Shown here: piece after piece, positions 1 to 64,000 of the stretch
How the letters are laid out: every line of letters begins with the position of its first letter
Numbering within the stretch: position 1 is the stretch's first letter
Assembly: GCA_947589595.1 (NCBI GenBank)
Contig: CANQBV010000002.1
Coordinates: forward strand, 62,001 to 126,000
Source: an uncultured Clostridia bacterium
GTDB taxonomy: Bacteria > Bacillota > Clostridia > Oscillospirales > SIG627
Direction: 5' to 3'
DNA length: 64,000 bases
The notes under the pieces: model-generated
Seen by the model: the letters and a program-made list of their open reading frames with translations, nothing else
Databases searched by the model: none
Told to the model about the DNA's origin: nothing
Made by a program: the position numbers and the translations under genes

Positions 1-2
1 GG

Positions 3-50
3 TATGCAGAAATGATCGAAAAAAACCTTTCGGAGAACCCAACATGCTGA
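3..50 (+). CDS. 3' end of an upstream gene (partial, unidentified)
   Basis: The window opens inside a reading frame that runs to a TGA at 48-50 and overlaps the start of the next gene by seven bases. Only about 15 residues are visible (ending EKNLSENPTC), too few to identify a family. The overlap with tcdA suggests translational coupling, but this short open stretch could also be chance. Confidence 0.35.
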   Translation, partial: YAEMIEKNLSENPTC

Positions 51-814
51 ATCAATTTTCAAGAACCCGGCTGCTTTTCGGCCGGGAGGCAATGGAAAAG
101 CTTGCCGCCTCTCGCGTTGCGGTTTTCGGCATCGGCGGCGTGGGCGGCTATGCGGTGGAAGCGCTGGCCAGATCCGGCGTGGGCGCGCTTGATTTGGTGG
201 ACGACGACCGGGTCTGCCTGACGAACCTGAACCGTCAACTGCACGCCACCCGCAAAACCGTCGGCCAATACAAGGTGGAAGCAGCAAAGGAGCGCATTCT
301 GGAGATCAACCCCGATTGCCGGGTCATGACCCACCAGACTTTTTTCATGCCCGATACGGCGGATGGATTCGACTTTACGCAGTACGACTATGTGATCGAC
401 GCGATCGACACGGTTACGGGAAAGCTTGCCCTGGTTACCAAAGCGCAGGAAGCCGGCACGCCGATTATCTGCGCCATGGGAGCGGGCAATAAGGTGGATC
501 CCACCGCCTTTGAGGTGGCGGATATTCACAAGACCTCCATGGATCCGCTGGCGCGCGTGATGCGGCAGGAATGCCGCAAGCGCGGCATCCGTCATTTGAA
601 GGTGGTGTATTCCAGGGAAAAGCCCCTTCGTCCGTTGGAGGATATGAGTATCAGCTGCCGTCAGCACTGCATCTGCCCGCCCGGTACAACGCGCAAATGC
701 ACCGAGCGACGCGATATTCCCGGCTCCAACGCCTTCGTTCCCTCCGTGGTCGGGCTGATCCTCGCCGGCGAGGTCATCAAGGATCTCATCGGTTACCAAG
801 CCCCGAAGGAGTAA
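44..814 (+). CDS. tcdA: tRNA threonylcarbamoyladenosine dehydratase (TcdA/CsdL family)
   Basis: This E1/ThiF-like protein of 256 residues is expected to use ATP to cyclise N6-threonylcarbamoyladenosine (t6A) at tRNA position 37 to the hydantoin form ct6A, in the cytoplasm. The N-terminal Rossmann motif GIGGVGGYAVEAL lies at about residues 29-41, followed by an acidic nucleotide-binding loop (DLVDDDRV) and the NLNRQ motif typical of ThiF/MoeB/E1 enzymes. A Cys-containing stretch CRQHCICPPGTTRKC is in the C-terminal third. Length matches the family. The start follows a GGAGA site eight bases upstream. Other E1-like proteins such as MoeB are less likely because of the characteristic C-terminal half. 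Confidence 0.9.
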   Translation: MLNQFSRTRLLFGREAMEKLAASRVAVFGIGGVGGYAVEALARSGVGALDLVDDDRVCLTNLNRQLHATRKTVGQYKVEAAKERILEINPDCRVMTHQTFFMPDTADGFDFTQYDYVIDAIDTVTGKLALVTKAQEAGTPIICAMGAGNKVDPTAFEVADIHKTSMDPLARVMRQECRKRGIRHLKVVYSREKPLRPLEDMSISCRQHCICPPGTTRKCTERRDIPGSNAFVPSVVGLILAGEVIKDLIGYQAPKE

Positions 815-816
815 AT

Positions 817-893
817 TTGCGGGACTCTGTCCCGCACCCTGCTTCGGAAGCTTTTTAAAAAATTCCCGAAAAACCCTTAAAAATTTTCAACCG
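817..893 (+). repeat. Dispersed 3'-UTR repeat, copy abutting tcdA stop
   Basis: Immediately after the stop codon comes a GCGGGAC/GTCCCGC hairpin, then CACCCTG, a degenerate A/T-rich hairpin and AAACCCTTAAAAATTTTC. This closely resembles the reverse complement of 58583-58664, which abuts the mtnN stop, so both belong to one dispersed family. Between this copy and the clpC-side copy there is no gene. Confidence 0.7.
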
Positions 894-970
894 GAAACAT
901 CTTTTTTGCTCTCAGACTTCTCCTCGGTTGCCGAAGCGCCGGTGAGCCTTTTCCCGAAGCTTCGGACGAA

Positions 971-1000
971 AAAAGGGCTTGTTGCAAAACAAGCCCTTTT
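971..1000. terminator. Bidirectional rho-independent terminator between tcdA and clpC
   Basis: The perfect inverted repeat AAAAGGGCTTGTT / AACAAGCCCTTTT has a four-base loop and T runs on both strands. It sits between the convergent tcdA and clpC genes and can stop transcription from either side. Confidence 0.85.
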
Positions 1001-1008
1001 CTTTTGGT

Positions 1009-1083
1009 CTGAAAAGTTTTGAAGCTTTTCAAGGGACTTTTTTAAAAGTCCCTTGAACGGGGATTGGGGTGGAACCCCAAAAA
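1009..1083 (-). repeat. Dispersed 3'-UTR repeat, copy abutting clpC stop
   Basis: Read in the clpC direction, the stop codon is followed by a GGGGTTCCACCCC hairpin, CCCCGTTC, then the hairpin AAGGGACTTTT / AAAAGTCCCTT and CTTCAAAACTTTTC. The same order recurs after several other genes in the window. Confidence 0.75.
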
Positions 1084-3516
1084 CTACGCCTTTTCGTAAC
1101 GGATCGTATCGCCCTCGCCGAGAACGGCGCGGATCGTATCGCCGCTTTGCACCTCGCCGGAAAGAATGGCTTCGGAAAGCGTATCCTCCACGCTGCGCTG
1201 GATCGCGCGGCGTAGCGGACGCGCGCCGTAAACCATGTCAAAGCCGATCCCGGCAAGGTATTCGGTCACCTTTTCGTCAAAGGTGATCTCGATTCCGTTA
1301 TCGCGGATGCGAGCGGCAATTTCCGAAAGCATTTTTTTCGTGATCGAAAAGATCACTTCCTGTGACAGCCGATGGAAAACAATGATCTCGTCCAAACGGT
1401 TCAGAAATTCCGGCCGGAAGGTTTCCTTCAAAGCACGATGAATTTTTTCTTCGTCGTCGGCGTCCTGTGCGGCAGGCGCCGCATCGCCGGCGGCAAAGCC
1501 CATGGATTTTTTCACCGCAAGGTTCGAGGCGCCGCAGTTGGAGGTCATAATAATCACTGTGTTTTTGAAATCTACCTTTCTGCCGTGGGAATCGGTGAGA
1601 ATGCCGTCCTCCAAAATCTGCAGCAGGATATTAAATACGTCCGGGTGCGCCTTTTCAATTTCGTCAAAGAGGACGACCGAATAGGGATTGCGGCGGATTT
1701 TTTCCGTCAATTGCCCGCCGTCGTCAAAGCCCACGTAGCCGGGCGGCGAGCCGATGAGTTTGGAAACGGAATGCTTCTCCATGAATTCCGACATATCCAG
1801 CCGCACCATTTTGCTTTCCGAGCCGAACATCACCTCTGCCAGCGCACGGCACAGCTCCGTCTTGCCCACACCCGTCGGGCCGGTAAAGAGAAAGCTGCCG
1901 GCGGGGCGCTTGGGGTCTTTCAAGCCCGTGCGGCTGCGGCGAATGGCGCGTGCCACGGCGGAGATCGCACTGTCCTGACCGATCACACGTTTTTTGAGAA
2001 TATTCTCCAAATCGCAGAGCCGTTTGGCCTCTTCCTCCAGAAGCCGGTTCACCGGAATGCCCGTCCATTGGGTAACGACCTCGGCGATATCGCTTTCCAA
2101 AACGCTGCCGTTCTGCTTTTTCTGCTCCTCGGAAAAGGCGGTTTTCTTTTCCTCCAGTTCCTTTTTCGCCGTCTTGATCTCTTGCAGAAGCTGACCGGCC
2201 TTTTCGTAATTTTCACTGTCGACGGCGGCCTGCTTTTCTTCTTCCAAAGTGCGGATCTTTTCGGTGATCTCCTTGCAATCGGGCGAAAGCGTGAGGTTCT
2301 GAATGCGCTTGCGGCTGCAGGCCTCGTCGATCAGATCGATCGCTTTATCCGGCAGAAAACGATCGGAAATATAGCGGCTGGAGAGCTTGACGGCGCTGGT
2401 GATCGCTTCCTCGGTAATCACAAGGCCGTGGTGCTGCTCGTACTTTTCGCGCAGCCCCTTGAGGATCTGAATCGCTTCCTCCTCGCTAGGCTCCCCGACT
2501 ATGACCGACTGAAATCTTCTCTCCAGAGCGGCGTCCTTTTCAATGGTACGGTATTCCGAAAGCGTGGTCGCGCCGATCACCTGCAAATTGCCGCGCGCCA
2601 GTGCGGGCTTTAAAATATTGGAAGCGTCAATGCTGCCCTCCGAAGCGCCCGCGCCGACCAGCGTGTGGATCTCGTCGATAAAGAGGATCACGTTTTCCGC
2701 GGCAATGACTTCCTCGATTACGTTTTTGATCCGTTCCTCAAATTCCCCGCGGTACTTGGAGCCTGCCACCATAGCGGCAAGATCCAGTGTGACCACGCGC
2801 TTTTCCTTTAAATTTTCCGGCACGTCTCCCGCCACAATCTTCTGTGCCAACCCCTCGGCAATGGCCGTTTTGCCCACGCCGGGCTCACCGATCAGGCAGG
2901 GATTGTTTTTCGTGCGGCGGGAAAGGATCTGGATCACACGCTGCAGTTCCTTTTCGCGGCCGATGATCGGGTCGAGCTTGCCCGCGCGGGCGTCGTCCGT
3001 CAGATCGTGCCCATAGGTATCCAAATTTTTGGTTTTGGGGTTCGCTTTTCCCTTTTTGGCGCCGTCTTTTGGAGCCGGGGCGCCGCTTTCACGCATATAC
3101 TCTTTCACGGCTTTGTAAATGGCGTTGATATCGCCTCCTAAAAGCTGCAGAATGCGCACCGCCAGAGAGTCCGTATCGGACACAAGCGCATACAGGATAT
3201 GCTCCGTGTCCGTTTCGGGCCCGAATTTGGCTGATTCATACACCGCGCCCTGCAAAATTCGCTGTGCGCGTGGCGTGATCTCCACCGTATCGCTCTCGTA
3301 AGGAGCTTCCTGTCCGCAAAGAGCAACCAGCTTTTCGCGCGCTTCATCAAAGCGGACCCCCGCGTCGTTTAAAATTTCATACGCCGCCGAGCCTTCACAC
3401 AAAAGCAGGCCGAGCAGAAGGTGCTCGCTGCCGATATAGTGGTGTCCCAGTTCGCAAGCGGCGCTTTGGGCGTTTTCAATCGCCCTTTTGGCTTCCTCTG
3501 AAAAATTAGCTTGCAT
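1084..3516 (-). CDS. clpC: ATP-dependent Clp protease ATP-binding subunit ClpC
   Basis: ClpC is an AAA+ unfoldase that forms hexamers, feeds proteins (notably arginine-phosphorylated ones in Gram-positives) into ClpP and is assisted by McsA/McsB-type adaptors. In its 810 residues there are two N-terminal Clp_N repeats, a first AAA module with Walker [10 protein letters not shown], a middle region with a UVR-like coiled coil ([15 protein letters not shown]), and a second AAA module with Walker [14 protein letters not shown] tripeptide in an Ala-rich loop fits the ClpP-docking (I/L/V)GF site. It is the last gene of the ctsR operon, 15 bp after mcsB, with ribosome binding site AAGGAGAG. ClpP is not in the window. 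Confidence 0.96.
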
Positions 3517-3531
3517 AAACGTCTCTCCTTT

Positions 3532-4536
3532 TTATCCTAACATTTCACGAATTCTGGCGGCGCGGTATTCATCCCGCAAATTCGGCGCCAAAAGCTCGGC
3601 GTTGCGCAGCTGCAAATACGCCGGCATGGCCTCTATGAGCATCCGATCCAGATTTTCGCATTTCTCGGCTTCCTCCAGCCCGATCTCTTTTCCGAGCCGT
3701 ACCAGAGAATACAGCGAGATCCATTCGGAAAACGCCATCCGGCGGGCGTATTTTAAAGTGCCGATGGCGCGGTAAACGGAATCCTCCAATTCCTTTTCGC
3801 GGGTTTGAAGCAGCAGATCCTTGGCTTTTTCTTCCTCCAGAATGATCTGTTCCACAATCCGCTCGAAAGAGGAAATGATCTCCTCCGGCGCAGCGGATTT
3901 GGACATCTGGTTGGAAATCTGAAAGATCGCGCCGCTTTCCTCACTGCCCTCTCCGAAAAGGCCGCGCACGGTAAAGCCCGCGTCGTTTAAGTAACGCGTC
4001 AGGGCGTTTAACCGGCCGGTGACCTTCAGGCACGGCAGGTGGATCATCACCGAGGCGCGCATGGCGGCGCCGAGATTGGTAGGGCAAGCGGTAAGATACC
4101 CAAACGGCTCCTCAAAGGCCATCGGCACCTTTTCCTCCAGCCTGGTTTCCCAGGCCTTGGCTTTTTCAAAGGTCTCGCGGATCTTTTTGCCCTTGGAAAT
4201 AGCTTGCAGACGAACATGATCCTCCTCGTTGATCATAATCGCCACGTCCCCTGCCTCCGAGAGCAGCAGCCCCGCGCCCTCGCCGGCAGCCGCCAGCGCG
4301 CGGCTGGCAAGATGCGTCTGCACGTAGGCTTCTTTCACGGTTTTTTCCGCCGTTCCGTAGTCTACAAACAGCATTTTTTCGTCGGCAAAAGCGCTTTTGA
4401 CCTGCTCGCAAATTTCTCTTTTTTCCGCACCGGTCAGCTTTTGGGGAAATTTTTTGCCCTCCAGATTGCGTGCAAAGCGCACGCGAGTGGAAATAACCGG
4501 GGAATTCTCGCAGTCTTTTGTTTCAAACCAATACAT
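3532..4536 (-). CDS. mcsB: Protein-arginine kinase McsB
   Basis: McsB phosphorylates arginines of damaged or regulatory proteins (including CtsR) and so marks them for ClpCP. The 334-residue protein has the phosphagen-kinase-like catalytic fold. Near the N terminus is STRVRFARNLEGKKFP (ATP-binding arginines), and later ACPTNLGAAMRASVMIHLP, the conserved ATP:guanido-phosphotransferase signature region around the family Cys. It lies two bases downstream of mcsA and its ribosome binding site (GGAGGCG) is inside the mcsA 3' end, so the two are probably translationally coupled. Activity is expected to need McsA. Family assignment is secure. Confidence 0.95.
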   Translation of the reverse strand: MYWFETKDCENSPVISTRVRFARNLEGKKFPQKLTGAEKREICEQVKSAFADEKMLFVDYGTAEKTVKEAYVQTHLASRALAAAGEGAGLLLSEAGDVAIMINEEDHVRLQAISKGKKIRETFEKAKAWETRLEEKVPMAFEEPFGYLTACPTNLGAAMRASVMIHLPCLKVTGRLNALTRYLNDAGFTVRGLFGEGSEESGAIFQISNQMSKSAAPEEIISSFERIVEQIILEEEKAKDLLLQTREKELEDSVYRAIGTLKYARRMAFSEWISLYSLVRLGKEIGLEEAEKCENLDRMLIEAMPAYLQLRNAELLAPNLRDEYRAARIREMLG

Positions 4537-4538
4537 GG

Positions 4539-5075
4539 CTACGCCTCCAATCCGCGGATCTTGTCGCGCAGGCGGGCCGCTTCCTCATAGTTTTCCCGGG
4601 AAACGGCGTTTTTCAGTTCTTTTTTCAAGCGTTCGATTTCCTTTTTCTTCGTTTCCTCCGGGTCTATCCCGAAAGCTTCCTTTTTCGGCTTCTCTTTTCC
4701 GGTCAGGCGCTCGCCGCTGTAGCCTTTCCCGATAAACGGAGAAAAATCGATCCGTTCCCGAAAGGCGCGGTAGCAATCCGGGCAGCCGAACACGCCGCTT
4801 TCGCGCACGCGTCTTATGCTTTCACCGCAGGTCGGGCACACGGCGTTCTGCTGCGGCGACAGGCTTTTTTGCGCCGGAAATCCCGGAAAGATGGGAAACG
4901 CCGAAAACGGATTTTCATAAAAAAGCGGATCGGTAAAAAATTTGCCGATTTCCTTTTTTTCCGCACACTCGGCACAAAGGTGGGCTTCCCGCACCTTGCC
5001 GTTGACCGTTTCCTTCCAATACACGGTGGCTTCCTTGCCGCATTCCTCACAGCTGTATTTTTTCAGTTCTTTCAT
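4539..5075 (-). CDS. mcsA: McsA, zinc-binding activator of McsB (UvrB/UvrC motif)
   Basis: McsA activates the arginine kinase McsB and links it to CtsR and ClpC. The 178-residue protein has two CxxC zinc-binding pairs at the N terminus (CEEC, CAEC), a second pair set around residues 80-100 (CPTC and CPDC), and a C-terminal UVR motif (ENYEEAARLRDKIRGLEA). This is the usual McsA order. It is the second gene of the ctsR operon, six bases after ctsR, with AAAGGA upstream of the start. Confidence 0.92.
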   Translation of the reverse strand: MKELKKYSCEECGKEATVYWKETVNGKVREAHLCAECAEKKEIGKFFTDPLFYENPFSAFPIFPGFPAQKSLSPQQNAVCPTCGESIRRVRESGVFGCPDCYRAFRERIDFSPFIGKGYSGERLTGKEKPKKEAFGIDPEETKKKEIERLKKELKNAVSRENYEEAARLRDKIRGLEA

Positions 5076-5081
5076 ATCCTT

Positions 5082-5546
5082 TCACTCCTTTGAAACCGAG
5101 GCGATTTTTAAAATAGCCGACCGAAACAGATCGGCGCGAAGGTAGGGGCGCGCCTGCCGGGAAACCCGGGAAAGCGCCTGCTCGGTGAGCATGGACAGCA
5201 GCACCTGAGCCTCGCGCGCGGTGACGATTTTCTCCTGCACGAGCTGCACGCAGAAAAGCCGCGCCGCTTCGAAATCGATCGAATCGCCGATCGCCTGATA
5301 AAAATGCATTAAATATTCATGCTGAGAAAAAGCGATTTTTTTTATGCGGATATAGCCGCCGCCGCCGCGCCGGCTCTCCACAAGATACCCCCTTTCCGGG
5401 GTAAAGCGCGAGGTGATGACGTAATTGATCTGACTCGGCACGCAACCGAATTTTTCCGCCAGATCGTTCCGCCCGATCGAAAGCTCTCCGTTCGCTTCCT
5501 GCAGCATTTCTTCTAAAAGCTTGGCAATTTCCTGAGACAGGATCAT
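5082..5546 (-). CDS. ctsR: Transcriptional repressor CtsR
   Basis: CtsR is the class III heat-shock repressor of Gram-positive bacteria. It binds tandem heptads in front of clp genes and is released by heat or McsB action. The 154-residue protein has an N-terminal winged helix (LAEKFGCVPSQINYVITSRF) and the glycine-rich wing ESRRGGGGYIRIKKI that senses temperature in the family. The C-terminal dimerisation domain is present. It is first in the operon, with ribosome binding site AAGGAG eight bases before the ATG, and two CtsR boxes flank its own promoter. Confidence 0.95.
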   Translation of the reverse strand: MILSQEIAKLLEEMLQEANGELSIGRNDLAEKFGCVPSQINYVITSRFTPERGYLVESRRGGGGYIRIKKIAFSQHEYLMHFYQAIGDSIDFEAARLFCVQLVQEKIVTAREAQVLLSMLTEQALSRVSRQARPYLRADLFRSAILKIASVSKE

Positions 5547-5571
5547 GGGAATCGCTCCTTTTGTTTTTGAC

Positions 5572-5636
5572 TTTGACTTTCTTTGACTTTAGTATACGCT
5601 GCCTTTTCAGTTCTGTCAAGGTTAAAAAAGGTCAAA
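5572..5636 (-). promoter_or_regulatory. ctsR operon promoter with two CtsR boxes
   Basis: On the minus strand TTGACA (5619-5614) and TATACT (5596-5591) are 17 bp apart, an excellent sigma-A promoter. Just downstream, 5588-5572 reads AGTCAAAGAAAGTCAAA, a perfect match to the CtsR heptad consensus RGTCAAANANRGTCAAA. A second box with one mismatch, GGTTAAAAAAGGTCAAA, lies at 5620-5636 on the plus strand, next to the -35. The operators bracket the promoter, so autorepression is very likely. Confidence 0.93.
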
Positions 5637-5721
5637 CTTTTTTTGAATCGCCGAAAAATTTTCAGATTTTACAGGAATTTAAGGAAATTGCTCTCGTTTT
5701 CACCTTTTTTTGCCGCTTTTC

Positions 5722-5750
5722 TTGATTTTGCATTCTATTTTCGCTATACT
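5722..5750 (+). promoter_or_regulatory. Sigma-A promoter of trmB operon
   Basis: TTGATT (5722-5727) and TATACT (5745-5750) are separated by 17 bp. The predicted start is about 30 bp before the trmB ATG, which has a GGAG site at 5777-5780. Confidence 0.85.
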
Positions 5751-5788
5751 GGTATAAGAACAACGCTCAGGATTTTGGAGAACCGATT

Positions 5789-6451
5789 ATGAGAATGAGA
5801 AAGAAAAAACACGCCGAGGAACGCATTGCCGCCTGCGGCGAGCTTTTGGTAACCGAGCCGCAAAGCTTTTCGGGCAAATGGCGCGAAGCGTTTGCCGCGC
5901 GACTGGAACGCTGTGTCGACACGGCGGCGCTTTCGCTGGAAATCGGCTGCGGCAAGGGCGCTTTTATTCTGGAAATGGCAAGACGTGAGCCGGAAACGCT
6001 TTTCGTGGCGATAGAATGCTGCCGCGAAGCGCTGCTTTTGGCGATGGAAAAGGTCAAAGACGCCGGCGTTCCCAATATTCTATTTCTCCATGAAAACGCC
6101 GCGGATTTGGATCAAATTTTCGCGCCGGAGGAAGTGGACCGCATTTACCTGAATTTTTCCGATCCCTGGCCGAAAGCGCGCCACGCTAAGCGGAGATTGA
6201 CCGCGCCCTCGTTTTTGGCTCTTTACGCCCGCATCCTGAAGCAAGACGGGTTCCTGCGCCAGAAAACCGACAACGTGATCCTTTTTGAATCCTCTTTGGA
6301 AAACTACAAGGCGCTGGGCTGGCGCCTTTCGGATCTGACGCGCGACCTGCACGCTTCCCCGGAAAACGCCGATAATATTGAAACCGAATATGAAAAAAAT
6401 TTTTCCGCCAAGGGCTTTGCCATTCAGGCGGTGACCGCCAGAAAACCATGA
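5789..6451 (+). CDS. trmB: tRNA (guanine-N7-)-methyltransferase TrmB
   Basis: TrmB makes m7G46 in the variable loop of many tRNAs, using S-adenosylmethionine. The 220-residue protein has the SAM-binding motif LEIGCGKGAFILEMA at about residues 50-64 and the TrmB signature NFSDPWPKARHAKRR, plus a Thr-rich active-site region before the C terminus. Length is typical. The ATG at 5789 has GGAG eight bases upstream. It overlaps the next gene by four bases (ATGA), so the two are co-translated. Confidence 0.94.
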   Translation: MRMRKKKHAEERIAACGELLVTEPQSFSGKWREAFAARLERCVDTAALSLEIGCGKGAFILEMARREPETLFVAIECCREALLLAMEKVKDAGVPNILFLHENAADLDQIFAPEEVDRIYLNFSDPWPKARHAKRRLTAPSFLALYARILKQDGFLRQKTDNVILFESSLENYKALGWRLSDLTRDLHASPENADNIETEYEKNFSAKGFAIQAVTARKP

Positions 6452-7386
6452 AGGAATTTCAAGTCGGAAAAAACGACGCCGGCCAACGGCTGGATAAATT
6501 CGTTTTGAAGGTCACCTCTTCCCTGCCAAAATCGCTTCTTTATAAATATATTCGGCTAAAAAAGATCAAAGTCAACCGCAAGCGCTGCGAGGGCGCGCAA
6601 ATGCTCCGAGAGGGCGACAGCGTGCAGCTTTTTCTGCCGCCGGATTTTTTTGCCGAAGAAGAAAGACGTTTTCTGCATTTGGAGCCGCAGCTTTCGATTG
6701 TGTATGAAGACGAAAATCTTCTGATCTGCGATAAGCCCGAGGGCGTTTCCTGCCACAGCGACCGTGTGCAGAAAAGCGGTACCCTGATTGATCATATCAA
6801 AGCCTACCTCTATAAAAAGGGCGAATTTTGCCCGGAAGAAGAAAACTCTTTTGCGCCCGCTCTTTGCAACCGCATTGACCGTAACACCACGGGGCTGGTG
6901 ATCTGCGCCAAAAACGCCGCCGCGCTGCGTGAGATCAACGCCATGATCAAAGAAAGAAAAATCGAAAAACGGTATCTGGCGCTCGTACGCGGGATCCCCG
7001 CTAAGGAGCACGCCGTGCTGACGCATTTTTTAAAGAAAAACGAAAAAGAAAACCGCGTGGAGGTCTTTTCTTCGCCGCAAAAGGGCGCGCTGACTGCGAT
7101 CACGGAATATTGGATCTTGCAAAAAGACGTGCAAAAAAACCGCGCTCTTTTAGAAGTGCTGCTGCATACCGGCCGCACCCACCAGATCCGCGCGCAGCTT
7201 TCTTTTCTCGGTCATCCGCTGGTAGGCGATTCGAAATACGGCAAAAAAACGCCCGGCGAAGCCTTTTCTTTCCAGGCGCTGCGCGCCGTGTCGCTCTCCT
7301 TTCACCCCGCGCCGGATTCCTTGCTTTCTTATTTAGAAGGAAAGGTTTTTTCTGCTGCCGAAGACGCGCGCTTTCATAGGGAATAA
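6448..7386 (+). CDS. RluA-family pseudouridine synthase (23S rRNA/tRNA)
   Basis: This 312-residue enzyme isomerises uridine to pseudouridine in structured RNA. An S4-like domain is at the N terminus (KSLLYKYIRLKKIKVN). The catalytic domain follows, with motif NRIDRNTTGLVICAKN, in which the Asp is the expected nucleophile. The motif TGRTHQIRAQLSFLGHPLVG follows further on. The start overlaps the trmB stop in ATGA. RluA, RluC and RluD types cannot be told apart here. A second member is at 61087. Confidence 0.9.
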   Translation: MKEFQVGKNDAGQRLDKFVLKVTSSLPKSLLYKYIRLKKIKVNRKRCEGAQMLREGDSVQLFLPPDFFAEEERRFLHLEPQLSIVYEDENLLICDKPEGVSCHSDRVQKSGTLIDHIKAYLYKKGEFCPEEENSFAPALCNRIDRNTTGLVICAKNAAALREINAMIKERKIEKRYLALVRGIPAKEHAVLTHFLKKNEKENRVEVFSSPQKGALTAITEYWILQKDVQKNRALLEVLLHTGRTHQIRAQLSFLGHPLVGDSKYGKKTPGEAFSFQALRAVSLSFHPAPDSLLSYLEGKVFSAAEDARFHRE

Positions 7387-7390
7387 AAAA

Positions 7391-7458
7391 TTTTCCCCGG
7401 TTCTGCACCGGATTTTCCCAAAAAAAACTGGGGAAAACTCTGTGAAAACCGGGGAAAA
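7391..7458. other. Nested inverted repeats between the pseudouridine synthase and dnaG
   Basis: TTTTCCCCGGTT (7391-7402) pairs perfectly with AACCGGGGAAAA (7447-7458). Inside it, TTTTCCC (7413-7419) can pair with GGGGAAAA (7431-7438). It may act as a terminator or antiterminator-like switch before dnaG. A TTGACA lies at 7496-7501 but no well-spaced -10 was found. The dnaG ribosome binding site is AAAAAGGAGG. Confidence 0.5.
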
Positions 7459-7589
7459 GTATTGATTTTCCGCCACTTTTTTCCTGTGGAAAAAATTGAC
7501 AAAGGAAAAAATAAGAATTTTTTAAAGAAAAAAGTATTTTTTAAAAATTTGTCGTATAACAGATTAGAAACAAAAAAGGAGGTGTTTTT

Positions 7590-9383
7590 ATGCCCTTTCC
7601 CGAAGGATTTTTGCAGGAACTGAAATTGCGCAATCCTCTGGAAGACGTGGTGTCGCAGTATGTGACGCTGAAAAGGGCGGGCTCGAACCGGGTCGGATGC
7701 TGTCCGTTCCACAGCGAAAAAACGCCTTCCTTTACCGTATACACCCAGCAGGAGCCGCATTTTTATTGCTACGGCTGCCAGGCCGGGGGCGACGTTGTCA
7801 CCTTTGTCATGCGGATCGAAAACCTCGATTACAGGGGCGCGATCGAATATCTTGCGAATCGCGCCGGGCTGCCCATGCCGCAGACCTCGCATTTTGAAAA
7901 AACGGTCGATAAAAAGCGCTTTTATGAAATGAACGCCAAGGCCGCCAAGTTCTGGTATCAGAACCTGATGTCCCCCGAAGGCAAGCCGGGGCTGGATTAT
8001 TTGACCGGGCGCGGGCTTTCGCTCGCCGTGATCCGCCGCTTCGGGCTGGGGTACGCTTCCAATTCGTACGATGCGCTTACTTCTTACTTATTAAAAGAAG
8101 GCTACCGCCCGCAGGAGATCAAAGAAGCCTTTTTGGGCGGGTTCTCCCAAAAAAGCGGTCGGATGTTCGATTATTTCAGAGGCCGCGCGATTTTCCCGAT
8201 CATTGACATTGCGGGAAACGTCGTGGCGTTCAGCGGCCGTTTCGTGGGGGAGGCCGGGGAAAACGACCGCAAGTATTTCAACACCAACGACACTCCGGTA
8301 TTCAAAAAAAGCCGCACGGTATTTGCGCTGAACCTTGCCAAAAATTCCCCCGAAAAATCCCTGATCCTTTGCGAGGGCAATATGGACGCGGTTTCCCTGC
8401 AGGCCGCGGGCGTCACCAACGCTGTCGCCTCGCTCGGCACCGCGCTGACCGCCGACCAGTGCCGCCTGCTGGCACGCTTTGCCGATACGGTCTATATTTG
8501 CTACGATTCCGATGAAGCCGGCAGGCGCGCCACCAAAAAAGCCATCCGCCTGCTTTCGGAAACCGGCGTAAAGGTCAAGGTCGTTTCCCTCAGCGGGAAA
8601 ACGTCGGACGGCAAGGAGATCAAAGACCCGGATGATTTTATCCGCGCTTTCGGAAAAGGCGCGTTTCAGAAGCGCGTGCAGTCCGCCAAGGGCGCGATCG
8701 AGTATTTATTTTCCGAGATCCAGTCGCGCTATTCGATGGACGATATGGACGAAAAGAACGCCTTTATCAAAGAAGGCATCTCCATGCTCTCGGAGGTCGA
8801 TTCGCCGGTGGAAAAAGAGCTGTTTCTGGCGCGTATGCAGGACTTGACCGGCGTAAACGTCGACGTGCTGAAAGCGCAAACCGAGCGTAAAACGCAAAAA
8901 AACCTGCAAAAGGCCGAAAAGGAGCAATTGCAAACCGAGATCCGTAAGCTCCAGGGCTTCGGAAACCGGGTCAACCCCGACAAAGCAAAATTCAGCTCCC
9001 GCGCCACCAAGGAAGAAGGCATTTTAGGGATCCTGCTTTTGCGGAGCGACTATCTTTTGGATCCGAAAATTCGCCCGATCTTAAATCCCGAACTCTTTTC
9101 CTGCGCATTTTACAAAAGCGTTTTGGAAAAGCTCCTGTCGTGTACGGAAAACGGCGAAGAGCTGGAGCCGGCCGCCCTGAACGAATTTTTTTCCCCCGAG
9201 GAAATGGGAGAATTGCAAGGCCTTCGGCAAAAGCGCGCCGAGCTCGGCAGCAATACGCCCGCGATTTTGCGGGAATTGTTTGAGCGGCTGGAGGAAGAAA
9301 TCAAAAAGAAAGCGGAAAAAGACGTCCCTCTTTCCGCCGAGTGGCTGGAAAAACTGAAAGCAGAAAAAACAAGGAAGGAATAA
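7590..9383 (+). CDS. dnaG: DNA primase DnaG
   Basis: DnaG synthesises RNA primers at the replication fork with DnaB. In its 597 residues there is an N-terminal CHC2-type zinc ribbon ([14 protein letters not shown] and [15 protein letters not shown]), then the catalytic core with the TOPRIM motifs [13 protein letters not shown] and [12 protein letters not shown] (acidic metal ligands). A helicase-interaction C-terminal domain follows. The strong ribosome binding site AAAAAGGAGG fixes the start. Four bases separate it from rpoD, the classic macromolecular-synthesis operon order. Confidence 0.97.
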
Positions 9384-9387
9384 CGCC

Positions 9388-10566
9388 ATGTCAAAAAAGA
9401 AAATCGAAGAAGAAGAAAAGACCGAGGAAACAAAAAACGAAACCGTTTCCGCCGAAATGAAGCTGAAATCGGCCTTTGACCGCATCATCGAAAAAGGAAA
9501 AGCCAAGGGCGCGCTCACCAATCCGGAAATCATGGAAATGCTGGAGGACGTGGAGTACGATTCCGACCAATTGGAAAAGCTCTACGACGTTCTGGAATCC
9601 CAAGGGGTGGATATTTCCTCTTTCATGGAAGAAACGCCCGATCTCGAAGAACTCAAGGAAGAAGAAGTCGAGCCCTTCGAAATGAACCAGGACATGGAAA
9701 AGGTGCTCTCCAACGAGGGACTGGCGCTGGAGGACCACGTCAGAATGTACTTAAAGGAAATCGGCAAGGTGCCGCTGCTTTCGAGCGAGGAAGAACTGAG
9801 CCTGGCGCGCGACATGGTAGAGGGCGAGACCGAAGAGATCCGCGAAAACGCCAAGCAAAAATTGGTGGAGGCCAACCTTCGTCTGGTCGTCAGCATTGCC
9901 AAACGCTATGTGGGCAGAGGGATGTTTTTCCTCGATCTCATTCAGGAGGGCAACCTGGGTCTGATGAAATCGGTGGAAAAATTCGACTACACCAAAGGCT
10001 ATAAATTTTCAACCTACGCCACCTGGTGGATCCGCCAGGGGATCACGCGCGCCATTGCCGATCAGGCAAGAACGATCCGCATCCCCGTGCACATGGTGGA
10101 AACCATCAACAAGGTGCTGCGCGTTTCCCGCCAGCTTTTGCAGGAGCTCGGTCACGAGGCCACGCCGGAGGAAATTGCCGAGGTCATGAACATCCCGGTG
10201 GAAAAAGTGCGCGAGACCATGAAGATCGCGCAGGAGCCGGTATCCCTGGAAACGCCGATCGGCGAAGAAGAAGACAGCCATTTGGGCGATTTCATTCCCG
10301 ATGACGACGCCCCCGCTCCCGCGGAAGCCGCCAGCTACGCCATGCTGCGCGAACATCTGGATGAGGTGCTGCACACGCTCACCCCGCGCGAAATGCAGGT
10401 TTTGAAGCTGCGCTTCGGCTTTGACGACGGCCGTTCCCGCACGCTGGAGGAGGTCGGCAAGGAATTCAATATCACGCGTGAACGCATTCGCCAGATCGAA
10501 GCCAAAGCGCTCCGCAAGCTGCGTCACCCCAGCCGCGCCAAGAAATTAAAGGATTATCTGGATTAA
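9388..10566 (+). CDS. rpoD: RNA polymerase primary sigma factor SigA/RpoD
   Basis: This is the housekeeping sigma factor, 392 residues, a usual Gram-positive length. Region 1.1 is visible (residues 25-75), then region 2 with [20 protein letters not shown] and [15 protein letters not shown] (-10 recognition and melting). Region 3 starts with HMVETINK, and region 4.2 has a helix-turn-helix ([20 protein letters not shown]) for the -35. It follows dnaG after four bases. The sequence explains the good TTGACA/TATAAT promoters in this window. Confidence 0.97.
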
Positions 10567-10627
10567 AATAGGCAAGTATACCAGTTTTTTCATTCACAAT
10601 TTAGGTAGTTTGCCAAGGCGATTCAAC

Positions 10628-10656
10628 TTGACACTGTGCGAATTTTCGTGTAAAAT
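10628..10656 (+). promoter_or_regulatory. Sigma-A promoter of the 10711 lipoprotein gene
   Basis: TTGACA (10628-10633) and TAAAAT (10651-10656) are 17 bp apart. The gene's ribosome binding site AAGGAGG lies about 40 bp downstream. Confidence 0.88.
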
Positions 10657-10710
10657 AGAAGTTGGTAATTTGGGGGAAAAGCCCCGCATTTTCAAGGAGG
10701 AACCTTATTC

Positions 10711-12489
10711 ATGACGAAAAGACTACTCGGTCTTCTGATGGCGGTCATCATGATGTTGTCGCTCATTCTGACTTCCTGTTCCGATGCCGAAACCGACGAC
10801 GCAGACGACATCGGCAGCGAGGACCTGCGCAACAACATCGGGATCACCCTTTACGCCATCACAAACGACAGCTCCACCGAAGAGGGGATTGCTGCCGTAG
10901 AAGAAAAACTCAGCAATTACAGTGTGGCTAAATACAAAACCAAAATCGATCTGCGCCTTTACAAGGAATCCGAATATCAGGCTGCGATCGACGCCATGTT
11001 AGATAAGTTCAACGAGCAGGAAGAAGCCAAAAAGAAAGCGGACGAAGAAAAGAAAGCTGCGGATAAATCCTACGCCGCCTACAAAAAATCGCTCTCGGCA
11101 AGCGAGCGCGAAGCGCTGGAAAAGAAAGATCGTGAAGAAGCCAGACGCGCAGCGGACGAAGCCAAAAAGGAAGCAGCCGAGCTGCAGGCCTTGATCCGCG
11201 CCGGAAAAGACGTGGCCACAATCAATGAGGTGCAGATGGATATTCTCTACGTCAACGGCATGGAGGATTACTATTCCTACATTGAACAAGGGCTTTTGAT
11301 GGAGCTCGGCGATCTTCTCAAAACCACGCTCAAGCCGGTTTATGACTTCGTATACCCCGCCTTTTTAACAGCCGCTACCACCAACGACGGCATTTTCGCC
11401 ATTCCGAACAACAAAGCCGTTTCGACCAACGAAACCTACTTTGTCGTCAACACGAAGCTGGCCGAAAAATATAACGTCGATTGGAGCACCGTTCGCAGCA
11501 TTACCGATCTGGAACCGGTGTTCGCCCAGATCAAAGCCAACGAACCGAATGTTTCTCCTATCCTCGGCGATTTTGACCCCGAAAATCTGGTGTTCTATCA
11601 GATCCCCGGCGTGACCGAAGCCGGCCACAACATTCTGGTGTTCGCCGATCAGCTTTTGGGCGGCAGATTTGAAGCGTCCCAGTACAATAAAACCTACAAC
11701 TATCAAGGCCAGTTCGGCACACAGTTTATTGATTACTGCGCCACCAAAGCAGATTACCGTGCCAAAGGATATTTCGGCACAGAGGGGGATTTCTTCCTGT
11801 CTGTCCGCGAGCTGAGCAAGGAAGAAAAAGCCGAGCTGGAAGAGCAAGGGCTCACGCTGATCCTCTATAAAGGCGCCCAGTTCACCACGCAGGATGCGCT
11901 TGGCGGCATGTTCGCCATCAGCAGCAAATCCACGCAAGACCCCAAACGCGTTGCCGAAGTGTTGAAGCTGCTCATTACCGATACTGATTTTCACAATCTG
12001 TTTGCCTTTGGTATTGAGGGCGTTAACTATGTGAAGAGCGCTACGGAAGAAAACGTGATCACGATCGTGGACGATTCCTACTCCATGGATTTCTTCAAAA
12101 CCGGCAATACCTTCCTGGGGTATATTCCCGATACCATGGATCCGAATTACACCGCCGAGGGCATTCAGAAAAATATCAATTCCCGCATTGATCCTTTCCT
12201 GAGCTTCAACTTCGATTGGAGCGATCCCGCAAGCAAAGCCGACGTGTGGATCCCGGTTTTCGAGGAATGGCAGACAATTGCCGACGACCGCTTTAATCAG
12301 CTGATGTACGGCACGCCCGATTATCTGGCGATCATTGAGCAGATCGACCTTGATATCAACAACAAGGACCTTTGCTCCAAGAGCTACACCGACCTCACCG
12401 ACGATTCCACTTTCCGCACTGCTTACGGTTCTGTCGGGCCACGCCTGGTAGCGCTGGATAAGCTTCTGCATCCGGTCGTAGCCGAATAA
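10711..12489 (+). CDS. Lipoprotein resembling an extracellular solute-binding protein with a coiled-coil insertion
   Basis: The 592-residue protein has a lipoprotein signal (MTKRLLGLLMAVIMMLSLIL then TSC, lipidated Cys at about 23). The rest looks like a family-1-type solute-binding protein: VNTKLAEKYNVDWSTVRSI and similar segments resemble hinge and lobe regions. An unusual Lys/Glu/Ala-rich segment of about 60 residues (around residues 105-165) is predicted to be a coiled coil. No permease or ATPase gene lies beside it, and it has its own promoter and terminator. Substrate unknown. The solute-binding assignment is an inference from fold-like segments. Confidence 0.7.
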   Translation: MTKRLLGLLMAVIMMLSLILTSCSDAETDDADDIGSEDLRNNIGITLYAITNDSSTEEGIAAVEEKLSNYSVAKYKTKIDLRLYKESEYQAAIDAMLDKFNEQEEAKKKADEEKKAADKSYAAYKKSLSASEREALEKKDREEARRAADEAKKEAAELQALIRAGKDVATINEVQMDILYVNGMEDYYSYIEQGLLMELGDLLKTTLKPVYDFVYPAFLTAATTNDGIFAIPNNKAVSTNETYFVVNTKLAEKYNVDWSTVRSITDLEPVFAQIKANEPNVSPILGDFDPENLVFYQIPGVTEAGHNILVFADQLLGGRFEASQYNKTYNYQGQFGTQFIDYCATKADYRAKGYFGTEGDFFLSVRELSKEEKAELEEQGLTLILYKGAQFTTQDALGGMFAISSKSTQDPKRVAEVLKLLITDTDFHNLFAFGIEGVNYVKSATEENVITIVDDSYSMDFFKTGNTFLGYIPDTMDPNYTAEGIQKNINSRIDPFLSFNFDWSDPASKADVWIPVFEEWQTIADDRFNQLMYGTPDYLAIIEQIDLDINNKDLCSKSYTDLTDDSTFRTAYGSVGPRLVALDKLLHPVVAE

Positions 12490-12503
12490 AATTCCCTTGA
12501 TAC

Positions 12504-12540
12504 AAAAAAGCGCTTTCCCAATTGGGAAAGCGCTTTTTCT
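12504..12540 (+). terminator. Rho-independent terminator after the 10711 lipoprotein gene
   Basis: AAAGCGCTTTCCCAAT pairs with ATTGGGAAAGCGCTTT as a perfect palindrome, followed by TTTTTCT. It starts 15 bp after the stop. Confidence 0.93.
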
Positions 12541-12635
12541 TTCGTTTATGACATGTGTTATGGGGTTTCCGCAGCACTTTCTACGCTTTTCAGGCGAAAA
12601 AATAAGGACTTCTCTCTCTGCAAATTCCTTTTTGA

Positions 12636-12699
12636 AGTCAGAAAAGTTTTTGAAAGGGGGTTTGGGGGGAACCTTTTTCAAAAGGCCTCCCCCAAGCCC
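12636..12699 (-). repeat. Dispersed 3'-UTR repeat, copy abutting the dehydrogenase stop
   Basis: Read on the minus strand, the stop is followed by a GGGGGAGGCC segment, TTTTGAAAAAGG, TTCCCCCC, AAACCCCC and CAAAAACTTTTC. It is a diverged copy of the family but keeps the order of GC-rich part, A/T hairpin and AAAAACTTTTC tail. Confidence 0.55.
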
Positions 12700-13647
12700 T
12701 TACGACACAACATTCTGCGGATTTCCCGCAAGATATGCGGCCACATTATCGGCGGCGATCCCGATCAGCCGGGCGCGGGTTTCGCGCGGGGCCCAGGCAA
12801 TATGCGGCGTCAAAAATAAATTCTTCGCCCCGATCAGCGGACAATCCGCCCGCTGCGGCTCCTCGGAAAGAACATCAGCGGCGTACCCGGCAATTTTGCC
12901 GCCGTCCAGCGCCGCGCGCAGGTCAGCCTCGGCAGCCAGTCCGCCGCGGGCGGTATTGATCACAAACGCCGTGGGCTTCATCAGCGAAAGCGTTTCGGCG
13001 TTGATGATCCCGCGAGTGGAATCGTTCAGCGGGCAATGAAAACTCAGATAATCGGCGCGAGCAAACAATTCTTCCAGGGGAACAAGTTCATACGGCACTT
13101 CTTTTTTCGTGCGGGCATGATAAATAATTTTCATCCCAAACGCTGTTCCGATAGACGCCACCTTTTGCCCGATTGTACCCATCCCGAAAATCCCCAGCGT
13201 TTTCCCGCTGATTTCCGATATCGGAAACGGGTAATAGGTAAACAGCGGCGAACGCTGCCAATCGCCGTTTTGTACGGACGAAACATAGGTAAAAAGGCTG
13301 GTCGCAAATTGCAAAATAAAGGCAAAGGTCAACTGTGCCACCGCGTCGGTGGAATAGGCGGGAACGTTCGTTACCGTAATCCCCCGCTTGCGACAAGCCG
13401 CTACGTCGATGGTGTTGTACCCGGTTGCCATGGCGCCGATATAGCGCAGCTTTTTGCAGGCTGCCAAAACCTCCTCTGTCATTTGCGATTTATTACAGAG
13501 AACTACCTCGGCGTCTCCGATCGTCTCCGCCAAATTTTCTTTCGGCACCCACTCGTATTCGCGCACGGTTCCGAATTTGCGAAACACATCCGCCTTTAAA
13601 TCGTTACCGTAGCAGGAGCTTCTTTCCAGAATACAGATTTCCATCAA
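12700..13647 (-). CDS. D-isomer-specific 2-hydroxyacid dehydrogenase
   Basis: This 315-residue NAD-dependent oxidoreductase would reduce a 2-keto acid to a D-2-hydroxy acid. A glycerate/hydroxypyruvate-type substrate is plausible but not proven. It has the Rossmann motif GMGTIGQKVASIGTAF, the signature FVINTARGGLAAEADLRAAL with the substrate-binding Arg, the Glu motif DVLSEEPQ, and the catalytic His in LFLTPHIAW. Its promoter is at 13691-13719. It is a monocistronic gene at the edge of the mobile element. Confidence 0.9.
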   Translation of the reverse strand: MMEICILERSSCYGNDLKADVFRKFGTVREYEWVPKENLAETIGDAEVVLCNKSQMTEEVLAACKKLRYIGAMATGYNTIDVAACRKRGITVTNVPAYSTDAVAQLTFAFILQFATSLFTYVSSVQNGDWQRSPLFTYYPFPISEISGKTLGIFGMGTIGQKVASIGTAFGMKIIYHARTKKEVPYELVPLEELFARADYLSFHCPLNDSTRGIINAETLSLMKPTAFVINTARGGLAAEADLRAALDGGKIAGYAADVLSEEPQRADCPLIGAKNLFLTPHIAWAPRETRARLIGIAADNVAAYLAGNPQNVVS

Positions 13648-13690
13648 TTTTTTCCTCTACCGTTCCAAACCGGTCTTTTTTTGTTTTATC

Positions 13691-13719
13691 AGTATAGCCG
13701 AATTCCGATCGAAAGTCAA
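13691..13719 (-). promoter_or_regulatory. Sigma-A promoter of the dehydrogenase gene
   Basis: On the minus strand TTGACT (13719-13714) and TATACT (13696-13691) are 17 bp apart. This fixes DNA left of about 13720 as host sequence. Confidence 0.88.
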
Positions 13720-13774
13720 GTCCAAAGGCAAAAATACCACCGCCCGTTTCTGCGTTTCCGATAGATGAATTTAT

Positions 13775-14002
13775 CCCGTCCGAAGGACGGGTTGAGTTGA
13801 AAAAGGTTTTTTCGGCTGTTTGGCGGAGAGAGTTGAACTCCTGTGTGGGTGGCGGGAGCCGCAGGCGTAGAGCGGAGCTTTTGTTTTTTGAGCAAAAGCT
13901 TCAACCGGAGGCAAGGCGGACGTGGGGATAAGGAGGGACAGCCCGTCAAGCGACGCCGTGATTTACAAAGTAAATCGCGGCAAGCCACATGGACTTGCCG
14001 CG
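13775..14002. other. Strongly structured segment at the left junction of the mobile element
   Basis: No convincing gene lies between 13648 and 13945, but the stretch holds several hairpins: CCCGTCC/GGACGGG at 13775-13791, AGCTTTTG/CAAAAGCT at 13877-13900, a 12-bp stem GCCGTGATTTAC/GTAAATCGCGGC at 13955-13981, and CGCGGCAAG/CTTGCCGCG at 13976-14002. The last two share 13976-13981 and so exclude each other. The final hairpins overlap the 3' end of the recombinase gene. It may be a structured RNA, an attachment region or an insertion target. Confidence 0.55.
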
Positions 14003-15589
14003 ACGTGGTGGACGCCGGGACGAAGCAGTTGAACCCCCCGCAGCGTCGGTTTCAACGGCTTCGTTGACGATGCTCCAGGCGAGAGACCTCTTGTCGCTGC
14101 CATAAAAGAACGTGGTCACAATCTTGTCGTCGTACACGTAGATGGCCTCGACGTAGTTTTCAAGGAAATAGTCTCGGATGACAGGGTCGTCAAAGTCGGC
14201 GTATCGGTAAGTCGCCAGCAGCCGGAGGGTCCCCGCCTCGTCATCCGAGACGGTCTGCATCCGTTCTTCCAGCTCGATTTCGTCCGACAGGGCTTTCTTC
14301 CGGGCTTCCAGCTCTTGGAGCGCGGCCTGGGTCGTCTCCGAGAATATGCCGTTCATCAGGGCGTTGACCAGGTTGTTCAGCTTCCGGTCCACGTCCTTTT
14401 TGGCCGCCAGGAGCATTTCCAGCTTGCCGCTGTCCTGCTCCCGCTCCCGCCGCAGTTTGGCGGTGATGTCGGCCGCCAGGGCGGAAAAGATGTTCTCGTC
14501 CTGCACGAACGTATAGAACAAGTGGATGACGGCCCCCTCAAGGACGGCTTTCTTGATGGGCTTCTTGTGGCAGAGTTTCCGGCGCTGCGACTTGCAGTAA
14601 TAGTAATAATGCTTCGTCGCCCGCGTTTTGGACGTGCCGCTCACGCCCTGCATGGTGTCGCCACAATGGCCGCAGAACAGCTTCCCGGTCAGCCAGTAGC
14701 GGGGCGCTGGGGCATCCCCTATGGCCTCGTGTTTCAGCTCGTTTGCCCGGCGGGACCCGTCCCGCTTGTTCTGTGCAAGCCGCGACTGCGCTTTCTTGTA
14801 AAGTTCCTCGTCGATGATGGCGGGTATCCCTCCCGGCTTTTCCGCGCCCTTGTACCGGTAGACGCCTATGTAGGCGGGGTTTGTGAGTATCTTCCGCATA
14901 CCGTTGATATTGAACGGCCCGCCCGTGCTGGTCCGCAGCCCCTCGCCGTTCAGCGCCTTGCAGATTTCAGCCATGGGGACGCCGTCCGCGTACTCCCGGT
15001 ATATCCGCTGGACGATGGGGGCCGTGGCCGGGTCGATGGCGTAACGCTTCCGGTGCTTGCCGTGTTCCGGGGCCGGTTCCGCCCGGTATCCGAGGATTTT
15101 ATATCCGGCGCACAGGCACTTTTCCGCTATGTCACGCTGCCCGCGTGATATGTTCTCGGACATATTGGCGGAGTAGTTTTCCGCCTCTGCGGCCCGCATG
15201 GCGAGGACCATCAGCTCCGTCTCCCGGTTCTCGATGTTGGCGTCCGCAACGAATTTCAGCTTGATGCCCGCGTCCATCAGCCGCCTACGCGCCACCAGGA
15301 AATCGGCGGCGTTGCGGTTCAGCCGGTCGATTTTCCAAAGGATAAGCACCGAGGGCTTGACCCGCTCGATTTCCCGGAACATCTGCATATAGCCGGGGCG
15401 GTCGGTGTCCGTCCCCGTCCGGGCGTAGTCCTCATACTCGCGGCAGATGGTGTATCCGTGCTGTTCGGCAAACCTGTGCGCCTCCAGGCGCTGCTGGTCT
15501 ATCGAGGCGTCGGACTGGCTGTCTGAGCTGAACCGGTAATAGGCGATTGCAAGGTTGTTGTCGTTCTGGATGAATTTCTGGACTGCCAT
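13946..15589 (-). CDS. Large serine recombinase (site-specific integrase/excisionase)
   Basis: This 547-residue recombinase likely integrates and excises the element. The N-terminal resolvase domain has the catalytic Ser in AYYRFSSDSQ, followed by a DxxxxRPGYMQM segment and LWKIDRLNRNAADF. A Recombinase domain follows (ILGYRAEP to TNPAYIGVYRYKG), then a zinc ribbon (LFCGHCGDTMQGVSG and YYYCKSQRRKLC) and a coiled coil. The last 20 or so residues (rich in Arg/Pro, then MWLAAIYFVNHGVA) are atypical and are encoded in the hairpin region at the element border. They may come from the junction rather than the original gene. The start follows AGAAAGGGGGTG. Confidence 0.93.
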   Translation of the reverse strand: MAVQKFIQNDNNLAIAYYRFSSDSQSDASIDQQRLEAHRFAEQHGYTICREYEDYARTGTDTDRPGYMQMFREIERVKPSVLILWKIDRLNRNAADFLVARRRLMDAGIKLKFVADANIENRETELMVLAMRAAEAENYSANMSENISRGQRDIAEKCLCAGYKILGYRAEPAPEHGKHRKRYAIDPATAPIVQRIYREYADGVPMAEICKALNGEGLRTSTGGPFNINGMRKILTNPAYIGVYRYKGAEKPGGIPAIIDEELYKKAQSRLAQNKRDGSRRANELKHEAIGDAPAPRYWLTGKLFCGHCGDTMQGVSGTSKTRATKHYYYYCKSQRRKLCHKKPIKKAVLEGAVIHLFYTFVQDENIFSALAADITAKLRREREQDSGKLEMLLAAKKDVDRKLNNLVNALMNGIFSETTQAALQELEARKKALSDEIELEERMQTVSDDEAGTLRLLATYRYADFDDPVIRDYFLENYVEAIYVYDDKIVTTFFYGSDKRSLAWSIVNEAVETDAAGGSTASSRRPPRRGKSMWLAAIYFVNHGVA

Positions 15590-15649
15590 TCCGGCACCCC
15601 CTTTCTCTTGTGTGATAATCCCCTCGCAGGACGTCCCTGGACGGCCTGT

Positions 15650-15718
15650 GAGGCGTTTTAAGCCTCTCTGAGTATAACTGACCGTCTCGCGGCTAAAGCC
15701 CCTTAAAACGCCTCTGAG
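15650..15718 (-). promoter_or_regulatory. Leader element upstream of the serine recombinase (copy 1 of an in-element repeat)
   Basis: The recombinase leader contains a perfect 13-bp inverted repeat, GAGGCGTTTTAAG (15650-15662) with CTTAAAACGCCTC (15702-15714). The 40 bp at 15679-15718 are nearly identical to 20101-20140 in the leader of the RadC gene. The rest of the 15590-15950 gap holds the divergent promoter of the 15951 gene. Confidence 0.7.
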
Positions 15719-15863
15719 AGCGTCTGAGTGGCATAGCCGTTTGAAACGTCTTTTTCCTGTCCGGCTGACAGTCTATTTTAGCACGTTTACGCTCATTTAT
15801 CAAGGTTCACACGGGAAATCTCGTGATTTTCCGCTCATTTTTGTAGAAAATGGCCGAAACCCC

Positions 15864-15893
15864 TTGACTTTCATACGTATGCAGGTATATACT
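15864..15893 (+). promoter_or_regulatory. Promoter and probable operators of the R-M operon
   Basis: TTGACT (15864-15869) and TATACT (15888-15893) are 18 bp apart. The spacer holds the palindrome CATACGTATG (15872-15881), and TACTTATACAAGTA (15891-15904) is another near palindrome. These are plausible sites for the small DNA-binding protein encoded next. Confidence 0.7.
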
Positions 15894-15950
15894 TATACAA
15901 GTAACTGCTATTATGACCGGGGTCGTCCGGCGATATGAAAGGAGAACGCT

Positions 15951-16148
15951 ATGGCAAAACGGGATAACGCGCTCGGCAGGTGCGATGCTGCCGCAACGGG
16001 GCATGATACAGAGCAGAGCGGCAAGACGACCATCACGCTGTCCATCACTGAGGCGGACAAGCTGAAGGTCAAGGTGTACGCGATGGCGCATAAGACGACG
16101 GTATCTGACCTGCTGCACGGGTGGATACAGGAGAAATGTGAGAGCTAA
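15951..16148 (+). CDS. Small ribbon-helix-helix-like DNA-binding protein
   Basis: The 65-residue protein ends in KTTITLSITEADKLKVKVYA then HKTTVSDLLHGWIQ. That is a beta strand plus two helices, as in Arc/CopG/ParG-type proteins. It may control the operon or partition the element. It lies 17 bp before the methyltransferase gene, has ribosome binding site AAAGGAG and shares the promoter at 15864-15893, where palindromes could be its operators. The function is inferred from the fold alone. Confidence 0.65.
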   Translation: MAKRDNALGRCDAAATGHDTEQSGKTTITLSITEADKLKVKVYAMAHKTTVSDLLHGWIQEKCES

Positions 16149-16165
16149 TTTAGGAGGAATCAACC

Positions 16166-17212
16166 ATGAGTAGCACAAATTCGGGACCCGTTATGGTGTC
16201 TTTATTTTCAGGGGGCGGCGGCCTTGATAGAGGTTTCATGAACGCTGGATATAATGTCGTTTGGGCAAATGACTTTGATGCTGACGCCCAAGCTGTTTAT
16301 CGTTTGAACTTGGGCGATATTGACGGGAGGGATATTCTCACTGTCCCGGAGGACGAGATTCCAGACTGTGATATGCTGACGGCAGGTTTTCCGTGCCAGC
16401 CATTCTCTAACGCCGGGATGCGTAAGGGCGTTCATGATTCGCGCGGAATGCTCTATAAAGAGTGCTTGCGGATTATTGGAAAGAAAATGCCGAAAGCAAT
16501 TTTGTTTGAGAACGTCAAAGGTTTACTGTCCACAAAGTATATTGACGGTCGGAAGTTAGCTGATGTGATTGTGGAAGATTTGTCTACCATGAACGGTATC
16601 GGCTACAATGTGGTCTATCAGTTGGTAAATGCAGCAGATTATGGCGTACCGCAGAATAGGCAGCGTGTTCTTTTCATCGGCATTCGGAAAGATTTGAATA
16701 TCAACTTTGTTTTCCCGGATAAGCAACCCAGGGACCGGCTGACACTTCGGTATGTTCTGGATATTCCGACTACCGCAACGCATCAGGTGGATTGGCCGTT
16801 ATCCCCGCAGGCATTGGAAATGATTTCATACATCCCAGAGGGTGGTTCTTGGAAAGATGTGCCGTATGAGCATTTGGCACCACGCTTTAAGCGTATTCGA
16901 GATGACATGAAACGGTATCATTCTCCAAACTTTTATCGGCGTTTTTCACGGGATGAGATTTGTGGGACTATGACGGCATCGGCCCAGCCTGAAAACTGCG
17001 GCATCATTCATCCTACCGAAAATCGGCGCTTTACTATTCGTGAAGTGGCTCGCATTCAGTCGTTCCCGGATGACTACAAATTCATTGATGGCACGTTAAA
17101 GGATATAACGGCCATGTATAAGGTCATTGGCAACGCAGTCCCTGTCAATTTGGCATGTGCCATTGCCACTGCTATTCGGCAGCAAGTATTTGACGGGGGT
17201 GAAGAAAAATGA
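16166..17212 (+). CDS. DNA (cytosine-5-)-methyltransferase
   Basis: This 348-residue enzyme methylates cytosine C5 within a specific DNA site. Ordered motifs are: I, LFSGGGGLDRGF; IV, GFPCQPFS with the catalytic Cys; VI, ENVKG; VIII, QNRQRVLF; IX, RFTIREVARIQSFP; X, GNAVPV. The target recognition region between VIII and IX is short, so it is a compact Dcm-type enzyme. The next gene starts in ATGA at its stop, so methylation and the downstream proteins are translationally coupled. The sequence recognised cannot be read. Ribosome binding site TAGGAGG. Confidence 0.95.
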   Translation: MSSTNSGPVMVSLFSGGGGLDRGFMNAGYNVVWANDFDADAQAVYRLNLGDIDGRDILTVPEDEIPDCDMLTAGFPCQPFSNAGMRKGVHDSRGMLYKECLRIIGKKMPKAILFENVKGLLSTKYIDGRKLADVIVEDLSTMNGIGYNVVYQLVNAADYGVPQNRQRVLFIGIRKDLNINFVFPDKQPRDRLTLRYVLDIPTTATHQVDWPLSPQALEMISYIPEGGSWKDVPYEHLAPRFKRIRDDMKRYHSPNFYRRFSRDEICGTMTASAQPENCGIIHPTENRRFTIREVARIQSFPDDYKFIDGTLKDITAMYKVIGNAVPVNLACAIATAIRQQVFDGGEEK

Positions 17213-18594
17213 TGGATACTGATAAGGCATATATCCTTGGGCTGATTATAGGCGGCGGTATTTGGGGAAATGCTGAGGACGTTTTCCGTATTCGACTTCC
17301 GTATAAACAATGGGGGTCTTATGAGGCAAACCCAAAACGCGCTGGAGATATTTCCAGAGATGTAATGCGGATGGTCAGCCCGTTGTTTCGTGTCATTTAT
17401 GGTATTACTGTTTCCTATGACACATCTGCCGGGGGTGTTTGGAACATTCTCTGCGAGGGCGATTTGAGCGCTCTAAAGGCGGAGTTAGAGGGATATGGCA
17501 TCAAGTGCGAGGGCGAGGTTCGTAAGACCGCTAACATAAATCGCATTGTGCCAGAATTGGTGGATGACAATTTGAAACGGCGGTTTATTGCCGGTCTTGC
17601 AGATACCATTGGCAGCACAAAGCGTTCTCATAGGAGATTCAATGACGATAAGCAAATGGTGTCTTTTGAAATCTCTGGATTTGAGTTTGATTTTGTATGT
17701 TCTCTTTGTAAGCTGCTTCATAGCATAGGCTGTTATCCGGACCAGATTCTTTGGAATCATCCGAATTTCCACTGCGCAAGCAATCCATACGACAGAAAGT
17801 GGAAAAAAGGCTTTAAGCTCCGTGTTTATCTTGACCAGTACGAAAAATTCGGCGCTTTTGCGTTTACATCCAAGGTTTTATCTGTTCAAGAGAATAAATC
17901 GCTGGAAAGCGCCGAGAATGTGGCAATACCGTGTCCAGAGCGGGAAATCAAAATGCCGTCTGTAACGTGCGTTCATTGTGATGAGGGAAGTCCCCTTTTG
18001 CCCGATACGATACGTGGCGGTCACTATCTACATAATCGTCACGTTTGCGCAGTTTTGGAATGTGAACATGCACCGTATGGGGCGGTTTCTGAATTACTAT
18101 CTCATGCAGAATACTGCATCAATCCGTTTCCGGTACTGGTGAAAGGGCGTTTGGACGACATCCTTTCTATTTTGGAAACAGAAGAAATTTACAGAAACTG
18201 TCATTTTCGCACCATACGTGTGAGGATTGCGGACCTTTATGGTGATACAGACAGAACCCTGCTGTTTGGAGATGGTCAAGAAGCTGGCTATCCGTTGAAC
18301 AAAGTCATCTTGGCTATAACTTTCTTAATTGCCGCTGTTACGGACCAGCTTAACGGACTACGCCCGAGAGGGTCAAAAGATAAGATTATTGAGGACTATC
18401 TGAAACAGAATCCGAACGCTGAGGTTTTTATCCGCGTGCCAGACCTTATGACTGCCATTGTGGTTGAAATGGGCGCTTACGCCGCCTTAGTCGGCGCAAA
18501 TAATCCTCGTGTGTACAGAAAGCTCATTCAAAGAGACCCTGCAAATCGCTATAAGATAAGCGTGCGCCCTATCACGGAGGATGATTTGAAATGA
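17209..18594 (+). CDS. LAGLIDADG-like protein of the R-M operon, function unknown
   Basis: This 461-residue protein has two LAGLIDADG-like helices: YILGLIIGGGIWG (about residues 8-20) and FIAGLADTIGS (126-136), spaced as in two-repeat LAGLIDADG endonucleases. The positions that should carry the catalytic acid (Asp before the last Gly) appear to be Gly and Ile, so it may bind but not cut DNA. A later Cys/His cluster (Cys254-x2-Cys257, then His278 and Cys280) could bind zinc. The C-terminal half is unrecognised. It overlaps the methyltransferase and the following nuclease in ATGA, which argues for a complex or specificity subunit. Homing activity is an alternative. Confidence 0.75.
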   Translation: MMDTDKAYILGLIIGGGIWGNAEDVFRIRLPYKQWGSYEANPKRAGDISRDVMRMVSPLFRVIYGITVSYDTSAGGVWNILCEGDLSALKAELEGYGIKCEGEVRKTANINRIVPELVDDNLKRRFIAGLADTIGSTKRSHRRFNDDKQMVSFEISGFEFDFVCSLCKLLHSIGCYPDQILWNHPNFHCASNPYDRKWKKGFKLRVYLDQYEKFGAFAFTSKVLSVQENKSLESAENVAIPCPEREIKMPSVTCVHCDEGSPLLPDTIRGGHYLHNRHVCAVLECEHAPYGAVSELLSHAEYCINPFPVLVKGRLDDILSILETEEIYRNCHFRTIRVRIADLYGDTDRTLLFGDGQEAGYPLNKVILAITFLIAAVTDQLNGLRPRGSKDKIIEDYLKQNPNAEVFIRVPDLMTAIVVEMGAYAALVGANNPRVYRKLIQRDPANRYKISVRPITEDDLK

Positions 18595-19217
18595 GACACA
18601 GTAAAAATGAGGTTGCGCATTATCCAGAAATAATGCGTTGTGTTGAAATGCAATTACAAAGCAATTTTAGGGCTGCTGGAGTGACTGACCTCAAAATTTA
18701 CTGGAAAAGCGGAGAATTGACAGCAAAAATAAAAGAGCTGGTGCAGGAGCATCCGGACACTTGTTCCTGCATGGCAGGTTATAGCCGCTCTACTCCTCCA
18801 TTAAATCTTGATATTTTTGCCGTGGTTACAGATGGTCGGAAGTATGAGATAGTCATTCTGGAAGTGAAACTGCGGGAGGCCGTTGGCCTTAATCAATGGT
18901 CCCAGCTGATAGGATACAATCTGGTATCTAATGCTCGCTATGGCTTGCTGATAAACATTGATGCCGGGGCGAGTAGTCGATTGGAGGGCATATTGGCTTC
19001 TGATGTGGACGCGTCTCGGATTGTACGGCAAAAGGCCGATGGAACTACGGTAGAACACCTTTTGGGGTTCATGGAATGGAATACCGTAACACAAAATTTT
19101 GAGTATTCCGGCTTGGGGCAAATACACTCTCTTTCAGCTTTGAGTAAAGCCCTGATTTCAAGGTTTGAATATCACACGAAAAGGAGCGTGATTCATCATG
19201 GCAAAGAAGTCTTATAG
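18591..19217 (+). CDS. Putative PD-(D/E)XK nuclease of the R-M operon
   Basis: The 208-residue protein has a PD-(D/E)XK-like core: LNLDIFAVV with Asp74, then YEIVILEVKLREAVG with Glu91-x-Lys93, followed by a Gln-containing helix (NQWSQLIGYN) and a strand YGLLINI. An N-terminal helical region may contact DNA or the partner. Its start overlaps the preceding stop in ATGA. It is most simply the cleaving subunit of a restriction-like system with the two upstream genes. It could instead be another kind of nuclease such as a phage-defence effector. The assignment rests on motif spacing, not a search. Confidence 0.65.
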   Translation: MRHSKNEVAHYPEIMRCVEMQLQSNFRAAGVTDLKIYWKSGELTAKIKELVQEHPDTCSCMAGYSRSTPPLNLDIFAVVTDGRKYEIVILEVKLREAVGLNQWSQLIGYNLVSNARYGLLINIDAGASSRLEGILASDVDASRIVRQKADGTTVEHLLGFMEWNTVTQNFEYSGLGQIHSLSALSKALISRFEYHTKRSVIHHGKEVL

Positions 19218-19494
19218 TGACCTGCAACGGGCCATCGAGGCCATGCAGCAGGAGCAGCAGAAAATGGAGCAGAAACGCATTGAGCAGCTTTCCAAGGCGC
19301 TTATGGCCTCCGGGCTGAAAAAGGAGCTGGCGGAGCTTACCGATGCACAGTTCCGCAAGCTGGCCCAGGGTATCGTCGCGGACCTCCCGACCCGTATCGA
19401 GGCGGTCAAGACGCCCGCCGAGGCTCCGGCCCCCGCTCCTGCCGCTCCGGTCCCCGCCGGGACGCCGCAGGCCCCCTATCCGACGATGCAGTAA
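19198..19494 (+). CDS. Small coiled-coil protein with Pro/Ala-rich tail
   Basis: The 98-residue protein starts inside the 3' end of the nuclease gene (20-base overlap), with AAGGAG upstream. Residues 5-60 are predicted to be a charged coiled coil (Gln/Glu/Lys-rich), and the tail is Pro/Ala-rich (APAPAPAAPVPAGTPQAP). Base composition is GC-rich like the element backbone, so it probably belongs to the backbone rather than the R-M cargo. Function is unknown. Confidence 0.6.
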   Translation: MAKKSYSDLQRAIEAMQQEQQKMEQKRIEQLSKALMASGLKKELAELTDAQFRKLAQGIVADLPTRIEAVKTPAEAPAPAPAAPVPAGTPQAPYPTMQ

Positions 19495-19499
19495 AGCAT

Positions 19500-19532
19500 A
19501 GCCCCCGCTGGTCACACGGCCAACGGGGGCTG
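19500..19532. terminator. Hairpin between convergent 19198 and radC-like genes
   Basis: AGCCCCCGCTGG and CCAACGGGGGCT form a 12-bp stem with one G-T pair. The T tail is weak, so it may be only a partial terminator. Confidence 0.55.
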
Positions 19533-19537
19533 CTGTC

Positions 19538-20014
19538 TTATCTGGCCTCCTGCTTCCGCGCCCTGGCATAAGAGTAAAACGCCCCGTCCGCGCCGATGAT
19601 GACGTGGTCGAGCATCGGGACGGACATGATGCGCCCGGCGTACCGTATGCGCTCGGTGACGTTGTCGTCCTCGCTGCTGGGCGTCTCGCTGCCGGACGGG
19701 TGGTTATGCACGGCGACAAAGTACACCGCGCCGCACATCAAGAGCCGTATGAACATCTCACGCGGCGAGAAGCGGACGTTGTCCACCGTTCCCTTTGCCA
19801 CGGGCAGGACGCCCAAAAGGCGGAATCTGCTGTCCAGTGCAAGCAGCATCATGTGTTCCTCCGCCTTGCGGTCCAGGCGCAGGGCGTCCCGTGCGAACGC
19901 ATTGACCACCTCCGGGTTTACGAAGGCGTCAAAGTCCTGTTCACAATGCGCCGGTTCCGCAATCAGGAGCGGGAGCCGGTCTTTCAGCTCCAGTTCATAT
20001 CTTGTATAGTCCAT
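19538..20014 (-). CDS. RadC-like JAB domain protein
   Basis: The 158-residue protein is the MPN/JAB metalloprotease-like domain common on mobile elements. The zinc motif is HNHPSGSETPSSEDD (His, His, Ser, Asp), preceded by a family-typical segment LPVAKGTVDNVRFSPREMF. It lacks the UPF0758 N-terminal helix-hairpin-helix domain of chromosomal RadC. The role may be element maintenance or anti-restriction, but it is not established for this group. Its leader contains the second copy of the in-element repeat. Confidence 0.85.
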   Translation of the reverse strand: MDYTRYELELKDRLPLLIAEPAHCEQDFDAFVNPEVVNAFARDALRLDRKAEEHMMLLALDSRFRLLGVLPVAKGTVDNVRFSPREMFIRLLMCGAVYFVAVHNHPSGSETPSSEDDNVTERIRYAGRIMSVPMLDHVIIGADGAFYSYARARKQEAR

Positions 20015-20058
20015 AACAATCCTCCACTGTATGTAGTTCTTGTGTGCCTCTGAGAGCC

Positions 20059-20140
20059 CCCAGGGCGCTCCAGGAGCGCCCAGGAGGCTTTCAGGGTGTA
20101 GTTGACCGTCTGAGCGGCAAAGCCCCTTAAAACGCCTCTG
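20059..20140 (-). promoter_or_regulatory. Leader element upstream of the radC-like gene (copy 2 of the in-element repeat)
   Basis: On the minus strand the 40 bp at 20140-20101 matches 15718-15679. It is followed by the palindrome GGGCGCTCC/GGAGCGCCC at 20061-20079. The hairpin differs in sequence from copy 1 but has the same place relative to the shared block. Confidence 0.7.
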
Positions 20141-20159
20141 AGGGGCCTTGGCGGCCGTC

Positions 20160-20783
20160 TCAGGTATGCAGGGCGTATTTCGCCCCTTTCAGGCTGCCGT
20201 TCTCGTGCAGTATCAGACCGCCGCAGATGCCCCGGCGTCCGTCCGCCAGTTCTTCCTCGAAATAGAAGCTCCAGGGGTTCCAGTCCTTGTAGAACCGGAT
20301 AGCGGCGGTTCCGTGCCATTTGAAGTTGTCCCGCAGCGCACGGGTCAGCTTCCCACGGAGCGACGGCATGGACAGGACCCGATGCAGCGTCTCGGCCGCC
20401 CCGGAGAAATCAAGAAAAGGGCAGCGCAGGTCCTCGTCTGCGGACAGCAGGGACAGCGACGCGGGGCCGCCGCTCAGACTGCCGGTCACGAAGTCTGCGA
20501 ACGCGGCGTAGTCCACCGACACGTTCTCCCGGTAGCCGGTGACGGCGTCTCTGCCCTGGTCGGACAGCCAGGTGATGCGGATGTTCAGAAGCCCGCCGAA
20601 GTCTTGGATGGACAGCGTGGCGAACGAGAACAGGTCGGTCACGGTGACACAGCGGCGGCTCTCCAGGTCGGCCAGCTCGTTCCGGGTCACGTAGAAAGTG
20701 TGAGGTGATTTCCGCGCCATGCTCACGGTGCGGAAAGAGATGCAGTCGCCGGATGCGGCCAGTTTCACAAGGGTACGGTTCAT
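20160..20783 (-). CDS. Conserved-looking element protein, function unknown
   Basis: The ATG at 20783 (NRTLVKLAASGD) is preceded by AAGGAGAG and gives a protein of 207 residues. An upstream in-frame extension exists but overlaps the ardC-like gene and has no such site. No domain is recognised. The C-terminal half contains many aromatics (NWHGTAAIRFYKDWNPWSFYF). It lies 14 bp after the ardC-like gene and is probably cotranscribed with it. Confidence 0.65.
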   Translation of the reverse strand: MNRTLVKLAASGDCISFRTVSMARKSPHTFYVTRNELADLESRRCVTVTDLFSFATLSIQDFGGLLNIRITWLSDQGRDAVTGYRENVSVDYAAFADFVTGSLSGGPASLSLLSADEDLRCPFLDFSGAAETLHRVLSMPSLRGKLTRALRDNFKWHGTAAIRFYKDWNPWSFYFEEELADGRRGICGGLILHENGSLKGAKYALHT

Positions 20784-20797
20784 AATCTTCTCTCCTT

Positions 20798-21667
20798 TCA
20801 TGCAAGCGCCTTTTCGATGGCGTCTATCAGCTCTTGGGATGCCTTGCGGATGACGTCCATGCTGGAGGCCAGCTCCGGCGTCTTTTTGCCGGATGACCAT
20901 CCGGCGACGTATCCGAAAGAATAGTCCGACGTGTCCAGGCCGAAGTGCTGGCATACGATGTAGGCCACGCTTTCAGCTTGGACCTCTCTGGTGCGCTGGT
21001 CGGGTCCGTCCTTGGGCCGCTTGCCGTCCTCCGGGAGCGCGTGGAGCTTGGCATGGGCGATTTCGTGGATGGCAGTCTTGACGGTCTGAAGCTCGCTCAT
21101 GTTCTCGTTGATGGCGATTCTCCGTTCCGTATGGCTGTAATAACCGTGCGCCCCTGTGGTGATAGGTTCAAAGCCCATCGGGACCGGGGAGATGCGCTCC
21201 AGCGCGTCAAGAATCGCCGGGTACTGCTCCACCGTTCCGGTCAGCTCGTCCACGCCCAGCGTTGGCAATTCCTCGCCGTCGGTCTGCGACACATCGAATA
21301 CGGATACGACCTTGCAGCATACGATTTCGTCCTCTTTCTCGGCGTCCGGGTCATCCCCGTCTTTGCTTTTTGCGTAAATCACGGGTGCAAAGATGCGGAT
21401 GCCTTTCTCGCCCTTGCGGACCTGACGATGGAACTTTTTCTGCCAGTCGTTGTAGCCAGCGACCAGAGAAGCGTCGGGTTTCTGCATCCAGATAAGCACG
21501 GCGTTTCGGAAGCTGTACTTTCTGAATTTGGACATGGTGCGTAAGAAGCGCGCATAGTTTTCGGACGCGAAAACGGACTGCACGCCCTGTTCCAACTGCT
21601 CCAAAAGCTCTCGGACCTTTTCCTCTCTCGTGGCATGGTTGGACATCGTGTTGGTTGGGTTTCTCAT
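20798..21667 (-). CDS. ArdC-type antirestriction/zincin metallopeptidase protein
   Basis: The 289-residue protein has an ArdC-like N-terminal ssDNA-binding domain (residues about 15-110, with a WMQKPDASLVAGYNDWQKKF segment) and a C-terminal zincin with HEIAHAKLHA as the metal site and a downstream Glu. ArdC-type proteins protect incoming DNA during transfer. The start at 21667 follows AAAGGAGAG. A TTG six bases further upstream is possible but less likely. On this element it would fit protection of transferred single-stranded DNA. Confidence 0.85.
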   Translation of the reverse strand: MRNPTNTMSNHATREEKVRELLEQLEQGVQSVFASENYARFLRTMSKFRKYSFRNAVLIWMQKPDASLVAGYNDWQKKFHRQVRKGEKGIRIFAPVIYAKSKDGDDPDAEKEDEIVCCKVVSVFDVSQTDGEELPTLGVDELTGTVEQYPAILDALERISPVPMGFEPITTGAHGYYSHTERRIAINENMSELQTVKTAIHEIAHAKLHALPEDGKRPKDGPDQRTREVQAESVAYIVCQHFGLDTSDYSFGYVAGWSSGKKTPELASSMDVIRKASQELIDAIEKALA

Positions 21668-22090
21668 AGACAATCTCTCCTTTGTGTAAAAAATTTGGCC
21701 GGGGTCGGGCGGAAAAGCCCCTCCCCCTTAATTACCAAACCGGCCGCCCACGGCGGCCTTATCACGGGGAGGTATGACAGGGGGGGAGGACAGGGCGCAA
21801 ATCACACAAAGGGTCACAGGGAAAGGGTGTGAAAAATTAGCGTGTCGCAAGACACGCGGTCGGTCACATCCGAAGTTTTTCAACATCCTGCCCATGCCGA
21901 AAAGAGATGCAAGGGAAAAACGGCCGGTGGCGGTTTGTCCCTGCCGGGTGAGAAAGGGTCAAGGGGAAACGGGCAGCGTCCGGCGTCCCCTTGTCGGGAA
22001 AAAAGGGTGCAGGGAAAAAGGGGCAGACAGTCCCTTTGCCTTGCCCGATAGGGGGTGTCCAGAGGGGGAAAAGCGGAGCGGCTCCCCCTT

Positions 22091-22146
22091 GGCAAGAAGC
22101 GGGTTGGAGAGCGTAAGCGGTTCTCAACCCACTTCTTGCCTTTTTT
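22091..22146 (+). terminator. Terminator-like long hairpin upstream of mobC
   Basis: GGCAAGAAGCGGGTTG pairs with CAACCCACTTCTTGCC (one mismatch), with a second stem inside, followed by TTTTTT. No protein gene precedes it on the plus strand. It may end a small RNA or be part of oriT. Confidence 0.65.
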
Positions 22147-22163
22147 GAATCAGGCTCAGCATA

Positions 22164-22225
22164 TTGACTTTCAGGTCGATTAGGTGTATCATATACCAAA
22201 CAACTGTTTGAGTATATGATACACC
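22164..22225 (+). promoter_or_regulatory. Promoter with long palindromic operator in front of mobC
   Basis: TTGACT (22164-22169) and TATCAT (22187-22192) are 17 bp apart. The -10 lies in a 14-bp perfect inverted repeat, GGTGTATCATATAC (22183-22196) and GTATATGATACACC (22212-22225), with an inner CAAAC/GTTTG. A dimeric ribbon-helix-helix protein such as the MobC-like product is the expected ligand. Confidence 0.75.
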
Positions 22226-22246
22226 GTATTTGAGGAGGCAAAAGCC

Positions 22247-22756
22247 ATGAGTGAAGCGAAGGGCGGCGCTCCCAGGAAGGGCGAGTTGGTTCCGCTGACC
22301 GTAAGGTTCACGCGGGAAGCATACGATGCCATCCGGGAGATTGCCAACGAAAATAATATATCCACGGCCGCACTTGTGCGGATAGCCGTGGATATGGAAA
22401 TCGACCGGTATTTGAGCCTGATTCGTTTTTTGGATTACGGCATGGAGAAACAAGTCAAAGATTCCGTCAGGGGGCTTTTCACGGAGACCCAAAAGGTACT
22501 TTTTGAGTTGAGGCGTATCGGTGTCAACTTCAATCAGCAGGCGCGGCTCTATAACTTAAAAAAGTCTTTTGACCGGGAGATGAAGAACGCTCCCGCTGGT
22601 TCGCGAATCGACCTGATGCAGAGGCAGATGGCGATGGAAAAGCAAATCCAGGCCGAGTGCAAACCGCTCGACATGGAGAAGCTGGAAGAATTGATAGCCC
22701 GCTTTGAGGCAGCGTCGCGGGAGGTGAACAAGGTCCTATGTCGCATACTACCATAA
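22247..22756 (+). CDS. MobC-like relaxosome accessory protein
   Basis: The 169-residue protein has an N-terminal ribbon-helix-helix (PLTVRFTREAYDAIREIA then NISTAALVRIAVDMEID) and a helical C terminus with VNFNQQARLYN, typical of MobC/relaxosome proteins. It should bind oriT and help the relaxase, and probably represses its own promoter. It overlaps mobA by 19 bases. Ribosome binding site GAGGAGG. Confidence 0.85.
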   Translation: MSEAKGGAPRKGELVPLTVRFTREAYDAIREIANENNISTAALVRIAVDMEIDRYLSLIRFLDYGMEKQVKDSVRGLFTETQKVLFELRRIGVNFNQQARLYNLKKSFDREMKNAPAGSRIDLMQRQMAMEKQIQAECKPLDMEKLEELIARFEAASREVNKVLCRILP

Positions 22757-24021
22757 GCAAGACGAGAAGCGGACGCGCCCTGCTGGATTACGTCCTTGAT
22801 GAAAAAGCTCACAACGGTATCGGGGTCCGCAATCAGCTTGTAGTCCCTGTGAACCTTGCCAGCGGTGATGCGGAGTCCTACGGCGACCAAATGGCCGCCG
22901 TGTGGTGCCGCCGTTCGTCCAAAAACAAGAACGAGGCCCGTCACGTTATCACCAGTTTCTCGAAAAAGGAGCTTGACCCGAATGACCCTGCCGACTGGAT
23001 GCTGGCGGGCGCGATTTGCCAGGAGTTCGTGGAACAAAACTACCCCGGCTTCCAGGCAATTATCGCTATCCAGACGGACGGCAAGGGCGGATGTGTCCAC
23101 GGTCATATCGTCATCAACAATACCCGCATGGCAGACTTCAAGGGCTGCACGGACGAGCAGACAAAGGCGTGGTTCGTGCGTCAGAAGATGGACGACATCA
23201 TCTCGAAGCACATGGAAATCGACCACGGCAAGGAGCAGGACGTCCCGGAGAAAATCGGCGAGAAGTCCATGCGCGACAAGGGCGGAAAGTACGTCTGGAA
23301 AGATGACCTGCGCGACCGGATTTTGCAAGCGCGGGACGCAGCGAAAGACTTCGACGATTTTATGAGTACGCAGCTCCCGGCCGTGGGCGTCTCGGCGGAA
23401 TATCATCCGGGCGGCACAAAGCGCACCGGCAAGGTGATAGACCCCTACATCACCTACAAGCTGGAGGACGTGAGCGGATTTGGGGATGGGAAGATACCGG
23501 AGAATTTGAAATCCAGGAGCAACAAGCTCGGCACAGAGTTCGGCCCCGAGGGTCTGGAGAAAGCATGGCAGAAAGGCCCCGTCGTCACACAGCCCGTGAC
23601 ACCTGCCCCGCCCGCGCCTGTGTTCACGGTCCCGGAAGTTCGGCCTACGGACGACGGCTACATGACCTATGATGAATGGGCGCAGCAGCACGGGTTCACG
23701 TCCCCGGAGGACCTTGTCCTGCACTTTGACGACTACCGGGCGGACAAAGAGGCGGCGGCGCAAAAGGCCAAGGAGCCGCCCGCCGAGGTGCCGGAACAGT
23801 CGGACGCCGAGTTGCCTGTTAAGCCGCCCGTGGAGGAACCCCCGCAGGAAACCTACGATGACCGCCGCAAGCGCGAACGGGAGGAAATCCTGAAAAGGCA
23901 GAAGCAGCGACTGAGCGAGGATGCCGCTGGTGAGGTCGAGAACGCCCAGGCCATTTATCGCCGGATGCGCGAACAGGCGCAGAACAGGCGGCAGAAACAG
24001 GGCGACTACGGGGACGAGTAA
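22738..24021 (+). CDS. MobA/MobP-type relaxase
   Basis: The 427-residue relaxase nicks one strand at oriT and stays covalently attached to lead DNA transfer. The N terminus has an invariant Tyr in LLDYVLDEKA. The metal site is visible as GCVHGHIVINN (two histidines), and the C terminus is a Pro-rich, charged tail. The start overlaps the mobC end, so the two are coupled. The tail has no helicase domain, so unwinding must come from the host or from the element's helicase. Confidence 0.9.
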   Translation: MSHTTISKTRSGRALLDYVLDEKAHNGIGVRNQLVVPVNLASGDAESYGDQMAAVWCRRSSKNKNEARHVITSFSKKELDPNDPADWMLAGAICQEFVEQNYPGFQAIIAIQTDGKGGCVHGHIVINNTRMADFKGCTDEQTKAWFVRQKMDDIISKHMEIDHGKEQDVPEKIGEKSMRDKGGKYVWKDDLRDRILQARDAAKDFDDFMSTQLPAVGVSAEYHPGGTKRTGKVIDPYITYKLEDVSGFGDGKIPENLKSRSNKLGTEFGPEGLEKAWQKGPVVTQPVTPAPPAPVFTVPEVRPTDDGYMTYDEWAQQHGFTSPEDLVLHFDDYRADKEAAAQKAKEPPAEVPEQSDAELPVKPPVEEPPQETYDDRRKREREEILKRQKQRLSEDAAGEVENAQAIYRRMREQAQNRRQKQGDYGDE

Positions 24022-24030
24022 CCGGGCGCT

Positions 24031-24122
24031 CCGTGTTCAAATATGGATATATGCGAACACGGGGCAAAAAGCTCCCGAAAAGGGGCATTTTCCGTGTTCA
24101 AATATTATGTTCAAAAGTGTGT
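24031..24122. other. res-like recombination site upstream of the resolvase
   Basis: CCGTGTTC (24031-24038) and GAACACGG (24055-24062) are inverted arms around a 16-bp AT-rich spacer, like a resolvase crossover site. A second partial copy with CCGTGTTCAAATAT at 24092-24105 and a further TTCAAA follow. The position just before the resolvase gene is typical of res subsites. Confidence 0.6.
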
Positions 24123-24146
24123 GCCGGAAAGTGAGGTGTTTTTGAT

Positions 24147-24749
24147 ATGATACGGGGATACGCAAGGGTTAGCACCAAGGGGCAGGTGTTGGGGACTTCG
24201 CTGGAGGACCAGCGCAAGGCCCTGACCGCCGCCGGGTGCCAGGAAATCTATGAGGACGTTATGTCCGGGGCAAAGATGGACAGGCCGGGCTTCGACAGGT
24301 TGAAGAACGACCTGGCCGCCGGTGATACGGTTGTCGTCACGGCGTTCGACCGTTTCGCCCGCACCGTGGGCGAGGCGTATATCCAGGTGGAGGAATGGTT
24401 CAAGAAAGGCGTCCGCGTCTGGATACTGAACCTTGGCGTCATCGAGGATACCGAGATGGGCCGCATACTCATGGGCATTATGCTCGTCTTTGCGGACTTT
24501 GAGCGCCGGACCATCATCCGACGCTTGCAGGGCGGCCGGGCGTATAAGCGGGCGAATGACCCAGGCTACCGGGACGGGCGCAAGCCGAAGTTCACGGAGG
24601 CGCAGCTCGACCTTGCCGTGGAGCTGCTGGAGAATCACAGCTATACCGAGGTAACCGGCCTGACGGGCATCTCGCGCTCGACGCTGACAAGGGCAGCCAG
24701 AGCGCGGGGGTTCAACAAAGAGAGTCCCTTTGTGTCCGGGAATGTTTAA
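24147..24749 (+). CDS. Small serine recombinase (resolvase/invertase family)
   Basis: The 200-residue protein has the resolvase catalytic domain with Ser in YARVSTKGQ, the arginine motif DRFARTVGEA, and a C-terminal helix-turn-helix (YTEVTGLTGISRSTLTRA). It probably resolves dimers of the excised, replicating form through the res-like site at 24031-24122. It is distinct from the large recombinase at 13946. The ribosome binding site is GAGGTG. Confidence 0.92.
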   Translation: MIRGYARVSTKGQVLGTSLEDQRKALTAAGCQEIYEDVMSGAKMDRPGFDRLKNDLAAGDTVVVTAFDRFARTVGEAYIQVEEWFKKGVRVWILNLGVIEDTEMGRILMGIMLVFADFERRTIIRRLQGGRAYKRANDPGYRDGRKPKFTEAQLDLAVELLENHSYTEVTGLTGISRSTLTRAARARGFNKESPFVSGNV

Positions 24750-24958
24750 GAGCCGCGTCGAAGCGGCGCTGCCGCCCCGACAGGGGCGGTGACCCATCCG
24801 GCCGATGCCCTTGTGGCAGCGGCGGGAAAAAATTGCTGTTTGGTCTGCTGTTGTGCCTACTGTATGTTTGCTGTTTTTGGATGCTGTTTTGGGATGCTGT
24901 TTGGCTTGCTGAAAAACAGAAAAAATCTAAAAACTAACGAAAGGTAAGGTACAACGAA
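24750..24958. repeat. Intergenic hairpin and short TGCTGTTT repeats
   Basis: After the resolvase comes a CCGCCCC/GGGGCGG hairpin, then five or more irregularly spaced TGCTGTT(T) units at about 24832-24912. No gene is seen. The AT-rich leader of the lipoprotein gene follows. The function of the repeats is unknown. Confidence 0.45.
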
Positions 24959-26218
24959 ATGAAAAAGATTTTAGCTTTTGTCCTGGCGGTGGCTTGCACT
25001 CTGTCACTGGCCGGATGCGGCGGGAACAATGCCCGCCCGGAGGACGTGTCCGATGCTCTTGTGGAGGAACAGCTCCCGGAGCCTGGCGGCGCGGCGAGTT
25101 TCGACGATGAAGGCTCGGGGGCGGAGGGACAGCCCACGGAAACCCCGCAGGGCGGGGTCGTCAGTCTTGACGAAATTCAGGAGAAGTTCAACAGTCTCGT
25201 CTATGAGAGTATTTCCGGTGACTATAACAGACCGGACAGCTTCAAGGGTTATGTTGATGTCTGGAAGGGCACCAATCTTGTTTGTTCCTTTTATGACGTC
25301 AATATGTATGATTATCCCTTATATGACGAGACCGGTTCAGAAAATGTTTATGACTTTAGCGGACTTTCTGTCAATGATTTGATTTCCGCTTGGGGCGAGC
25401 CTGATACTCGCGAATTGGACGGCAGTATTACGAAATTGGTATGGTATCTGGATGAGCCTTTGGACAGATTCGCAGACGATTTCCCTGATTTGTGTGTTGT
25501 TCCTGTGGTGGAGTCAAAATACCATACTTGTATGACGGTCGAAGCGATGAACGAAGATATTTGTAATGTCTCTGTTGCAAGTTGCCTCTATCACAAGCAC
25601 TCTCCGGGAGAAAATTATGGTGCGCTTTGGGATGGGACTGTTGTTTGCGAGGGAATGCTTGCTAACAGAACAACATATTTTACCGGTATAGACAACGTGG
25701 TGAAAAAAATGGAAATAACCGCATTCTTAACCGCGTTCAACGGGAACGGATATGCTTTTAACAACGATAACGAAGTCACAATGTTGTGGGGCGAGGATTA
25801 TACTGTCAGTGACGTGGTGAATGCGAATCCGAATCTCGGTGAAAACGCTTTTGCTTTGTACGCCAAAAAGGAAAATGTGCCGGATGAAATCGACCCGTCA
25901 AAGCCGCTTACGGCCTATGTATCCGGGCTGTATGGTGATTTTCGTGGGGATTACGACAATCCCGTGTATGTGAATGGGGTATGTGTGCGCTCAATAGACG
26001 ATGTTCCGGCGCTTATTGATGTAATCGGTACGCCGTCAGAAGTTTCTGCCTGGAACATGGTGTCGTCTGAATATTTTGATGCTTCAGAAGGCTATGCTGC
26101 CAAATACACGTGGTATATGGACGATGGCTGGAATGTATCTATTAGTTTTGATGACGACATCGTTGCAGACATCGTTACAGTTGAATTTAGTTTTTCAAAG
26201 TGGCGTGTGAGTGAGTAA
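24959..26218 (+). CDS. Element-encoded lipoprotein with two related repeats
   Basis: The 419-residue protein starts with a lipoprotein signal (MKKILAFVLAVACTLSLAGC). The Cys at residue 20 would be lipidated and the protein exposed outside the cell. A low-complexity acidic linker follows. The body seems to hold two related units, around residues 130-170 (WGEPDTRELDG then WYLDEPLDRF) and 340-415 (IGTPSEVSAWN then WYMDDGWNVSI). No family was recognised. It is AT-richer than the backbone and ends before a bidirectional terminator. Confidence 0.75.
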   Translation: MKKILAFVLAVACTLSLAGCGGNNARPEDVSDALVEEQLPEPGGAASFDDEGSGAEGQPTETPQGGVVSLDEIQEKFNSLVYESISGDYNRPDSFKGYVDVWKGTNLVCSFYDVNMYDYPLYDETGSENVYDFSGLSVNDLISAWGEPDTRELDGSITKLVWYLDEPLDRFADDFPDLCVVPVVESKYHTCMTVEAMNEDICNVSVASCLYHKHSPGENYGALWDGTVVCEGMLANRTTYFTGIDNVVKKMEITAFLTAFNGNGYAFNNDNEVTMLWGEDYTVSDVVNANPNLGENAFALYAKKENVPDEIDPSKPLTAYVSGLYGDFRGDYDNPVYVNGVCVRSIDDVPALIDVIGTPSEVSAWNMVSSEYFDASEGYAAKYTWYMDDGWNVSISFDDDIVADIVTVEFSFSKWRVSE

Positions 26219-26246
26219 GTATATAATTACATACGTATATACGCAA

Positions 26247-26276
26247 GATGCCCCCGGCCGTAAGGTCGGGGGCATC
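26247..26276. terminator. Bidirectional terminator between lipoprotein and dnaB-like genes
   Basis: GATGCCCCCGGCC and GGTCGGGGGCATC form a 13-bp stem with a GTAA loop between convergent genes. T runs are short. Confidence 0.75.
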
Positions 26277-26288
26277 TGTGCTTTGTGG

Positions 26289-27356
26289 TCAGGGACGTGC
26301 GCCCGGTGCGGTCAGCAGCGGGTGACCGAGCGGAAGCGGGAGCTGCCGTATCGTGTCGAATTGCGGGAAATACTCGAACGGGAACGTGATGCCCGTGCGG
26401 CCGTAGCGGTTCTTCAAGATGACCAGCTCGATTTCACGGGGTATCTGCGCCTTGGCGTTCCTGATGTCATCCCGCTTTTCCTTGATGCGACCCTCTTTCT
26501 CGAAAAGCGGGGTGTTCAGAACGGATAACTGCAAGCCCCAGATGACGTCGGCGGTGTACTCGATGCCGCCGCTCTCCTTGAAGCTCTCGAAGTCGATGGG
26601 CGTCATGTAGTTCATCCGGTTCAGGCTGGAAATCAGGATGACCGTCAGGTTGTTCTTCACCTGGAAGCACTTGATTTCGTGGACGATGTGGTCAACGGCG
26701 GACTTGGCGTCCGGCTGGCGGCCGTTGATGAGCGTCGGCGAGATGATTTGCAGGTAGTCGATGACGACAACGGGAGCGATTTTTGTCTTTTCGATGTATT
26801 CGTCCACAATCTTCTCGATGTCCTCGATGGTCACGCTGAAGTTGCACTCGTAGACGGTCATGCTGTCGCCGACGGTGTTGACGTAGTTGTCGATGACCTC
26901 CTGAAGCTCCTTTGTCCCGTTGGCCTCACCCCGCCGCAGGGCGATGCTCGTGTAGGTGGGATAGGTGCTGTTCTTCTTGATTTCCTCCTGCTGCCGCAGG
27001 AAGAAGCCGCGGGAGAGGGACTTGGACCGCAGCTCAAATTCGGACTGCTCCAGGCTGAAATACAGCACGGGGTAGCCGGGGACGATGCTGCCGGTCGTGG
27101 AGAGGCGGTTGGACGCCATCTGGTCGGCCATCTGGTGGATGAACGTGGTCTTGCCGAGGCTGGAGATAGCGCCCAGGACGTAGAGGCCGGGATACAGCGG
27201 CTGCAAGCAGTCCAGGTTCCCGTAGCCGGTGTAGCCGTAGGCGTGCGGGACGAAGTTGTTGACGTCGTTCTGGAACCGGCCGCCGTTGAAGTAGTCCTTG
27301 GCGGAGTGGAATTGGACGGCGGCCTGTGCCGGCGTCTTGTTGTCTTGGTCTGGCAT
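26289..27356 (-). CDS. DnaB-type replicative helicase domain protein
   Basis: The 355-residue protein (start at 27356, after AAAGGAG) corresponds to the RecA-like C-terminal domain of DnaB. Walker A is GAISSLGKTTFIHQ and Walker B is VVVIDYLQII. Later motifs include RNRYGRTG-like residues (KNRYGRTGITF). The N-terminal primase-interaction domain of host DnaB is missing. It lies on the far side of the iterons from the putative initiator, so it probably loads at the element's own origin. A RecA/KaiC-like role is less likely. Confidence 0.85.
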   Translation of the reverse strand: MPDQDNKTPAQAAVQFHSAKDYFNGGRFQNDVNNFVPHAYGYTGYGNLDCLQPLYPGLYVLGAISSLGKTTFIHQMADQMASNRLSTTGSIVPGYPVLYFSLEQSEFELRSKSLSRGFFLRQQEEIKKNSTYPTYTSIALRRGEANGTKELQEVIDNYVNTVGDSMTVYECNFSVTIEDIEKIVDEYIEKTKIAPVVVIDYLQIISPTLINGRQPDAKSAVDHIVHEIKCFQVKNNLTVILISSLNRMNYMTPIDFESFKESGGIEYTADVIWGLQLSVLNTPLFEKEGRIKEKRDDIRNAKAQIPREIELVILKNRYGRTGITFPFEYFPQFDTIRQLPLPLGHPLLTAPGARP

Positions 27357-27660
27357 GGTGTCATGTCTCCTTTCATGCGGGGGAATGTACGTTGAACAGT
27401 GACGCTGCGACGCGCCCGCCCGCCTGACGGCGGGTCGGGCTTGTCGATTTTCAAAAAATATCACAGTGAAAAGGCGAGATGCCGAGAGATGCTTCTTTCA
27501 GCAGCTTCTCTTTGCTCTGTGACCCTTTCCTCTAACTCCCGGGACGCGCCCGCGCCCGAGAGGGCGCGCCCCGGCGGGGATTAGGGTCTTAAAAGACCCT
27601 AAGTTCTTAGGAGCGGAAATTTGCTCTCGTGGTCGAAATATTCACGACGCTGGAAAAGCC
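27357..27660. other. Leader region of the dnaB-like gene, no gene
   Basis: Between the helicase start and the iterons there is a GC-rich hairpin (27414-27424 with 27429-27440) and a perfect 22-bp palindrome at 27581-27602 (TTAGGGTCTTA and its complement). No coding region was seen. This is probably regulatory or part of the origin. Confidence 0.5.
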
Positions 27661-27823
27661 GTAGTCATGCTCGTGAGAATTTGTAGTCATGCTCGTGAGA
27701 ATTTGTAGTCACCCTCGTGAGGATTTTTAGTCATGCTCGTGAGGATTTTGAGCTGCCTGTTTAGAGGCCAGTAGTCACCCTCGGGGCAATTTGTAGTCAT
27801 GTACGGAGAAATTTGTAGTCACC
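27661..27823. repeat. Phased 22-bp iterons, probable replication origin
   Basis: Six copies of a 22-bp unit (GTAGTCATGCTCGTG then AGAATTT, or close variants) follow each other without spacers at 27661, 27683, 27705, 27727, 27771 and 27793, with a partial copy at 27815. One degenerate unit of exactly 22 bp (27749-27770) keeps the phase. Units of two helical turns are typical of initiator-binding iterons. The initiator-like gene ends 14 bp away. Confidence 0.82.
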
Positions 27824-27837
27824 TTTTTTTGCTCCGT

Positions 27838-28950
27838 TCAGGTAGCCTTTTGAGGCTTCACGGTTCCCTTGTGGCTGAACGTGAGAACGAGGTCCAGCTT
27901 CCCCATTGTGGGGATAACGTCCGGTATCTGTAAACCCTGGTATTTGTCTTGCAGCTTGACGTACTTCGGGTCCCGCAGGATTTTCCATGCCCCGGAAAAG
28001 GCATTCCGCAAGATGCGGTTTTTGTTGGCGGCATTGGTGCAGCAATCCAGGGCATATTCCATCTCCGGGCATTCGTGGATAATGTTCTTGACCGTGATGT
28101 GCGGGGTCCCGTTCGGTCCTGCCTGCTCAATCAGCCGGTCAATGACGCAGACGATTTCCACGGCCCGCTTGTTGCGTTCCGATGTCAGCGTCGCGCTCAG
28201 AGCGTAGCTGTGCGACGGGAGCATCTTGGGCTTTCCGCTTCGCGTGACCTGTGGCTTGTTCTGGCTGTCCCGCTGTATGTTTTTCATCACCACGGTTTTG
28301 GCGATGTAGGCCATGTACGGCGATGAAAACTTGATGGTGTTGGTCTCGGCCTCGTAGCCGTTGAAGTGCATGACAGCGTGCTGCGAGGGGATGCCGCGTC
28401 CGGGGACCATTGTGATGCCGATGAGACCGTTAAACGAGTACATTTTGTTGATGAGCAGTTGAATATGCTCGTCGTCCGGGGTTCCTTTTACTCCGATTGC
28501 TCTGTAGAAATCTGGTACATACAGTCTGATTTCTTCGTCGGTTCCTATTTTCTGCAAGATGTCGGTCAGTTCGTTGACATCTTTCGCGTTTTCGATGCTC
28601 TGAAAGATGCGCTTTAAGACGACGGAATAGAGCATCCGCAGGAACGGGAAGTCGATATTTGCCAGCTCTTGCTTCTGATAATCTTCCTCCGTTGCGCGCC
28701 ACGTTCCGACTTGCAGGATGTCCGGGTTGTTTTTCAGCCTCTCAGCCAGCTCCTTGCTGATGGGCATGAGGTAGGCCCGGTTATCTTCCACGGACGTCAT
28801 GGCGTGGACGAGTTCGTTGTCCGTAAGGACAGCCATGGTGTTCGGTATCTCGTTGACGCCCCCTGCCAGTTTCCGTGTCCGGTATGTAGCTATGGCTGTT
28901 TCCGTTTCCGGGGTGATGGTCGTGATGTCATTTTCAGGCACGGTTCTCAC
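27838..28950 (-). CDS. Putative replication initiator (Rep-like)
   Basis: No family was recognised in this 370-residue protein. Its setting suggests an initiator: iterons lie directly after it, then a DnaB-type gene. Residues 290-350 (NRILRNAFSGAWKIL and nearby) could form a winged helix that binds the iterons. The 5' end overlaps the preceding gene by 17 bases, so it is probably coupled with it. An alternative is a helicase loader. Confidence 0.6.
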   Translation of the reverse strand: MRTVPENDITTITPETETAIATYRTRKLAGGVNEIPNTMAVLTDNELVHAMTSVEDNRAYLMPISKELAERLKNNPDILQVGTWRATEEDYQKQELANIDFPFLRMLYSVVLKRIFQSIENAKDVNELTDILQKIGTDEEIRLYVPDFYRAIGVKGTPDDEHIQLLINKMYSFNGLIGITMVPGRGIPSQHAVMHFNGYEAETNTIKFSSPYMAYIAKTVVMKNIQRDSQNKPQVTRSGKPKMLPSHSYALSATLTSERNKRAVEIVCVIDRLIEQAGPNGTPHITVKNIIHECPEMEYALDCCTNAANKNRILRNAFSGAWKILRDPKYVKLQDKYQGLQIPDVIPTMGKLDLVLTFSHKGTVKPQKAT

Positions 28951-29488
28951 CTGCTTTCTCTTCGGCCAGCAGCGCGTTGAATATTCTGTTTACGTACGGG
29001 CAGCACAAGACGATGGTGTTCGTTATCGGGTCGCTTTCGCACATTTGCAGAATGTTCAAGTAGGTGCCGGTCCCGCATGGGTTGGCCATGGTGAATTTTG
29101 TGCTGCCGTAGATTACTCCAAGGGCTTCACTGTTGGCGGCAACGGGGTCGGTCGGGTCGATTCCGAATAGCTTTATGACTCGGTTCTGGTTGATTCGGAC
29201 GTAGTAATCGCCGCCGATTGTGTCCACTTCACCGGCGCTGGCATTGCGGTCGTACACCTGCTCTATCTCGTCCCAGTGGCGTCTGGCCCCTTCCAGGTAA
29301 GGCCGCAGGAGCTTCCTCAGGGCCTCAATGTCGATGTCCTCGTCTTTCTCCGGCGGGACGTCAGAGAATACTTGCGTCCGTACATAGGCGCGGCTTTCCG
29401 GGATTCCCTCGAAAAAGAGGACGCCGTCCTCGTAGCGCAACGTGTCGGCGGTCTTGCCGCGCACGAGCTTGTTGATTCTCTCGGTCAT
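28934..29488 (-). CDS. Unrecognised protein of the replication operon
   Basis: The 184-residue protein (MTERINKLVRGKTADTLRYE) shows no motif known to me. It is acidic in the middle (DVPPEKDEDIDIEALRK) with a C-terminal segment rich in Cys (NILQMCESDPITNTIVLCC). It lies between the small ribbon-helix-helix gene and the initiator-like gene and is probably translated with the latter. A role in replication or partition is a guess from place only. Confidence 0.6.
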   Translation of the reverse strand: MTERINKLVRGKTADTLRYEDGVLFFEGIPESRAYVRTQVFSDVPPEKDEDIDIEALRKLLRPYLEGARRHWDEIEQVYDRNASAGEVDTIGGDYYVRINQNRVIKLFGIDPTDPVAANSEALGVIYGSTKFTMANPCGTGTYLNILQMCESDPITNTIVLCCPYVNRIFNALLAEEKAGENRA

Positions 29489-29494
29489 AGTTTC

Positions 29495-29668
29495 TCACCT
29501 GACTTTCTTCTCCCCGCTCCCGTCGCCGGTCTCGCGGATTTTCTGAGACCATATCCAGTCCGTGATGGCCTGGGAGACGGTCTTATGATTCTGTTCAGCA
29601 AAAATCCGCAGCCGCTCTTTTGTCTCGGCGGAGAAGCTGAGGGTCATACATTCTTTGCGTCTTGCCAT
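29495..29668 (-). CDS. Ribbon-helix-helix-like regulator at the right end of the element
   Basis: The start at 29668 (MARRKECMTLSFSAETKERL) gives a 57-residue protein, with AGGAGG just upstream. TLSFSAETKERLRIFAEQ and HKTVSQAITDWIW fit a small ribbon-helix-helix DNA-binding protein. It is first in the minus-strand replication operon and may regulate copy number. An in-frame upstream ATG is possible but has no ribosome binding site. Confidence 0.75.
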   Translation of the reverse strand: MARRKECMTLSFSAETKERLRIFAEQNHKTVSQAITDWIWSQKIRETGDGSGEKKVR

Positions 29669-29702
29669 GGTAGGTTCCTCCTGTACATTTGTTCTACAAT
29701 AC

Positions 29703-29731
29703 ATTATACTCGCATTGTGCGTGAAATGCAA
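29703..29731 (-). promoter_or_regulatory. Promoter of the replication operon
   Basis: On the minus strand TTGCAT (29731-29726) and TATAAT (29708-29703) are 17 bp apart. This is the last clearly element-side feature. Confidence 0.85.
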
Positions 29732-29752
29732 GTACATTCCGAAAATTTTTGC

Positions 29753-29791
29753 AAAAAAAGAAGCATGGACGAAAATCCATGCTTTCTTTTT
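29753..29791. terminator. Bidirectional terminator downstream of the tRNA genes
   Basis: AAGCATGGA and TCCATGCTT form a hairpin flanked by A and T runs on both strands. It would stop the tRNA transcript and marks the likely start of host DNA. Between it and tRNA-Ala is a second hairpin, CTTGGAG/CTCCAAG. Confidence 0.82.
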
Positions 29792-29878
29792 TCACTTGGA
29801 GTAGTCCTCCAAGTTCATGATGAGTACGATAGCGTTTCTTACGATGAGAACCTTTATGGGGTTCAACGCTTCGTACGA

Positions 29879-29954
29879 TGGTGGAGACGGAGGGATTCGA
29901 ACCCTTGACCTTACGGATGCGAACCGTACGCTCTCCCAACTGAGCTACGCCCCC
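29879..29954 (-). tRNA. tRNA-Ala (anticodon CGC)
   Basis: A full cloverleaf is visible: acceptor GGGGGCG with CGTCTCC including the alanine-identity G3-U70 pair, D arm GCTC/GAGC, anticodon loop TTCGCAT (CGC), and T loop TTCGAAT. Discriminator A73 and an encoded CCA follow. It is the second gene after tRNA-Leu. Confidence 0.95.
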
Positions 29955-30006
29955 ATATGACGGGAAGAACGCCCTCCCGTGTTTTGAAAGCACGCATCGC
30001 GTGCGG

Positions 30007-30093
30007 TGGTGCCGGAAGCGGGGGTCGAACCCGCACGGTATCGCTACCACTGGATTTTGAGTCCAGCACGTCTGCCAATTCCATCATTCCGGC
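30007..30093 (-). tRNA. tRNA-Leu (anticodon CAA)
   Basis: A class II tRNA with long variable arm: acceptor GCCGGAA with TTCCGGC, anticodon loop CTCAAAA (CAA, codon UUG), T loop TTCGACC, and encoded CCA. It lies 52 bp before tRNA-Ala. Confidence 0.95.
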
Positions 30094-30111
30094 AAATGCT
30101 ATCGTTCTCCG

Positions 30112-30140
30112 ATTATAGCACAGCCTTTCTGTTTTTGCAA
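30112..30140 (-). promoter_or_regulatory. Promoter of the tRNA-Leu/tRNA-Ala operon
   Basis: On the minus strand TTGCAA (30140-30135) and TATAAT (30117-30112) are 17 bp apart, 19 bp before the tRNA. Confidence 0.85.
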
Positions 30141-30243
30141 TAGATTTTACTAAATTTTTTTACAGTGATCAAGCAATGCACCGTTTAATGGGCAGCTGTA
30201 ATTTTTCGAAATCCTCAACGAATTTTGAAAACGAACCGGCAAA

Positions 30244-30579
30244 TTATTCTGTAAACGTATACACGATAATAGGAATATTGCGCTTCCTGCAATAGTTGAT
30301 CACATACTGAGTTCCGCGAGAAACACCGTCCCAGAAAGCCAAAACCAAATCGGCGTTTTCTATAATTGTGATATTCCGCTTCAGCGGAGCCGCACGGCCG
30401 TACCTTTTATAATCAGGCAGGAACTCCGTCAGCTTTAATCCATTAGCTCTGGCCCATTCTCTGGCAGAAGTGTCCACACCTTTTGCTCCGCCTGACACGA
30501 TCTCAGTCACACAGCTCGGAAGATACCCCTCCAAGCTGTCTATTTTCAGCCCCCGCGATCCAACAACAGCGACTCTCAT
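30244..30579 (-). CDS. SLOG/DprA-like nucleotide-binding domain protein
   Basis: The 111-residue protein has the SLOG/DUF2493-like Rossmann signature: MRVAVVGSRGLKIDS, EIVSGGAKGVDTSAREWA and ADLVLAFWDGVSRGTQYVI. Such domains bind nucleotide-derived ligands. Some work in signalling or defence, but the role here is unknown. It is divergent from the 30695 ribbon-helix-helix gene with palindromes between, and a close paralogue is at 35769. GC is lower than neighbours, so it was probably acquired. Confidence 0.8.
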   Translation of the reverse strand: MRVAVVGSRGLKIDSLEGYLPSCVTEIVSGGAKGVDTSAREWARANGLKLTEFLPDYKRYGRAAPLKRNITIIENADLVLAFWDGVSRGTQYVINYCRKRNIPIIVYTFTE

Positions 30580-30608
30580 ATCAAACCTCCGTGCTTATGC
30601 AAATATTT

Positions 30609-30657
30609 TAGATATACCGTATATCTATCCAGAACATTGTAACACATAATAGATATA
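30609..30657. promoter_or_regulatory. Palindromic operator region between the SLOG and Arc-like genes
   Basis: TAGATATACCGTATATCTA (30609-30627) is a near-perfect 19-bp palindrome, with another ATAGATATA at 30649-30657. These may be binding sites for the divergent ribbon-helix-helix protein. Confidence 0.6.
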
Positions 30658-30694
30658 AAATAAAGCCATAATATGTTTGTATTGAGGTGATTTT

Positions 30695-30898
30695 ATGGCT
30701 ATAAAAAGCATTTCTATTCGCATAGAGGAAGAAATGTTGGATAAAATTGGCTTTGTAGCCGACTATGAAGGGCGTTCAGTAAACAGCCACATCCTTGTTT
30801 TGATCAGAGAAAACATCAAAAAATTTGAGGAGATAAACGGAGCAATTGAAGGAACGGTCAGTCCTGAAATCAATGTAAAACCTACAAGGAAAAAATAA
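30695..30898 (+). CDS. Arc/CopG-like ribbon-helix-helix protein
   Basis: The 67-residue protein has the pattern KSISIRIEEEMLDKIGFVA then GRSVNSHILVLIRENIKKFE, a beta strand followed by two helices as in Arc-type repressors. It probably represses itself and the divergent SLOG gene through the palindromes at 30609-30657. A terminator follows at once. Confidence 0.75.
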   Translation: MAIKSISIRIEEEMLDKIGFVADYEGRSVNSHILVLIRENIKKFEEINGAIEGTVSPEINVKPTRKK

Positions 30899-30936
30899 AA
30901 GACAAGGGAAACGGGTTGACCGTTTCCTTGTCTTTA
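30899..30936 (+). terminator. Terminator after the Arc-like gene
   Basis: AAGACAAGGGAAACGG and CCGTTTCCTTGTCTT form a 15-bp stem with a GTTGA-type loop, then TTATTTG. Confidence 0.85.
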
Positions 30937-31103
30937 TTTGTTGATCTATCATTTTTATAAAACGCACCACATGAAAGCAATTTTCCACAAATTGGAGAAA
31001 AGACAGGCACTTGAAAAGGCGCTGAAAGGATGATATAATTTTTATGGATCAAAGGATATCGTTGTTTACAATTGTTCTGAAAAAGCACGGGGGAAGCTAT
31101 GCC

Positions 31104-31619
31104 ATGAAAAAACGGAGTACTTTGCTTTTGCTGCTGAGCCTGGCGCTGTTTTTGGCCGCCTGCGGAGAAAAACCGTCTGCAGCCAAAACGGAAGAACCGC
31201 TGCCTGCAGCTTCCGAAGCAGTGGAAAATCAAACGGCGCCTCCGGCGAGCCAAGAGGAGGAAACCGTGATGAAATTAAAAATTACCGTAAACGGTCAAAG
31301 CTTTTTCGCCGGACTCAATGACAGCCCCGCCGCGCAGGAATTTTTTGAAATGCTGCCTTTGAACGCGGCCATGACAGAGCTGAACGGCAACGAAAAATAC
31401 TACACACTCCCGCAGCGGTTATCGGCGGACGACCGCAAAATCGGTACAATCGAAACAGGTGATCTCATGCTCTACGGTGGGAACTGCCTGGTGCTTTTCT
31501 ACGATAACTTTTCCACCGGCTACCACTATACCCCGTTGGGTAGAATTTCGGATCCCACGGGGCTGAAAGAGGCCGTCGGGCGCGGAAACGTAAGCGTTTC
31601 CTTTGAAATCGCAAAATAA
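31104..31619 (+). CDS. Lipoprotein with cyclophilin-like fold domain
   Basis: The start at 31104 gives a lipoprotein signal (MKKRSTLLLLLSLALFLAAC), Cys at residue 20. An in-frame upstream ATG at 31044 would bury it. After a linker, MKLKITVNGQSFFAGL to GNVSVSFEIAK resembles the bacterial cyclophilin-like domain found in secreted proteins. Residues such as GDLMLYGGNCLVLFYDNF fit. The function of this group is not known. It lies 17 bp before mutY and is likely cotranscribed. Confidence 0.75.
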   Translation: MKKRSTLLLLLSLALFLAACGEKPSAAKTEEPLPAASEAVENQTAPPASQEEETVMKLKITVNGQSFFAGLNDSPAAQEFFEMLPLNAAMTELNGNEKYYTLPQRLSADDRKIGTIETGDLMLYGGNCLVLFYDNFSTGYHYTPLGRISDPTGLKEAVGRGNVSVSFEIAK

Positions 31620-31636
31620 ACGAAGCAAGAGGGCCT

Positions 31637-32686
31637 ATGGAAAAAACAAAACGGATCATACAAAAAACCGTGGATTGGTTTCGGGTGCATAAGGTTCCGT
31701 TGCCCTGGCGCGAAAGTCGCGATCCTTACCGCATTTGGATCTCGGAGGTGATGCTGCAGCAGACGCGCATTGAAACCGTAATCCCCTATTATCAGCGCTT
31801 TTTGGAAGAGCTGCCAACCGTGTTTGACCTGGCCGCCTGCGAAGAAGAAAAGCTGTTAAAGCTATGGGAAGGGCTGGGCTATTATTCCCGCGCCCGGAAT
31901 TTAAAAAAATGCGCCGAGGTTTTGTGCGCGCAATGCAAGGGCGAATTTCCGCAGGAAGCCGAGCAGCTCGAAAAACTGCCGGGGATCGGCGCTTATACGG
32001 CGGGGGCGATCGCTTCGATCGCTTTCGGAAAAAGGGCTCCGGCGGTAGACGGAAACGTGCTGCGCGTCATGACGCGGCTTTTTGCCGATAAAAGCGATAT
32101 TGCTCTGTCGAAAACGCGCGAAAAGATTGCCGCGCAGTTGAAAGAAGCCTACCCCGAGGGCGCCGCCGCCGGGGATTTCACGCAGGGAATCATGGAGATC
32201 GGAGAAACCAAATGTATTCCCAATGGCGTTCCGCTCTGCCCCAGCTGCCCTTTGGCGGAGGAATGCGAGACGCGTCGGCAAAAGCTATGGGAAGAGATTC
32301 CCTATAAAAGCCCGAAAAAAGAACGGCGGATTGAAGAAAAAACGGTCTTCCTTTTGCAGTGCGGCGAAAAATATGCCATCGAAAAGCGCGCCGACAGCGG
32401 CCTTTTGGCCTCCCTTTTCGGGTTTCCGATGGCGGACGGGCATTGTTCTGAAGCAAGTGCCCGGGAGCAGCTTTGCAGGGCGGGCTTTGCCGTACAATCG
32501 ATCGCGCCCTGCGGCAGCGCCAAGCATATTTTTACGCACGTCGAATGGCACATGATCGGCTTTTGGGCGCAGGTGGAAACTCCTCTTCCCTGCTACCTCT
32601 GGAAAACCGCGCCGGAAATTTTGGAATCGGTGGCTTTGCCGAGTGCGTTCCGTGCCTTCCGCAAAATAATACAAAAGAACGGATGA
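31637..32686 (+). CDS. mutY: A/G-specific adenine glycosylase MutY
   Basis: MutY removes adenine mispaired with 8-oxoguanine. The 349-residue protein has the helix-hairpin-helix-GPD domain (LPGIGAYTAGAIASIAFGKR, then AVDGNVLRVMTR with the catalytic Asp). The catalytic-Glu segment is VMLQQTRIETVIPYY. The 4Fe-4S ligands are in the region ETKCIPNGVPLCPSCPLAEEC. A C-terminal NUDIX-like domain is expected to recognise 8-oxoG. Length is standard. The stop lies inside a terminator stem. Confidence 0.95.
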   Translation: MEKTKRIIQKTVDWFRVHKVPLPWRESRDPYRIWISEVMLQQTRIETVIPYYQRFLEELPTVFDLAACEEEKLLKLWEGLGYYSRARNLKKCAEVLCAQCKGEFPQEAEQLEKLPGIGAYTAGAIASIAFGKRAPAVDGNVLRVMTRLFADKSDIALSKTREKIAAQLKEAYPEGAAAGDFTQGIMEIGETKCIPNGVPLCPSCPLAEECETRRQKLWEEIPYKSPKKERRIEEKTVFLLQCGEKYAIEKRADSGLLASLFGFPMADGHCSEASAREQLCRAGFAVQSIAPCGSAKHIFTHVEWHMIGFWAQVETPLPCYLWKTAPEILESVALPSAFRAFRKIIQKNG

Positions 32687-32706
32687 AATTCATCCGTTCT
32701 TTTTTC
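32674..32706 (+). terminator. Terminator overlapping the mutY stop
   Basis: AAGAACGGATGAA and its complement TTCATCCGTTCTT form a stem followed by TTTTTC. The mutY stop codon is inside the stem. Confidence 0.85.
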
Positions 32707-32763
32707 ATGCTTTTTGTTCCTTTCTTGAAAGAAAGGAGCCGAAAGAACTTTCGACTGAAAGGA

Positions 32764-33222
32764 CTATCCTTTCTTCGTGAGAAGTTTGTCCAGCATGGCG
32801 GTGCAGCCGCGCAGCACGTCGCGATAAGTAGCTTCGAAATTGCCGGTAAACCACGGATCGGCAATGGCACGGGTTTCCCCGCACCAATTAAGCAGCAGTG
32901 AAACCTTGTGCCCGTTATTCTCCAGAAAGGGAGCGAGATTGCGGCGATTGTTTTCGTCCATGATGACAAGATGATCAAAACTGTCGCAATCATTTTTTGT
33001 GATCCGTACGGAAACCTTCCCCGCCGTGGAGATGCCGTGCTGTGCCAAGATCCGGCGCGTGCCGGGATGAACGGGGTTCCCCAGCTCCTCGGTGGAGGTA
33101 GCGGCGCTTCGTACAAAAAACGTTTCCGCCGCGCCGCGCTTTTCGGCCAAATCGCGGAAAACAAACTCCGCCATCGGGCTGCGGCAGATATTGCCATGAC
33201 AAATAAACAAAATGCGGATCAT
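32764..33222 (-). CDS. Low-molecular-weight protein-tyrosine phosphatase
   Basis: The 152-residue enzyme removes phosphate from tyrosine (or possibly arginine in some Firmicutes homologues such as YwlE). The P-loop CHGNICRSPMAEF gives the nucleophilic Cys and Arg of CX5R, and ADPWFTGNF holds the general-acid Asp. A distinction between tyrosine and arginine phosphatase needs the residue after the P-loop Asn (Ile here, versus Thr in YwlE), which favours tyrosine. It follows the 33244 gene by 21 bp. Confidence 0.9.
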   Translation of the reverse strand: MIRILFICHGNICRSPMAEFVFRDLAEKRGAAETFFVRSAATSTEELGNPVHPGTRRILAQHGISTAGKVSVRITKNDCDSFDHLVIMDENNRRNLAPFLENNGHKVSLLLNWCGETRAIADPWFTGNFEATYRDVLRGCTAMLDKLLTKKG

Positions 33223-33243
33223 GCGGATTTTCTCCTACAGGTC

Positions 33244-34242
33244 TTACTTTTCAAGCTTTTGGATCAGGCGGCGCGCACGCTTTGCAATGCGTGATTCAAA
33301 TTCCGTAAAAAACGCGCCCCAATCCCTGCTTGGCAAGGAAAGATGCTCCCAATCGTGTCTGTCCCAAAGCGGGATCACTTTATAATACGAATCGGTTTTC
33401 TCCCGGCTTACCCAATCCTGAAAGCAAAAGGCGTCGACATAGGTTTCCCATCCCTTTTCGCCGTCTCCGAATTGCCGCAGCCACTTTGTGCAGAACGGCA
33501 CGCTTTCCGGATATTGATTATGAAAGAGATCTCTTTTCAGGATCCTTTCTTTTTCGTCCGTATCCCCGGTCAGATACCATTTGCGGATCATCATCAGCGT
33601 CAGATCCCAAAAGTCATATTTTCCGTATTGACTGCGCGCCCGGTTAAAAAATCGCGGCACCGGGCAGTAATTCCCCAGCGTATGCCATGCCGATAAAAAG
33701 GCCTCCAGCCGATCGTCTTTTTTCAGCCTTGCCGCGGCATTTTGAACCCTTTCCCGGATATCGGCGCCGGGTTCCTTTGCCCAGCAATCCAGCATATAGC
33801 GCAGGGAGCATTTCTGATATTGGGAAATTTGCAGCCGACGGCGCTTTTCCTCCGGCGTTTCTACCCGTTCCTCAAAAAAGCCGCTCATGGTAACTTGCAC
33901 CGAGGTCATGGTATCGGAAGTAATTTTCGCGGCGGCGCCAAACAATTCCGGCCAGATTTTCCGATAGATCGCTTGCAAAAGCTTGCTGTCCGTATCGGGA
34001 TCGATAATTTTTTTGACCGTTCTTCCGTCTTTGATAACGGTATATTCTTTTTTGATTTCCTCACTGAAATTTCGCCCGTCTTCAAAAACAGCGCTCCGGT
34101 CGCTCCTTTCGGTATAGGCTTTATAGAGGATATATTTTTCACACGGCGATGCTTTGCCATACGCGTCCGGCGCGTTTTCCGCCGAAAAATCAACCCGCAG
34201 CTTTTCTTCTTCCGACAGCGCCAGAAAATCATCCAAAGTCAT
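33244..34242 (-). CDS. Hypothetical protein of 332 residues
   Basis: No family was recognised. The protein is soluble and rich in aromatics and charges, with GNYCPVPRFFNRARSQYG and FWDLTLMMIRKWYL in the middle and a C-terminal Arg/Lys-rich helix. It starts within the last 14 bases of the phosphatase gene and is followed by the low-molecular-weight phosphatase, so the three form an operon. Its function is unknown. Confidence 0.7.
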   Translation of the reverse strand: MTLDDFLALSEEEKLRVDFSAENAPDAYGKASPCEKYILYKAYTERSDRSAVFEDGRNFSEEIKKEYTVIKDGRTVKKIIDPDTDSKLLQAIYRKIWPELFGAAAKITSDTMTSVQVTMSGFFEERVETPEEKRRRLQISQYQKCSLRYMLDCWAKEPGADIRERVQNAAARLKKDDRLEAFLSAWHTLGNYCPVPRFFNRARSQYGKYDFWDLTLMMIRKWYLTGDTDEKERILKRDLFHNQYPESVPFCTKWLRQFGDGEKGWETYVDAFCFQDWVSREKTDSYYKVIPLWDRHDWEHLSLPSRDWGAFFTEFESRIAKRARRLIQKLEK

Positions 34243-34900
34243 TTGAAAGCCCTCCGTTGTACGACCGGATCATGCGAAAAAGCTCGTCGCAGTCGGCGGC
34301 GAAAGCCGTTTGGCCCAGCGCCGCAAGCTCCCCTTGATCACGGAAGCCCCATGTCACACTGATACAGGGGATGCCGGCGTTTTTCGCCGTTGCCAAGTCC
34401 ACTTCGGAATCCCCGATATAAAGACAGTCCTCGATCGGCACGGCAAGCGCCCGGACGCAAGCAAAAACCGAAGCCGGATCCGGCTTTTTCGGCACGCCTT
34501 CCCTCTCCCCGATCGCGGCGTCGCAAAGACCGGGAAACCAATGAGCCGCCAATTTTTTGACAGCGCCGTCCGGCTTATTGGAAACAATGCCAATGGGAAA
34601 GCCTTCGTTTTTCAAGCGTTCCAAAAGCGGCAAAATACCGGGATAGGGCCTTGTTTTATCCTGCGAATGGCGGACGTAATAGGCGTCGAAATCCGCAAAA
34701 ACCGAATCAAAATCTCCCTCGCCGCTCTCCGGCAGGGCTTTTTTTACGAGACTGCGCACACCGTTGCCTACAAAGCGGCGGATATCCGAGAGAGAACGGA
34801 CGGGAAGCTGATTTTTCTGCAAAGCGAAATTACAGGCGTCGGCCAAATCTGCCAGCGTATCCAGCAGGGTGCCGTCCAGATCGAACAAAATTCCTTTCAT
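34229..34900 (-). CDS. HAD-family phosphatase, phosphoglycolate phosphatase-like
   Basis: The start at 34900 (GILFDLDGTLLDT) follows GGGGAGG and gives 223 residues. The catalytic Asp pair is in DLDGTLLD. The cap domain and SNKPDG (motif II) and GDSEVDLATAKNAG (motif IV) follow. Phosphoglycolate or a similar small sugar phosphate is the likely substrate, but the family is broad. It overlaps the next gene by 14 bases. Confidence 0.85.
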   Translation of the reverse strand: MKGILFDLDGTLLDTLADLADACNFALQKNQLPVRSLSDIRRFVGNGVRSLVKKALPESGEGDFDSVFADFDAYYVRHSQDKTRPYPGILPLLERLKNEGFPIGIVSNKPDGAVKKLAAHWFPGLCDAAIGEREGVPKKPDPASVFACVRALAVPIEDCLYIGDSEVDLATAKNAGIPCISVTWGFRDQGELAALGQTAFAADCDELFRMIRSYNGGLSNDFG

Positions 34901-35018
34901 GCCATGCCTCCCCTTATGATAAAGCGCTTTTATCATAGCACAAAAGGGAAAAAAAGACAAGCAAACGGTTCTTATTTTTAAAAAAGCAGCATTCCCTTAA
35001 AAACAGATGAAAAAATGC

Positions 35019-35048
35019 TTGCCAAGACGGCGTGAAATTATGTATAAT
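35019..35048 (+). promoter_or_regulatory. Promoter of the rrf2-family gene
   Basis: TTGCCA (35019-35024) and TATAAT (35043-35048) are 18 bp apart, about 30 bp before the start codon. Confidence 0.75.
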
Positions 35049-35077
35049 AGAGTGGAAGAAAAAAAGGAGGGGTTTTT

Positions 35078-35500
35078 ATGCTGATTTCCACCAAAGGGCG
35101 CTATGCCCTGCGCGTCATGATCGAGCTGGCTCAGAACGAAGAAATCGGTTTTATTTCGCTGAAAGCGATTGCCGACCGGCAGGAAATCTCTCTGAAATAT
35201 CTGGAAAGTATTGTGGCGCTCCTCCACAAGGGAAGGCTTTTAAAAAGCTCCCGCGGGAAAGACGGCGGCTATGCGCTGGCCAAAAGCGCCGCGGAAATTT
35301 CCGTCAACGATGTGATCCGCCTGACGGAAGGCTCTCTCGAACCGGTTTCCTGCCGGGAGAGAAAAGCCGATCCCGATGAAAAAAGCGTTTCCGCGCTGAC
35401 CTTACCGATGTGGCAAAATTTAGATAAAATGATCGCCGACTATCTTTCCGGGATCAGCATTCGCGACCTGGCGGATGGCAAGATCCGTACCGAAACCTAA
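35078..35500 (+). CDS. Rrf2-family transcriptional regulator lacking the Cys cluster
   Basis: The 140-residue protein has the Rrf2 winged helix (MLISTKGRYALRVMIELAQN, then ISLKYLESIVALLHKGRLLKS and SRGKDGGYALAK). The three Cys that hold an iron-sulfur cluster in IscR/NsrR are not there: only one Cys (EPVSCRERK) remains. So it probably senses something other than Fe-S status or is cluster-free. Its target is unknown. The ribosome binding site is AAGGAGGGG. Confidence 0.88.
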   Translation: MLISTKGRYALRVMIELAQNEEIGFISLKAIADRQEISLKYLESIVALLHKGRLLKSSRGKDGGYALAKSAAEISVNDVIRLTEGSLEPVSCRERKADPDEKSVSALTLPMWQNLDKMIADYLSGISIRDLADGKIRTET

Positions 35501-35536
35501 GCCCTGAAAAACACCAAAGGAGAGCGCATGAAAAAC

Positions 35537-35565
35537 AAAAAAGAGGTTGTAAAAACCTCTTTTTC
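35537..35565 (+). terminator. Terminator after the rrf2-family gene
   Basis: AAAAAGAGGTT and AACCTCTTTTT form a hairpin with a short loop and T tail. Confidence 0.85.
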
Positions 35566-35675
35566 TGTCTTGAAAGTCTGATAGAAAGATTTTCTCTTGA
35601 GAACCTGCCGCGCCCTTGGGCAGAACCTAAAAAGCCCGGTACCGTGTTCGTCAATGGAAAGGCTCTAAGGATTCA

Positions 35676-35760
35676 GAAGTTTTAAGGATTTTCAAGGAAC
35701 TTTTTCAAAAGTTCCTTGAACGGGGCGCGGGGCGGCTTTCTGTAAAAGAAACGCACGCTA
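35676..35760 (-). repeat. Dispersed 3'-UTR repeat, copy abutting the second SLOG gene
   Basis: Read on the minus strand, GCCGCCCCGCGCCCCG follows the stop region, then CAAGGAACTTTTGAAAAAGTTCCTTG, a perfect hairpin, and AAAATCCTTAAAACTTC. Confidence 0.75.
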
Positions 35761-35768
35761 CGCGAAGC

Positions 35769-36110
35769 CTATTTTGCGGATTTTGGTTTGAATACCACGA
35801 CTTTTTTATTTCTTTTTTTACAGTTGTCGATCACAAATTTGGTGCCTTTTGATTTTCCGTCCCAAAACGCCAGCACCAGATCGGCATAGTCAATGATCTG
35901 CAGATTGCGAATCAGCGGCGCCGATTTTTGGTGCTTTTCATAATCCGGTAAAAATTCCGTCAGCTTGATCCCGTTCGCCCGTGCATATTCTCTCGCGCAG
36001 GCGTCGATTCCACGCGCACCGCCGGAAACGATTTCCGTTACCGTTTTCGGCACATATTTTTCTAAATTACCAATCTTCAGGTTCCGGGATCCGATAATCG
36101 CTACTTTCAT
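35769..36110 (-). CDS. Second SLOG/DprA-like nucleotide-binding protein
   Basis: The 113-residue protein closely resembles the protein at 30244 (MKVAIIGSRNLKIGN, EIVSGGARGIDACAREYARA, ADLVLAFWDGKSKGTKFVI). The two look like recent duplicates or parallel acquisitions. No regulator gene is next to this copy. A TATACT -10 lies at 36154-36149 on the minus strand. Function is unknown. Confidence 0.8.
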   Translation of the reverse strand: MKVAIIGSRNLKIGNLEKYVPKTVTEIVSGGARGIDACAREYARANGIKLTEFLPDYEKHQKSAPLIRNLQIIDYADLVLAFWDGKSKGTKFVIDNCKKRNKKVVVFKPKSAK

Positions 36111-36264
36111 TTCGTTCTCTTCCTTACAAGTTTGGTATCCTCGATTTCAGTATACTTCTACCTGAAAATTTTGGGGATTGCCGGTCCGCTTTCATGAAAG
36201 AGGACCGACTGGGTTTGGGGCGGCGCCTCATAAAAATCAGCCGCGGTAAGCCTCTTTTTTTATT

Positions 36265-36792
36265 TTAAGGCGAGGGGAGGCAAGCCCCCATCGACTCCCC
36301 TCGCCTCAATTTCTCCGCTAAGGTACGAAACGCAAAATCCACGCTCGCTTCCCGCACAGCGCGCCGACCGATCGCGCCAAACCGCTTTGTTACCGTGCAG
36401 CGCTCACCGTTCACCCAAAAGCCGAAGCAAACCGTGCCGACCGGCACCTCTTCCGTGCCGCCGCCTGGCCCGGCAATCCCGGAAATGCCTACGCCCACCT
36501 CGGAGCCGCTTGCTTTTGCCGCGCCGCACGCCATTTCCCCGGCCACTGCTTCACTGACCGCACCGAAAGCCCGGAGCGATTCTTCGGATACGCCCACCAG
36601 GCGCATTTTCGCTTCCTCGGCATAGGTCACATAGGATTCGCAGAAAACCCCGGAAGCGTCCGGCACGTCCACCAGCCGCGCCGCCGCCAACCCCGCCGTA
36701 CAGGATTCCGCAAAGGAAATGTGCCAGCCCTTTTCCGCAAGAGCGCGCACGACCGTTTCCGCATCCTTTCGTCCGTTTAACGCTTTTTCCAT
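36265..36792 (-). CDS. CinA C-terminal domain protein, nicotinamide-nucleotide amidase
   Basis: The 175-residue protein hydrolyses nicotinamide mononucleotide to nicotinate mononucleotide, as in pyridine nucleotide recycling (PncC). Motifs are FAESCTAGLAAARL and GISGIAGPGGGTEEVPVGTV. The molybdopterin-binding half of full CinA is missing, as in PncC. The ATG at 36792 follows AAAGGCGG. An in-frame ATG at 36816 is possible but its spacing from AGGAAA is long. Confidence 0.88.
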   Translation of the reverse strand: MEKALNGRKDAETVVRALAEKGWHISFAESCTAGLAAARLVDVPDASGVFCESYVTYAEEAKMRLVGVSEESLRAFGAVSEAVAGEMACGAAKASGSEVGVGISGIAGPGGGTEEVPVGTVCFGFWVNGERCTVTKRFGAIGRRAVREASVDFAFRTLAEKLRRGESMGACLPSP

Positions 36793-36887
36793 CGTTTCCG
36801 CCTTTCGCTGCCTCATTTATAGTCAACGTTTCCTTTTCTCTATTATAGTCAATTCCCAGCAAAAAAACAAGAGACTGTTTTATGTAT

Positions 36888-36926
36888 AAAAAAGATCCGA
36901 TTTCAAATGAAATCGGATCTTTTTCT
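36888..36926. terminator. Terminator downstream of nfnB
   Basis: AAAAGATCCGATTTC and GAAATCGGATCTTTT form a 15-bp stem with an AAAT loop. Both directions have T tails. Confidence 0.88.
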
Positions 36927-36987
36927 TGTGAAAATTTCAGAGCTTCGAGTCCTTTTTTTAAAAGGTCCCGGGAATCTCCGGTTGGTT

Positions 36988-38400
36988 TTAGCCGAGAATT
37001 TTTTCCTGAATGGCCTTGGCGGCGGTCTTGCCGGCGCCCATGGCCAGAATTACGGTGGCAGCACCGGTTACGGCGTCGCCGCCGGCGTAAATGCCGTCCT
37101 GAGAGGACTTGCCGTTTTCATCCACGGCGATACCGCCCTTGCGGGTGGCTTCCAGACCGGGCGTGGTGGAAAGGATCAGCGGGTTGGGGCTGGTACCGAT
37201 CGACATGACGACCAGGTCGCAATCGATTACAAATTCGCTGCCTTCAATGGGAACGGGACGACGACGGCCGCTTGCGTCCGGCTCGCCCTGTTCCATCTTC
37301 ACGCACTTCATGCCGATGACCGAACCGTTTTTGGGATCTCTGCGGTCTTCGGGATTGCTATAGCCAATGATCTCCACAGGATTGGTGAGGAAGAGGAATT
37401 CGATGCCTTCTTCCATAGCGTGCTCAATCTCTTCCAGACGGGCGGGCAGATCCTCGCGCGTTCTGCGATATACGATCTTCACGCTGTCCGCACCCAGACG
37501 GAGCGCCGTTCTGGCAGCATCCATCGCCACGTTGCCGCCGCCCACGATCACGGCGTTTTTCGCTTTCGGGATCGGGGTCTTGGCGCCGGGCAGATAGGCT
37601 TTCATCAAATTGTTGCGGGTCAAAAATTCATTGGCGGAAAGAACGCCGTTGAGATTTTCGCCGGGCAGGTTCATAAAGTTGGGAAGTCCGGCGCCGGAGC
37701 CGATGAACACGGCCTCAAAGCCGAATTCTTTTTGCAGATCATCCACCATAACGGTTTTGCCGATGATCACGTCCGTCTCGATCTTCACGCCGAGCTCTTT
37801 GAGGTTTTCGATTTCCTTTGCCACAATGCTCTTGGGCAGACGGAATTCGGGAATGCCGTAGGTCAGAACGCCGCCGGGGGTGTGCAGAGCTTCGAAAATA
37901 GTCACTTCAAAGCCGGCTTTTGCCAGATCGCCCGCACAGGTAAGCCCCGCAGGGCCGGAGCCGACGATCGCCACCCTGTGGCCGTTGGATTCGGCTTTTT
38001 GGGGTTTGGCGGTGCCGTGTTCATTGTGGTAATCGGCCACAAAGCGTTCCACACGGCCAATGCCGACGGACTCTCCCTTTTTGCCGCGAATGCATTCTTT
38101 TTCACACTGGGATTCCTGCGGGCAGACACGGCCGCATACAGCGGGAAGCGAGGTGGAAAGCGACAGCACTTCATATGCTTTGTCAAAATCGCCCTTCGCC
38201 ACTTCCTGCAGAAAATCGGGGATATGTACCTTAACAGGGCACCCCGTCATACAGAAAGGATTTTTGCAGTTCAGGCAGCGCGCGGCTTCCTCCATGGCGT
38301 CTTCCTTGGTGTAGCCCAGCGCAACTTCTTTAAAGTTTCTGGCCCGCACTGCCGGTTCCTGTACCGGCATGGGGGTCTTCTCTTTTTTCATATTCGGCAT
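36988..38400 (-). CDS. nfnB: NfnB-type/glutamate synthase small subunit-like oxidoreductase
   Basis: The 470-residue flavoprotein has N-terminal ferredoxin-like Cys clusters (CLNCKNPFCMTGCPVKVHIP and CGRVCPQESQCEKEC) for two 4Fe-4S centres, then FAD-binding GSGPAGLTCAGDL and NADPH-binding GGGNVAMDAARTA. With NfnA next to it, it fits the NADH-dependent reduced ferredoxin:NADP+ oxidoreductase, which couples electron bifurcation or confurcation to NADPH production in anaerobes. No GltB large subunit is nearby, so a glutamate synthase is unlikely. The start at 38400 follows AAGGAGGCGG. Confidence 0.9.
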   Translation of the reverse strand: MPNMKKEKTPMPVQEPAVRARNFKEVALGYTKEDAMEEAARCLNCKNPFCMTGCPVKVHIPDFLQEVAKGDFDKAYEVLSLSTSLPAVCGRVCPQESQCEKECIRGKKGESVGIGRVERFVADYHNEHGTAKPQKAESNGHRVAIVGSGPAGLTCAGDLAKAGFEVTIFEALHTPGGVLTYGIPEFRLPKSIVAKEIENLKELGVKIETDVIIGKTVMVDDLQKEFGFEAVFIGSGAGLPNFMNLPGENLNGVLSANEFLTRNNLMKAYLPGAKTPIPKAKNAVIVGGGNVAMDAARTALRLGADSVKIVYRRTREDLPARLEEIEHAMEEGIEFLFLTNPVEIIGYSNPEDRRDPKNGSVIGMKCVKMEQGEPDASGRRRPVPIEGSEFVIDCDLVVMSIGTSPNPLILSTTPGLEATRKGGIAVDENGKSSQDGIYAGGDAVTGAATVILAMGAGKTAAKAIQEKILG

Positions 38401-38401
38401 T

Positions 38402-39244
38402 TTATTCCGCCTCCTTTTTGAAGAGATTGCAGTCCTCTTCCAAAGCCTTTTGTTCAAAAGAGCGGTATGCCATGCCCTTTTGCATCGCTAAATCAAAATC
38501 GACCTGATGCCCGTCAAATTCCGGCCCTTCCACACAGGCAAACACGGTTTTGCCGCCCACTACGAGTCGGCAGCCGCCGCACATACCGGTGCCGTCGATC
38601 ATCACCGGGTTCATGGAAACCACGGTGGGAACTTCGTACTTTTTGGTCAGCAGCGAAACGAACTTCATCATCACCAGCGGGCCGATTGCAATCACGCGGT
38701 CAAACTTTTCACCGGCGAGAATTTCTTTTTCCAGCGCATCGGTCACCAGTCCCTTTTCCCCCACAGAGCCGTCGTCGGACATGAGGATGAATTTCTGGGA
38801 ATAGGTGCGGAATTCTTTTTCCAGAATCACCAGATCCTTGTTGCGGAAACCGGCAACGGTCGTGACGTTGCAGCCCTGCTGATACAGCTTTTTGGCAACG
38901 GGCAGCGCAATGGCGCTTCCCACGCCGCCTGCCACGATGCAGACCTTTTTCAGGCCTTCGGTTTCGGTTTTTTTGCCGAGCGGTCCGGCAAACGAAGCCA
39001 AATTGCCTCCCACTTCCTTGCGTTCCAGACTGCGCGTTCCCACACCCACGATTTGGAAAATGATCGAAACCGTGCCGGCTTGACGGTCAAAATCCGCAAT
39101 GGTCAGGGGAATTCTTTCGCCGCCCTCTTCGGCGCGGACGATCACGAATTGACCGGGCTCGCAGTTTCTGGCCACCAGAGGCGCCTTTACCTTCATGCGG
39201 ACTACGGTCGGATTCAAATATTCTTTTTCCAGAATTTCTACCAT
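38402..39244 (-). CDS. nfnA: NfnA-type ferredoxin-NADP+ reductase subunit
   Basis: The 280-residue protein carries FAD and a 2Fe-2S cluster. FAD binding shows in RIPLTIADFD and GVGTRSLE, NAD binding in VAGGVGSAIALPVAKK, and the cluster ligands in GTGMCGGCRLVVGGKTVFAC. Such subunits also occur as PyrK or sulfide dehydrogenase partners, but the neighbour is NfnB, one base away (nfnA then nfnB). It starts at 39244 after GAGAGGA. Confidence 0.9.
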   Translation of the reverse strand: MVEILEKEYLNPTVVRMKVKAPLVARNCEPGQFVIVRAEEGGERIPLTIADFDRQAGTVSIIFQIVGVGTRSLERKEVGGNLASFAGPLGKKTETEGLKKVCIVAGGVGSAIALPVAKKLYQQGCNVTTVAGFRNKDLVILEKEFRTYSQKFILMSDDGSVGEKGLVTDALEKEILAGEKFDRVIAIGPLVMMKFVSLLTKKYEVPTVVSMNPVMIDGTGMCGGCRLVVGGKTVFACVEGPEFDGHQVDFDLAMQKGMAYRSFEQKALEEDCNLFKKEAE

Positions 39245-39407
39245 CGACTTAATTCCTCTCCTTTCCGGCGGCTGTGCCACCGATCTTTTTTATTGTAACA
39301 CACGAAGCGGGAAATGAAAAGACCCTTTGGGAAATTTTTTTAAAAAAATCGGCATAAATAAGCCGAAAAAATCCCGCATTTTCTGCTTTTTGAACGGAAA
39401 ATTTTTC

Positions 39408-39436
39408 TTGACTTGCGGAAAGGAAAATGCTACAAT
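39408..39436 (+). promoter_or_regulatory. Promoter of the HPr-like gene
   Basis: TTGACT (39408-39413) and TACAAT (39431-39436) are 17 bp apart. Ribosome binding site AAGGAGG at 39459-39465. Confidence 0.88.
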
Positions 39437-39471
39437 GAGTTGAAATCAAATTTTGCAAGGAGGCTGCATCC

Positions 39472-39702
39472 ATGAAAACCTTGAAAATCAAACTTTCTAC
39501 CATTGAAGACATCCGCACTTTTGTCAATCTGGTAACGGCGTGCGATTTTGAAGTCGACCTCGCCAGCGGTCGGTATATTGTGGACGCCAAGTCCATTATG
39601 GGAATTTTCTCGCTCGATCTGATGAACCCGATCCAGATGACCGTGCATTCCGACGACTGCGACGCCCTGATGGAAAAGGTCGCCCGCTTCGAAGTAAAGT
39701 AA
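39472..39702 (+). CDS. HPr-like protein without the active histidine (Crh-like)
   Basis: The 76-residue protein has the HPr fold. The phosphocarrier His15 is Arg here (EDIRTFVNL), so it cannot carry PEP-derived phosphate. The regulatory segment AKSIMGIFSLDL with Ser41 matches the HPr kinase target around Ser46. It therefore resembles Crh, the catabolite-repression co-regulator of bacilli. A role with CcpA is inferred; HprK and CcpA are not in the window. It has its own promoter. Confidence 0.85.
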   Translation: MKTLKIKLSTIEDIRTFVNLVTACDFEVDLASGRYIVDAKSIMGIFSLDLMNPIQMTVHSDDCDALMEKVARFEVK

Positions 39703-39748
39703 TTTCAAAAAAGAAAGAAAATAAAAGACGATACAGAAAGGAATTTTT

Positions 39749-41272
39749 ATGTCTGATAAACTTCTGATCGGCATGGCCGAAGAAAGCATTACGCCCAAGG
39801 GCAGTATTTCCCTGCGCGGCCAGTTTTACGAACGCATTTCCGAATATGTGGAAACCGAGATTACCGTCACTGCGATGGCCGTCCAGCAGGGAAACGAGCA
39901 GTTCACCATCCTGAGCTGCGACCTCACCAGCATTTCCGACAACGTCGTCGAGGGCATCCGCGCCAAGCTTGCGGATCTGGACGGCTTCGACCCGGAAAAG
40001 CTCATGGTCAACGCCACCCATACGCACACCTCGCACTCCTACGTCATGAAAAAGCGCTACGATTCCACCTCGAACGTCGCGATTATGAACCGCTACGCCA
40101 ACGGCAAAAAATACGTGCCGCTCACCGGCGATAAAAAGCCCGCCGTCAGCGGCGCCGAATCGCTGGAATTCATCATCGAAAGAGGCGCCGCCGCCGTGCG
40201 CCGCGCCTGGAACGAGCGCCATCCCGTCAGCATGAAATTCGGTTTCGGCCGCGCCGCCGTGGGCATGTGCCGCCGCGTCGGGTATGACGACGGCAGCGCC
40301 AAAATGTGGGGCGATACCAACCTTGCCAATTTTGACGCGCTCGAAGCCGGCAACGATTCCGGGATTGAGATCGGCTTTGTTTTCGGGGAAAACGAAAAGC
40401 TTGAGGGCGTGATCGCCAACGTTTCCTGCCCCAGCCAGATCCTGGAGCACAGAAGCTTTATTTCTTCCGACTACTGGGGCAAGGTCAAGATCATTCTGCG
40501 CGAAAAATTCGGCGAAGACCTGAAAGTTCTCTGCCTGTGCGCCCCCGCCGGCGACCAGTGCCCGAGAGATTTGGTGCGCTGGGTGAACCCCGAAACGCCG
40601 ATCAACGACCCGAATATCAAGCGCCCCAACTATATTGAAAGAACCGCCGATCCTTCGATGTTCGATATCCGGGGCACCTGGGTAGCCGGCAGAAGAATTG
40701 CCCGCGAAATCATCGACGCTTATGAAGAATCCGCCGTGGCCGATCCGTGCAACGTGCTGCGCCACGAGGTTCTCCATATCGACCTGCCCTACCGCCGCGT
40801 TACCATTGCCGAGTGTGAACAGGCCGACAAAACACTTCGTGAATTTTTTGCTCAGGCCGGGGAAACCTTCACTTATGAGGACAACGCCCGCATGCATATT
40901 CAGGCCGGTACCATTGCCCGCTATGAGGATCAGCAGAAGAGAGACGTATTCCCCGTGGAGGTTCACGTTGTCCGTCTCGGAAACGTGGCGTTTGCCACCA
41001 ACTCTTTTGAACTCTTCCTGGATTACGGCAACCAGATTCGTGCCCGTTCCAAGGCACGTCAGACTTTCCTGATTCAGCTTTGCTGCGGTGCGGACGGCTA
41101 TCTTCCCACCGAAAAGGCCGAAAAAGGCAGCCACTACAGCGCCTATGTCACCAGCGGCCACGTCGGCCACGAGGGCGGCTCTCTGCTGGTGAGAAAAACG
41201 GTGCAGACCCTCAATGCCATGTTTGCTGAGGACGCTCCGTCCGAAAAGAAAGAAGCGTCTCCGGTCGACTAA
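39749..41272 (+). CDS. Neutral ceramidase-like protein (uncharacterised)
   Basis: The 507-residue protein has the N-terminal domain of neutral/alkaline ceramidase-like proteins: NATHTHTSHSYVM gives the two zinc-type His of the family and CLCAPAGDQCPRDL sits where ceramidases have GDVSPN. The nucleophilic Ser is Cys here. There is no signal peptide, so it is probably cytoplasmic. Because of these differences a true ceramidase role is doubtful. The group also includes uncharacterised proteins near carbohydrate genes. It is 24 bp before a lipid kinase gene. Confidence 0.75.
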   Translation: MSDKLLIGMAEESITPKGSISLRGQFYERISEYVETEITVTAMAVQQGNEQFTILSCDLTSISDNVVEGIRAKLADLDGFDPEKLMVNATHTHTSHSYVMKKRYDSTSNVAIMNRYANGKKYVPLTGDKKPAVSGAESLEFIIERGAAAVRRAWNERHPVSMKFGFGRAAVGMCRRVGYDDGSAKMWGDTNLANFDALEAGNDSGIEIGFVFGENEKLEGVIANVSCPSQILEHRSFISSDYWGKVKIILREKFGEDLKVLCLCAPAGDQCPRDLVRWVNPETPINDPNIKRPNYIERTADPSMFDIRGTWVAGRRIAREIIDAYEESAVADPCNVLRHEVLHIDLPYRRVTIAECEQADKTLREFFAQAGETFTYEDNARMHIQAGTIARYEDQQKRDVFPVEVHVVRLGNVAFATNSFELFLDYGNQIRARSKARQTFLIQLCCGADGYLPTEKAEKGSHYSAYVTSGHVGHEGGSLLVRKTVQTLNAMFAEDAPSEKKEASPVD

Positions 41273-41296
41273 AATCTTTTCCAAAAGGATTCTGCC

Positions 41297-42187
41297 ATGC
41301 CGAAAAAGCTACTTCTTCTTGTGAATCCCTGCTCCGGCAAAATGCGCGCCAAGCGCGAACTTTTGACCATCGTTCAAACCTTTTGCGACGCGGATTTTCT
41401 GGTGAACGTCCGCATCACCCGCTGTCGGCACGACGCCACCGAATTCGTCCTTGCCTACGGGAAGGAATACGACGTCCTGGTCGCCTGCGGCGGAGACGGC
41501 ACTTTGAACGAGGTCATCAGCGGCGCCCTGCAGATCGGCTTTCCCGGCAATATCGGCTTTATTCCCTGCGGTACCACCAACGATTTGGCCAATACCCTGG
41601 GGCTTCCGAAATCGGTGCTCGATTGCAGCCGGCTGATTGTGGAAGGCAAAGCGAAATACATGGATTTCGGCGCTTTCAACAAGAACCGGTATTTTACCTA
41701 CATTGCGTCTTTCGGGGCGTTTACCGAGGTTTCCTACAACACCGATCAGAAATTCAAAAATACGCTGGGGCACCTGGCTTACATCGCTGAGGGGATCGGC
41801 GCGGTGGATAAGATCAAGCCCTATCACATGGTGGTGACCTGCGACGGTCAGCCCTATGAGGACGATTTCATTTTCGGCGCCGCCGCCAATTCGCTTTCGA
41901 TCGGCGGGATCGTGAAGCTGAAAAAAGATATGGTCAAGCTGACAGACGGTCAGCACGAGCTCCTTCTGGTTCGCAACCCCAGGGACGCCGCCCACCTTGC
42001 CGGGCTTTTGGGCGATTTGATCGCCGGTAAATTTACCGGCGAAAATATTCTGATCCTGCGCGGCAAACGCATTCAATTTGCCTGCGAAGAAAGCATTCCC
42101 TGGTGTGTGGACGGCGAATTCGCCGGCGATCACCAAACCGTGGAGATCCGCAATTTACACGAACGATTGAAAATTTACAGACCCTAG
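41297..42187 (+). CDS. Diacylglycerol kinase-family lipid kinase
   Basis: The 296-residue protein has the catalytic motif VACGGDGTLNEVISG with its GGDGT loop and a downstream PCGTTNDLANTLG. It should phosphorylate a lipid such as diacylglycerol or undecaprenol, at the membrane, but the substrate is unsure. The neighbouring ceramidase-like gene opens the possibility of a sphingoid or similar lipid. Ribosome binding site is AAAAGGA. Confidence 0.9.
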   Translation: MPKKLLLLVNPCSGKMRAKRELLTIVQTFCDADFLVNVRITRCRHDATEFVLAYGKEYDVLVACGGDGTLNEVISGALQIGFPGNIGFIPCGTTNDLANTLGLPKSVLDCSRLIVEGKAKYMDFGAFNKNRYFTYIASFGAFTEVSYNTDQKFKNTLGHLAYIAEGIGAVDKIKPYHMVVTCDGQPYEDDFIFGAAANSLSIGGIVKLKKDMVKLTDGQHELLLVRNPRDAAHLAGLLGDLIAGKFTGENILILRGKRIQFACEESIPWCVDGEFAGDHQTVEIRNLHERLKIYRP

Positions 42188-42206
42188 TTCAAAACCGGGA
42201 GGTGAA

Positions 42207-43523
42207 ATGATGAAGCTTCATTTTGTCTCCCGGTCATTTTTTCAGCGGCAGCCGGTAAGTGCGGTCAGTATATCCTTTTTGCTCACCCTGTTTTTTCTCC
42301 AGCTTTTTGCCATGCCGAGCCTGGCATTCCCGATCGCGGCAATCCTTGTGATTGCCGGCGTTTTTTATTTCCGGAAAAAGAAGGATTTTCGGCTGCCGCT
42401 GCTTTTTGCATTCGGCGTCGCCTTTGCCGGCGTCTGCCTGTACGCGGCTCCTTTTTGGAAAGCGGTGGGCGAAATGCTTTCCCGTTCCTTTTTCGGGTCG
42501 GCGCTTGCTTCGCTGCGGTCCTTTTTAACGGATAAGCTTTCGGCCTTAAAGCATTCCGGTTTTTATATCGCGGTGCTTTTGGGCGACCGCTCCCGGTTGC
42601 CGGAAGATCTCCGCGCCCTTTTTACTCTCACCGGAAGCGGGCACCTGTTGGCGCTGTCGGGGCTTCACGTCAGTGTGATCCTGGGCTTTTTCACAGCTTT
42701 GGTTTTTCCTCTGCCGGGCAGTAAGAAAAAATATTTTGTTCTGATTGGGCTATCGCTCTTTTTTATGGTGTTGACCGGACTTTCCGCCTCGGTGGTGCGC
42801 AGCGCTCTCATAGCAAGCTTCGGCTATGCCGGGCGACTGGCGCGCCGCAAGACGGATTCCGTTACCGCGTTGTTTTTCTCCGGGATGGTGATCTGTACTT
42901 TTTCTCCGGCGCAAATTTTGGAAGCGGGCTTTTTGCTTTCTTTTCTGGCAACTTTTGCGGTTCTCATGATCGCAATGCCGGTAACAAAGCTGCTGCTTTC
43001 CGCGGCGTTTGCTCCGGCGGATCAAAAGCCCCCGGCGGCAAAGCGCTTTTTCTTTTGGGGACGGCGTCTGCTGGCGGCTTTGCTTTCCGCTTTTGCGGTC
43101 AGCCTTTCGGTAGTGGCGTTTACCCTGCCGGTTCAGCTTTCTTTCTTTTCCTCGCTCTCGCAGCTTTCGCCGATCTACAATTTGGTGCTCATCCCGCTTT
43201 TGACGCCGTGTCTTTTTTCCGGGATGAACTATCTGGTCGCTTCCCTTTTCGGGGACGCTGTGTTTTTTCAAAAAATTGCCGACTTTTTCGCTTCGGTGCT
43301 GATCGGCGCGGAACGGTTCTTTGCCAAAACCGCCGTACTCTTTCATTTTTCACCAACGGCAGGGAAAGCGGCGGCGGTGTGCATCGCCGTTTTCTGGCTG
43401 TGCTTTTTCCTTGCCAAGCCCCACGTGCGCACCTTTCCTTTTCTGATCCTCTTTCCCTTTTTCATTTTCTTTTTCTGGGCGCTGTTGTTTTCATTCGGGG
43501 GTTCCGCCCCGTACCCCGGTTAA
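42207..43523 (+). CDS. ComEC/Rec2-like membrane channel, without the beta-lactamase domain
   Basis: The 438-residue protein has 8 or more hydrophobic segments and the ComEC signature LTGSGHLLALSGLHVSVI, where the His-rich competence motif sits. SASVVRSALIASFGYA and TFSPAQILEAGFLLSFLAT fit the competence-domain helices. The usual C-terminal metallo-beta-lactamase domain is missing, so this is a short version. It may form a DNA uptake pore, with the nuclease domain encoded elsewhere. It lies 19 bp after the lipid kinase gene. Confidence 0.82.
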   Translation: MMKLHFVSRSFFQRQPVSAVSISFLLTLFFLQLFAMPSLAFPIAAILVIAGVFYFRKKKDFRLPLLFAFGVAFAGVCLYAAPFWKAVGEMLSRSFFGSALASLRSFLTDKLSALKHSGFYIAVLLGDRSRLPEDLRALFTLTGSGHLLALSGLHVSVILGFFTALVFPLPGSKKKYFVLIGLSLFFMVLTGLSASVVRSALIASFGYAGRLARRKTDSVTALFFSGMVICTFSPAQILEAGFLLSFLATFAVLMIAMPVTKLLLSAAFAPADQKPPAAKRFFFWGRRLLAALLSAFAVSLSVVAFTLPVQLSFFSSLSQLSPIYNLVLIPLLTPCLFSGMNYLVASLFGDAVFFQKIADFFASVLIGAERFFAKTAVLFHFSPTAGKAAAVCIAVFWLCFFLAKPHVRTFPFLILFPFFIFFFWALLFSFGGSAPYPG

Positions 43524-43576
43524 AGCCCTTTTTCCAATTAACCATCTCCAAAAGCTTTTCAGATTCAATAAAAAAT

Positions 43577-43602
43577 AAAAGAGGCTGTAAAAAGCCTCTT
43601 TT
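43577..43602 (+). terminator. Terminator after the comEC-like gene
   Basis: AAAAGAGGCT and AGCCTCTTTT form a stem with a GTAAAA-type loop. Confidence 0.8.
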
Positions 43603-43603
43603 C

Positions 43604-43696
43604 TATTTGGAAAGTTTTGGGAGCATGATTCTTCTCCTCGAGGAGAAGCCGAAAGCGCGCCCCTGGAACGGGGTGTGGGGCCGAGCCCCATAAAAA
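43604..43696 (-). repeat. Dispersed 3'-UTR repeat, diverged copy abutting the exchanger stop
   Basis: Read on the minus strand, GTTTTTATGGGGCTCGGCCCCACACCCCG follows the stop codon region, then a diverged middle with the palindrome CTTCTCCTCGAGGAGAAG, and CCAAAACTTTCC at the far end. Only the two ends match the family. Confidence 0.6.
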
Positions 43697-44653
43697 CTAA
43701 AACGCAAACTGGAACACGCAGAAGGCGGCGTAAATACCGAGCAGCAAAACGCCCTGCCAGCGGGAAAGCTTGTTGCGGATCAGTGCCGGCACACAGAGAA
43801 TCAACATCACGCACAGCATTACCGGCAAATCCACCGCCAGACCGGCGTTCACCCCGGCGATCGTTTTTTCCTGCGGCACCGAAAACGGCGAGAGCGTCGT
43901 CGCCAGCCCGCTGACCAGTACCAGATTGAAGAGATTCGCACCGATCACGTTCCCCAACGACAGCGCGCCGTGTCCCTTCAGCAGTGAAGTGATCGCCGTC
44001 ACCAGCTCGGGGAGCGAGGTGCCCAGCGCCACAAAAGTCAGCGCGATCACGCTTTCCGGCACCCCCAACCCACGGGCAATGATCGTGCCGTTATCCACCA
44101 GGAAATTCGCGCCGAGGGCGATCAGCACGGCTCCGATCACCAAAAGAATCACCGATTTGGCAATCGGCTGCACTTCCTCCTGTACCTCCGCGGGCGCAGG
44201 CTCCTTTTTTGCCTGCCAGATCGTAATGCCCATAAACACGGCAAAAATCGCCAGCAGTACAATTCCCACCCAGCGGTCGAAAAAGCCGCTCCAGTACGCG
44301 ACTGCCATATAGAAAACAGCCGCGCCAAAGAAAAAGAATACCGGGATCCGGAAGGTTTTGCGATCCACCGGCGCCGGACGAATGGCCACCGTGAGCGCCG
44401 CGATCAGCGCCGTATTGCAGATCACCGAGCCAATGGCGTTGCCGTAGGCGATCTCGCCGTGGCCGCCCACCGCCGCCGAAGCGGAAACCATGACCTCCGG
44501 CAGCGTCGTCCCGATCGAAACCACCGTCGCCCCGATCAGAATTTCCGGGATGCGGAATTTGTGCGCCAGTCCGCTGGCGCCGTCCACAAACCAGTCGCCG
44601 CCCTTGATGAGAAATAAAAATCCGACAGTGAATAATACGACAGCTTTTACCAC
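43697..44653 (-). CDS. Sodium/calcium exchanger family protein (CaCA)
   Basis: The GTG at 44653 follows AAGGAG with a six-base gap and gives a 318-residue protein with about ten membrane helices in two halves. Each half has the exchanger alpha repeat: ATVVSIGTTLPEVMVSASAA in the first, LTFVALGTSLPELVTAITS in the second, with the Glu that binds calcium. An upstream ATG at 44734 would add an unusual N-terminal extension. It should exchange cations such as Ca2+ for Na+. Confidence 0.9.
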   Translation of the reverse strand: MVKAVVLFTVGFLFLIKGGDWFVDGASGLAHKFRIPEILIGATVVSIGTTLPEVMVSASAAVGGHGEIAYGNAIGSVICNTALIAALTVAIRPAPVDRKTFRIPVFFFFGAAVFYMAVAYWSGFFDRWVGIVLLAIFAVFMGITIWQAKKEPAPAEVQEEVQPIAKSVILLVIGAVLIALGANFLVDNGTIIARGLGVPESVIALTFVALGTSLPELVTAITSLLKGHGALSLGNVIGANLFNLVLVSGLATTLSPFSVPQEKTIAGVNAGLAVDLPVMLCVMLILCVPALIRNKLSRWQGVLLLGIYAAFCVFQFAF

Positions 44654-44765
44654 GTTCTTCTCCTTTTCGACAAAACCTGCAAAAAAAAATAAAAGCAAAG
44701 GGAAGCTTCCGGCGAGGGGAGTCGAAACCCGCACCTTAACGGGGTTGCGCCCCGGAAAGCTCCTG

Positions 44766-45677
44766 TTACGAAAACGCGCGTTTTAAAAACGACGCGTAAT
44801 TTTTGTACATGATTTTTTCAGTCCGCTCCTGCCCGTATTTTTCCAGAAGCAGCTCATAAAACCGGTCGTGAATGCTTTCTTTGCGAGTCACGTCCGCCGG
44901 ATAGTCGTCCCCCACGCCGTCGATATCAAAACCGATGCCGATCGCATCCTCGCCGCCCAGCTCAAGCAGGTGGTCAAGATGCGGAAACAGGCCGGAAAGG
45001 GACGGCGTCGTTTTTTCCTGTGTGATGAATTCGGTATATAAATTGACGCCGATGATCCCACCGTTCCCAATCAGAAAGCGGATCTGTTCGTCCGTCAGGT
45101 TGCGGGAATGCGGACAGACGGCACGGCAGTTGGAATGAGAAGCAAAAAACGGCTTTTTCGCCACCTCCGCCAAATCCCAAAACGCCCGATCCGAAAGGTG
45201 CGAAGCATCCAGCAGGATTCCCAGATTTTCGCATTCACGGATCCACAAAAGCCCTACCGGCGTAAAGCCGTAATCCTCACAGGTTCCGCTTTCCAGGTTG
45301 CTGGCGGCAAGGTGATTTTTGTAGTTCCAGGTCGGGTTGATCACGCGCACCCCCTGTTCATAAACCGCGCGCAGCCGGGCAAAATCAGTCAGGCAGTCAG
45401 CCCCCTCCAGCGTCAGGATCGCGCTTTTCGGGGCTTTTAGCCCCTCGTCCAGACTCGCCCGATCGAGAACGACAACTCCGTCCCAGGCGGCGTGAAACGC
45501 TTCCAGAAGCGAAAGAGCGCTTTGATATTGATCGTCGGTGTTCTTTGTTTTCGTGCACACGAAATCCGCGTAAAACTGCAAAAAAGGAAAGCGCGCCGAA
45601 ACATTGTATTCATTGCAGAGCCGCCCGCCCTCCGGCAGAGTGCTGAGCGTATCGCAGTGCGAATCGATCACAAACAT
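44766..45677 (-). CDS. Membrane dipeptidase (peptidase M19 family)
   Basis: The 303-residue enzyme hydrolyses dipeptides with two zinc ions. Metal ligands are visible: IDSHCDTL near the N terminus, TLEGADCL, DASHLSD and FASHSNCRAV, then GIGFDIDGVG with Asp. No signal peptide is seen, so the enzyme acts in the cytoplasm. It starts right after the dCMP deaminase gene and closes the operon with purB-purA. Confidence 0.88.
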   Translation of the reverse strand: MFVIDSHCDTLSTLPEGGRLCNEYNVSARFPFLQFYADFVCTKTKNTDDQYQSALSLLEAFHAAWDGVVVLDRASLDEGLKAPKSAILTLEGADCLTDFARLRAVYEQGVRVINPTWNYKNHLAASNLESGTCEDYGFTPVGLLWIRECENLGILLDASHLSDRAFWDLAEVAKKPFFASHSNCRAVCPHSRNLTDEQIRFLIGNGGIIGVNLYTEFITQEKTTPSLSGLFPHLDHLLELGGEDAIGIGFDIDGVGDDYPADVTRKESIHDRFYELLLEKYGQERTEKIMYKNYASFLKRAFS

Positions 45678-46163
45678 TCAATACCCCACACTGCCGAGCG
45701 AATCGTCGTTTTCAATCCAGTCCTTGACGTCGATCGTGCGGAAATCGGTTTTATTATCGCGGATCACAACCTTTTCGATTCCCGCGTTGATGATCATCCG
45801 TTTGCACATCTGACAGCTCGTGGCGTTTTCCACGTAGGCGCCCGTTTTGACGTCGACCCCCACCAGAAAGAGCGTAGAGCCGATCATTTGTTCCCGCGAA
45901 GCGGAAATAATGGCATTCGCTTCGGCATGCACCGAGCGGCACAGTTCATAGCGCTCGCCGCGGGGGATCTGCATTTGCTCGCGCAGGCAGAAATTCAGAT
46001 CGCAGCAATTTTTGCGGCCGCGCGGCGCGCCCACGTAGCCCGTGGAAAGGATCGCGTCGTTCTTCACAATGATCGAACCGTATTTTTTTCGCAGACAGGT
46101 TCCTCTCTGCGCCACGGCCTCGGCAATATCCAGGTAATAATTCTCTTTGGAGCTTCTTTGCAT
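45678..46163 (-). CDS. dCMP deaminase family protein (ComEB-like)
   Basis: The 161-residue protein is a zinc deaminase of deoxycytidylate or a related nucleotide. The zinc site is HAEANAIISAS (His, Glu) with the Cys pair TSCQMCKRM. Additional Cys (NCCDLNFCLREQ) fit the ComEB/dCMP deaminase N-terminal region. It supports thymidylate synthesis. It is 15 bp after the ANTAR gene. Confidence 0.88.
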   Translation of the reverse strand: MQRSSKENYYLDIAEAVAQRGTCLRKKYGSIIVKNDAILSTGYVGAPRGRKNCCDLNFCLREQMQIPRGERYELCRSVHAEANAIISASREQMIGSTLFLVGVDVKTGAYVENATSCQMCKRMIINAGIEKVVIRDNKTDFRTIDVKDWIENDDSLGSVGY

Positions 46164-46177
46164 CGGTATGATTCCTT

Positions 46178-46690
46178 TCAGTTTTCATAGGTGGAAAGAA
46201 TGCGTCCGGCGACCTCGCTTTTCGGCACGCGCAGATCCATGGCCTGCTTTTCAATATAGCGGTGCGCCTGCGCTTCCGACATCCCCAGGGTTTTTTCCAG
46301 CACGCGCTTCGCCCGGGCGATCAGCGCCAGATCGTCGATCTTTTTCTGTAATTTGCCGTTTTCTTTTTGTAAAAAGGCAATTTTCGCCCGCGCCGCGCGG
46401 AACCAGCCGAGCGCCGCGGCAAAATCTTCCTTCTGCCGCAGGCGAAACACCCCGGCTTCGGAAAGATCCGCGCCGCCCAGTGTCACCACAAAAGACAGCC
46501 GCGCCGTCTTCCGCAGAAATTCCTCGCTCAAATCCCCTTCCGCCACAATAATATCGAAGCCGGTTTCCTGCAGCAGAAAATCCGCCAGCTTTTCGTTTTT
46601 CACGCAGACAAAGGTTTCCTCCTCGGGCAGGAGCGAGCGGAAATAGGCCATATTTTCTTTGTTTTCCGAAATCATCAGAACCTGCGGCAA
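46178..46690 (-). CDS. ANTAR-domain RNA-binding regulator
   Basis: The 170-residue protein has a receiver-like N-terminal domain without a clear phosphoacceptor (MPQVLMISENKENMAYF, then DIIVAEGD), a coiled-coil linker, and a C-terminal ANTAR domain (DLALIARAKRVLEKTLGMSE then AHRYIEKQAMDLRVPKSEVA). ANTAR proteins bind twin hairpins in leader RNA to prevent termination. Its target here was not identified. It lies between purA and the deaminase gene, so it is expressed with purine synthesis. Confidence 0.9.
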   Translation of the reverse strand: MPQVLMISENKENMAYFRSLLPEEETFVCVKNEKLADFLLQETGFDIIVAEGDLSEEFLRKTARLSFVVTLGGADLSEAGVFRLRQKEDFAAALGWFRAARAKIAFLQKENGKLQKKIDDLALIARAKRVLEKTLGMSEAQAHRYIEKQAMDLRVPKSEVAGRILSTYEN

Positions 46691-46724
46691 GAAAATTCAC
46701 CCTCTCTGCCCGCGCGGGCGGATT

Positions 46725-48002
46725 TTAATACATGGTAATAAACGCTTCGCGCTCTGCCCCCACAGAGACATATTTGATCGGGCAGCCGACCGCCTTTTCG
46801 ATATAGGCGATGTAATCCAACGCCGCTTTGGGGAGATCTTCTTTTTTGCGGCAGCCGGAAATATCGCAGTGGAAACCTTCGAAGAATTCATAAATCGGTT
46901 TTGCATTCGTCAGGGCGGAGCCCATGGGAAACTCCTCGGTACGCCGGCCGTTTACTTCATACGCCACGCAAACGGGAATCTTTTCGCAGTAGGAAAGCAC
47001 GTCGAGCTTGGTCAGCGCAATTTCCGTGGCGCCCTGCATCATGGTGCCGTAGCGGGAAGCGGGCACGTCGAAACCGCCCACTCTGCGGGGTCTGCCGGTC
47101 GCCGCGCCGTATTCGCCGCCGGCTTCGCGCAGTTCATCCCCCTCTTTTCCAAACAGCTCGCAGGTAAAGGGGCCCTCGCCCACGCAGGAAGAGTAGGCCT
47201 TCATGATCCCGATCACGCGGTCGAGCCTTGCACCGGGAATTCCGGCGCCGATCGGCGCGTAGGAAGCGATCGTATAGGAAGCGGAGGTATAGGGCAGAAT
47301 GCCGAAGTCCACGTCCCGCAGCGCGCCGAGCTGCGCTTCGAAAATAATCTTTTTGCCCGCTTTCATGGCGTCGTTTAAAAACGCCGTGGTGTTGCGGATA
47401 TATTTTTTCAGCGGATCGCCGAACTTTTTCAGCCAGGCAAACATTTCTTCTGCCGTGATCTCTTCGTGGCCGTAGCCATTATGCACCAGGAGATTTTTCC
47501 ATTCCATGATCCCCTCGACCTTTTTGCGAAGATATTCGTCTGTCTCCAGTAAATCGCCCATGCGGATGACTTTTTTCATGTATTTGTCGGAATAAACCGG
47601 GCTGATCCCGCGACGGGTAGAGCCGAATTTGGCGTCGCCCAGGCGGTCTTCCTCCAATTCGTCCAGCAGCTTGTGATAGGGCATACAAATCACGGCGCGG
47701 TCGGAAATGACCAGATGCTTTTCGCCGATCGCAATGCCTTTTTCCGCGAGTCTCCCCATTTCCGCGGCGAGGTGCTCGATATCAATGACCATCCCCGGGC
47801 CCATGACGTTGCAGGTGGAATCGCGCAGAATCCCGGACGGCAGCAAATTGAGAATAAATTTTCCTCTTTCGTTGATCACGGTGTGCCCGGCGTTGTTGCC
47901 GCCCTGGTAGCGGATCACGATTTCATACTCTTCCGAAAGCAGATCGACCATGCGACCCTTGCCTTCGTCTCCCCAGTTGGTTCCTACAATGGCTGTTAAC
48001 AT
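46725..48002 (-). CDS. purA: Adenylosuccinate synthase PurA
   Basis: PurA makes adenylosuccinate from IMP, aspartate and GTP. The start at 48002 follows AAGGGGAAG and gives 425 residues. Signatures are TNWGDEGKGRMVDLL (GTP-binding and catalytic Asp), QGGNNAGHTV and the C-terminal region RPRRVGGFD. It follows purB by 13 bp, so the two AMP-branch enzymes are co-transcribed. Confidence 0.96.
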   Translation of the reverse strand: MLTAIVGTNWGDEGKGRMVDLLSEEYEIVIRYQGGNNAGHTVINERGKFILNLLPSGILRDSTCNVMGPGMVIDIEHLAAEMGRLAEKGIAIGEKHLVISDRAVICMPYHKLLDELEEDRLGDAKFGSTRRGISPVYSDKYMKKVIRMGDLLETDEYLRKKVEGIMEWKNLLVHNGYGHEEITAEEMFAWLKKFGDPLKKYIRNTTAFLNDAMKAGKKIIFEAQLGALRDVDFGILPYTSASYTIASYAPIGAGIPGARLDRVIGIMKAYSSCVGEGPFTCELFGKEGDELREAGGEYGAATGRPRRVGGFDVPASRYGTMMQGATEIALTKLDVLSYCEKIPVCVAYEVNGRRTEEFPMGSALTNAKPIYEFFEGFHCDISGCRKKEDLPKAALDYIAYIEKAVGCPIKYVSVGAEREAFITMY

Positions 48003-48015
48003 TTTTTCTTCCCCT

Positions 48016-49446
48016 TTATACTGTGATCGCTTCTTCTTCCGCAAAGAGAGCGGCGTTTTCCTTAAGTACCGGTTCCACGAATTTCGCTAAAAAGCGCGCG
48101 GTCTGCCCGGGCGCCATGCCCACGAAATTCTCCGGCACCAAAATGGCCTCGATTTCCTCTTGGGTCAGCCCAAAGGCGGGATCGGCGGCAATGCGCTCCA
48201 CCAGATCGTTCTTTCCGCCGTTCGCTTTGACCTCCTGCGCCGCCGCTACGGAATGAACCCGAATATGCTCATGCAATTCCTGGCGGTCGCCGCCGCGCTT
48301 GGTGCAGTCCATTAAAATATTTTCCGTGGCCATAAACGGAATTTCTTCCATCAGATGGCGGCGGCAGATCTTTTCGTAAACCGTGCCGTTTTTGATGATA
48401 TTGCGGTAGAGCGTCAGCACTGCGTCCACGGCTAAAAACGCTTCCGGCAGGGCGATGCGGCGGTTGGCGGAATCGTCCAGCGTGCGTTCGAACCACTGCC
48501 CCGCTGCCGTGAAGGCGGCGTTTTGCAAATCGCAGATCACATAGCGCGAAAGCGAAGCGATCCGCTCGCTGCGCATGGGATTGCGCTTGTACGCCATGGC
48601 GCTGGAACCGATCTGCCCTTTTTCAAACGGTTCGTCAAATTCCTTTAAGTGCGAAAGCAGGCGAATATCGTTGGAAAATTTATGCGCCGACTGCGCAATG
48701 GCGGACAGGCACGAAAGCACCCGGTAATCCACCTTGCGGGAATAGGTCTGCCCCGAGACGGGGTAAACATTTTCAAATCCCATTTTATGAGCGATCTTCT
48801 GTTCCAATTCCAGAACTTTTTTCTCGTCGCCCTCAAACAGCTCCAAAAACGAAGCGCCGGTACCGGTGGTGCCTTTGCAGCCCAAAAGCGCCAAATGACC
48901 GAGTTCGAAATCCAGAAGCTGCAAATCCTGCAAAAGATCCTGCAGCCACAGCGTGGCGCGCTTGCCCATGGTGGTCGGCTGCGCGGCCTGGAAATGCGTA
49001 AAAGCAAGGCACGGTGTGTCTTTCCATTTTGCGGCGAAGTCCGCGGCGGCGCGGATCACGTTGACAAGGCGCAGCTTGATCAGCTTCAGCGCTTCGCGCA
49101 TTTGGATGATATCGGTATTATCGCCCACGTAGCAACTCGTCGCACCCAGGTGAATGATCGGCGCGGCCTTCGGACACGCTTTGGCAAAGGTGTGGACGTG
49201 CGCCATCACGTCGTGCCGAACCTTGGCTTCCTCAGCGGCGGCGTATTCGTAATCGATATCCGTAATATGCGCGCGCATTTCTTCGATCTGTTCGTCACTG
49301 ATCGGCAGTCCCAGTTCCTTTTCGCTTTCGGCCAGTGCGACCCACAGTTTTCTCCAGGTGGAAAACTTAAAATCCGCAGAGAAAATCTGCTGCATTTTGC
49401 GGCTGGCGTAGCGGCCGCAAAGCGGTGTTTGATAAATATCGGTCAT
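48016..49446 (-). CDS. purB: Adenylosuccinate lyase PurB
   Basis: PurB cleaves adenylosuccinate to AMP and fumarate, and SAICAR to AICAR. The start at 49446 (MTDIYQTPLCGRYASRKM) follows AAAGGA and gives 476 residues. An upstream open stretch is not supported. The signature IGSSAMAYKRNPMRSERI is present with the flexible-loop Ser, and the catalytic His fits HLGATSCYVGDNTD. It is the first gene of the pur operon. Confidence 0.95.
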   Translation of the reverse strand: MTDIYQTPLCGRYASRKMQQIFSADFKFSTWRKLWVALAESEKELGLPISDEQIEEMRAHITDIDYEYAAAEEAKVRHDVMAHVHTFAKACPKAAPIIHLGATSCYVGDNTDIIQMREALKLIKLRLVNVIRAAADFAAKWKDTPCLAFTHFQAAQPTTMGKRATLWLQDLLQDLQLLDFELGHLALLGCKGTTGTGASFLELFEGDEKKVLELEQKIAHKMGFENVYPVSGQTYSRKVDYRVLSCLSAIAQSAHKFSNDIRLLSHLKEFDEPFEKGQIGSSAMAYKRNPMRSERIASLSRYVICDLQNAAFTAAGQWFERTLDDSANRRIALPEAFLAVDAVLTLYRNIIKNGTVYEKICRRHLMEEIPFMATENILMDCTKRGGDRQELHEHIRVHSVAAAQEVKANGGKNDLVERIAADPAFGLTQEEIEAILVPENFVGMAPGQTARFLAKFVEPVLKENAALFAEEEAITV

Positions 49447-49827
49447 GCAAAACATCCTTTTTTGTTTTTTACATTTCATTATAACCCACCGCCCCGCAAA
49501 AGTCAATCTTCCCGCCGTGAAAAAGCGTAGAATTCGCTCTCTTTGCGTTCTTTCCGGAGACTCGCACCTTACCGGCAAAGAACCTTTTTGAAAAAAGGTT
49601 CTTTGCAAACTCCAAAAACTTTTCAGACGATTGAAAAGGCGTCGGCGTTCTTAGCCTTTCCCTTGAGAGCCGAACTGCCGGGGAACCGTCTCTGAGCCTT
49701 CTCCTTGAATCGCTATAGCTCCGGTACTTTAGGCTTCCCCTTGAGGGCCTGCGGTGCCCTTGGGAGAGGATATAAACACCAACGAAAAAGGCCTCCCTTT
49801 GAAAGGGAGGCCTTTTCAATTCTTATT
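49447..49827. other. Intergenic region with dispersed repeat and terminator, no gene
   Basis: A diverged copy of the dispersed repeat (49555-49630, hairpin AAAGAACCTTTTT / AAAAAGGTTCTTT and CAAAAACTTTTCAG) and short palindromic debris (CTTGAGAGCC, CTTGAGGGCC) are visible. The perfect hairpin AAAAGGCCTCCCTTT / AAAGGGAGGCCTTTT at 49785-49816 terminates the minus-strand gene at 49828. No coding region or riboswitch was seen before purB. Confidence 0.65.
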
Positions 49828-50361
49828 TCAACCGTTCCTGTATTCTTCGTCTTGTTCAAACAGCTTTTTGTATGCACCGCTGCGCACAAAAAGCGAAATC
49901 GGTCTCAGGCGCTTTCTTAAAAGCGCAGTTCTTTTTCCCGTTTTCATTCGTATTTTGCCGAGTACGAGGGCGGAATAGGCGTTGTAGTCATAAATTAATG
50001 TGATCAGTTCTTCTTTCGTCCATTCCGAAAACGGCAGTTTTTCTAAAACGGCAATTTTCCTTAATTTCTGATATTTCCGCCTCAGTCTTTTCTCTTCTTC
50101 TGCTGTCCATTCGTCATTATCAAAATTGAAATTCTCCGCTGTGTACCGCATCGTAAATTTCCTTTCTGCACGCGGGCATTTTTCATCAAAGCAATATTTA
50201 CATCTGCCATGAAACGGTATTAAACAACACATGGCATAATCGCATTCATCACAGCAGCGTTCAATCAAATTGCCGTTTTCATCCGTTTGTTTTCCGTTGC
50301 CCGGACAATCTTCTCCCTGATTCCCGGGGATCAACTCAACTCCTGTGGGATGAATAATCAT
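49828..50361 (-). CDS. Cys-rich putative zinc-binding protein, function unknown
   Basis: The 177-residue protein has a Cys-rich N-terminal half (CCDECDYAMCCLIPF, then CKYCFDEKCPRAERKF), which looks like zinc ligands, and a helical, Lys/Arg-rich C-terminal half. No family was recognised. Its GC content is below the flanking core genes. It is divergent from a ribbon-helix-helix gene, like the SLOG pair at 30 kb. The region may be an accessory islet. Confidence 0.65.
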   Translation of the reverse strand: MIIHPTGVELIPGNQGEDCPGNGKQTDENGNLIERCCDECDYAMCCLIPFHGRCKYCFDEKCPRAERKFTMRYTAENFNFDNDEWTAEEEKRLRRKYQKLRKIAVLEKLPFSEWTKEELITLIYDYNAYSALVLGKIRMKTGKRTALLRKRLRPISLFVRSGAYKKLFEQDEEYRNG

Positions 50362-50519
50362 GTTTTTTCTCCATAACCAAAAAAAGAACTAAAATCCCAG
50401 CGCATCTTTCATCTACACCGTCACAATAATATTATATATCTTACTTTATACTACTTTATCTTCTTTGTCAATACTGAATCATATTTGGTTATATAATTGT
50501 TTTGGGAGATGAAATAAGA

Positions 50520-50708
50520 ATGAAAAAGATGAGACCTCTCAAAGAAAAGATAAGCATTACAATCGATAGTGATGTTTTAGAAGAAATACGCGAAGAGGCT
50601 GACAAAAAAGAACGCTCTTTGTCTCAATATATTAACCTTGTTCTGAAAGCACACTGGAAAGCGCTTCACGAAAAAGAGCAATCTTCAAACAACGACGAGA
50701 TCCTTTAA
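50520..50708 (+). CDS. Ribbon-helix-helix-like small protein
   Basis: The ATG at 50520 (MKKMRPLKEKISITIDSDVL) follows GGGAG with an 11-base gap and gives 62 residues. The pattern ISITIDSDVLEEIREEADK then SLSQYINLVLKAHW fits Arc/CopG-type DNA binding. It may regulate itself and the divergent Cys-rich gene. GC is low like its neighbour. Confidence 0.7.
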   Translation: MKKMRPLKEKISITIDSDVLEEIREEADKKERSLSQYINLVLKAHWKALHEKEQSSNNDEIL

Positions 50709-50787
50709 GGGTTCTGTTTTCGGAGCAGTATCTTATGATTCGGTTGAATGTTTTAGAATGATGAGAGAAAAGATGAAGAAATAAATT

Positions 50788-50890
50788 TTAAAGTTTTAGA
50801 AAGTCAAGGAAACCTTTCTCAAAAGGTTTCCTTGCAGGGTGCGGGGCAGCGCCCTGCAGCAAAACGAGGTGCGGGGCAGCGCCCTGCAAA
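50788..50890 (+). repeat. Dispersed repeat copy upstream of asnA, with duplicated tail
   Basis: AAAGTTTTAGAAAGTCAAGG is followed by the hairpin AAGGAAACC/GGTTTCCTT and then two tandem copies of GGTGCGGGGCAGCGCCCTGCA. Unlike others it is not next to a stop codon. Confidence 0.7.
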
Positions 50891-50907
50891 AAAATTTTAA
50901 AAAAAGG

Positions 50908-50990
50908 TTGACAAATTGTGCCAAGCGTGGTAAAGTAACGCCAGTAGCAAAGGCGCTGCGAAACGGGATCCGTTTCGTTGCGCTTTTTTT
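50908..50990 (+). promoter_or_regulatory. asnA promoter and hairpin attenuator
   Basis: TTGACA (50908-50913) and TAAAGT (50931-50936) are 17 bp apart. About 15 bases after the predicted start, GCGCTGCGAAACGG and CGTTTCGTTGCGC form a hairpin followed by TTTTTTT (50953-50990), before the asnA ATG. It looks like a leader terminator. The leader is too short for a T-box. Confidence 0.72.
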
Positions 50991-51021
50991 GTTATTTGAT
51001 TGCAGAAAGAAGGTAGAGAGT

Positions 51022-52029
51022 ATGGCAAAAACAATCATTCCGCAGGGCTACCGCTCCGTACTGGGTGCTTATGAAACCCAAACGGCAATTGCGGTTTTAA
51101 GAAAAACCTTTGAAGAAAATCTCTGCGCCGCGCTGGATCTGACCCGCGTATCCGCTCCGCTATTTGTGGAGCCGCAGACCGGTCTTAACGACGACCTCAA
51201 CGGCGTGGAACGCCCCGTGGGCTTTGATATCAAAGAAACCGGTACCGAAGCGCAGGTCGTGCATTCCTTGGCAAAGTGGAAACGCATGGCGCTGTTCCGC
51301 TACGGCTTCCCGGTCGGCAAAGGACTGTATACCGATATGAACGCCATCCGCCGCGACGAGGAAATGGACAACCTCCATTCCGTTTACGTGGATCAGTGGG
51401 ATTGGGAAAAAGTCATTACCCGCGAAGACCGTACCCTTTCGTATTTAAAGGAAAGCGTCAAGAAGATCGTCAAGGCCGTGTGCGATACCCAGGCGGAGCT
51501 GAAAAAAACCTTCCCGGCGCTTGCGACCACTCTCAGCCCGGACGTAACCTTTATTACCGCGCAGGAGCTGGAAGACCTCTATCCCGCACTTTCGCCCAAA
51601 GAACGGGAAAACGCCTTTTTGAAGGAACACAAAACCGTTTTCCTCATGCAGATCGGCGACGTGCTCAAATCCGGCATCCGGCACGACGGCCGCGCACCCG
51701 ACTACGACGACTGGCAGCTCAACGGCGACATCCTTTTCTGGAACGAAACGCTCGGCTGCGCGTTTGAAATTTCCTCCATGGGGATCCGCGTGGATGAAAA
51801 ATCGCTGGACGAACAGCTCACCAAAGCCGGGTGCGACGCCCGCCGGAGCCTGCCGTTCCACAAAATGCTGCTGGAGGGCAAACTGCCGCTCACCATGGGC
51901 GGCGGCATTGGCCAATCGCGCCTGTGCCTTTTGCTTCTGGAAAAATGCCACATCGGAGAAGTACAGGTTTCCGTATGGGATAATGACACCATCGCGCAGT
52001 GCGCTTCGCACGGCGTGGCACTGCTGTAA
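51022..52029 (+). CDS. asnA: Aspartate-ammonia ligase (asparagine synthetase A)
   Basis: AsnA makes asparagine from aspartate, ammonia and ATP. The start at 51022 (MAKTIIPQGYRSVLGAYETQ) gives 335 residues, normal for the family. Class II synthetase-like motifs include TDMNAIRRDEEMDNLHSVYV, VDQWDWEK, and GGGIGQSRLCLLLL near the end. It is 18 bp before glnN, so ammonia assimilation genes are co-expressed, probably controlled by the leader hairpin. Confidence 0.95.
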   Translation: MAKTIIPQGYRSVLGAYETQTAIAVLRKTFEENLCAALDLTRVSAPLFVEPQTGLNDDLNGVERPVGFDIKETGTEAQVVHSLAKWKRMALFRYGFPVGKGLYTDMNAIRRDEEMDNLHSVYVDQWDWEKVITREDRTLSYLKESVKKIVKAVCDTQAELKKTFPALATTLSPDVTFITAQELEDLYPALSPKERENAFLKEHKTVFLMQIGDVLKSGIRHDGRAPDYDDWQLNGDILFWNETLGCAFEISSMGIRVDEKSLDEQLTKAGCDARRSLPFHKMLLEGKLPLTMGGGIGQSRLCLLLLEKCHIGEVQVSVWDNDTIAQCASHGVALL

Positions 52030-52047
52030 AAGAGAAAGGGAGAAACC

Positions 52048-54141
52048 ATGATCAACGTACCTGAAATTTTTGCTTCGCTCGTTTTTCACGACGGTGTGAT
52101 GAAGGAGCGCTTACCGAAAGACGTTTATGAAAAATTGAGCCAGACCCGTGCCAATGGCGAAAAGCTGGATGTGGAAATTGCCGACGCCGTCGCGCTTGCC
52201 ATGCGCGACTGGGCGGTGGAAAAGGGCGCGACCCATTTCACCCACTGGTTCCAGCCCATGACCGGCACCACCGCCGAAAAGCACGATTCGTTTATTTCCC
52301 CCAACGGCGACCACGACGTCATTATGGAGTTTTCCGGCAAGGAGCTGGTCTCCGGCGAAGCGGACGCTTCCAGCTTCCCTTCCGGCGGTCTGCGCGCCAC
52401 CTTTGAAGCGCGCGGCTATTCCGCGTGGGACCCGACCTCTTATGCCTTTATTAAGGACAACACGCTGTGCATTCCCACGGCGTTCTGCTCCTATACCGGC
52501 GAAAGCCTGGACAAAAAAACGCCGCTTCTGCGCTCGATGGAAGCCATCGATAAGCAGGCGGTGCGCATTCTGCGCCTTTTCGGAGATACCGAGACCCGCC
52601 ATGTGGAATCGCAGGTCGGCGCCGAGCAGGAATATTTCCTGATCGATCAGGAAATGTACAACGCCCGTCCCGATCTCATTTACTGCGGCAGAACGCTCTT
52701 CGGCGCCCGTCCGCCCAAGGGGCAGGAAATGGACGACCACTACTACGGGCAGATCAAGCCGCGCGTGCTGGCGTTCATGCAGGAGCTGGACGAGGAATTG
52801 TGGAAGCTTGGGATTTTAGCCAAGACCGAGCACAACGAAGTCGCGCCCGCGCAGCATGAAATTGCGCCGATCTTCACCACAGTGAACATTGCGACGGATC
52901 ACAACCAGCTCACCATGGAAATGATGAAAAAAATCGCCGCCAAGCACGGCCTTGCGTGCCTCTTGCACGAAAAGCCCTTTGCCGGCGTCAACGGCAGCGG
53001 CAAGCACGATAACTGGTCGATCGGCACCGACCGCGGCGGCAAGCTTTTGAAGCCCGGCAAAACGCCCTCGCAAAACGCACAGTTTCTGCTGTTTTTAACA
53101 GCGGTGATCAAAGCGGTGGACGAAAACCAGGATCTTTTGCGGATCTCGGTTTCCAGTGCCGGCAACGACCACCGATTGGGCGGCAACGAAGCGCCGCCGG
53201 CGATCGTTTCCATCTTTTTGGGCGATCAGCTCAATGAAATTCTGGAAAACATCATGGCGGGCGAAAAAACAGAGGATCGCCAAAAAACCGCCATGGATAT
53301 TGGGGTGAATGTACTGCCGACCTTCCCGAAAGACACCACCGACCGCAACCGCACCTCGCCCTTTGCCTATACGGGCAATAAATTCGAATTTCGTATGCCC
53401 GGCTCCAGCTTTTCCTTGGCCTGCCCGAATATGATCCTCAATACCATTGTGGCGTCTGCTTTATCGGACTTTGCAGATGAACTGGAAAAGAGTGAAAACT
53501 TCACCGCGGACTTAAATAAGCTGATCCGTCGGGAGCTGATCGCACACAAGCGCATTCTTTTCAACGGCAACAATTATTCCGAAGAATGGAAAGCGGAAGC
53601 GGAACGGCGCGGTCTTTGCAACTACAGCAACACCGTGGAAGCCCTGCCGCACTACACCGATGAAAAGAACGTGAAAATGTTCGAAAAATTCCGCGTTCTT
53701 TCGGCGACCGAGCTGCATTCCCGTCAGGAAGTGCTGCTGGAAAGCTACGCCAAAACAATCCTGATCGAAGCGCTTACCATGATCGATCTGGTGAAAAAGG
53801 ATATTGTGCCCGCTGTGCTGCACTATGAAAACGATATTCTGGAGGAATGCCAGCGCAAGCGCCTGTATTCCGAAAAAGCCTCCTGCAAGCTGGAGGATAT
53901 GCTGCTGGAAAAAACCTCCGCGCTGACCGAGGTGCTTTGCGAAAAGCTCTCCGCGCTGGAGGAAAGCGTCGTGCAGGCGAAAGCGCTGACCGATACGAAA
54001 GAATCCGCGGTGTTTTACCGCGAATCGGTATTTTCCGCCATGACCGAGCTGCGCGCCTGCGTGGATGAACTGGAAACCACCGTCGCCAGAAAATACTGGC
54101 CCTTCCCCACCTACGCCGAAATGCTGTTTAGTGTGAAGTAA
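52048..54141 (+). CDS. glnN: Glutamine synthetase type III (GlnN)
   Basis: GlnN is the large (697 residues) dodecameric glutamine synthetase of many anaerobes, making glutamine from glutamate, ammonia and ATP. Visible are [20 protein letters not shown] and [15 protein letters not shown] with metal ligands, then [19 protein letters not shown]. It lies directly after asnA. Length and order of motifs exclude types I and II. Confidence 0.96.
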
Positions 54142-54218
54142 GGGCCGTGAGGGTTTCGCGGAGCGCTTTTTTGAAAAAAGCGCCCCCGCTCCTTTCAAAA
54201 AGCTTTGCAAAACAACCG

Positions 54219-54250
54219 AAAAGGGACTATCCTTTTTTGATAGTCTCTTT
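54219..54250 (+). terminator. Terminator after glnN
   Basis: AAAGGGACTATC and GATAGTCTCTTT form a hairpin with a T-rich loop. A separate GCGCTTTTTT/AAAAAAGCGC hairpin follows the glnN stop at 54162-54183. Confidence 0.7.
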
Positions 54251-54299
54251 GCTTTTGCTTGTCAAAATGCCGACTTTTTTCGGCTTCTCCTTGAGAACG

Positions 54300-54378
54300 A
54301 CTTTTTTTCGTCTGAAAAGCTTTTGAAGGTCAAGGAAACGTTTCGAGAAACGTTTCCTTGCGGGGCAGCCTCGCAAAA
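54300..54378 (-). repeat. Dispersed 3'-UTR repeat, copy abutting the lipoprotein stop
   Basis: Read on the minus strand, GCGAGGCTGCCCCGC follows the stop, then the hairpin AAGGAAACG/CGTTTCCTT, then CCTTCAAAAGCTTTTCAGACG. Confidence 0.75.
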
Positions 54379-54380
54379 CC

Positions 54381-55784
54381 TCACCCGTGCACGTCGTTCC
54401 CGATCGGCGCGGGCTCGGTGATCGTGCCGAGCGTAACGTTTTCGGCAGCGTTCACCACCAGTGAAATCCGGAACGAAGCCGTATTGCCGCCGGAGGCCAC
54501 TTCATAGGTATACGCCAGCGAAGAGAGCGCGCCGGTTTTTTTATCGATCATCAGCGTCCCGCTCTTTCCTACGACAGAAGGATCCGGCAGAGCAAAAACC
54601 GCCATTGAAAGAACCGCCTCGTTGGAAACCTCAAACGAAATTTCATAGGAATCCGTCGTTTCCGTCATCTGCATGGAAGAATAATCCGTCAGCGCAGCGA
54701 AAAACGGCAGCACCGCTTGGCGGAGCGCTTCGTCCTTTTCGACGGCGCTTACTTCCCGCTCCTCCGGTTCCGGCTGCTCGCCGTTCCCGCTGAGAAGATA
54801 AGTCACCGAGGTCAACGTATTGCCCTTGCCCTGCAGAAAATAGGTCGTGTAAACCCACTCCGCCTCGGCATTTTCCTTACGGCCGCCGTTTTCCTCGATC
54901 AGGAAATCCGCGCCCTTTTTGGCAATTCCCATTACATAGGACTCCTGCAGCTCGCCGAAAGCAAAATCATGCGAAAGCGTGACGTCCAGCTCCTCAGAAT
55001 CCAGCAGACGCGCCAGCGCGTTTTCCGCCATGTCCGGCAGCTGCAGATCGGAAATTTCCACCACTTCCGTTTCCTCCGGAACGGTTTCGCACTCGATCTG
55101 GCTGCTGCGCAGCGCTTCCACCCGGCTCTCCAGGCGCACTTCTTTTTTCTCGCCGTTCAGAACGCCGCTGAGAACAATTGTTTCCCTCTCAAAAAAGCCG
55201 TCCGTACCCAAGCTCTGGGCGCCGGTCACGCTCCGGCATTCCCCCTCGCCGAACAGAGTCCCCAGAATGGCAGCGTCCGTTTCCTCGGAAGAAAAGCGGA
55301 GCGTCAGTCCGTCTTTTTCCGGCTCAAAAAGGGCGCTCCAATTATAAAACAAAGAATACGGTACATATTCCTCGCGCAAGGACGCAAAGCGGAGCGTGGT
55401 GGTCGGAGCGCGGAAGGTACGCTCTCCGCGCCAAAGAAACGCTGTGCCGTCCGCAAAAGAAAGCACATATAAGGGTTCGCCTGCGGCATTCTTTTCCGTA
55501 TAGGAAAAATCGTATGCGTCATAGCTCTTTTTCACGTAGCTTTCCGTAATACTCTTTTTTTCGCTCGTTTCACCCACCTGCACCGTTACTTCGGCACAAA
55601 AACGGTAGGACGTTACTTTTTCTTTCTGCTCTGCCGCGTACGCCGCCAGCTCCGCCGTGGTCATATTTTCCGGCGCAACGACGCCGTCCATTCCTTTCGT
55701 ATCGGGATTCTGTTCCTTGCCGGAACAGGCAGCCAGGGTCAGGATCATCGCCGTCGCCAGCAGCACACACCAAAATTTTTTCAT
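54381..55784 (-). CDS. Lipoprotein of 467 residues, function unknown
   Basis: The protein has a lipobox signal (MKKFWCVLLATAMILTLAAC, Cys 20) and would be anchored outside the cell membrane. The body consists of beta-rich segments with many Glu/Thr residues (SVTYLLSGNGEQPEPEEREV). It resembles LppX/DUF-type outer-surface lipoproteins in general shape only. No specific family was recognised. Its promoter is likely just upstream, AT-rich at 55800-55850. Confidence 0.75.
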   Translation of the reverse strand: MKKFWCVLLATAMILTLAACSGKEQNPDTKGMDGVVAPENMTTAELAAYAAEQKEKVTSYRFCAEVTVQVGETSEKKSITESYVKKSYDAYDFSYTEKNAAGEPLYVLSFADGTAFLWRGERTFRAPTTTLRFASLREEYVPYSLFYNWSALFEPEKDGLTLRFSSEETDAAILGTLFGEGECRSVTGAQSLGTDGFFERETIVLSGVLNGEKKEVRLESRVEALRSSQIECETVPEETEVVEISDLQLPDMAENALARLLDSEELDVTLSHDFAFGELQESYVMGIAKKGADFLIEENGGRKENAEAEWVYTTYFLQGKGNTLTSVTYLLSGNGEQPEPEEREVSAVEKDEALRQAVLPFFAALTDYSSMQMTETTDSYEISFEVSNEAVLSMAVFALPDPSVVGKSGTLMIDKKTGALSSLAYTYEVASGGNTASFRISLVVNAAENVTLGTITEPAPIGNDVHG

Positions 55785-55867
55785 TCGGTCCTCTCCTAAT
55801 TGGATTTCCTTTTTATTTTTTCCCCTTTATTATAATAATTCCGAAAAATCTTGTCAACTCAAAGCAA

Positions 55868-56045
55868 ATTTTTGGGGCGCTGCCCTAAACCCCGCAAGGA
55901 ACCCTTTTGAAAAAAACTCTTAACGCCGGCTTTCAAACCAAAATAAAAAAGGAATCTGCAAGCAATTTTGCAAATTCCTTTTTTCGTCTAAAAAGTTTTG
56001 GAAAATTAAGGAGTCCTTCCTCAAAAGGTTTCCTTGAAAAACAGA
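55868..56045. repeat. Two repeat copies and the fadD-side terminator
   Basis: A plus-sense copy (55868-55925, GGGGCGCTGCCCTAAACCCC then AAGGAACCCTTTTG) and a minus-sense copy (55985-56045) flank a perfect-looking hairpin AAAAAGGAAT/ATTCCTTTTT at 55945-55984, the acyl-CoA ligase terminator. No gene is present. Confidence 0.65.
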
Positions 56046-56048
56046 CGA

Positions 56049-57755
56049 TCAATATTTCCGCTTGATCTTGTTGGTGGTCGTTTTTTCGAATTCGCTGTCG
56101 CGGATCACCACTTTGGTAATGCGCTTATAGGAGGGCAGCGCTTCCAGCTCCTTGCGGGCGTCTGCCAAAATGCGGGCTTCGTCCGGTACGGGCTGACCTT
56201 GCGCCTTCATTTGTTCCACGACTTCCTTATCCAGGAAGACCTCCGCCTGCACAATGGTCTTTTCGCCGTCGTCCACGCCGGAAACCACTACTTCCTTCAC
56301 GTAGGGCAGCAGCATAATGAGGTTTTCCACTTCCTCGGGATACACATTTTTGCCGTTGTCCAACACGATGAGGTTCTTTGCGCGACCGGTAATGGTGATC
56401 TGGCCGTATTCATTGATGTTGCCGAGGTCGCCGGTGTGGAACCAGCCGTCCACCAGAACCTTCGCGGTTTCCTCGGGCATTTTGTAATACCCGAGCATAA
56501 CGGTATCGCCTTTCACGCAGATTTCGCCGTTGCCGTCTTCGCCGGGGTTCTCGATGCGCACGTCCACACAGGGAATCTTCACACCCACGGTGAGGTTATC
56601 GCAAAATTCATCGCGATTCACGGAAACCAGCGGCGAGCACTCGGTGATCCCGTAGCCGTTGGTCACGAAAATACCCATATCGTCAAAGAATTTGGCGGTA
56701 TCGGGGCGAAGCGGCGCGCCGCCGACCACGATCTTTTTCAGTTTCCCGCCGAATACCTTGTGCACACTTCCAAACAATTTGGGGCGCAGATCAATACCAA
56801 TCTTGCGCATCGCATTAGAGACCTTGACCATCTTCGTCACAAGGCCGTATTTCCCTTGCTCCTTCATGTTCTGCACGATCTTTTTGTAGAAAAGATCCAG
56901 GAACGCCGGTACCAGGTAAACGTAATCCGGCTGATAAACGCTCAGGTTTTTCAGCACCATGGCCAGCGATTCGTTGATGCACAGCGTGGCGTGCTTGTGG
57001 AGCGATACCAAAAGCCCCGCGACCATTTCATAGGAATGGTGATACGGCAAAACGGAAAGGCCTTTGGTGTAGATCCGCGCGATCTGCTGGCCGTAATACA
57101 CGATGCCCATCAGGTTGCGCTCGGAAAGCATCACGCCCTTGGAAAGCCCGGTCGTGCCGGAGGTAAAGGTCAGCACCTTCATCTCGTCGATATTGCCCTT
57201 CGCCAGCTTTTCCGTATAGCCCGTATAGCCTTCGGCGATCAGCTGCTTGCCTTTTTCCAGCAAGCGGTCGAACGAAAGATACTCTCCGTCGTCCTCCTCG
57301 CGGTCAATGCCGATGAAAAACTGAATTTTCGGCAGCGCTTCGCGGTTTTCCCTGAGCATCGGCTCAAATTTTTTGGAATAGACGATCGCCGTCGCGTCGC
57401 CCTGGGTGAGCACGTTCAGAAGCTGGTCCACCGGCAGCTGCTTGTCGATCGGGAAGAAAACGCCCTCGCTGCAAATCGAGGCCAGGTACGTCACGATCCA
57501 CCGGTAGGAATTATCCGCCACACAGGCAATATGCCCCTTTGTGGCGCCGAGCTCTGCCAGAGCGGAGCCGAGCGCGCGGATATCCTCGGCAAATTCGCGG
57601 AACGTTTTTTCGATCGTCTGATCCGGCTTTTTGGGGTTCTTATATATATAGGCAATTTTATCGCCGTCTGCTTTTTCGGCCTGCGAAACCGTGTCGTAGA
57701 TATGTTCGATCGGGACAACGTAATCGTACGGTGCATTGGGATTTTGCTTTTTCAT
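56049..57755 (-). CDS. Long-chain fatty acid-CoA ligase-type AMP-binding enzyme
   Basis: The 568-residue enzyme activates a carboxylic acid, probably a long-chain fatty acid, to acyl-AMP and then acyl-CoA. Motifs are TFTSGTTGLSKGVMLSERN (P-loop), NGYGITECSPLVS, TGDLGNINEYGQITITGR, and KNLIVLDNGKNVYPEEVEN. The chain length preference is unknown. It has its own promoter, divergent from the DUF1836-type gene. Ribosome binding site GGAGG lies before MKKQNPNAPYDYVV. Confidence 0.92.
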   Translation of the reverse strand: MKKQNPNAPYDYVVPIEHIYDTVSQAEKADGDKIAYIYKNPKKPDQTIEKTFREFAEDIRALGSALAELGATKGHIACVADNSYRWIVTYLASICSEGVFFPIDKQLPVDQLLNVLTQGDATAIVYSKKFEPMLRENREALPKIQFFIGIDREEDDGEYLSFDRLLEKGKQLIAEGYTGYTEKLAKGNIDEMKVLTFTSGTTGLSKGVMLSERNLMGIVYYGQQIARIYTKGLSVLPYHHSYEMVAGLLVSLHKHATLCINESLAMVLKNLSVYQPDYVYLVPAFLDLFYKKIVQNMKEQGKYGLVTKMVKVSNAMRKIGIDLRPKLFGSVHKVFGGKLKKIVVGGAPLRPDTAKFFDDMGIFVTNGYGITECSPLVSVNRDEFCDNLTVGVKIPCVDVRIENPGEDGNGEICVKGDTVMLGYYKMPEETAKVLVDGWFHTGDLGNINEYGQITITGRAKNLIVLDNGKNVYPEEVENLIMLLPYVKEVVVSGVDDGEKTIVQAEVFLDKEVVEQMKAQGQPVPDEARILADARKELEALPSYKRITKVVIRDSEFEKTTTNKIKRKY

Positions 57756-57795
57756 AAAAATTACCTCCGCGTTTTTTCTTCTTCAAATTTTTTAT

Positions 57796-57867
57796 ATTTT
57801 ACCAGATTTTGAAAGCGGTGTCAAGAATCGTTTGCGCTTGACATCATAGTGAAAAAAATGTTACAAT
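57796..57867. promoter_or_regulatory. Divergent promoters of acyl-CoA ligase and DUF1836-type genes
   Basis: Minus strand: TTGACA (57824-57819) and TAAAAT (57801-57796), 17 bp apart. Plus strand: TTGACA (57838-57843) and TACAAT (57862-57867), 18 bp apart. The -35 elements are only 13 bp apart, so shared regulation is possible. Confidence 0.82.
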
Positions 57868-57894
57868 ACAAAAAAGAACTTTGAGGAGAAAACG

Positions 57895-58458
57895 ATGTCG
57901 CAAAACGAACCGTACAGCCTCTATACCGCCCCGGATTGGCGGGATTTTCCCGATTTGGAGCTTTATATGGATCAGGTGATTTCCGTTCTGAATAAAATGC
58001 TCGCGCCCGTTTGCGAAAGCGAAGTGGCGATCACCTCTACCATGATCAACAATTACGTCAAGCAAAAGCTCATTCCGCCGCCGCAGAATAAAAAATACAA
58101 CCGGCAGCATCTGGCGTCGCTCTTTATGATTTTTCACTTTAAACGCTTTATGCAGCTTTCCGATATTGCGCGCCTTTTGGAACGCATGATCTCCGAACGC
58201 GGCGTAGAGGGCGCTTACGAAAATTTTCGGCGGGAATTTTCAGGGGCTATGCAAAGTCTTGAAAAGGAGTCCTGCACGCCTGAGTCCGGGTATTCATCCG
58301 ACCCGATCGTGCACGAATCCGCACTGGCGTTTGCTCAGATCTGCGCGGCGAGGAAGGTCTTTTTGGCAACCGACTGGCGAGACGAGCCCGCCAGCGAAGA
58401 AAAAACGGAAAAGAAAGCCAAAAAGAAAGAAGAAAAGAAAGAAGAAAAAAAATCGTAA
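57895..58458 (+). CDS. DUF1836-type putative DNA-binding protein
   Basis: The 187-residue protein has a MerR-like helix-turn-helix region (ITSTMINNYVKQKLIPPPQN then KKYNRQHLASLFMIFHF) typical of DUF1836. The C terminus is a run of Lys/Glu (EKTEKKAKKKEEKKEEKKS). It may regulate the divergent acyl-CoA ligase gene, but no operator could be defined. Ribosome binding site is GAGGAG. Confidence 0.82.
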   Translation: MSQNEPYSLYTAPDWRDFPDLELYMDQVISVLNKMLAPVCESEVAITSTMINNYVKQKLIPPPQNKKYNRQHLASLFMIFHFKRFMQLSDIARLLERMISERGVEGAYENFRREFSGAMQSLEKESCTPESGYSSDPIVHESALAFAQICAARKVFLATDWRDEPASEEKTEKKAKKKEEKKEEKKS

Positions 58459-58540
58459 CCGGATCGCAGGGCCCCGGCCCGGTCCCCGTAAGGAAACTTT
58501 TCAAAAAGATCCCTTGACTTTCGAAAGCTTTTACAAAGAT

Positions 58541-58578
58541 GAAAAAGGAACCTGCAGGCGCCTGCAGGTTCCTTTTTC
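58541..58578. terminator. Bidirectional terminator between DUF1836-type and mtnN genes
   Basis: GAAAAAGGAACCTGCAGG and CCTGCAGGTTCCTTTTTC form an 18-bp perfect stem with a CG centre. It serves the two convergent genes. Confidence 0.9.
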
Positions 58579-58582
58579 ACTG

Positions 58583-58664
58583 AGCGTAGAAAGTTTTTAA
58601 GGTTTTTTAGGGAACTTTTTTCAAAAAGTTCCCTAAACAGGGCGCGGGACAGCGTCCCGCAAAG
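58583..58664 (-). repeat. Dispersed 3'-UTR repeat, copy abutting mtnN stop
   Basis: Read on the minus strand, the stop is followed by GCGGGACGCTGTCCCGC, GCCCTGTTT, the hairpin AGGGAACTTTTT/AAAAAGTTCCCT and AAAACCTTAAAAACTTTC. It is very close to the copy after tcdA. Confidence 0.8.
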
Positions 58665-58666
58665 CC

Positions 58667-59362
58667 CTACTCCCCCAAAAAGGTGAGCAGCAGCTTTGCA
58701 GAGCGTGCGGCAGCCTCGTGTACAAAGGCTTCATACTCCATGGCGCCGCCGCCGGTTAAAGAATCTGAAATCGCACGCACCGCGCAAAACGGCACCCGGT
58801 TGCAGTAGCACACCTGCGCCATCGCAGCGCCCTCCATTTCACACGCGACCGCGCCGAACTTTTTGCCGATCGCTTCTTTTTCGGCGCGATCCGCCACAAA
58901 GCGATCCCCGGAAGCGATCTTCCCGGAAATGGCGCGCATTCCCTTTTCCCGCGCAATCGCCAGCAGCCTTTCCGCCGCCGCGGCGTCCGCCGGGAAATCG
59001 ACGATATTGATCCCCGAAACCAAGCCCGCAGGGTCTCCCAAAGGGGAGGTATCCATATCGTGCTGCACCAGCGCGGAGGAAATGCAGAGATCCAGCACGT
59101 CCAGCTCCGCCGAAAGCGAACCCGCCACACCGGAATTGATAATCAGATCGGGAGAAAAGGTGAGGATCATGGTCTGCGCGCACATGGCGGCAAATACCTT
59201 ACCGATCCCGCACAGCGCCAAAATCACTTGCGTCTCGCCGATTTTTCCCTGCCGGAACTCCATGCCGCCGAGCACGGTCGCGCACGCGTTCTGCAGCTTT
59301 TCCGAGAGCAGCGCCCATTCGCTTTCCATGGCGCAGATAATACCTACCGTTTTCTTCTTCAT
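58667..59362 (-). CDS. mtnN: 5'-methylthioadenosine/S-adenosylhomocysteine nucleosidase
   Basis: The 231-residue enzyme removes adenine from MTA and SAH, in the methionine cycle and autoinducer-2 pathway. Motifs are IICAMESEW, NSGVAGSLSAELDVLD, VACEMEGAAMAQVC (ribose-binding Glu) and RAISDSLTGGG with the catalytic Asp. Its start overlaps the preceding cohesin gene's end in ATGA, so translation is coupled. Confidence 0.93.
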   Translation of the reverse strand: MKKKTVGIICAMESEWALLSEKLQNACATVLGGMEFRQGKIGETQVILALCGIGKVFAAMCAQTMILTFSPDLIINSGVAGSLSAELDVLDLCISSALVQHDMDTSPLGDPAGLVSGINIVDFPADAAAAERLLAIAREKGMRAISGKIASGDRFVADRAEKEAIGKKFGAVACEMEGAAMAQVCYCNRVPFCAVRAISDSLTGGGAMEYEAFVHEAAARSAKLLLTFLGE

Positions 59363-59973
59363 ACCTTTTTATGGAAACCTCCGAATTTTTTGTGAAAAAT
59401 CAGGAAAACGCCGGTCGCCGCCGCAGCCGCCGCCAAAAGTCCCAGCGAGATCCACAGCACGTAATTTGCGGGCAGCGTGCCGTCCGTGAGGCGCACCGTG
59501 CCGTTTTGCAGGGTCAGCGGAAGATCCTCCAGCGCCATGTTCATGACGCCGTATTTCGGACTGGAGAGCGAAATTTCGGTTTCCTCGCCGGCCTCGCCCC
59601 CGACAACCTCAAAAACAAGCGTGCAAACCACGCCGTTTTCGGAAAACGCGCCTTCATATAAATAATTTGCCCAAGAGAGCGTGTAGGGACTTTGGAGCTT
59701 ATCCGCGTGCTGGATCTCGGTGCCCAAAATACCGCCGTCCTCCACGGAAACAAGCTTTAATTTTTCATCGTCAAACTCCACTGCCAGCTGCAGACTGATT
59801 ATGCCGGGGTTTTCGGAAATCACGATCGGCACCCTTGCCGTGCCGCCGAGGGGCGCGGAGACGTTTTGTACGGCAGCCTGCATCGGCTTTTCGGCCGCCG
59901 CGGCCGCGGCGGGCAGCGCCAGCAGCAAAAAAAGCGTCAGAGACGTACACAAGCCTTTCAAAAACTTATTCAT
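59359..59973 (-). CDS. Cohesin-type domain protein with C-terminal membrane anchor
   Basis: The start at 59973 (MNKFLKGLCTSLTLFLLLAL) gives 204 residues: a signal peptide, a cohesin-like beta domain (GTARVPIVISENPGIISLQL, then ENGVVCTLVFEVVGGEAG), and a C-terminal membrane helix (VLWISLGLLAAAAAATGVFL) followed by a basic tail. It would be exposed on the surface. No dockerin gene is in the window. It lies between a dehydrogenase and mtnN genes, whose functions are unrelated. An upstream open stretch lacks a start signal. Confidence 0.75.
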   Translation of the reverse strand: MNKFLKGLCTSLTLFLLLALPAAAAAAEKPMQAAVQNVSAPLGGTARVPIVISENPGIISLQLAVEFDDEKLKLVSVEDGGILGTEIQHADKLQSPYTLSWANYLYEGAFSENGVVCTLVFEVVGGEAGEETEISLSSPKYGVMNMALEDLPLTLQNGTVRLTDGTLPANYVLWISLGLLAAAAAATGVFLIFHKKFGGFHKKV

Positions 59974-61033
59974 AATACGGAAGCTGCGAATCAAATTTTT
60001 CGCAGCCGTTGGCAAAATACGCTTCCAGATGGCGAACGGTTTCCTCCGCCTTGGTAAGCGCCGCCTTGTCGGAATTAAAGCCCTGGTGCGGCTGCACATA
60101 GAAATTGCCCTTCCGCTCCAATGCCAGGCGAATGATCTTTTCGGCGGCGATTTCATTCGCCGTTTCCGCCTTTTTCTCTCCGCGCAGCACGGCGGAAACG
60201 CCGGCTTCGCCGGAAAAGACGTCCAGCCCCGCGCCGAAAAGCCGACCGCTTTCGTAAAGCTCCCAAAGTCCGCTTTCGGGCGCGATCTCGCCGCGGGTCA
60301 CATTGATAAACACAAACCCTTTCGGGAAGCGCGAAAGATACTCTTTGGAAAAATACCCGGCGTTATACAACCGGGACGCAGGATCGGCGGTGTAGTTCAT
60401 CGCGCAGATCACCACGTCGGAATCCACCGCTTCTTCCTTTGAGAGAAAACGAATCTTCCCGACGCCGTATTCTTCGGTCAGTTCCTTTTCGCGCACGTCC
60501 ACGGCGCGGACGTCCAGCCCCAGGCCTTCGCACATTTCATAGATCCGGCTGCCGATCTTACCCACGCCGAACACGGTCGCTTTCAGCCCGGAAAGCTCCT
60601 TAAAGGAAATGCAGGCGTTTCGTTCGAAGCGCGCGGTGTTGGCGGTGTATTCGTTCAAATTGCCGCAGACGCAAAACATCAGCTTGAGCGCCGTTTCCGC
60701 CACGGCGTTTACGCAATAGCGGCGCAACGACGTGATATTGGCGCGCCCGGCGAGCGCTTCAAAATGGTCGTATCCGGCGCTACGGGTGATCACGCTTTTC
60801 TTTTTCCCGCTGCCGAGCCATTTTTCCGGCAGACGGGAGTGCGTTTTGGTGGAAAGAATATCGGGCAGCTCCGTTTCCGGGTGCGCCGTCAGGTATTCCT
60901 GCAAATTTTCCGTGACAATCAAATAGGAAAGATCCTTCGGAACGGTGCCGTTTTGCTTGGCCTTTTCCATTTCCTCCGCCAAGTGCGCGTTTTCCGCGCC
61001 GAGTGCCTCAAAAAAAATCAAGTCGTATACCAT
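59966..61033 (-). CDS. D-lactate dehydrogenase-like 2-hydroxyacid dehydrogenase
   Basis: The start at 61033 (MVYDLIFFEALGAENAHLAE) follows AGAAGGAG and gives 355 residues. The Rossmann motif is FGVGKIGSRIYEMCEGLGLD. Catalytic Arg, Glu and His fit RGEIAPESGLWELY, GLDVFSGEAG and QPHQGFNS. It resembles D-lactate or related dehydrogenases, but the substrate is not certain. It is in an operon with the rluA-type, cohesin and mtnN genes. Confidence 0.87.
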   Translation of the reverse strand: MVYDLIFFEALGAENAHLAEEMEKAKQNGTVPKDLSYLIVTENLQEYLTAHPETELPDILSTKTHSRLPEKWLGSGKKKSVITRSAGYDHFEALAGRANITSLRRYCVNAVAETALKLMFCVCGNLNEYTANTARFERNACISFKELSGLKATVFGVGKIGSRIYEMCEGLGLDVRAVDVREKELTEEYGVGKIRFLSKEEAVDSDVVICAMNYTADPASRLYNAGYFSKEYLSRFPKGFVFINVTRGEIAPESGLWELYESGRLFGAGLDVFSGEAGVSAVLRGEKKAETANEIAAEKIIRLALERKGNFYVQPHQGFNSDKAALTKAEETVRHLEAYFANGCEKFDSQLPYYE

Positions 61034-61086
61034 AGAAAACTCCTTCTTTTTCTTTCTTTTCATTATAGGAAGAACCCCTTTTTTTG

Positions 61087-62031
61087 TCAAGGCTCATCAA
61101 AGCGCTCTAATTCTTGTAAAACCGCGCGTCCCGCTGCTCCGAAAACCGTTTCCAGCGCACACTGAAAATCTTTGTGCAGCGGCGCGAAAAGGCGCATTTC
61201 TTCCCCGGTTTCCGGGTGCGAAAAGGAAAGCCGCAGCGCGTGCAGCGCCTGCCGCGGAATGATTTCGCTTTTCTTTCCGTAGAGCGTGTCGCCTACAATC
61301 GGAAATCCCACGGCGGAAAAATGCGCCCGCAATTGGTGCGTTCTGCCCGTGATGGGACTTGCTAAAATCAATCGGTACGCGCCGTTTTCCAGCAGCACGC
61401 GATACACGGTTTCGGCGCGCTCACCGACGCTTTCGCTGCCATCCGGTTCAAAACAGGTGCGCGTAATATAGCTTTCCGGGTCGCGCCGGATGCAAAGATC
61501 GATTTTCCCCTCGGCGGCCAGATCCCCCTCTCCCTCGCACAGCGCCAGATATTCTTTATGAATCTCATGCCGCAAAATTTTTTCGGAAAAGGCGGAGGCC
61601 ACCACTTTGTTTTTCGAACAGATCACCGCGCCGGAGGTATCTTTATCCAGCCGTCCCGCCGCGCGGAACACGATCGGCGCGCGGTGATACAGAATCCGCC
61701 CCGCCAGCGTATCGTCCTGTAATTTTTTGGAAGGGTGCACCGCCATGTGCGGCGGTTTGTTGACGCATAAAAACGCTTCATCCTCGTATAATATTTCAAT
61801 CTCCCCGGCGCTCGGCCGCACCTTGGCGGAGCTTTCCGCGTCCTCCAGATTCAGCGTCAGCGTTTCTCCGGGCGCAAGCCGGTACCGCACCGTTTTGTGC
61901 TCGCCGTCGACCCGGATGCCGTCCGGCTTCTTTTTGAGCGCCGTCACCGCCGCCCGCGAAAAGTGCAGCTTATCAAACAGCACCTTTTTGATCGTCAGCC
62001 CCGCCAGCCCGTCGTCAATTACAATTTTCAT
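61087..62031 (-). CDS. Second RluA-family pseudouridine synthase
   Basis: The ATG at 62031 (MKIVIDDGLAGLTIKKVL) gives 314 residues. An in-frame TTG lies six bases earlier. The ribosome binding site is weak. The catalytic segment is AGRLDKDTSGAVICSK, and TGRTHQLRAHFSAVGFPIVG follows. The N-terminal S4-like domain is present. Specificity (RluA, C or D) is not clear. It is the first gene of the operon that ends in mtnN. Confidence 0.9.
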   Translation of the reverse strand: MKIVIDDGLAGLTIKKVLFDKLHFSRAAVTALKKKPDGIRVDGEHKTVRYRLAPGETLTLNLEDAESSAKVRPSAGEIEILYEDEAFLCVNKPPHMAVHPSKKLQDDTLAGRILYHRAPIVFRAAGRLDKDTSGAVICSKNKVVASAFSEKILRHEIHKEYLALCEGEGDLAAEGKIDLCIRRDPESYITRTCFEPDGSESVGERAETVYRVLLENGAYRLILASPITGRTHQLRAHFSAVGFPIVGDTLYGKKSEIIPRQALHALRLSFSHPETGEEMRLFAPLHKDFQCALETVFGAAGRAVLQELERFDEP

Positions 62032-62140
62032 GTCCAAAGCCGCAAAATGCCGCCGGCACCTGCGGTCCCCCCTGAATTTGCTTTTTTCTTATTCTATCAT
62101 AAAAAAAGAAGAAATTCCATCCTTTTTCTCAGAAAAAGCC

Positions 62141-62169
62141 TTGACAAAACCCCTTTTTCATGGTAAGAT
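62141..62169 (+). promoter_or_regulatory. Promoter of tRNA-Lys
   Basis: TTGACA (62141-62146) and TAAGAT (62164-62169) are 17 bp apart, 18 bp before the tRNA. Confidence 0.88.
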
Positions 62170-62187
62170 GAAACCCGCACGAAAAAT

Positions 62188-62263
62188 GATTCATTAGCTC
62201 AGCCGGTAGAGCACTTGACTTTTAATCAAGGGGTCCGGAGTTCGAATCTCCGATGAATCACCA
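62188..62263 (+). tRNA. tRNA-Lys (anticodon TTT)
   Basis: Cloverleaf: acceptor GATTCAT with ATGAATC, D arm GCTC/GAGC, anticodon loop CTTTTAA (TTT), T arm CGGAG/CTCCG with loop TTCGAAT, discriminator A and encoded CCA. Confidence 0.96.
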
Positions 62264-62275
62264 CGAAAAAGCACC

Positions 62276-62396
62276 CCGAAGGGAGAGGCTCCGTAAGGAA
62301 GTCCTCTCCCTTCGGTTTTGGTAACAAACAGGAATTAGATACAAGAGCCGCCCTCGGGGCGCCTTCCGTAAAGAAGGCGCCCCGAGGGTAGCTTTT
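62276..62396 (+). terminator. Two strong hairpins after tRNA-Lys
   Basis: CCGAAGGGAGAGG with CCTCTCCCTTCGG (62276-62315) is followed by TTTTGG, then CCCTCGGGGCGCCTT with AAGGCGCCCCGAGGG (62351-62388) is followed by TAGCTTTTTT. Both loops contain CCGTAA. They may be tandem terminators or a small RNA. Confidence 0.72.
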
Positions 62397-62430
62397 TTGA
62401 TCCGAAATTTTTGAAAAGGTATTGAAAAAT

Positions 62431-62730
62431 TCACAGCACGTTGTCCTCAAAGAGCTCGTGCAGTACATACGGCCTGGAACGGGAGGAAGAAAAGGCCTCG
62501 AAGAAACGAAAATTTTCCTCGTGGAAGCCGCCCATATCCCAAATCGCCGCCGCGGAAAATCCACCGGGTTCCCGCTCCTCCCAGCAGAGCATGGAATCCA
62601 CCAATCGGGATTTTTCCTTCGACGCTTTTCCGAAAAAAGTTTCCTCTCTTTGTAAAAAAATATAAAAAATTTTGCCGTCCGGCAATTTTTGTTCTCTTGC
62701 CACGGCACGGCGCAGTTTTGCTGTATTCAT
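62431..62730 (-). CDS. Small hypothetical protein (99 residues)
   Basis: The frame reads MNTAKLRRAVAREQKLPDGK, then aromatic segments (IFYIFLQREETFFG) and a C-terminal YVLHELFEDNVL. It has protein-like composition but only a weak ribosome binding site (CGGATG). No family was recognised. The hisS leader lies beyond its start. Confidence 0.5.
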   Translation of the reverse strand: MNTAKLRRAVAREQKLPDGKIFYIFLQREETFFGKASKEKSRLVDSMLCWEEREPGGFSAAAIWDMGGFHEENFRFFEAFSSSRSRPYVLHELFEDNVL

Positions 62731-63183
62731 TTGTTTTTCATCCGTGTTCTGTCATCATTTTACCACGCCGCGCACTCTCTGCCAAGCCTCCGCTTTCCAG
62801 CCCCGCGCCGCACGCGAAGTCGAACCGTTTGTTTTTGGTGAAATTTACCAAAAAACACCTTTCCTTTTTGGAAAATCATCCAGTTTTTCTTCTTTTCCCG
62901 GATTTTTTCGGTTTTTTATCCGAAAAAGCAGAATCAAAAGGAACTTTTTTCAAAAATCAGCAAAAAACGGGCGGTTCTTTTGTATATTCTTTCAAAAATC
63001 AATCGAAAAACCTTTGCCGATCGGCAGATAAAACGGGCTTTTTCCGATGAAATCGGGCTTTTTTTCCGTTTCCTCTTTTCAGACGTCTTTTTTTCTGTTA
63101 CAATGGGAGCGGGCGCTTTGTCCGGAAAGACCTTGCCGGCGCGCCGTTTTTCCCCGCGATTTTAATTTACCCCGGAGGTAACC
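62731..63183 (+). promoter_or_regulatory. Upstream region of hisS
   Basis: No gene is seen in these 450 bases, which are T- and A-rich around 62860-63080. A TACAAT -10 is at 63099-63104 with a poor -35. GGAGG precedes the hisS ATG. No T-box (no specifier stem or TGGNACCGCG-type box) was found. Confidence 0.5.
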
Positions 63184-64000
63184 ATGAATTTTGTCAAAAC
63201 GCCTGTAAAAGGCACCAACGATTTTCTACCCGCCGATATGCGCCTGCGCCAGGCGGTCCTTTCCGAGATCCGCAAAACCTACGCTTCGTTTGGCTTTGGA
63301 GAAATTGAAACGCCCGCCATGGAGCACATCGAAAACCTCACCGGCAAGCAGGGCGGCGAAAATGAAAAGCTGATCTTTCCGATTATGAAACGCGGCGCCG
63401 ACTTGGGCAGAGCGCTGGAAAAGGGCGGGGAGCTGGCCGATTCCGGCCTGCGGTATGACCTCACCCTGCCGCTTTCGCGCTTTTTCGCCTGCAACGGAGA
63501 GGCTTTGCCTTCCCCGTTCAAGGCGCTGCAGATCGGCCCGGTGTGGCGCGCCGATAAGCCCCAAAAAGGGCGTTTCCGCCAGTTTGTGCAGTGCGATATC
63601 GATATCCTCGGCGACGCTTCGATTTTAGCGGAAATCGAGCTGATCACCGCGACCTCGCAGGTGCTTTCCTCGTTGTTTGCCAAAGCCGGCATTCACGGCT
63701 TTACGGTGCATCTGAACGACCGCCGCATCCTGCGCGCCATGGCGCTTGCCGCCGGGTTCCCGGAGGAGGAAACGGACGCGGTCTTTATCATTCTCGACAA
63801 GCTGGATAAAATCGGCGCGGACGGCGTGAAAGCAGAACTGATTGCCGCCGGCCTCAAGCCCGCCGCGGTGGAAACCTACGTCAATTTCTTTGCCGGAGAA
63901 AAGCCGCAGTCCTGCGCGGACTACTGCGGGAAGCTGCCGCTTGCTTTCTCCGACCCCGCCGTGCCTGCGAACGTAGATACGATCCTGGACTGCGTAAAAA
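63184..64000 (+). CDS. hisS: Histidine-tRNA ligase, N-terminal part (runs off the window)
   Basis: Histidyl-tRNA synthetase or its HisZ paralogue. The visible 272 residues begin MNFVKTPVKGTNDFLPADM, with class II motifs: motif 1 region KTYASFGFGEIETPAMEHI, then RYDLTLPLSRFFA and GPVWRADKPQKGRFRQF (motif 2). The catalytic domain continues, and motif 3 and the anticodon-binding domain lie beyond the window. HisS is favoured by the normal N terminus, but HisZ cannot be excluded until the C-terminal part is seen. Confidence 0.85.
   Translation, partial: MNFVKTPVKGTNDFLPADMRLRQAVLSEIRKTYASFGFGEIETPAMEHIENLTGKQGGENEKLIFPIMKRGADLGRALEKGGELADSGLRYDLTLPLSRFFACNGEALPSPFKALQIGPVWRADKPQKGRFRQFVQCDIDILGDASILAEIELITATSQVLSSLFAKAGIHGFTVHLNDRRILRAMALAAGFPEEETDAVFIILDKLDKIGADGVKAELIAAGLKPAAVETYVNFFAGEKPQSCADYCGKLPLAFSDPAVPANVDTILDCVK

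Follow-up and report, generated by a model that had tools for sequence, protein, structure and literature searches.

The radC RNA motif (RF01754) is a leader that precedes radC- and integrase-type genes, as does the repeated block that is the subject of this report. The motif is placed in Proteobacteria in PMC2864571. A second point of reference is EGeRS1 of the pLS20 family of conjugative plasmids, which, according to PMC8708921, occurs in five copies of 420–750 bp with 62–95% identity: repeated, strongly folding leaders that, in five establishment operons (that of ardC included), stand right in front of the probable ribosome-binding site. The one leader put to the test blocked read-through coming from a promoter upstream of it, and the transferred strand of pLS20 is the non-template strand (same source). 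A third is provided by the single-strand promoters of the Frpo/ssi type, described for F and ColIb-P9 by Samuel et al. (PMC11541004).

The block considered here is found twice in the window, by which I mean the whole stretch of 64,000 nt that was analysed, each time ahead of a gene, first that of a recombinase and then a RadC-like one, and it has the look of a control region common to the two. A repeat search of the window aligned the two copies without gaps across 58 nt at 78% identity, and the alignment contains an exact run of 24 nt common to both. A 23-nt part of this run, AAGCCCCTTAAAACGCCTCTGAG, occurs on the + strand of the whole window only at 15696 and 20120. When one single-base gap is allowed on each side, the initial 24 nt (CTCAGAGGCGTTTTAAGGGGCTTT) together with AGACGGTCA are the same in both copies. 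After removal of a 22-bp tandem array, exact direct repeats in the window reach a length of 24 nt, as compared to a maximum of 14–19 nt in 30 dinucleotide shuffles, and in the 1.43-Mb assembly (incomplete, at 85.65%) AAGCCCCTTAAAACGCC is found without mismatch only at the two block copies.

The preliminary description of this DNA had reported a 40-bp recurrence, in the same orientation relative to the downstream gene. The repeat is real, with a correction of 2 nt in the coordinates of the second copy: 15679–15718 matches 20103–20142, not 20101–20140, and in this register 34 of the 40 nt are identical without gaps (counted by hand). The orientation was given correctly. Both copies lie upstream of - strand genes, and the distance from the gene-ward end of the block to the start codon is 71 nt in copy 1 (start at 15589) and 70 nt in copy 2 (start at 20014).

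Judging by the genes around them, which include those for a recombinase, RadC, ArdC, a MobC-like protein and a relaxase (Table 1), the blocks appear to lie in an integrated mobilizable element. To the left are the genes for DnaG, sigma-70 and other housekeeping functions and to the right are tRNA genes; no convincing direct repeat was found that would mark the ends of the element. Copy 1 lies between the recombinase gene (- strand) and a divergent small gene, and copy 2 lies downstream of ArdC, in surroundings where all genes are on the - strand. The match to DUF4120 of the gene preceding RadC is weak (28.1 bits as compared to a cut-off of 27) and was obtained with the longer ORF 20160–20954; the version 20160–20783 has no match in NCBIfam. 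The stretch between the block copies has a GC content of 44–50%, as compared to about 60% on both sides. After the methylase gene it contains two ORFs (461 and 208 aa) with no Pfam or NCBIfam match, and the three together are possibly a restriction-modification or anti-restriction set. Just before mobC are two inverted repeats, at 22091–22140 and 22183–22225 (16 nt at 94% and 14 nt at 100%). Past the relaxase gene come a gene for a DnaB-like helicase and then, adjoining it, the tandem array (27661–27823), built of 22-bp units GTAGTCATGCTCGTGAGAATTT plus a variant, which is iteron-like and perhaps an origin of the element.

Table 1. Features at and around the two block copies (positions in the window; folding energies and z scores relative to shuffled sequences where given).
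Feature	Coordinates	Strand	Remarks
Large serine recombinase, 547 aa	13946..15589	-	Pfam Resolvase, Recombinase, Zn_ribbon_recom
Downstream hairpin stretch, copy 1	15605..15665	-	-20.9 kcal/mol, z -2.95
Inverted repeat of copy 1	15640..15724	-	-31.3 kcal/mol, z -2.9
Block copy 1	15661..15718	-	Aligns with copy 2 over 58 nt, with an exact match at 15695-15718; lies in predicted 5' leader of recombinase mRNA
Alternative hairpin of copy 1, block and upstream leader	15679..15752	-	-30.6 kcal/mol, z -4.4
Predicted sigma-70-like promoter upstream of block 1	15775..15803	-	Consensus match only
Lower-GC stretch between leaders: C-5 cytosine methylase and two ORFs	16166..19217	+	GC 44-50%
RadC-like JAB-domain protein, 158 aa	19538..20014	-	PF04002
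Downstream hairpin, copy 2	20044..20096	-	-38.1 kcal/mol, z -5.1
Block copy 2	20085..20142	-	Between stop codon of DUF4120-like gene and RadC-like gene
Upstream pairing of block, copy 2	20099..20164	-	z -2.2; 5/200 shuffles as good
Gene upstream of RadC, DUF4120-like	20160..20783	-	Start codon picked by eye
ArdC-type antirestriction protein	20798..21673	-	ArdcN and M78/IrrE-like peptidase matches
Candidate oriT: two inverted repeats before mobC	22091..22225		Inferred from position
MobC-like protein and MobA/VirD2-like relaxase	22247..24021	+	

A promoter scan found upstream of block 1 a sigma-70-like site (TTGATA-17-TAAAAT, 10/12, with extended TG) and, farther upstream on the same strand, a weaker promoter-like site (15939–15910, 9/12); counting both strands, three promoter-like sites lie around block 1, as against 0.4 expected. 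Given the nearer site, block 1 would be transcribed. Some 57 nt separate the predicted -10 element from the block downstream of it, which in the predicted recombinase leader of approximately 180 nt would occupy the region about 50–110 nt in. At block 2 the same scan found neither a promoter-like nor a terminator-like site. The block begins here 17 nt after the stop codon (20162–20160) of the preceding gene, and since it stands between this stop codon and RadC, it is probably intercistronic and transcribed too, and probably within the leftward run of ArdC, DUF4120-like and RadC genes. If both blocks are transcribed, as seems probable, the leader proposed in the preliminary description is favoured over an operator inside a promoter. 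Neither leader has on the gene (-) strand a terminator-like site, the GC-rich hairpin with a U run behind it that an attenuator of the intrinsic-terminator type calls for. On the + strand, opposite the recombinase leader, there are two terminator-like sites (15757–15833). An antisense RNA could terminate at them; no + strand promoter was found before them in the scan.

As RNA, block 1 can pair with sequence on either side of it. In the inverted repeat of copy 1, the arm within the block is GAGGCGTTTTAAG and its downstream partner is CTTAAAACGCCTC, with 13 bp of perfect pairing inside 23-nt arms (83%; 15640–15662 and 15702–15724) that are 39 nt apart. This fold and the alternative one (15679–15752) are mutually exclusive, and their energies are nearly equal. 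In the longer predicted transcript, each of the 13 downstream pairs has a probability of 0.0, so that the upstream fold prevails in that transcript and equilibrium folding does not support the proposed switch. The region of copy 2 as a whole (20010–20150) folds above its shuffles (z -3.5), and the leader of copy 1 as a whole (15587–15735) does not (z -0.38), the folding excess of copy 1 being confined to sub-stretches that I picked. A different hairpin does follow each block, as had been noted beforehand. The 3' arm of the block is conserved and the sequences 5' of it differ, with CGGC:GCCG pairing still possible in both copies. With two sequences only, this retained pairing is anecdotal.

Searches for relatives of the block covered RNA families, its core sequence and the genes that it accompanies. 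At gathering score, Rfam 15 finds only tRNAs in the window, none of them at the blocks, and up to E 10 over 13000–24000 it gives six sub-threshold matches, again none at the blocks. In 14 related loci there was nothing at gathering score and one sub-threshold match (Flavo-1, E 0.93, in the viral contig L096). No third copy of the block stands above chance in the genome: a core pattern with 3 mismatches has 7 matches there, two of them the block copies, as against 18 for its reversed control. With at most one mismatch, the core pattern occurs in 2 of 22 family genomes, one of which is the source genome, and in the other the flanks are unlike the block. The sequence CTSWGAGGCGTTTTAAG, again with at most one mismatch, occurs in 17 of 398 genomes of a phylum sample (source genome included), at 19 places outside the source genome as against 9 for the reversed sequence (read from the table by eye). 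I rejected these places as relatives, for their contexts look unrelated, and likewise four places in a scan of a genome collection that have the core in unrelated flanks.

Homologues of the recombinase are present in 21 of 391 genomes, the source genome included, at 24 loci. Upstream of the 23 other loci (at most 450 nt each, and in one case only 149 nt) the leader is absent at up to 3 mismatches in the core, apart from one chance match at a ribosome-binding site. RadC homologues were found in 5 of 245 genomes, the source genome included, at 36–38% identity, and in no viral contigs. At E ≤1e-50 the relaxase is found in 1 of 391 genomes, the source genome itself; its matches in plasmids are all below 60% identity (the 8 matches listed are at 25–26%), and there are none in viral contigs. 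The core sequence strings are absent from the literature searched (open-licence papers). The leader put forward in the preliminary description, perhaps coordinating excision and accessory genes, has partial support. In its favour are the shared block, with its position, orientation and near-equal distance from both start codons, the differing hairpins, the predicted promoter at block 1 and the probable intercistronic location of copy 2; against it are the lack of an Rfam match, of a terminator-like site on the gene strand and of any counterpart upstream of the 23 recombinase homologues.

The core of the block has near matches elsewhere, in plasmids and in phages. By BLASTN, copy 1 matches 84 plasmid records at E ≤10, and the 40 matches listed all fall on the same first 40 letters of copy 1 (50 in one case). 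The best five records are 87.5% identical at E 4e-4, as compared to E 3 for the best of the reversed-sequence control, and taken as a sequence match this one is significant on its own. The two plasmids whose typing was examined are IncX5. They contain 40–50-nt near matches to copy 1 at 6001–6040 (L011) and 3001–3049 (L036); that of L011 lies approximately 400 bp from repeats before rep and adjoins an inverted repeat. In the same two plasmids a TTATCCACA DnaA box stands 268 and 411 bp away from the core, and phage phiK7A1 has four such boxes no more than 150 bp away from a weak match to the core. In all, TTATCCACA is near 3 of the 18 places tested, and a fourth (L019) has two looser matches.

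Against phages, copy 1 matches 8 records by BLASTN, representing 5 distinct phages, while the reversed control matches one related group (E 3, genic). The matches to Shrew (E 0.3), JCL1032 (E 0.9, covering the downstream arm of copy 1) and Nican01 (E 3) all lie between annotated genes, and that to phiSG1 (E 0.3) lies inside a gene. The match to the unannotated phage LNA4 (E 0.07) shares 9 nt with the end of an ORF, but its core is outside ORFs of at least 60 aa. In IMG/VR, GAGGCGTTTTAAGNGGNTTT is found in 15 contigs, of which 5 resemble copy 1 beyond the pattern and 10 do not; the five amount to three distinct ones (L008, L016/L023/L026 and L019), and in them ATGCC or ATGGCC stands at the distance found in copy 1, give or take 1 nt. 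A second pattern, GANGCYCTNNGAGGCGTTTTAA, is found there in 6 contigs (4 distinct), as against 0 for the reversed pattern; among the distinct contigs, one match is inside a 521-aa ORF and one in a 66-aa ORF. When L016 is itself compared with phages by BLASTN, 18 records are matched, 15 of them listed, with 8 distinct groups among those listed. None of the 6 annotated groups among the matches listed is genic. The matches to P8734 and Microviridae span part of the core, and the one to Listeria phage (unannotated) spans none of it. The reversed control gives at most 4 distinct phages, all genic.

Ten places were inspected for the orientation of the core. Relative to the next gene or ORF, it is co-directed in LNA4, P8734 (a weak core), BUCT006, L016, JCL1032 and phi 3 and opposed in Shrew, Nican01, phiK7A1 and L008. 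ORFs of at least 60 aa run over the core in copy 2 (111 aa), IncX5a (66–79 aa), L096 (66 aa) and L095 (521 aa); in Shrew a 165-aa ORF does so by way of an earlier start of the annotated gene, and among the five best plasmid records there is one with a hypothetical protein annotated at the core match. ORFs across the core at several places count against the claim that it is non-coding. I left uncounted 4 further contigs found by a pattern without TTTTAAG, where all matches lie inside ORFs, and dropped a conserved + strand peptide, LKTPLRAS, whose frames are short and starts inconsistent. The viral contig L096 contains, within a single stretch (4378–4560 and 4800–4840), several copies that are loosely related to the core.

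The recurrence of the core in phages and plasmids, mostly in non-coding DNA and above the reversed controls, is, apart from the plasmid match, as a sequence comparison suggestive, because most E-values are near 1 and the searches were chosen along the way. I think it unlikely that the core (approximately CTCTNNGAGGCGTTTTAAG, often within an imperfect inverted repeat) would be an undescribed non-coding DNA element shared across unrelated mobile elements and bound by a conserved host factor, for example in the priming or early transcription of incoming DNA. Its proposed carriers are the mobilizable element, IncX5 plasmids near rep and phages of Escherichia, Curtobacterium, Lactobacillus and others. 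If real, it would be a short non-coding signal of phages and plasmids in unrelated hosts, outside the Rfam families matched.

The explanation that I prefer, and hold tentatively as one that may well be wrong, is that the block could be a cis-acting structured leader, present twice in one integrated mobilizable element and acting as a gate on expression. It starts from what was observed: two copies above chance, their position and their folding potential. The predicted promoter and predicted transcription would place the block within the recombinase mRNA (copy 1) and within an ArdC–DUF4120-like–RadC message (copy 2). There it would form one strand of a hairpin, pairing with the upstream leader or, in copy 1, with downstream sequence, and together with the separate hairpin before the ribosome-binding site it would hold back expression of the recombinase and RadC genes, at the level of read-through or of translation. 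Mobilisation of the element would lift the restraint. What I infer beyond this is the gating, what triggers it and any link of excision to establishment genes. Against a gate speak the whole leader of copy 1, with no folding excess, and its downstream pairs at probability 0.0, the lack of an Rfam match, of a terminator-like site on the gene strand and of the leader in the relatives read, and the occurrence of the core elsewhere in either orientation to genes, which fits a DNA site, and with it a possible role at the level of DNA, better. The block might then be a double-stranded site, an operator or other protein-binding site before two genes, through which one protein acts on both. Such a site would suit the gapless conservation of 24 nt in copies whose predicted structures differ, a near-palindrome within the core of copy 1 (GACGCTCTCAGAGGCGT, by eye) and a similar core that in plasmids and phages is mostly intergenic and has both orientations to the genes. 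However, the left half of the palindrome is absent from copy 2, block 1 is too far past the predicted -10 element to be inside the promoter, block 2 has no promoter-like site, and the genome offers no third copy above chance; I regard this reading as somewhat unlikely.

Three further readings must be set against the structured leader. The copies flank a 4.4-kb stretch whose middle differs in GC, as a duplication or an exchange of cassettes could leave, and the block may be a relic, carried along when a gene or the lower-GC methylase stretch was copied and functionless now. This is improbable, in my view, for identity is concentrated in the block, which lies at a near-equal distance before two unrelated genes, and the 40-nt plasmid match, far better than its reversed control, argues for constraint. 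The prospects are slimmer that the block serves in conjugative transfer as a single-stranded DNA signal, either a Frpo-like promoter or an ssi site that primes synthesis of the complementary strand. Folded as DNA, the + strand has inverted repeats with a folding excess (z -3.4 and -3.1), the element has ArdC and a relaxase, and the DnaA boxes near the core in the two IncX5 plasmids and phiK7A1 would suit such a signal, although they are near so few of the places tested. But the block copies have no similarity to five intergenic stretches of the R100 leading region (assumed to contain its Frpo-type sites), nor does either copy to the G4 complementary-strand origin (G site) or the R100 origin region. 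Moreover, an oriT before mobC would make the transferred strand the non-template strand for both genes, and on the IncX5 transferred strand the core would have the opposite orientation. A Frpo-type promoter thus appears disfavoured by sequence (R100 only) and by the presumed strand. Least probable is a short leader peptide in copy 1 that controls the recombinase through translation of the leader. There is an in-frame ORF of 13 codons (ATG CCA CTC AGA CGC TCT CAG AGG CGT TTT AAG GGG CTT TAG), and its ATG is at the same distance within 1 nt in L008, L016 and L019, but no ribosome-binding site is seen by eye close to it, the frame in L008 and L016 ends after 3 codons, and copy 2 has no such start.

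Seen as a leader, the block would belong, as a variant, to a kind already known; a motif shared across elements would be new. It differs from the radC RNA motif in that RF01754 is absent both from the matches of the window at gathering score and from those over 13000–24000 up to E 10; a search for RF01754 in 18 genomes gave no signal and is uninformative, since its 14 controls gave none either. With the Frpo/ssi sites the block shares the placing of inverted repeats ahead of anti-restriction genes and other early ones in conjugative elements. It differs from them in that no -35/-10 pair is recognised by eye in the folded block and in that the presumed strand is the wrong one. When the block copies are compared with five pLS20 intergenic stretches, the scores are within the shuffled range, while the pLS20 stretches score 223–521 against each other as a positive control, so that the relation to EGeRS1 is one of analogy, not membership. 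Like EGeRS1 (PMC8708921), the block is repeated in one mobile element, in a region with ardC and, with a hairpin between it and the start codons, probably shortly before the ribosome-binding sites of separate genes, has inverted repeats, and shows no ordinary promoter at copy 2, and the transferred strand would, going by the candidate oriT, again be the non-template one. Unlike EGeRS1 as described there, the block is 58 nt long at 78% identity in two copies, and its element is integrated and includes the recombinase, copy 1 having a predicted promoter ahead of it. Were the leader to gate the recombinase as well as RadC, it would offer a small, testable case of an integrated element that ties excision to establishment genes, comparable to the leaders of pLS20 and yet unlike them.

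Follow-up and report, generated by a model that had tools for sequence, protein, structure and literature searches.

A putative iteron replicon in an integrated mobilizable element of Clostridia: an undescribed initiator family paired with a DnaB-type helicase

The initiators of the Rep_3 type bind iterons as monomers, open the duplex and help to load the replicative helicase (PMC4980987). Replicons of this class are scarcely documented in integrative mobilizable elements (IMEs): in a review of these elements, Rep_3-type initiators were recorded in two IMEs only, SGI1 and BcenGI2, and the survival and maintenance of the excised forms was described as an unexplored field (PMC5704250). In SGI1, the four 17-bp iterons of the rep-oriV region come immediately after rep, and the copy number of the island shows a 12-fold rise with its helper plasmid (PMC7433901). 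Here, we describe a locus from an uncultured, gut-type Clostridia bacterium, found within a stretch of 64,000 nucleotides (the window), that is likely an iteron-controlled theta replicon of an IME, with an initiator that would load the element's own helicase. What is new in this locus is the initiator family and the element's own primase-less helicase, whereas iteron-based theta replicons as such are already known from IMEs. Its significance is that a Clostridia IME would carry a full, conserved replicon with a new initiator family, a defined array and a partner helicase. The features are collected in Table 1.

Table 1. Features of the integrated element and its replicon (window positions; L006 is the second copy of the replicon, described in the text)
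Feature	Position	Strand	Remarks
Large serine recombinase (Resolvase + Recombinase + Zn ribbon), probable integrase	13946..15589	-	left side of element
ArdC-type anti-restriction protein	20798..21673	-	
MobC/NikA-like mobilisation protein	22247..22756	+	
MobA/VirD2-like relaxase	22738..24021	+	Relaxase, E 5e-11
Small serine resolvase/invertase	24147..24749	+	
Stand-alone DnaB-type helicase	26289..27356	-	355 aa from ATG 27356; DnaB_C, E=5.8e-21
Iterons 1-4, 22 bp each, helicase-proximal	27661..27748	-	AAATTCTCACGAGCATGACTAC + variants
22-bp phase-keeping spacer	27749..27770	.	unrelated to iterons; identical in L006 copy
Iterons 5-6 + 9-bp half iteron	27771..27823	-	half iteron GGTGACTAC; adjoining initiator stop codon
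Replication initiator, 370 aa	27838..28950	-	new family; predicted fold of Pi/RepE/RctB (two winged helices)
ORF of 184 aa, overlaps initiator start	28934..29488	-	homolog: L006 copy only
Arc-like ribbon-helix-helix protein, 80 aa	29495..29737	-	first gene of replication operon, candidate repressor
tRNA-Ala(CGC)	29879..29954	-	3' end = right junction of element

The array (27661-27823) consists of four 22-bp units, a 22-bp spacer, two further units and a half unit of 9 bp. Tandem Repeats Finder resolves it into two blocks (27661-27748, period 22, 4.0 copies, 90%; and 27771-27823, period 22, 2.4 copies), and the same register has been also recovered by a direct-repeat search. Read towards the helicase gene (minus strand), iterons 1-4 match the consensus AAATTCTCACGAGCATGACTAC at 22, 22, 19 and 20 of 22 positions, and iterons 5-6 at 17 and 16. 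Four sites lie within three mismatches of this consensus, against none in 100 shuffled windows, and these four are the sole ones genome-wide. The first-pass annotation had recognised the six units, the partial unit and the 22-bp phase, all of which stand, and had also counted a degenerate unit; however, the latter (27749-27770) matches the consensus at 3 of 22 positions, random 22-mers averaging 5.4, and is a spacer since it has no detectable similarity to the iterons. Its length is exactly one repeat, so that the phase is kept and the sequence is not. The initiator gene, the array and the helicase gene follow each other in this order and share one reading direction, and the placement of the array between an initiator and a DnaB-type gene in that earlier reading was correct. 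Having direct repeats in the 17-22 bp range that adjoin the initiator gene, the array shows the arrangement of an iteron theta replicon. On the other hand, no DnaA box (TTATNCACA, up to one mismatch) was found in 27341-27860, and AT content per 50-bp window between the helicase start and rep reaches a maximum of 62%, so that no sequence around the array is clearly AT-rich. The missing DnaA box and strong AT-rich stretch constitute the main departure from textbook origins. DnaA boxes are not universal among iteron plasmids; it is a speculation that an element bringing its own helicase could do without DnaA-dependent loading.

Both Walker motifs of the helicase are intact (A, SSLGKTT; B, VVVIDYLQI). 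The protein is devoid of the CHC2/TOPRIM primase part carried by most relatives, and is 33-40% identical to primase-helicases of small plasmids. Tandem repeats of 21-22 bp occur in all seven plasmid records inspected. Six records have them upstream of the helicase gene, and in the seventh, the Anaerotruncus plasmid (L071), they are about 2.6 kb away; the named plasmids with the shared anatomy are pSMQ308, p29887, pLRI05, pSTERM02, pRGI00116 and a S. haemolyticus plasmid. The initiator of pSMQ308 is of the Rep3_N type (E 3e-6), and the rep-iteron-helicase order and homologous helicase of such plasmids are also found in the window. A scan of IMG/VR with an alignment of the helicase family gave 80 loci, 57 of them with enough upstream sequence to be assessed; in 55 of the 57, a 20-24 bp tandem array lies upstream of the helicase at a distance of no more than 1.2 kb. 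Control windows taken from these loci had such an array in 16 of 458 cases, and downstream windows in 3 of 85. The period was 22 in 54 of 65 arrays. A second chromosomal element (L079, G730:C5:521001-541000, 9252-16485) has been observed with a tyrosine integrase, a 285-aa initiator, four 22-bp repeats and a stand-alone DnaB-type helicase, ordered as in the window; no direct repeats bounding it were found in the stretch examined.

The initiator, described in the first-pass annotation as of no recognised family, is indeed covered by no curated one: it was unmatched in Pfam, NCBIfam, PHROGs and the plasmid collection, and searches with the single protein gave no relatives in plasmids, phages, IMG/VR, 196 relatives or 394 genomes of the order. 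Among GTDB contigs one copy only was detected (97% identical). Homologs were reached through the partner helicase family, with 12 found among the ORFs of helicase loci (E 1e-46 to 1e-29, 25-33% identity, about 350 aa), and each of them is followed directly by an array and a helicase. By scanning with their alignment, the family was located on 26 IMG/VR metagenomic contigs, there too right ahead of iterons and helicase. Three of these contigs have exact terminal repeats (107, 123 and 127 bp) and are circular; a search of 398 genomes of the phylum with the family profile yielded no additional copy. As judged from these searches, the family appears to be previously undescribed. The motif AAATTGC..GTG..TAC is common to the window units and to the iterons beside homologous initiators, to which the window variant AAATTGCCCCGAGGGTGACTAC of the iterons 5-6 block is nearest. 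The window iteron matrix scores higher beside homologous than beside unrelated initiators (Mann-Whitney p=8e-5, uncorrected for relatedness and indicative only).

A sequence-profile search of the PDB with the initiator gave no related match, and Pfam Rep3_N was absent from the window protein and weakly matched in 2 of 24 family members (best E 0.006). An AlphaFold (AF2) model was built from the 24 sequences (pLDDT 80.7, pTM 0.83), the prediction without alignment being of no use (pLDDT 41). The model aligns to the Pi-iteron complex 2nra with Z 10.0 (229 residues, 4.3 A), to RepE (1rep, 8aan) with Z about 10 and to RctB with Z 9.2; these alignments span 200-229 residues, whereas unrelated folds drop to Z 4.6. 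Foldseek also placed RepE at the top (E 7.6e-3), a result weaker than that of the structural aligner. The predicted fold is thus the tandem winged helix of the Rep_3 / iteron-initiator superfamily; the absence of a winged-helix fold, which had been named beforehand as an argument against replication, is not what the model gives. As the window protein has no Rep3_N match above the cut-off, it is filed as Rep_3-like in fold, and not as a PF01051 member.

The sole other sequenced genome found with this initiator is a metagenome-assembled Clostridia genome from rabbit gut, whose contig (L006) shares 20.8-24.8 and 26.2-29.5 kb with the window at 97-98% identity and in which the element also abuts tRNA-Ala. 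Between both copies, none of the 163 bp of the array is changed, spacer included, and the gap between helicase and array differs at 5 of 301 positions. The helicase gene has 8 synonymous and no non-synonymous changes, and rep has 22 and 10, respectively (dN/dS about 0.13). This substitution pattern, together with the unchanged array, argues for a replicon under constraint, the array figure alone being only suggestive. A 1.4-kb segment with a gene for a 419-aa lipoprotein (24834-26215) is missing from the L006 copy, which from the comparison is a recent insertion in the window or a deletion in L006; in addition, the two copies differ strongly in the ribbon-helix-helix gene, while its neighbours are 97-99% identical, which has the look of an exchange by recombination.

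The replicon belongs to a chromosomally inserted region of about 16 kb (13.9-29.8 kb). It is an integrated mobile element, as first annotated, with genes for ArdC, a large serine recombinase, a relaxase and MobC around the replicon. With its site-specific recombinase (13946-15589) and a relaxase-MobC pair unaccompanied by any match to type IV secretion genes (14 element ORFs scanned with Pfam), it has the composition of an IME; ParA and ParB were absent among the examined ORFs. A lower-GC block (16166-19217, 45-48%) contains a C5 cytosine methylase followed by two ORFs of unknown type (461 and 208 aa), probably a restriction-modification cargo. The overlap of the 184-aa ORF with the initiator start probably reflects translational coupling; a comparison lent no support to this ORF being the split-off N-terminal part of longer initiator homologs, and IMG/VR scans with it and with the relaxase gave no matches. 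Beyond the element, two similar small YspA/SLOG-family proteins are encoded about 5.5 kb apart (30244-30579 and 35769-36110).

The right junction is placed at the tRNA-Ala 3' end because a sister genome of the L006 host shows an unoccupied site there, with the same tRNA-Ala and 5' flank followed directly by unrelated sequence. The 120 bp downstream of the tRNA (29755-29878) are near-identical in the two hosts and contain repeated ATCGTAnGAAnCG motifs, possibly recombinase-binding sites of the element end. The left flank has genes of chromosomal type, among them one for a 2-hydroxyacid dehydrogenase; a left attachment site sought as a direct repeat of the right end gave nothing above 9 bp, and synteny with genus relatives revealed no empty site for the window copy. 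Near the recombinase, the sequence TTGGCGGAGAGAGTTGAACTCC (13818-13846) resembles by eye the 3' end of a tRNA-Ser gene and is a possible attachment-site remnant. In the related genomes L052 (G003:C18) and L053 (G005:C47), a tRNA-Leu(CAA) beside mutY has an adjoining large serine recombinase gene or a duplicated tRNA 3' part, which marks this tRNA as a hot spot for insertion within the genus.

On the model of Rep_3 initiators, monomers of the initiator would bind the repeats on one face of the DNA, since 22 bp correspond to two helical turns, open the origin and load the DnaB-type helicase encoded just downstream. Priming would presumably depend on the host DnaG because the element helicase is without the primase domain of most relatives. 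Replication would be of the theta type. It would take place chiefly while the element is out of the chromosome, excised by its own recombinase, and would prevent the loss of the element before or after mobilisation by the MobC-relaxase pair; the ribbon-helix-helix protein heading the operon is a likely brake. As docking sites, initiator and helicase look like a complete replication unit, the element can probably copy itself after leaving the chromosome. The plasmid-type iteron origin initially suggested thus gains support from the predicted fold, the conserved gene-iteron-helicase anatomy (pSMQ308 included), the circular relatives and the array kept in L006.

Iterons of plasmids often double as control sites. 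The repeats could be operator or incompatibility sites at which the initiator or the ribbon-helix-helix protein acts to regulate the operon and nothing more, with the origin elsewhere or disused, and the intergenic stretch without DnaA box or clear AT-rich region would fit such a role. This is nevertheless unlikely, because in nearly all relatives the array lies between rep and helicase, downstream of rep and not at its promoter, and completed circular plasmids share this position with no other array reported upstream of the helicase. A role as a parS-like partition site or a transfer origin, suggested by ParA in many relatives and by the mobilizable nature of the element, is very improbable: the examined ORFs of the window element include no ParA/ParB, relaxase and MobC lie 4 kb from the array in opposite transcription direction, and the iteron sequence co-varies with the initiator family.

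A different possibility is that the locus is the fossil of a plasmid once fused to the chromosome, with replication genes in decay. The loss of the primase domain, the lipoprotein gene inserted beside the helicase relative to L006, and the fact that no circular form is known for the window element would be in accordance with this view. We hold it to be quite improbable, given that the replicon genes are open and intact, including the helicase motifs, that dN/dS is low and the array invariant between two copies in different genomes, and that the integrated element of G730 likewise retains iterons with a stand-alone helicase. An iteron replicon of an IME is the preferred reading, and integrated replicons are probably undercounted in gut Clostridia because current annotation misses such initiators.

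The initiator family has been also found on three circular contigs of 13-14 kb (L164/L129, which is IMGVR 3300045609_000029; L166/L141; and L167/L151). They encode ParA, terminase, portal, head protease, HK97-type capsid, connector and HNH endonuclease, with no tail genes in the parts read. Their appearance is that of head-only phage-plasmids or satellites equipped with a plasmid replicon of the iteron type, comparable to the capsid-forming PICIs. It is an evenly balanced possibility that one undescribed iteron-replicon family (initiator, 22-bp iterons and DnaB helicase) serves two life styles, namely mobilizable chromosomal elements with a primase-less helicase and circular 13-14 kb head-encoding elements. 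If true, the replicon module moves between conjugation-borne and capsid-borne satellites.

The known systems resemble the window locus in different respects. The head-encoding circular elements (e.g., 3300045609_000029, 13,274 bp) share a homologous initiator (25-33%), a related iteron motif in the same place and a related helicase; in contrast to the window element, they have ParA, terminase, portal, protease and capsid genes and no relaxase was noticed, their initiator bears an additional N-terminal part of 110-230 aa, and their helicase keeps the primase domain. Plasmids of the pSMQ308 type (S. thermophilus pSMQ308, p29887, pLRI05 and pSTERM02) likewise carry rep, 21-22 bp iterons and a DnaB-type helicase (34-41% identical to that of the window) in this order, but are free and circular, have the helicase fused to a TOPRIM primase and, in several cases, encode ParA and a tyrosine recombinase. 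Their initiator has no detectable sequence homology to that of the window; hhalign found 185 colinear columns between the two families, but with a probability of 0.2%. Pi (R6K), RepE (F) and RctB have two winged-helix domains, as does the window initiator model, but their sequences are not significantly similar to it (8-10% identity when aligned by structure); their iteron binding has been shown by crystal structures, while the window initiator is likened to them by predicted fold. Finally, SGI1 is, by analogy, the closest functional precedent: a mobilizable integrated island with an iteron replicon, in which oriV lies immediately downstream of rep, a gene precedes rep in the same operon, as at the window locus, and replication follows excision, the order also proposed for the window element (PMC7433901). 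It differs in its initiator, in its four 17-bp iterons, in belonging to Gammaproteobacteria, in having a predicted DnaA box and AT-rich regions, and in that the description of its replicon names no island-encoded helicase (PMC7433901).
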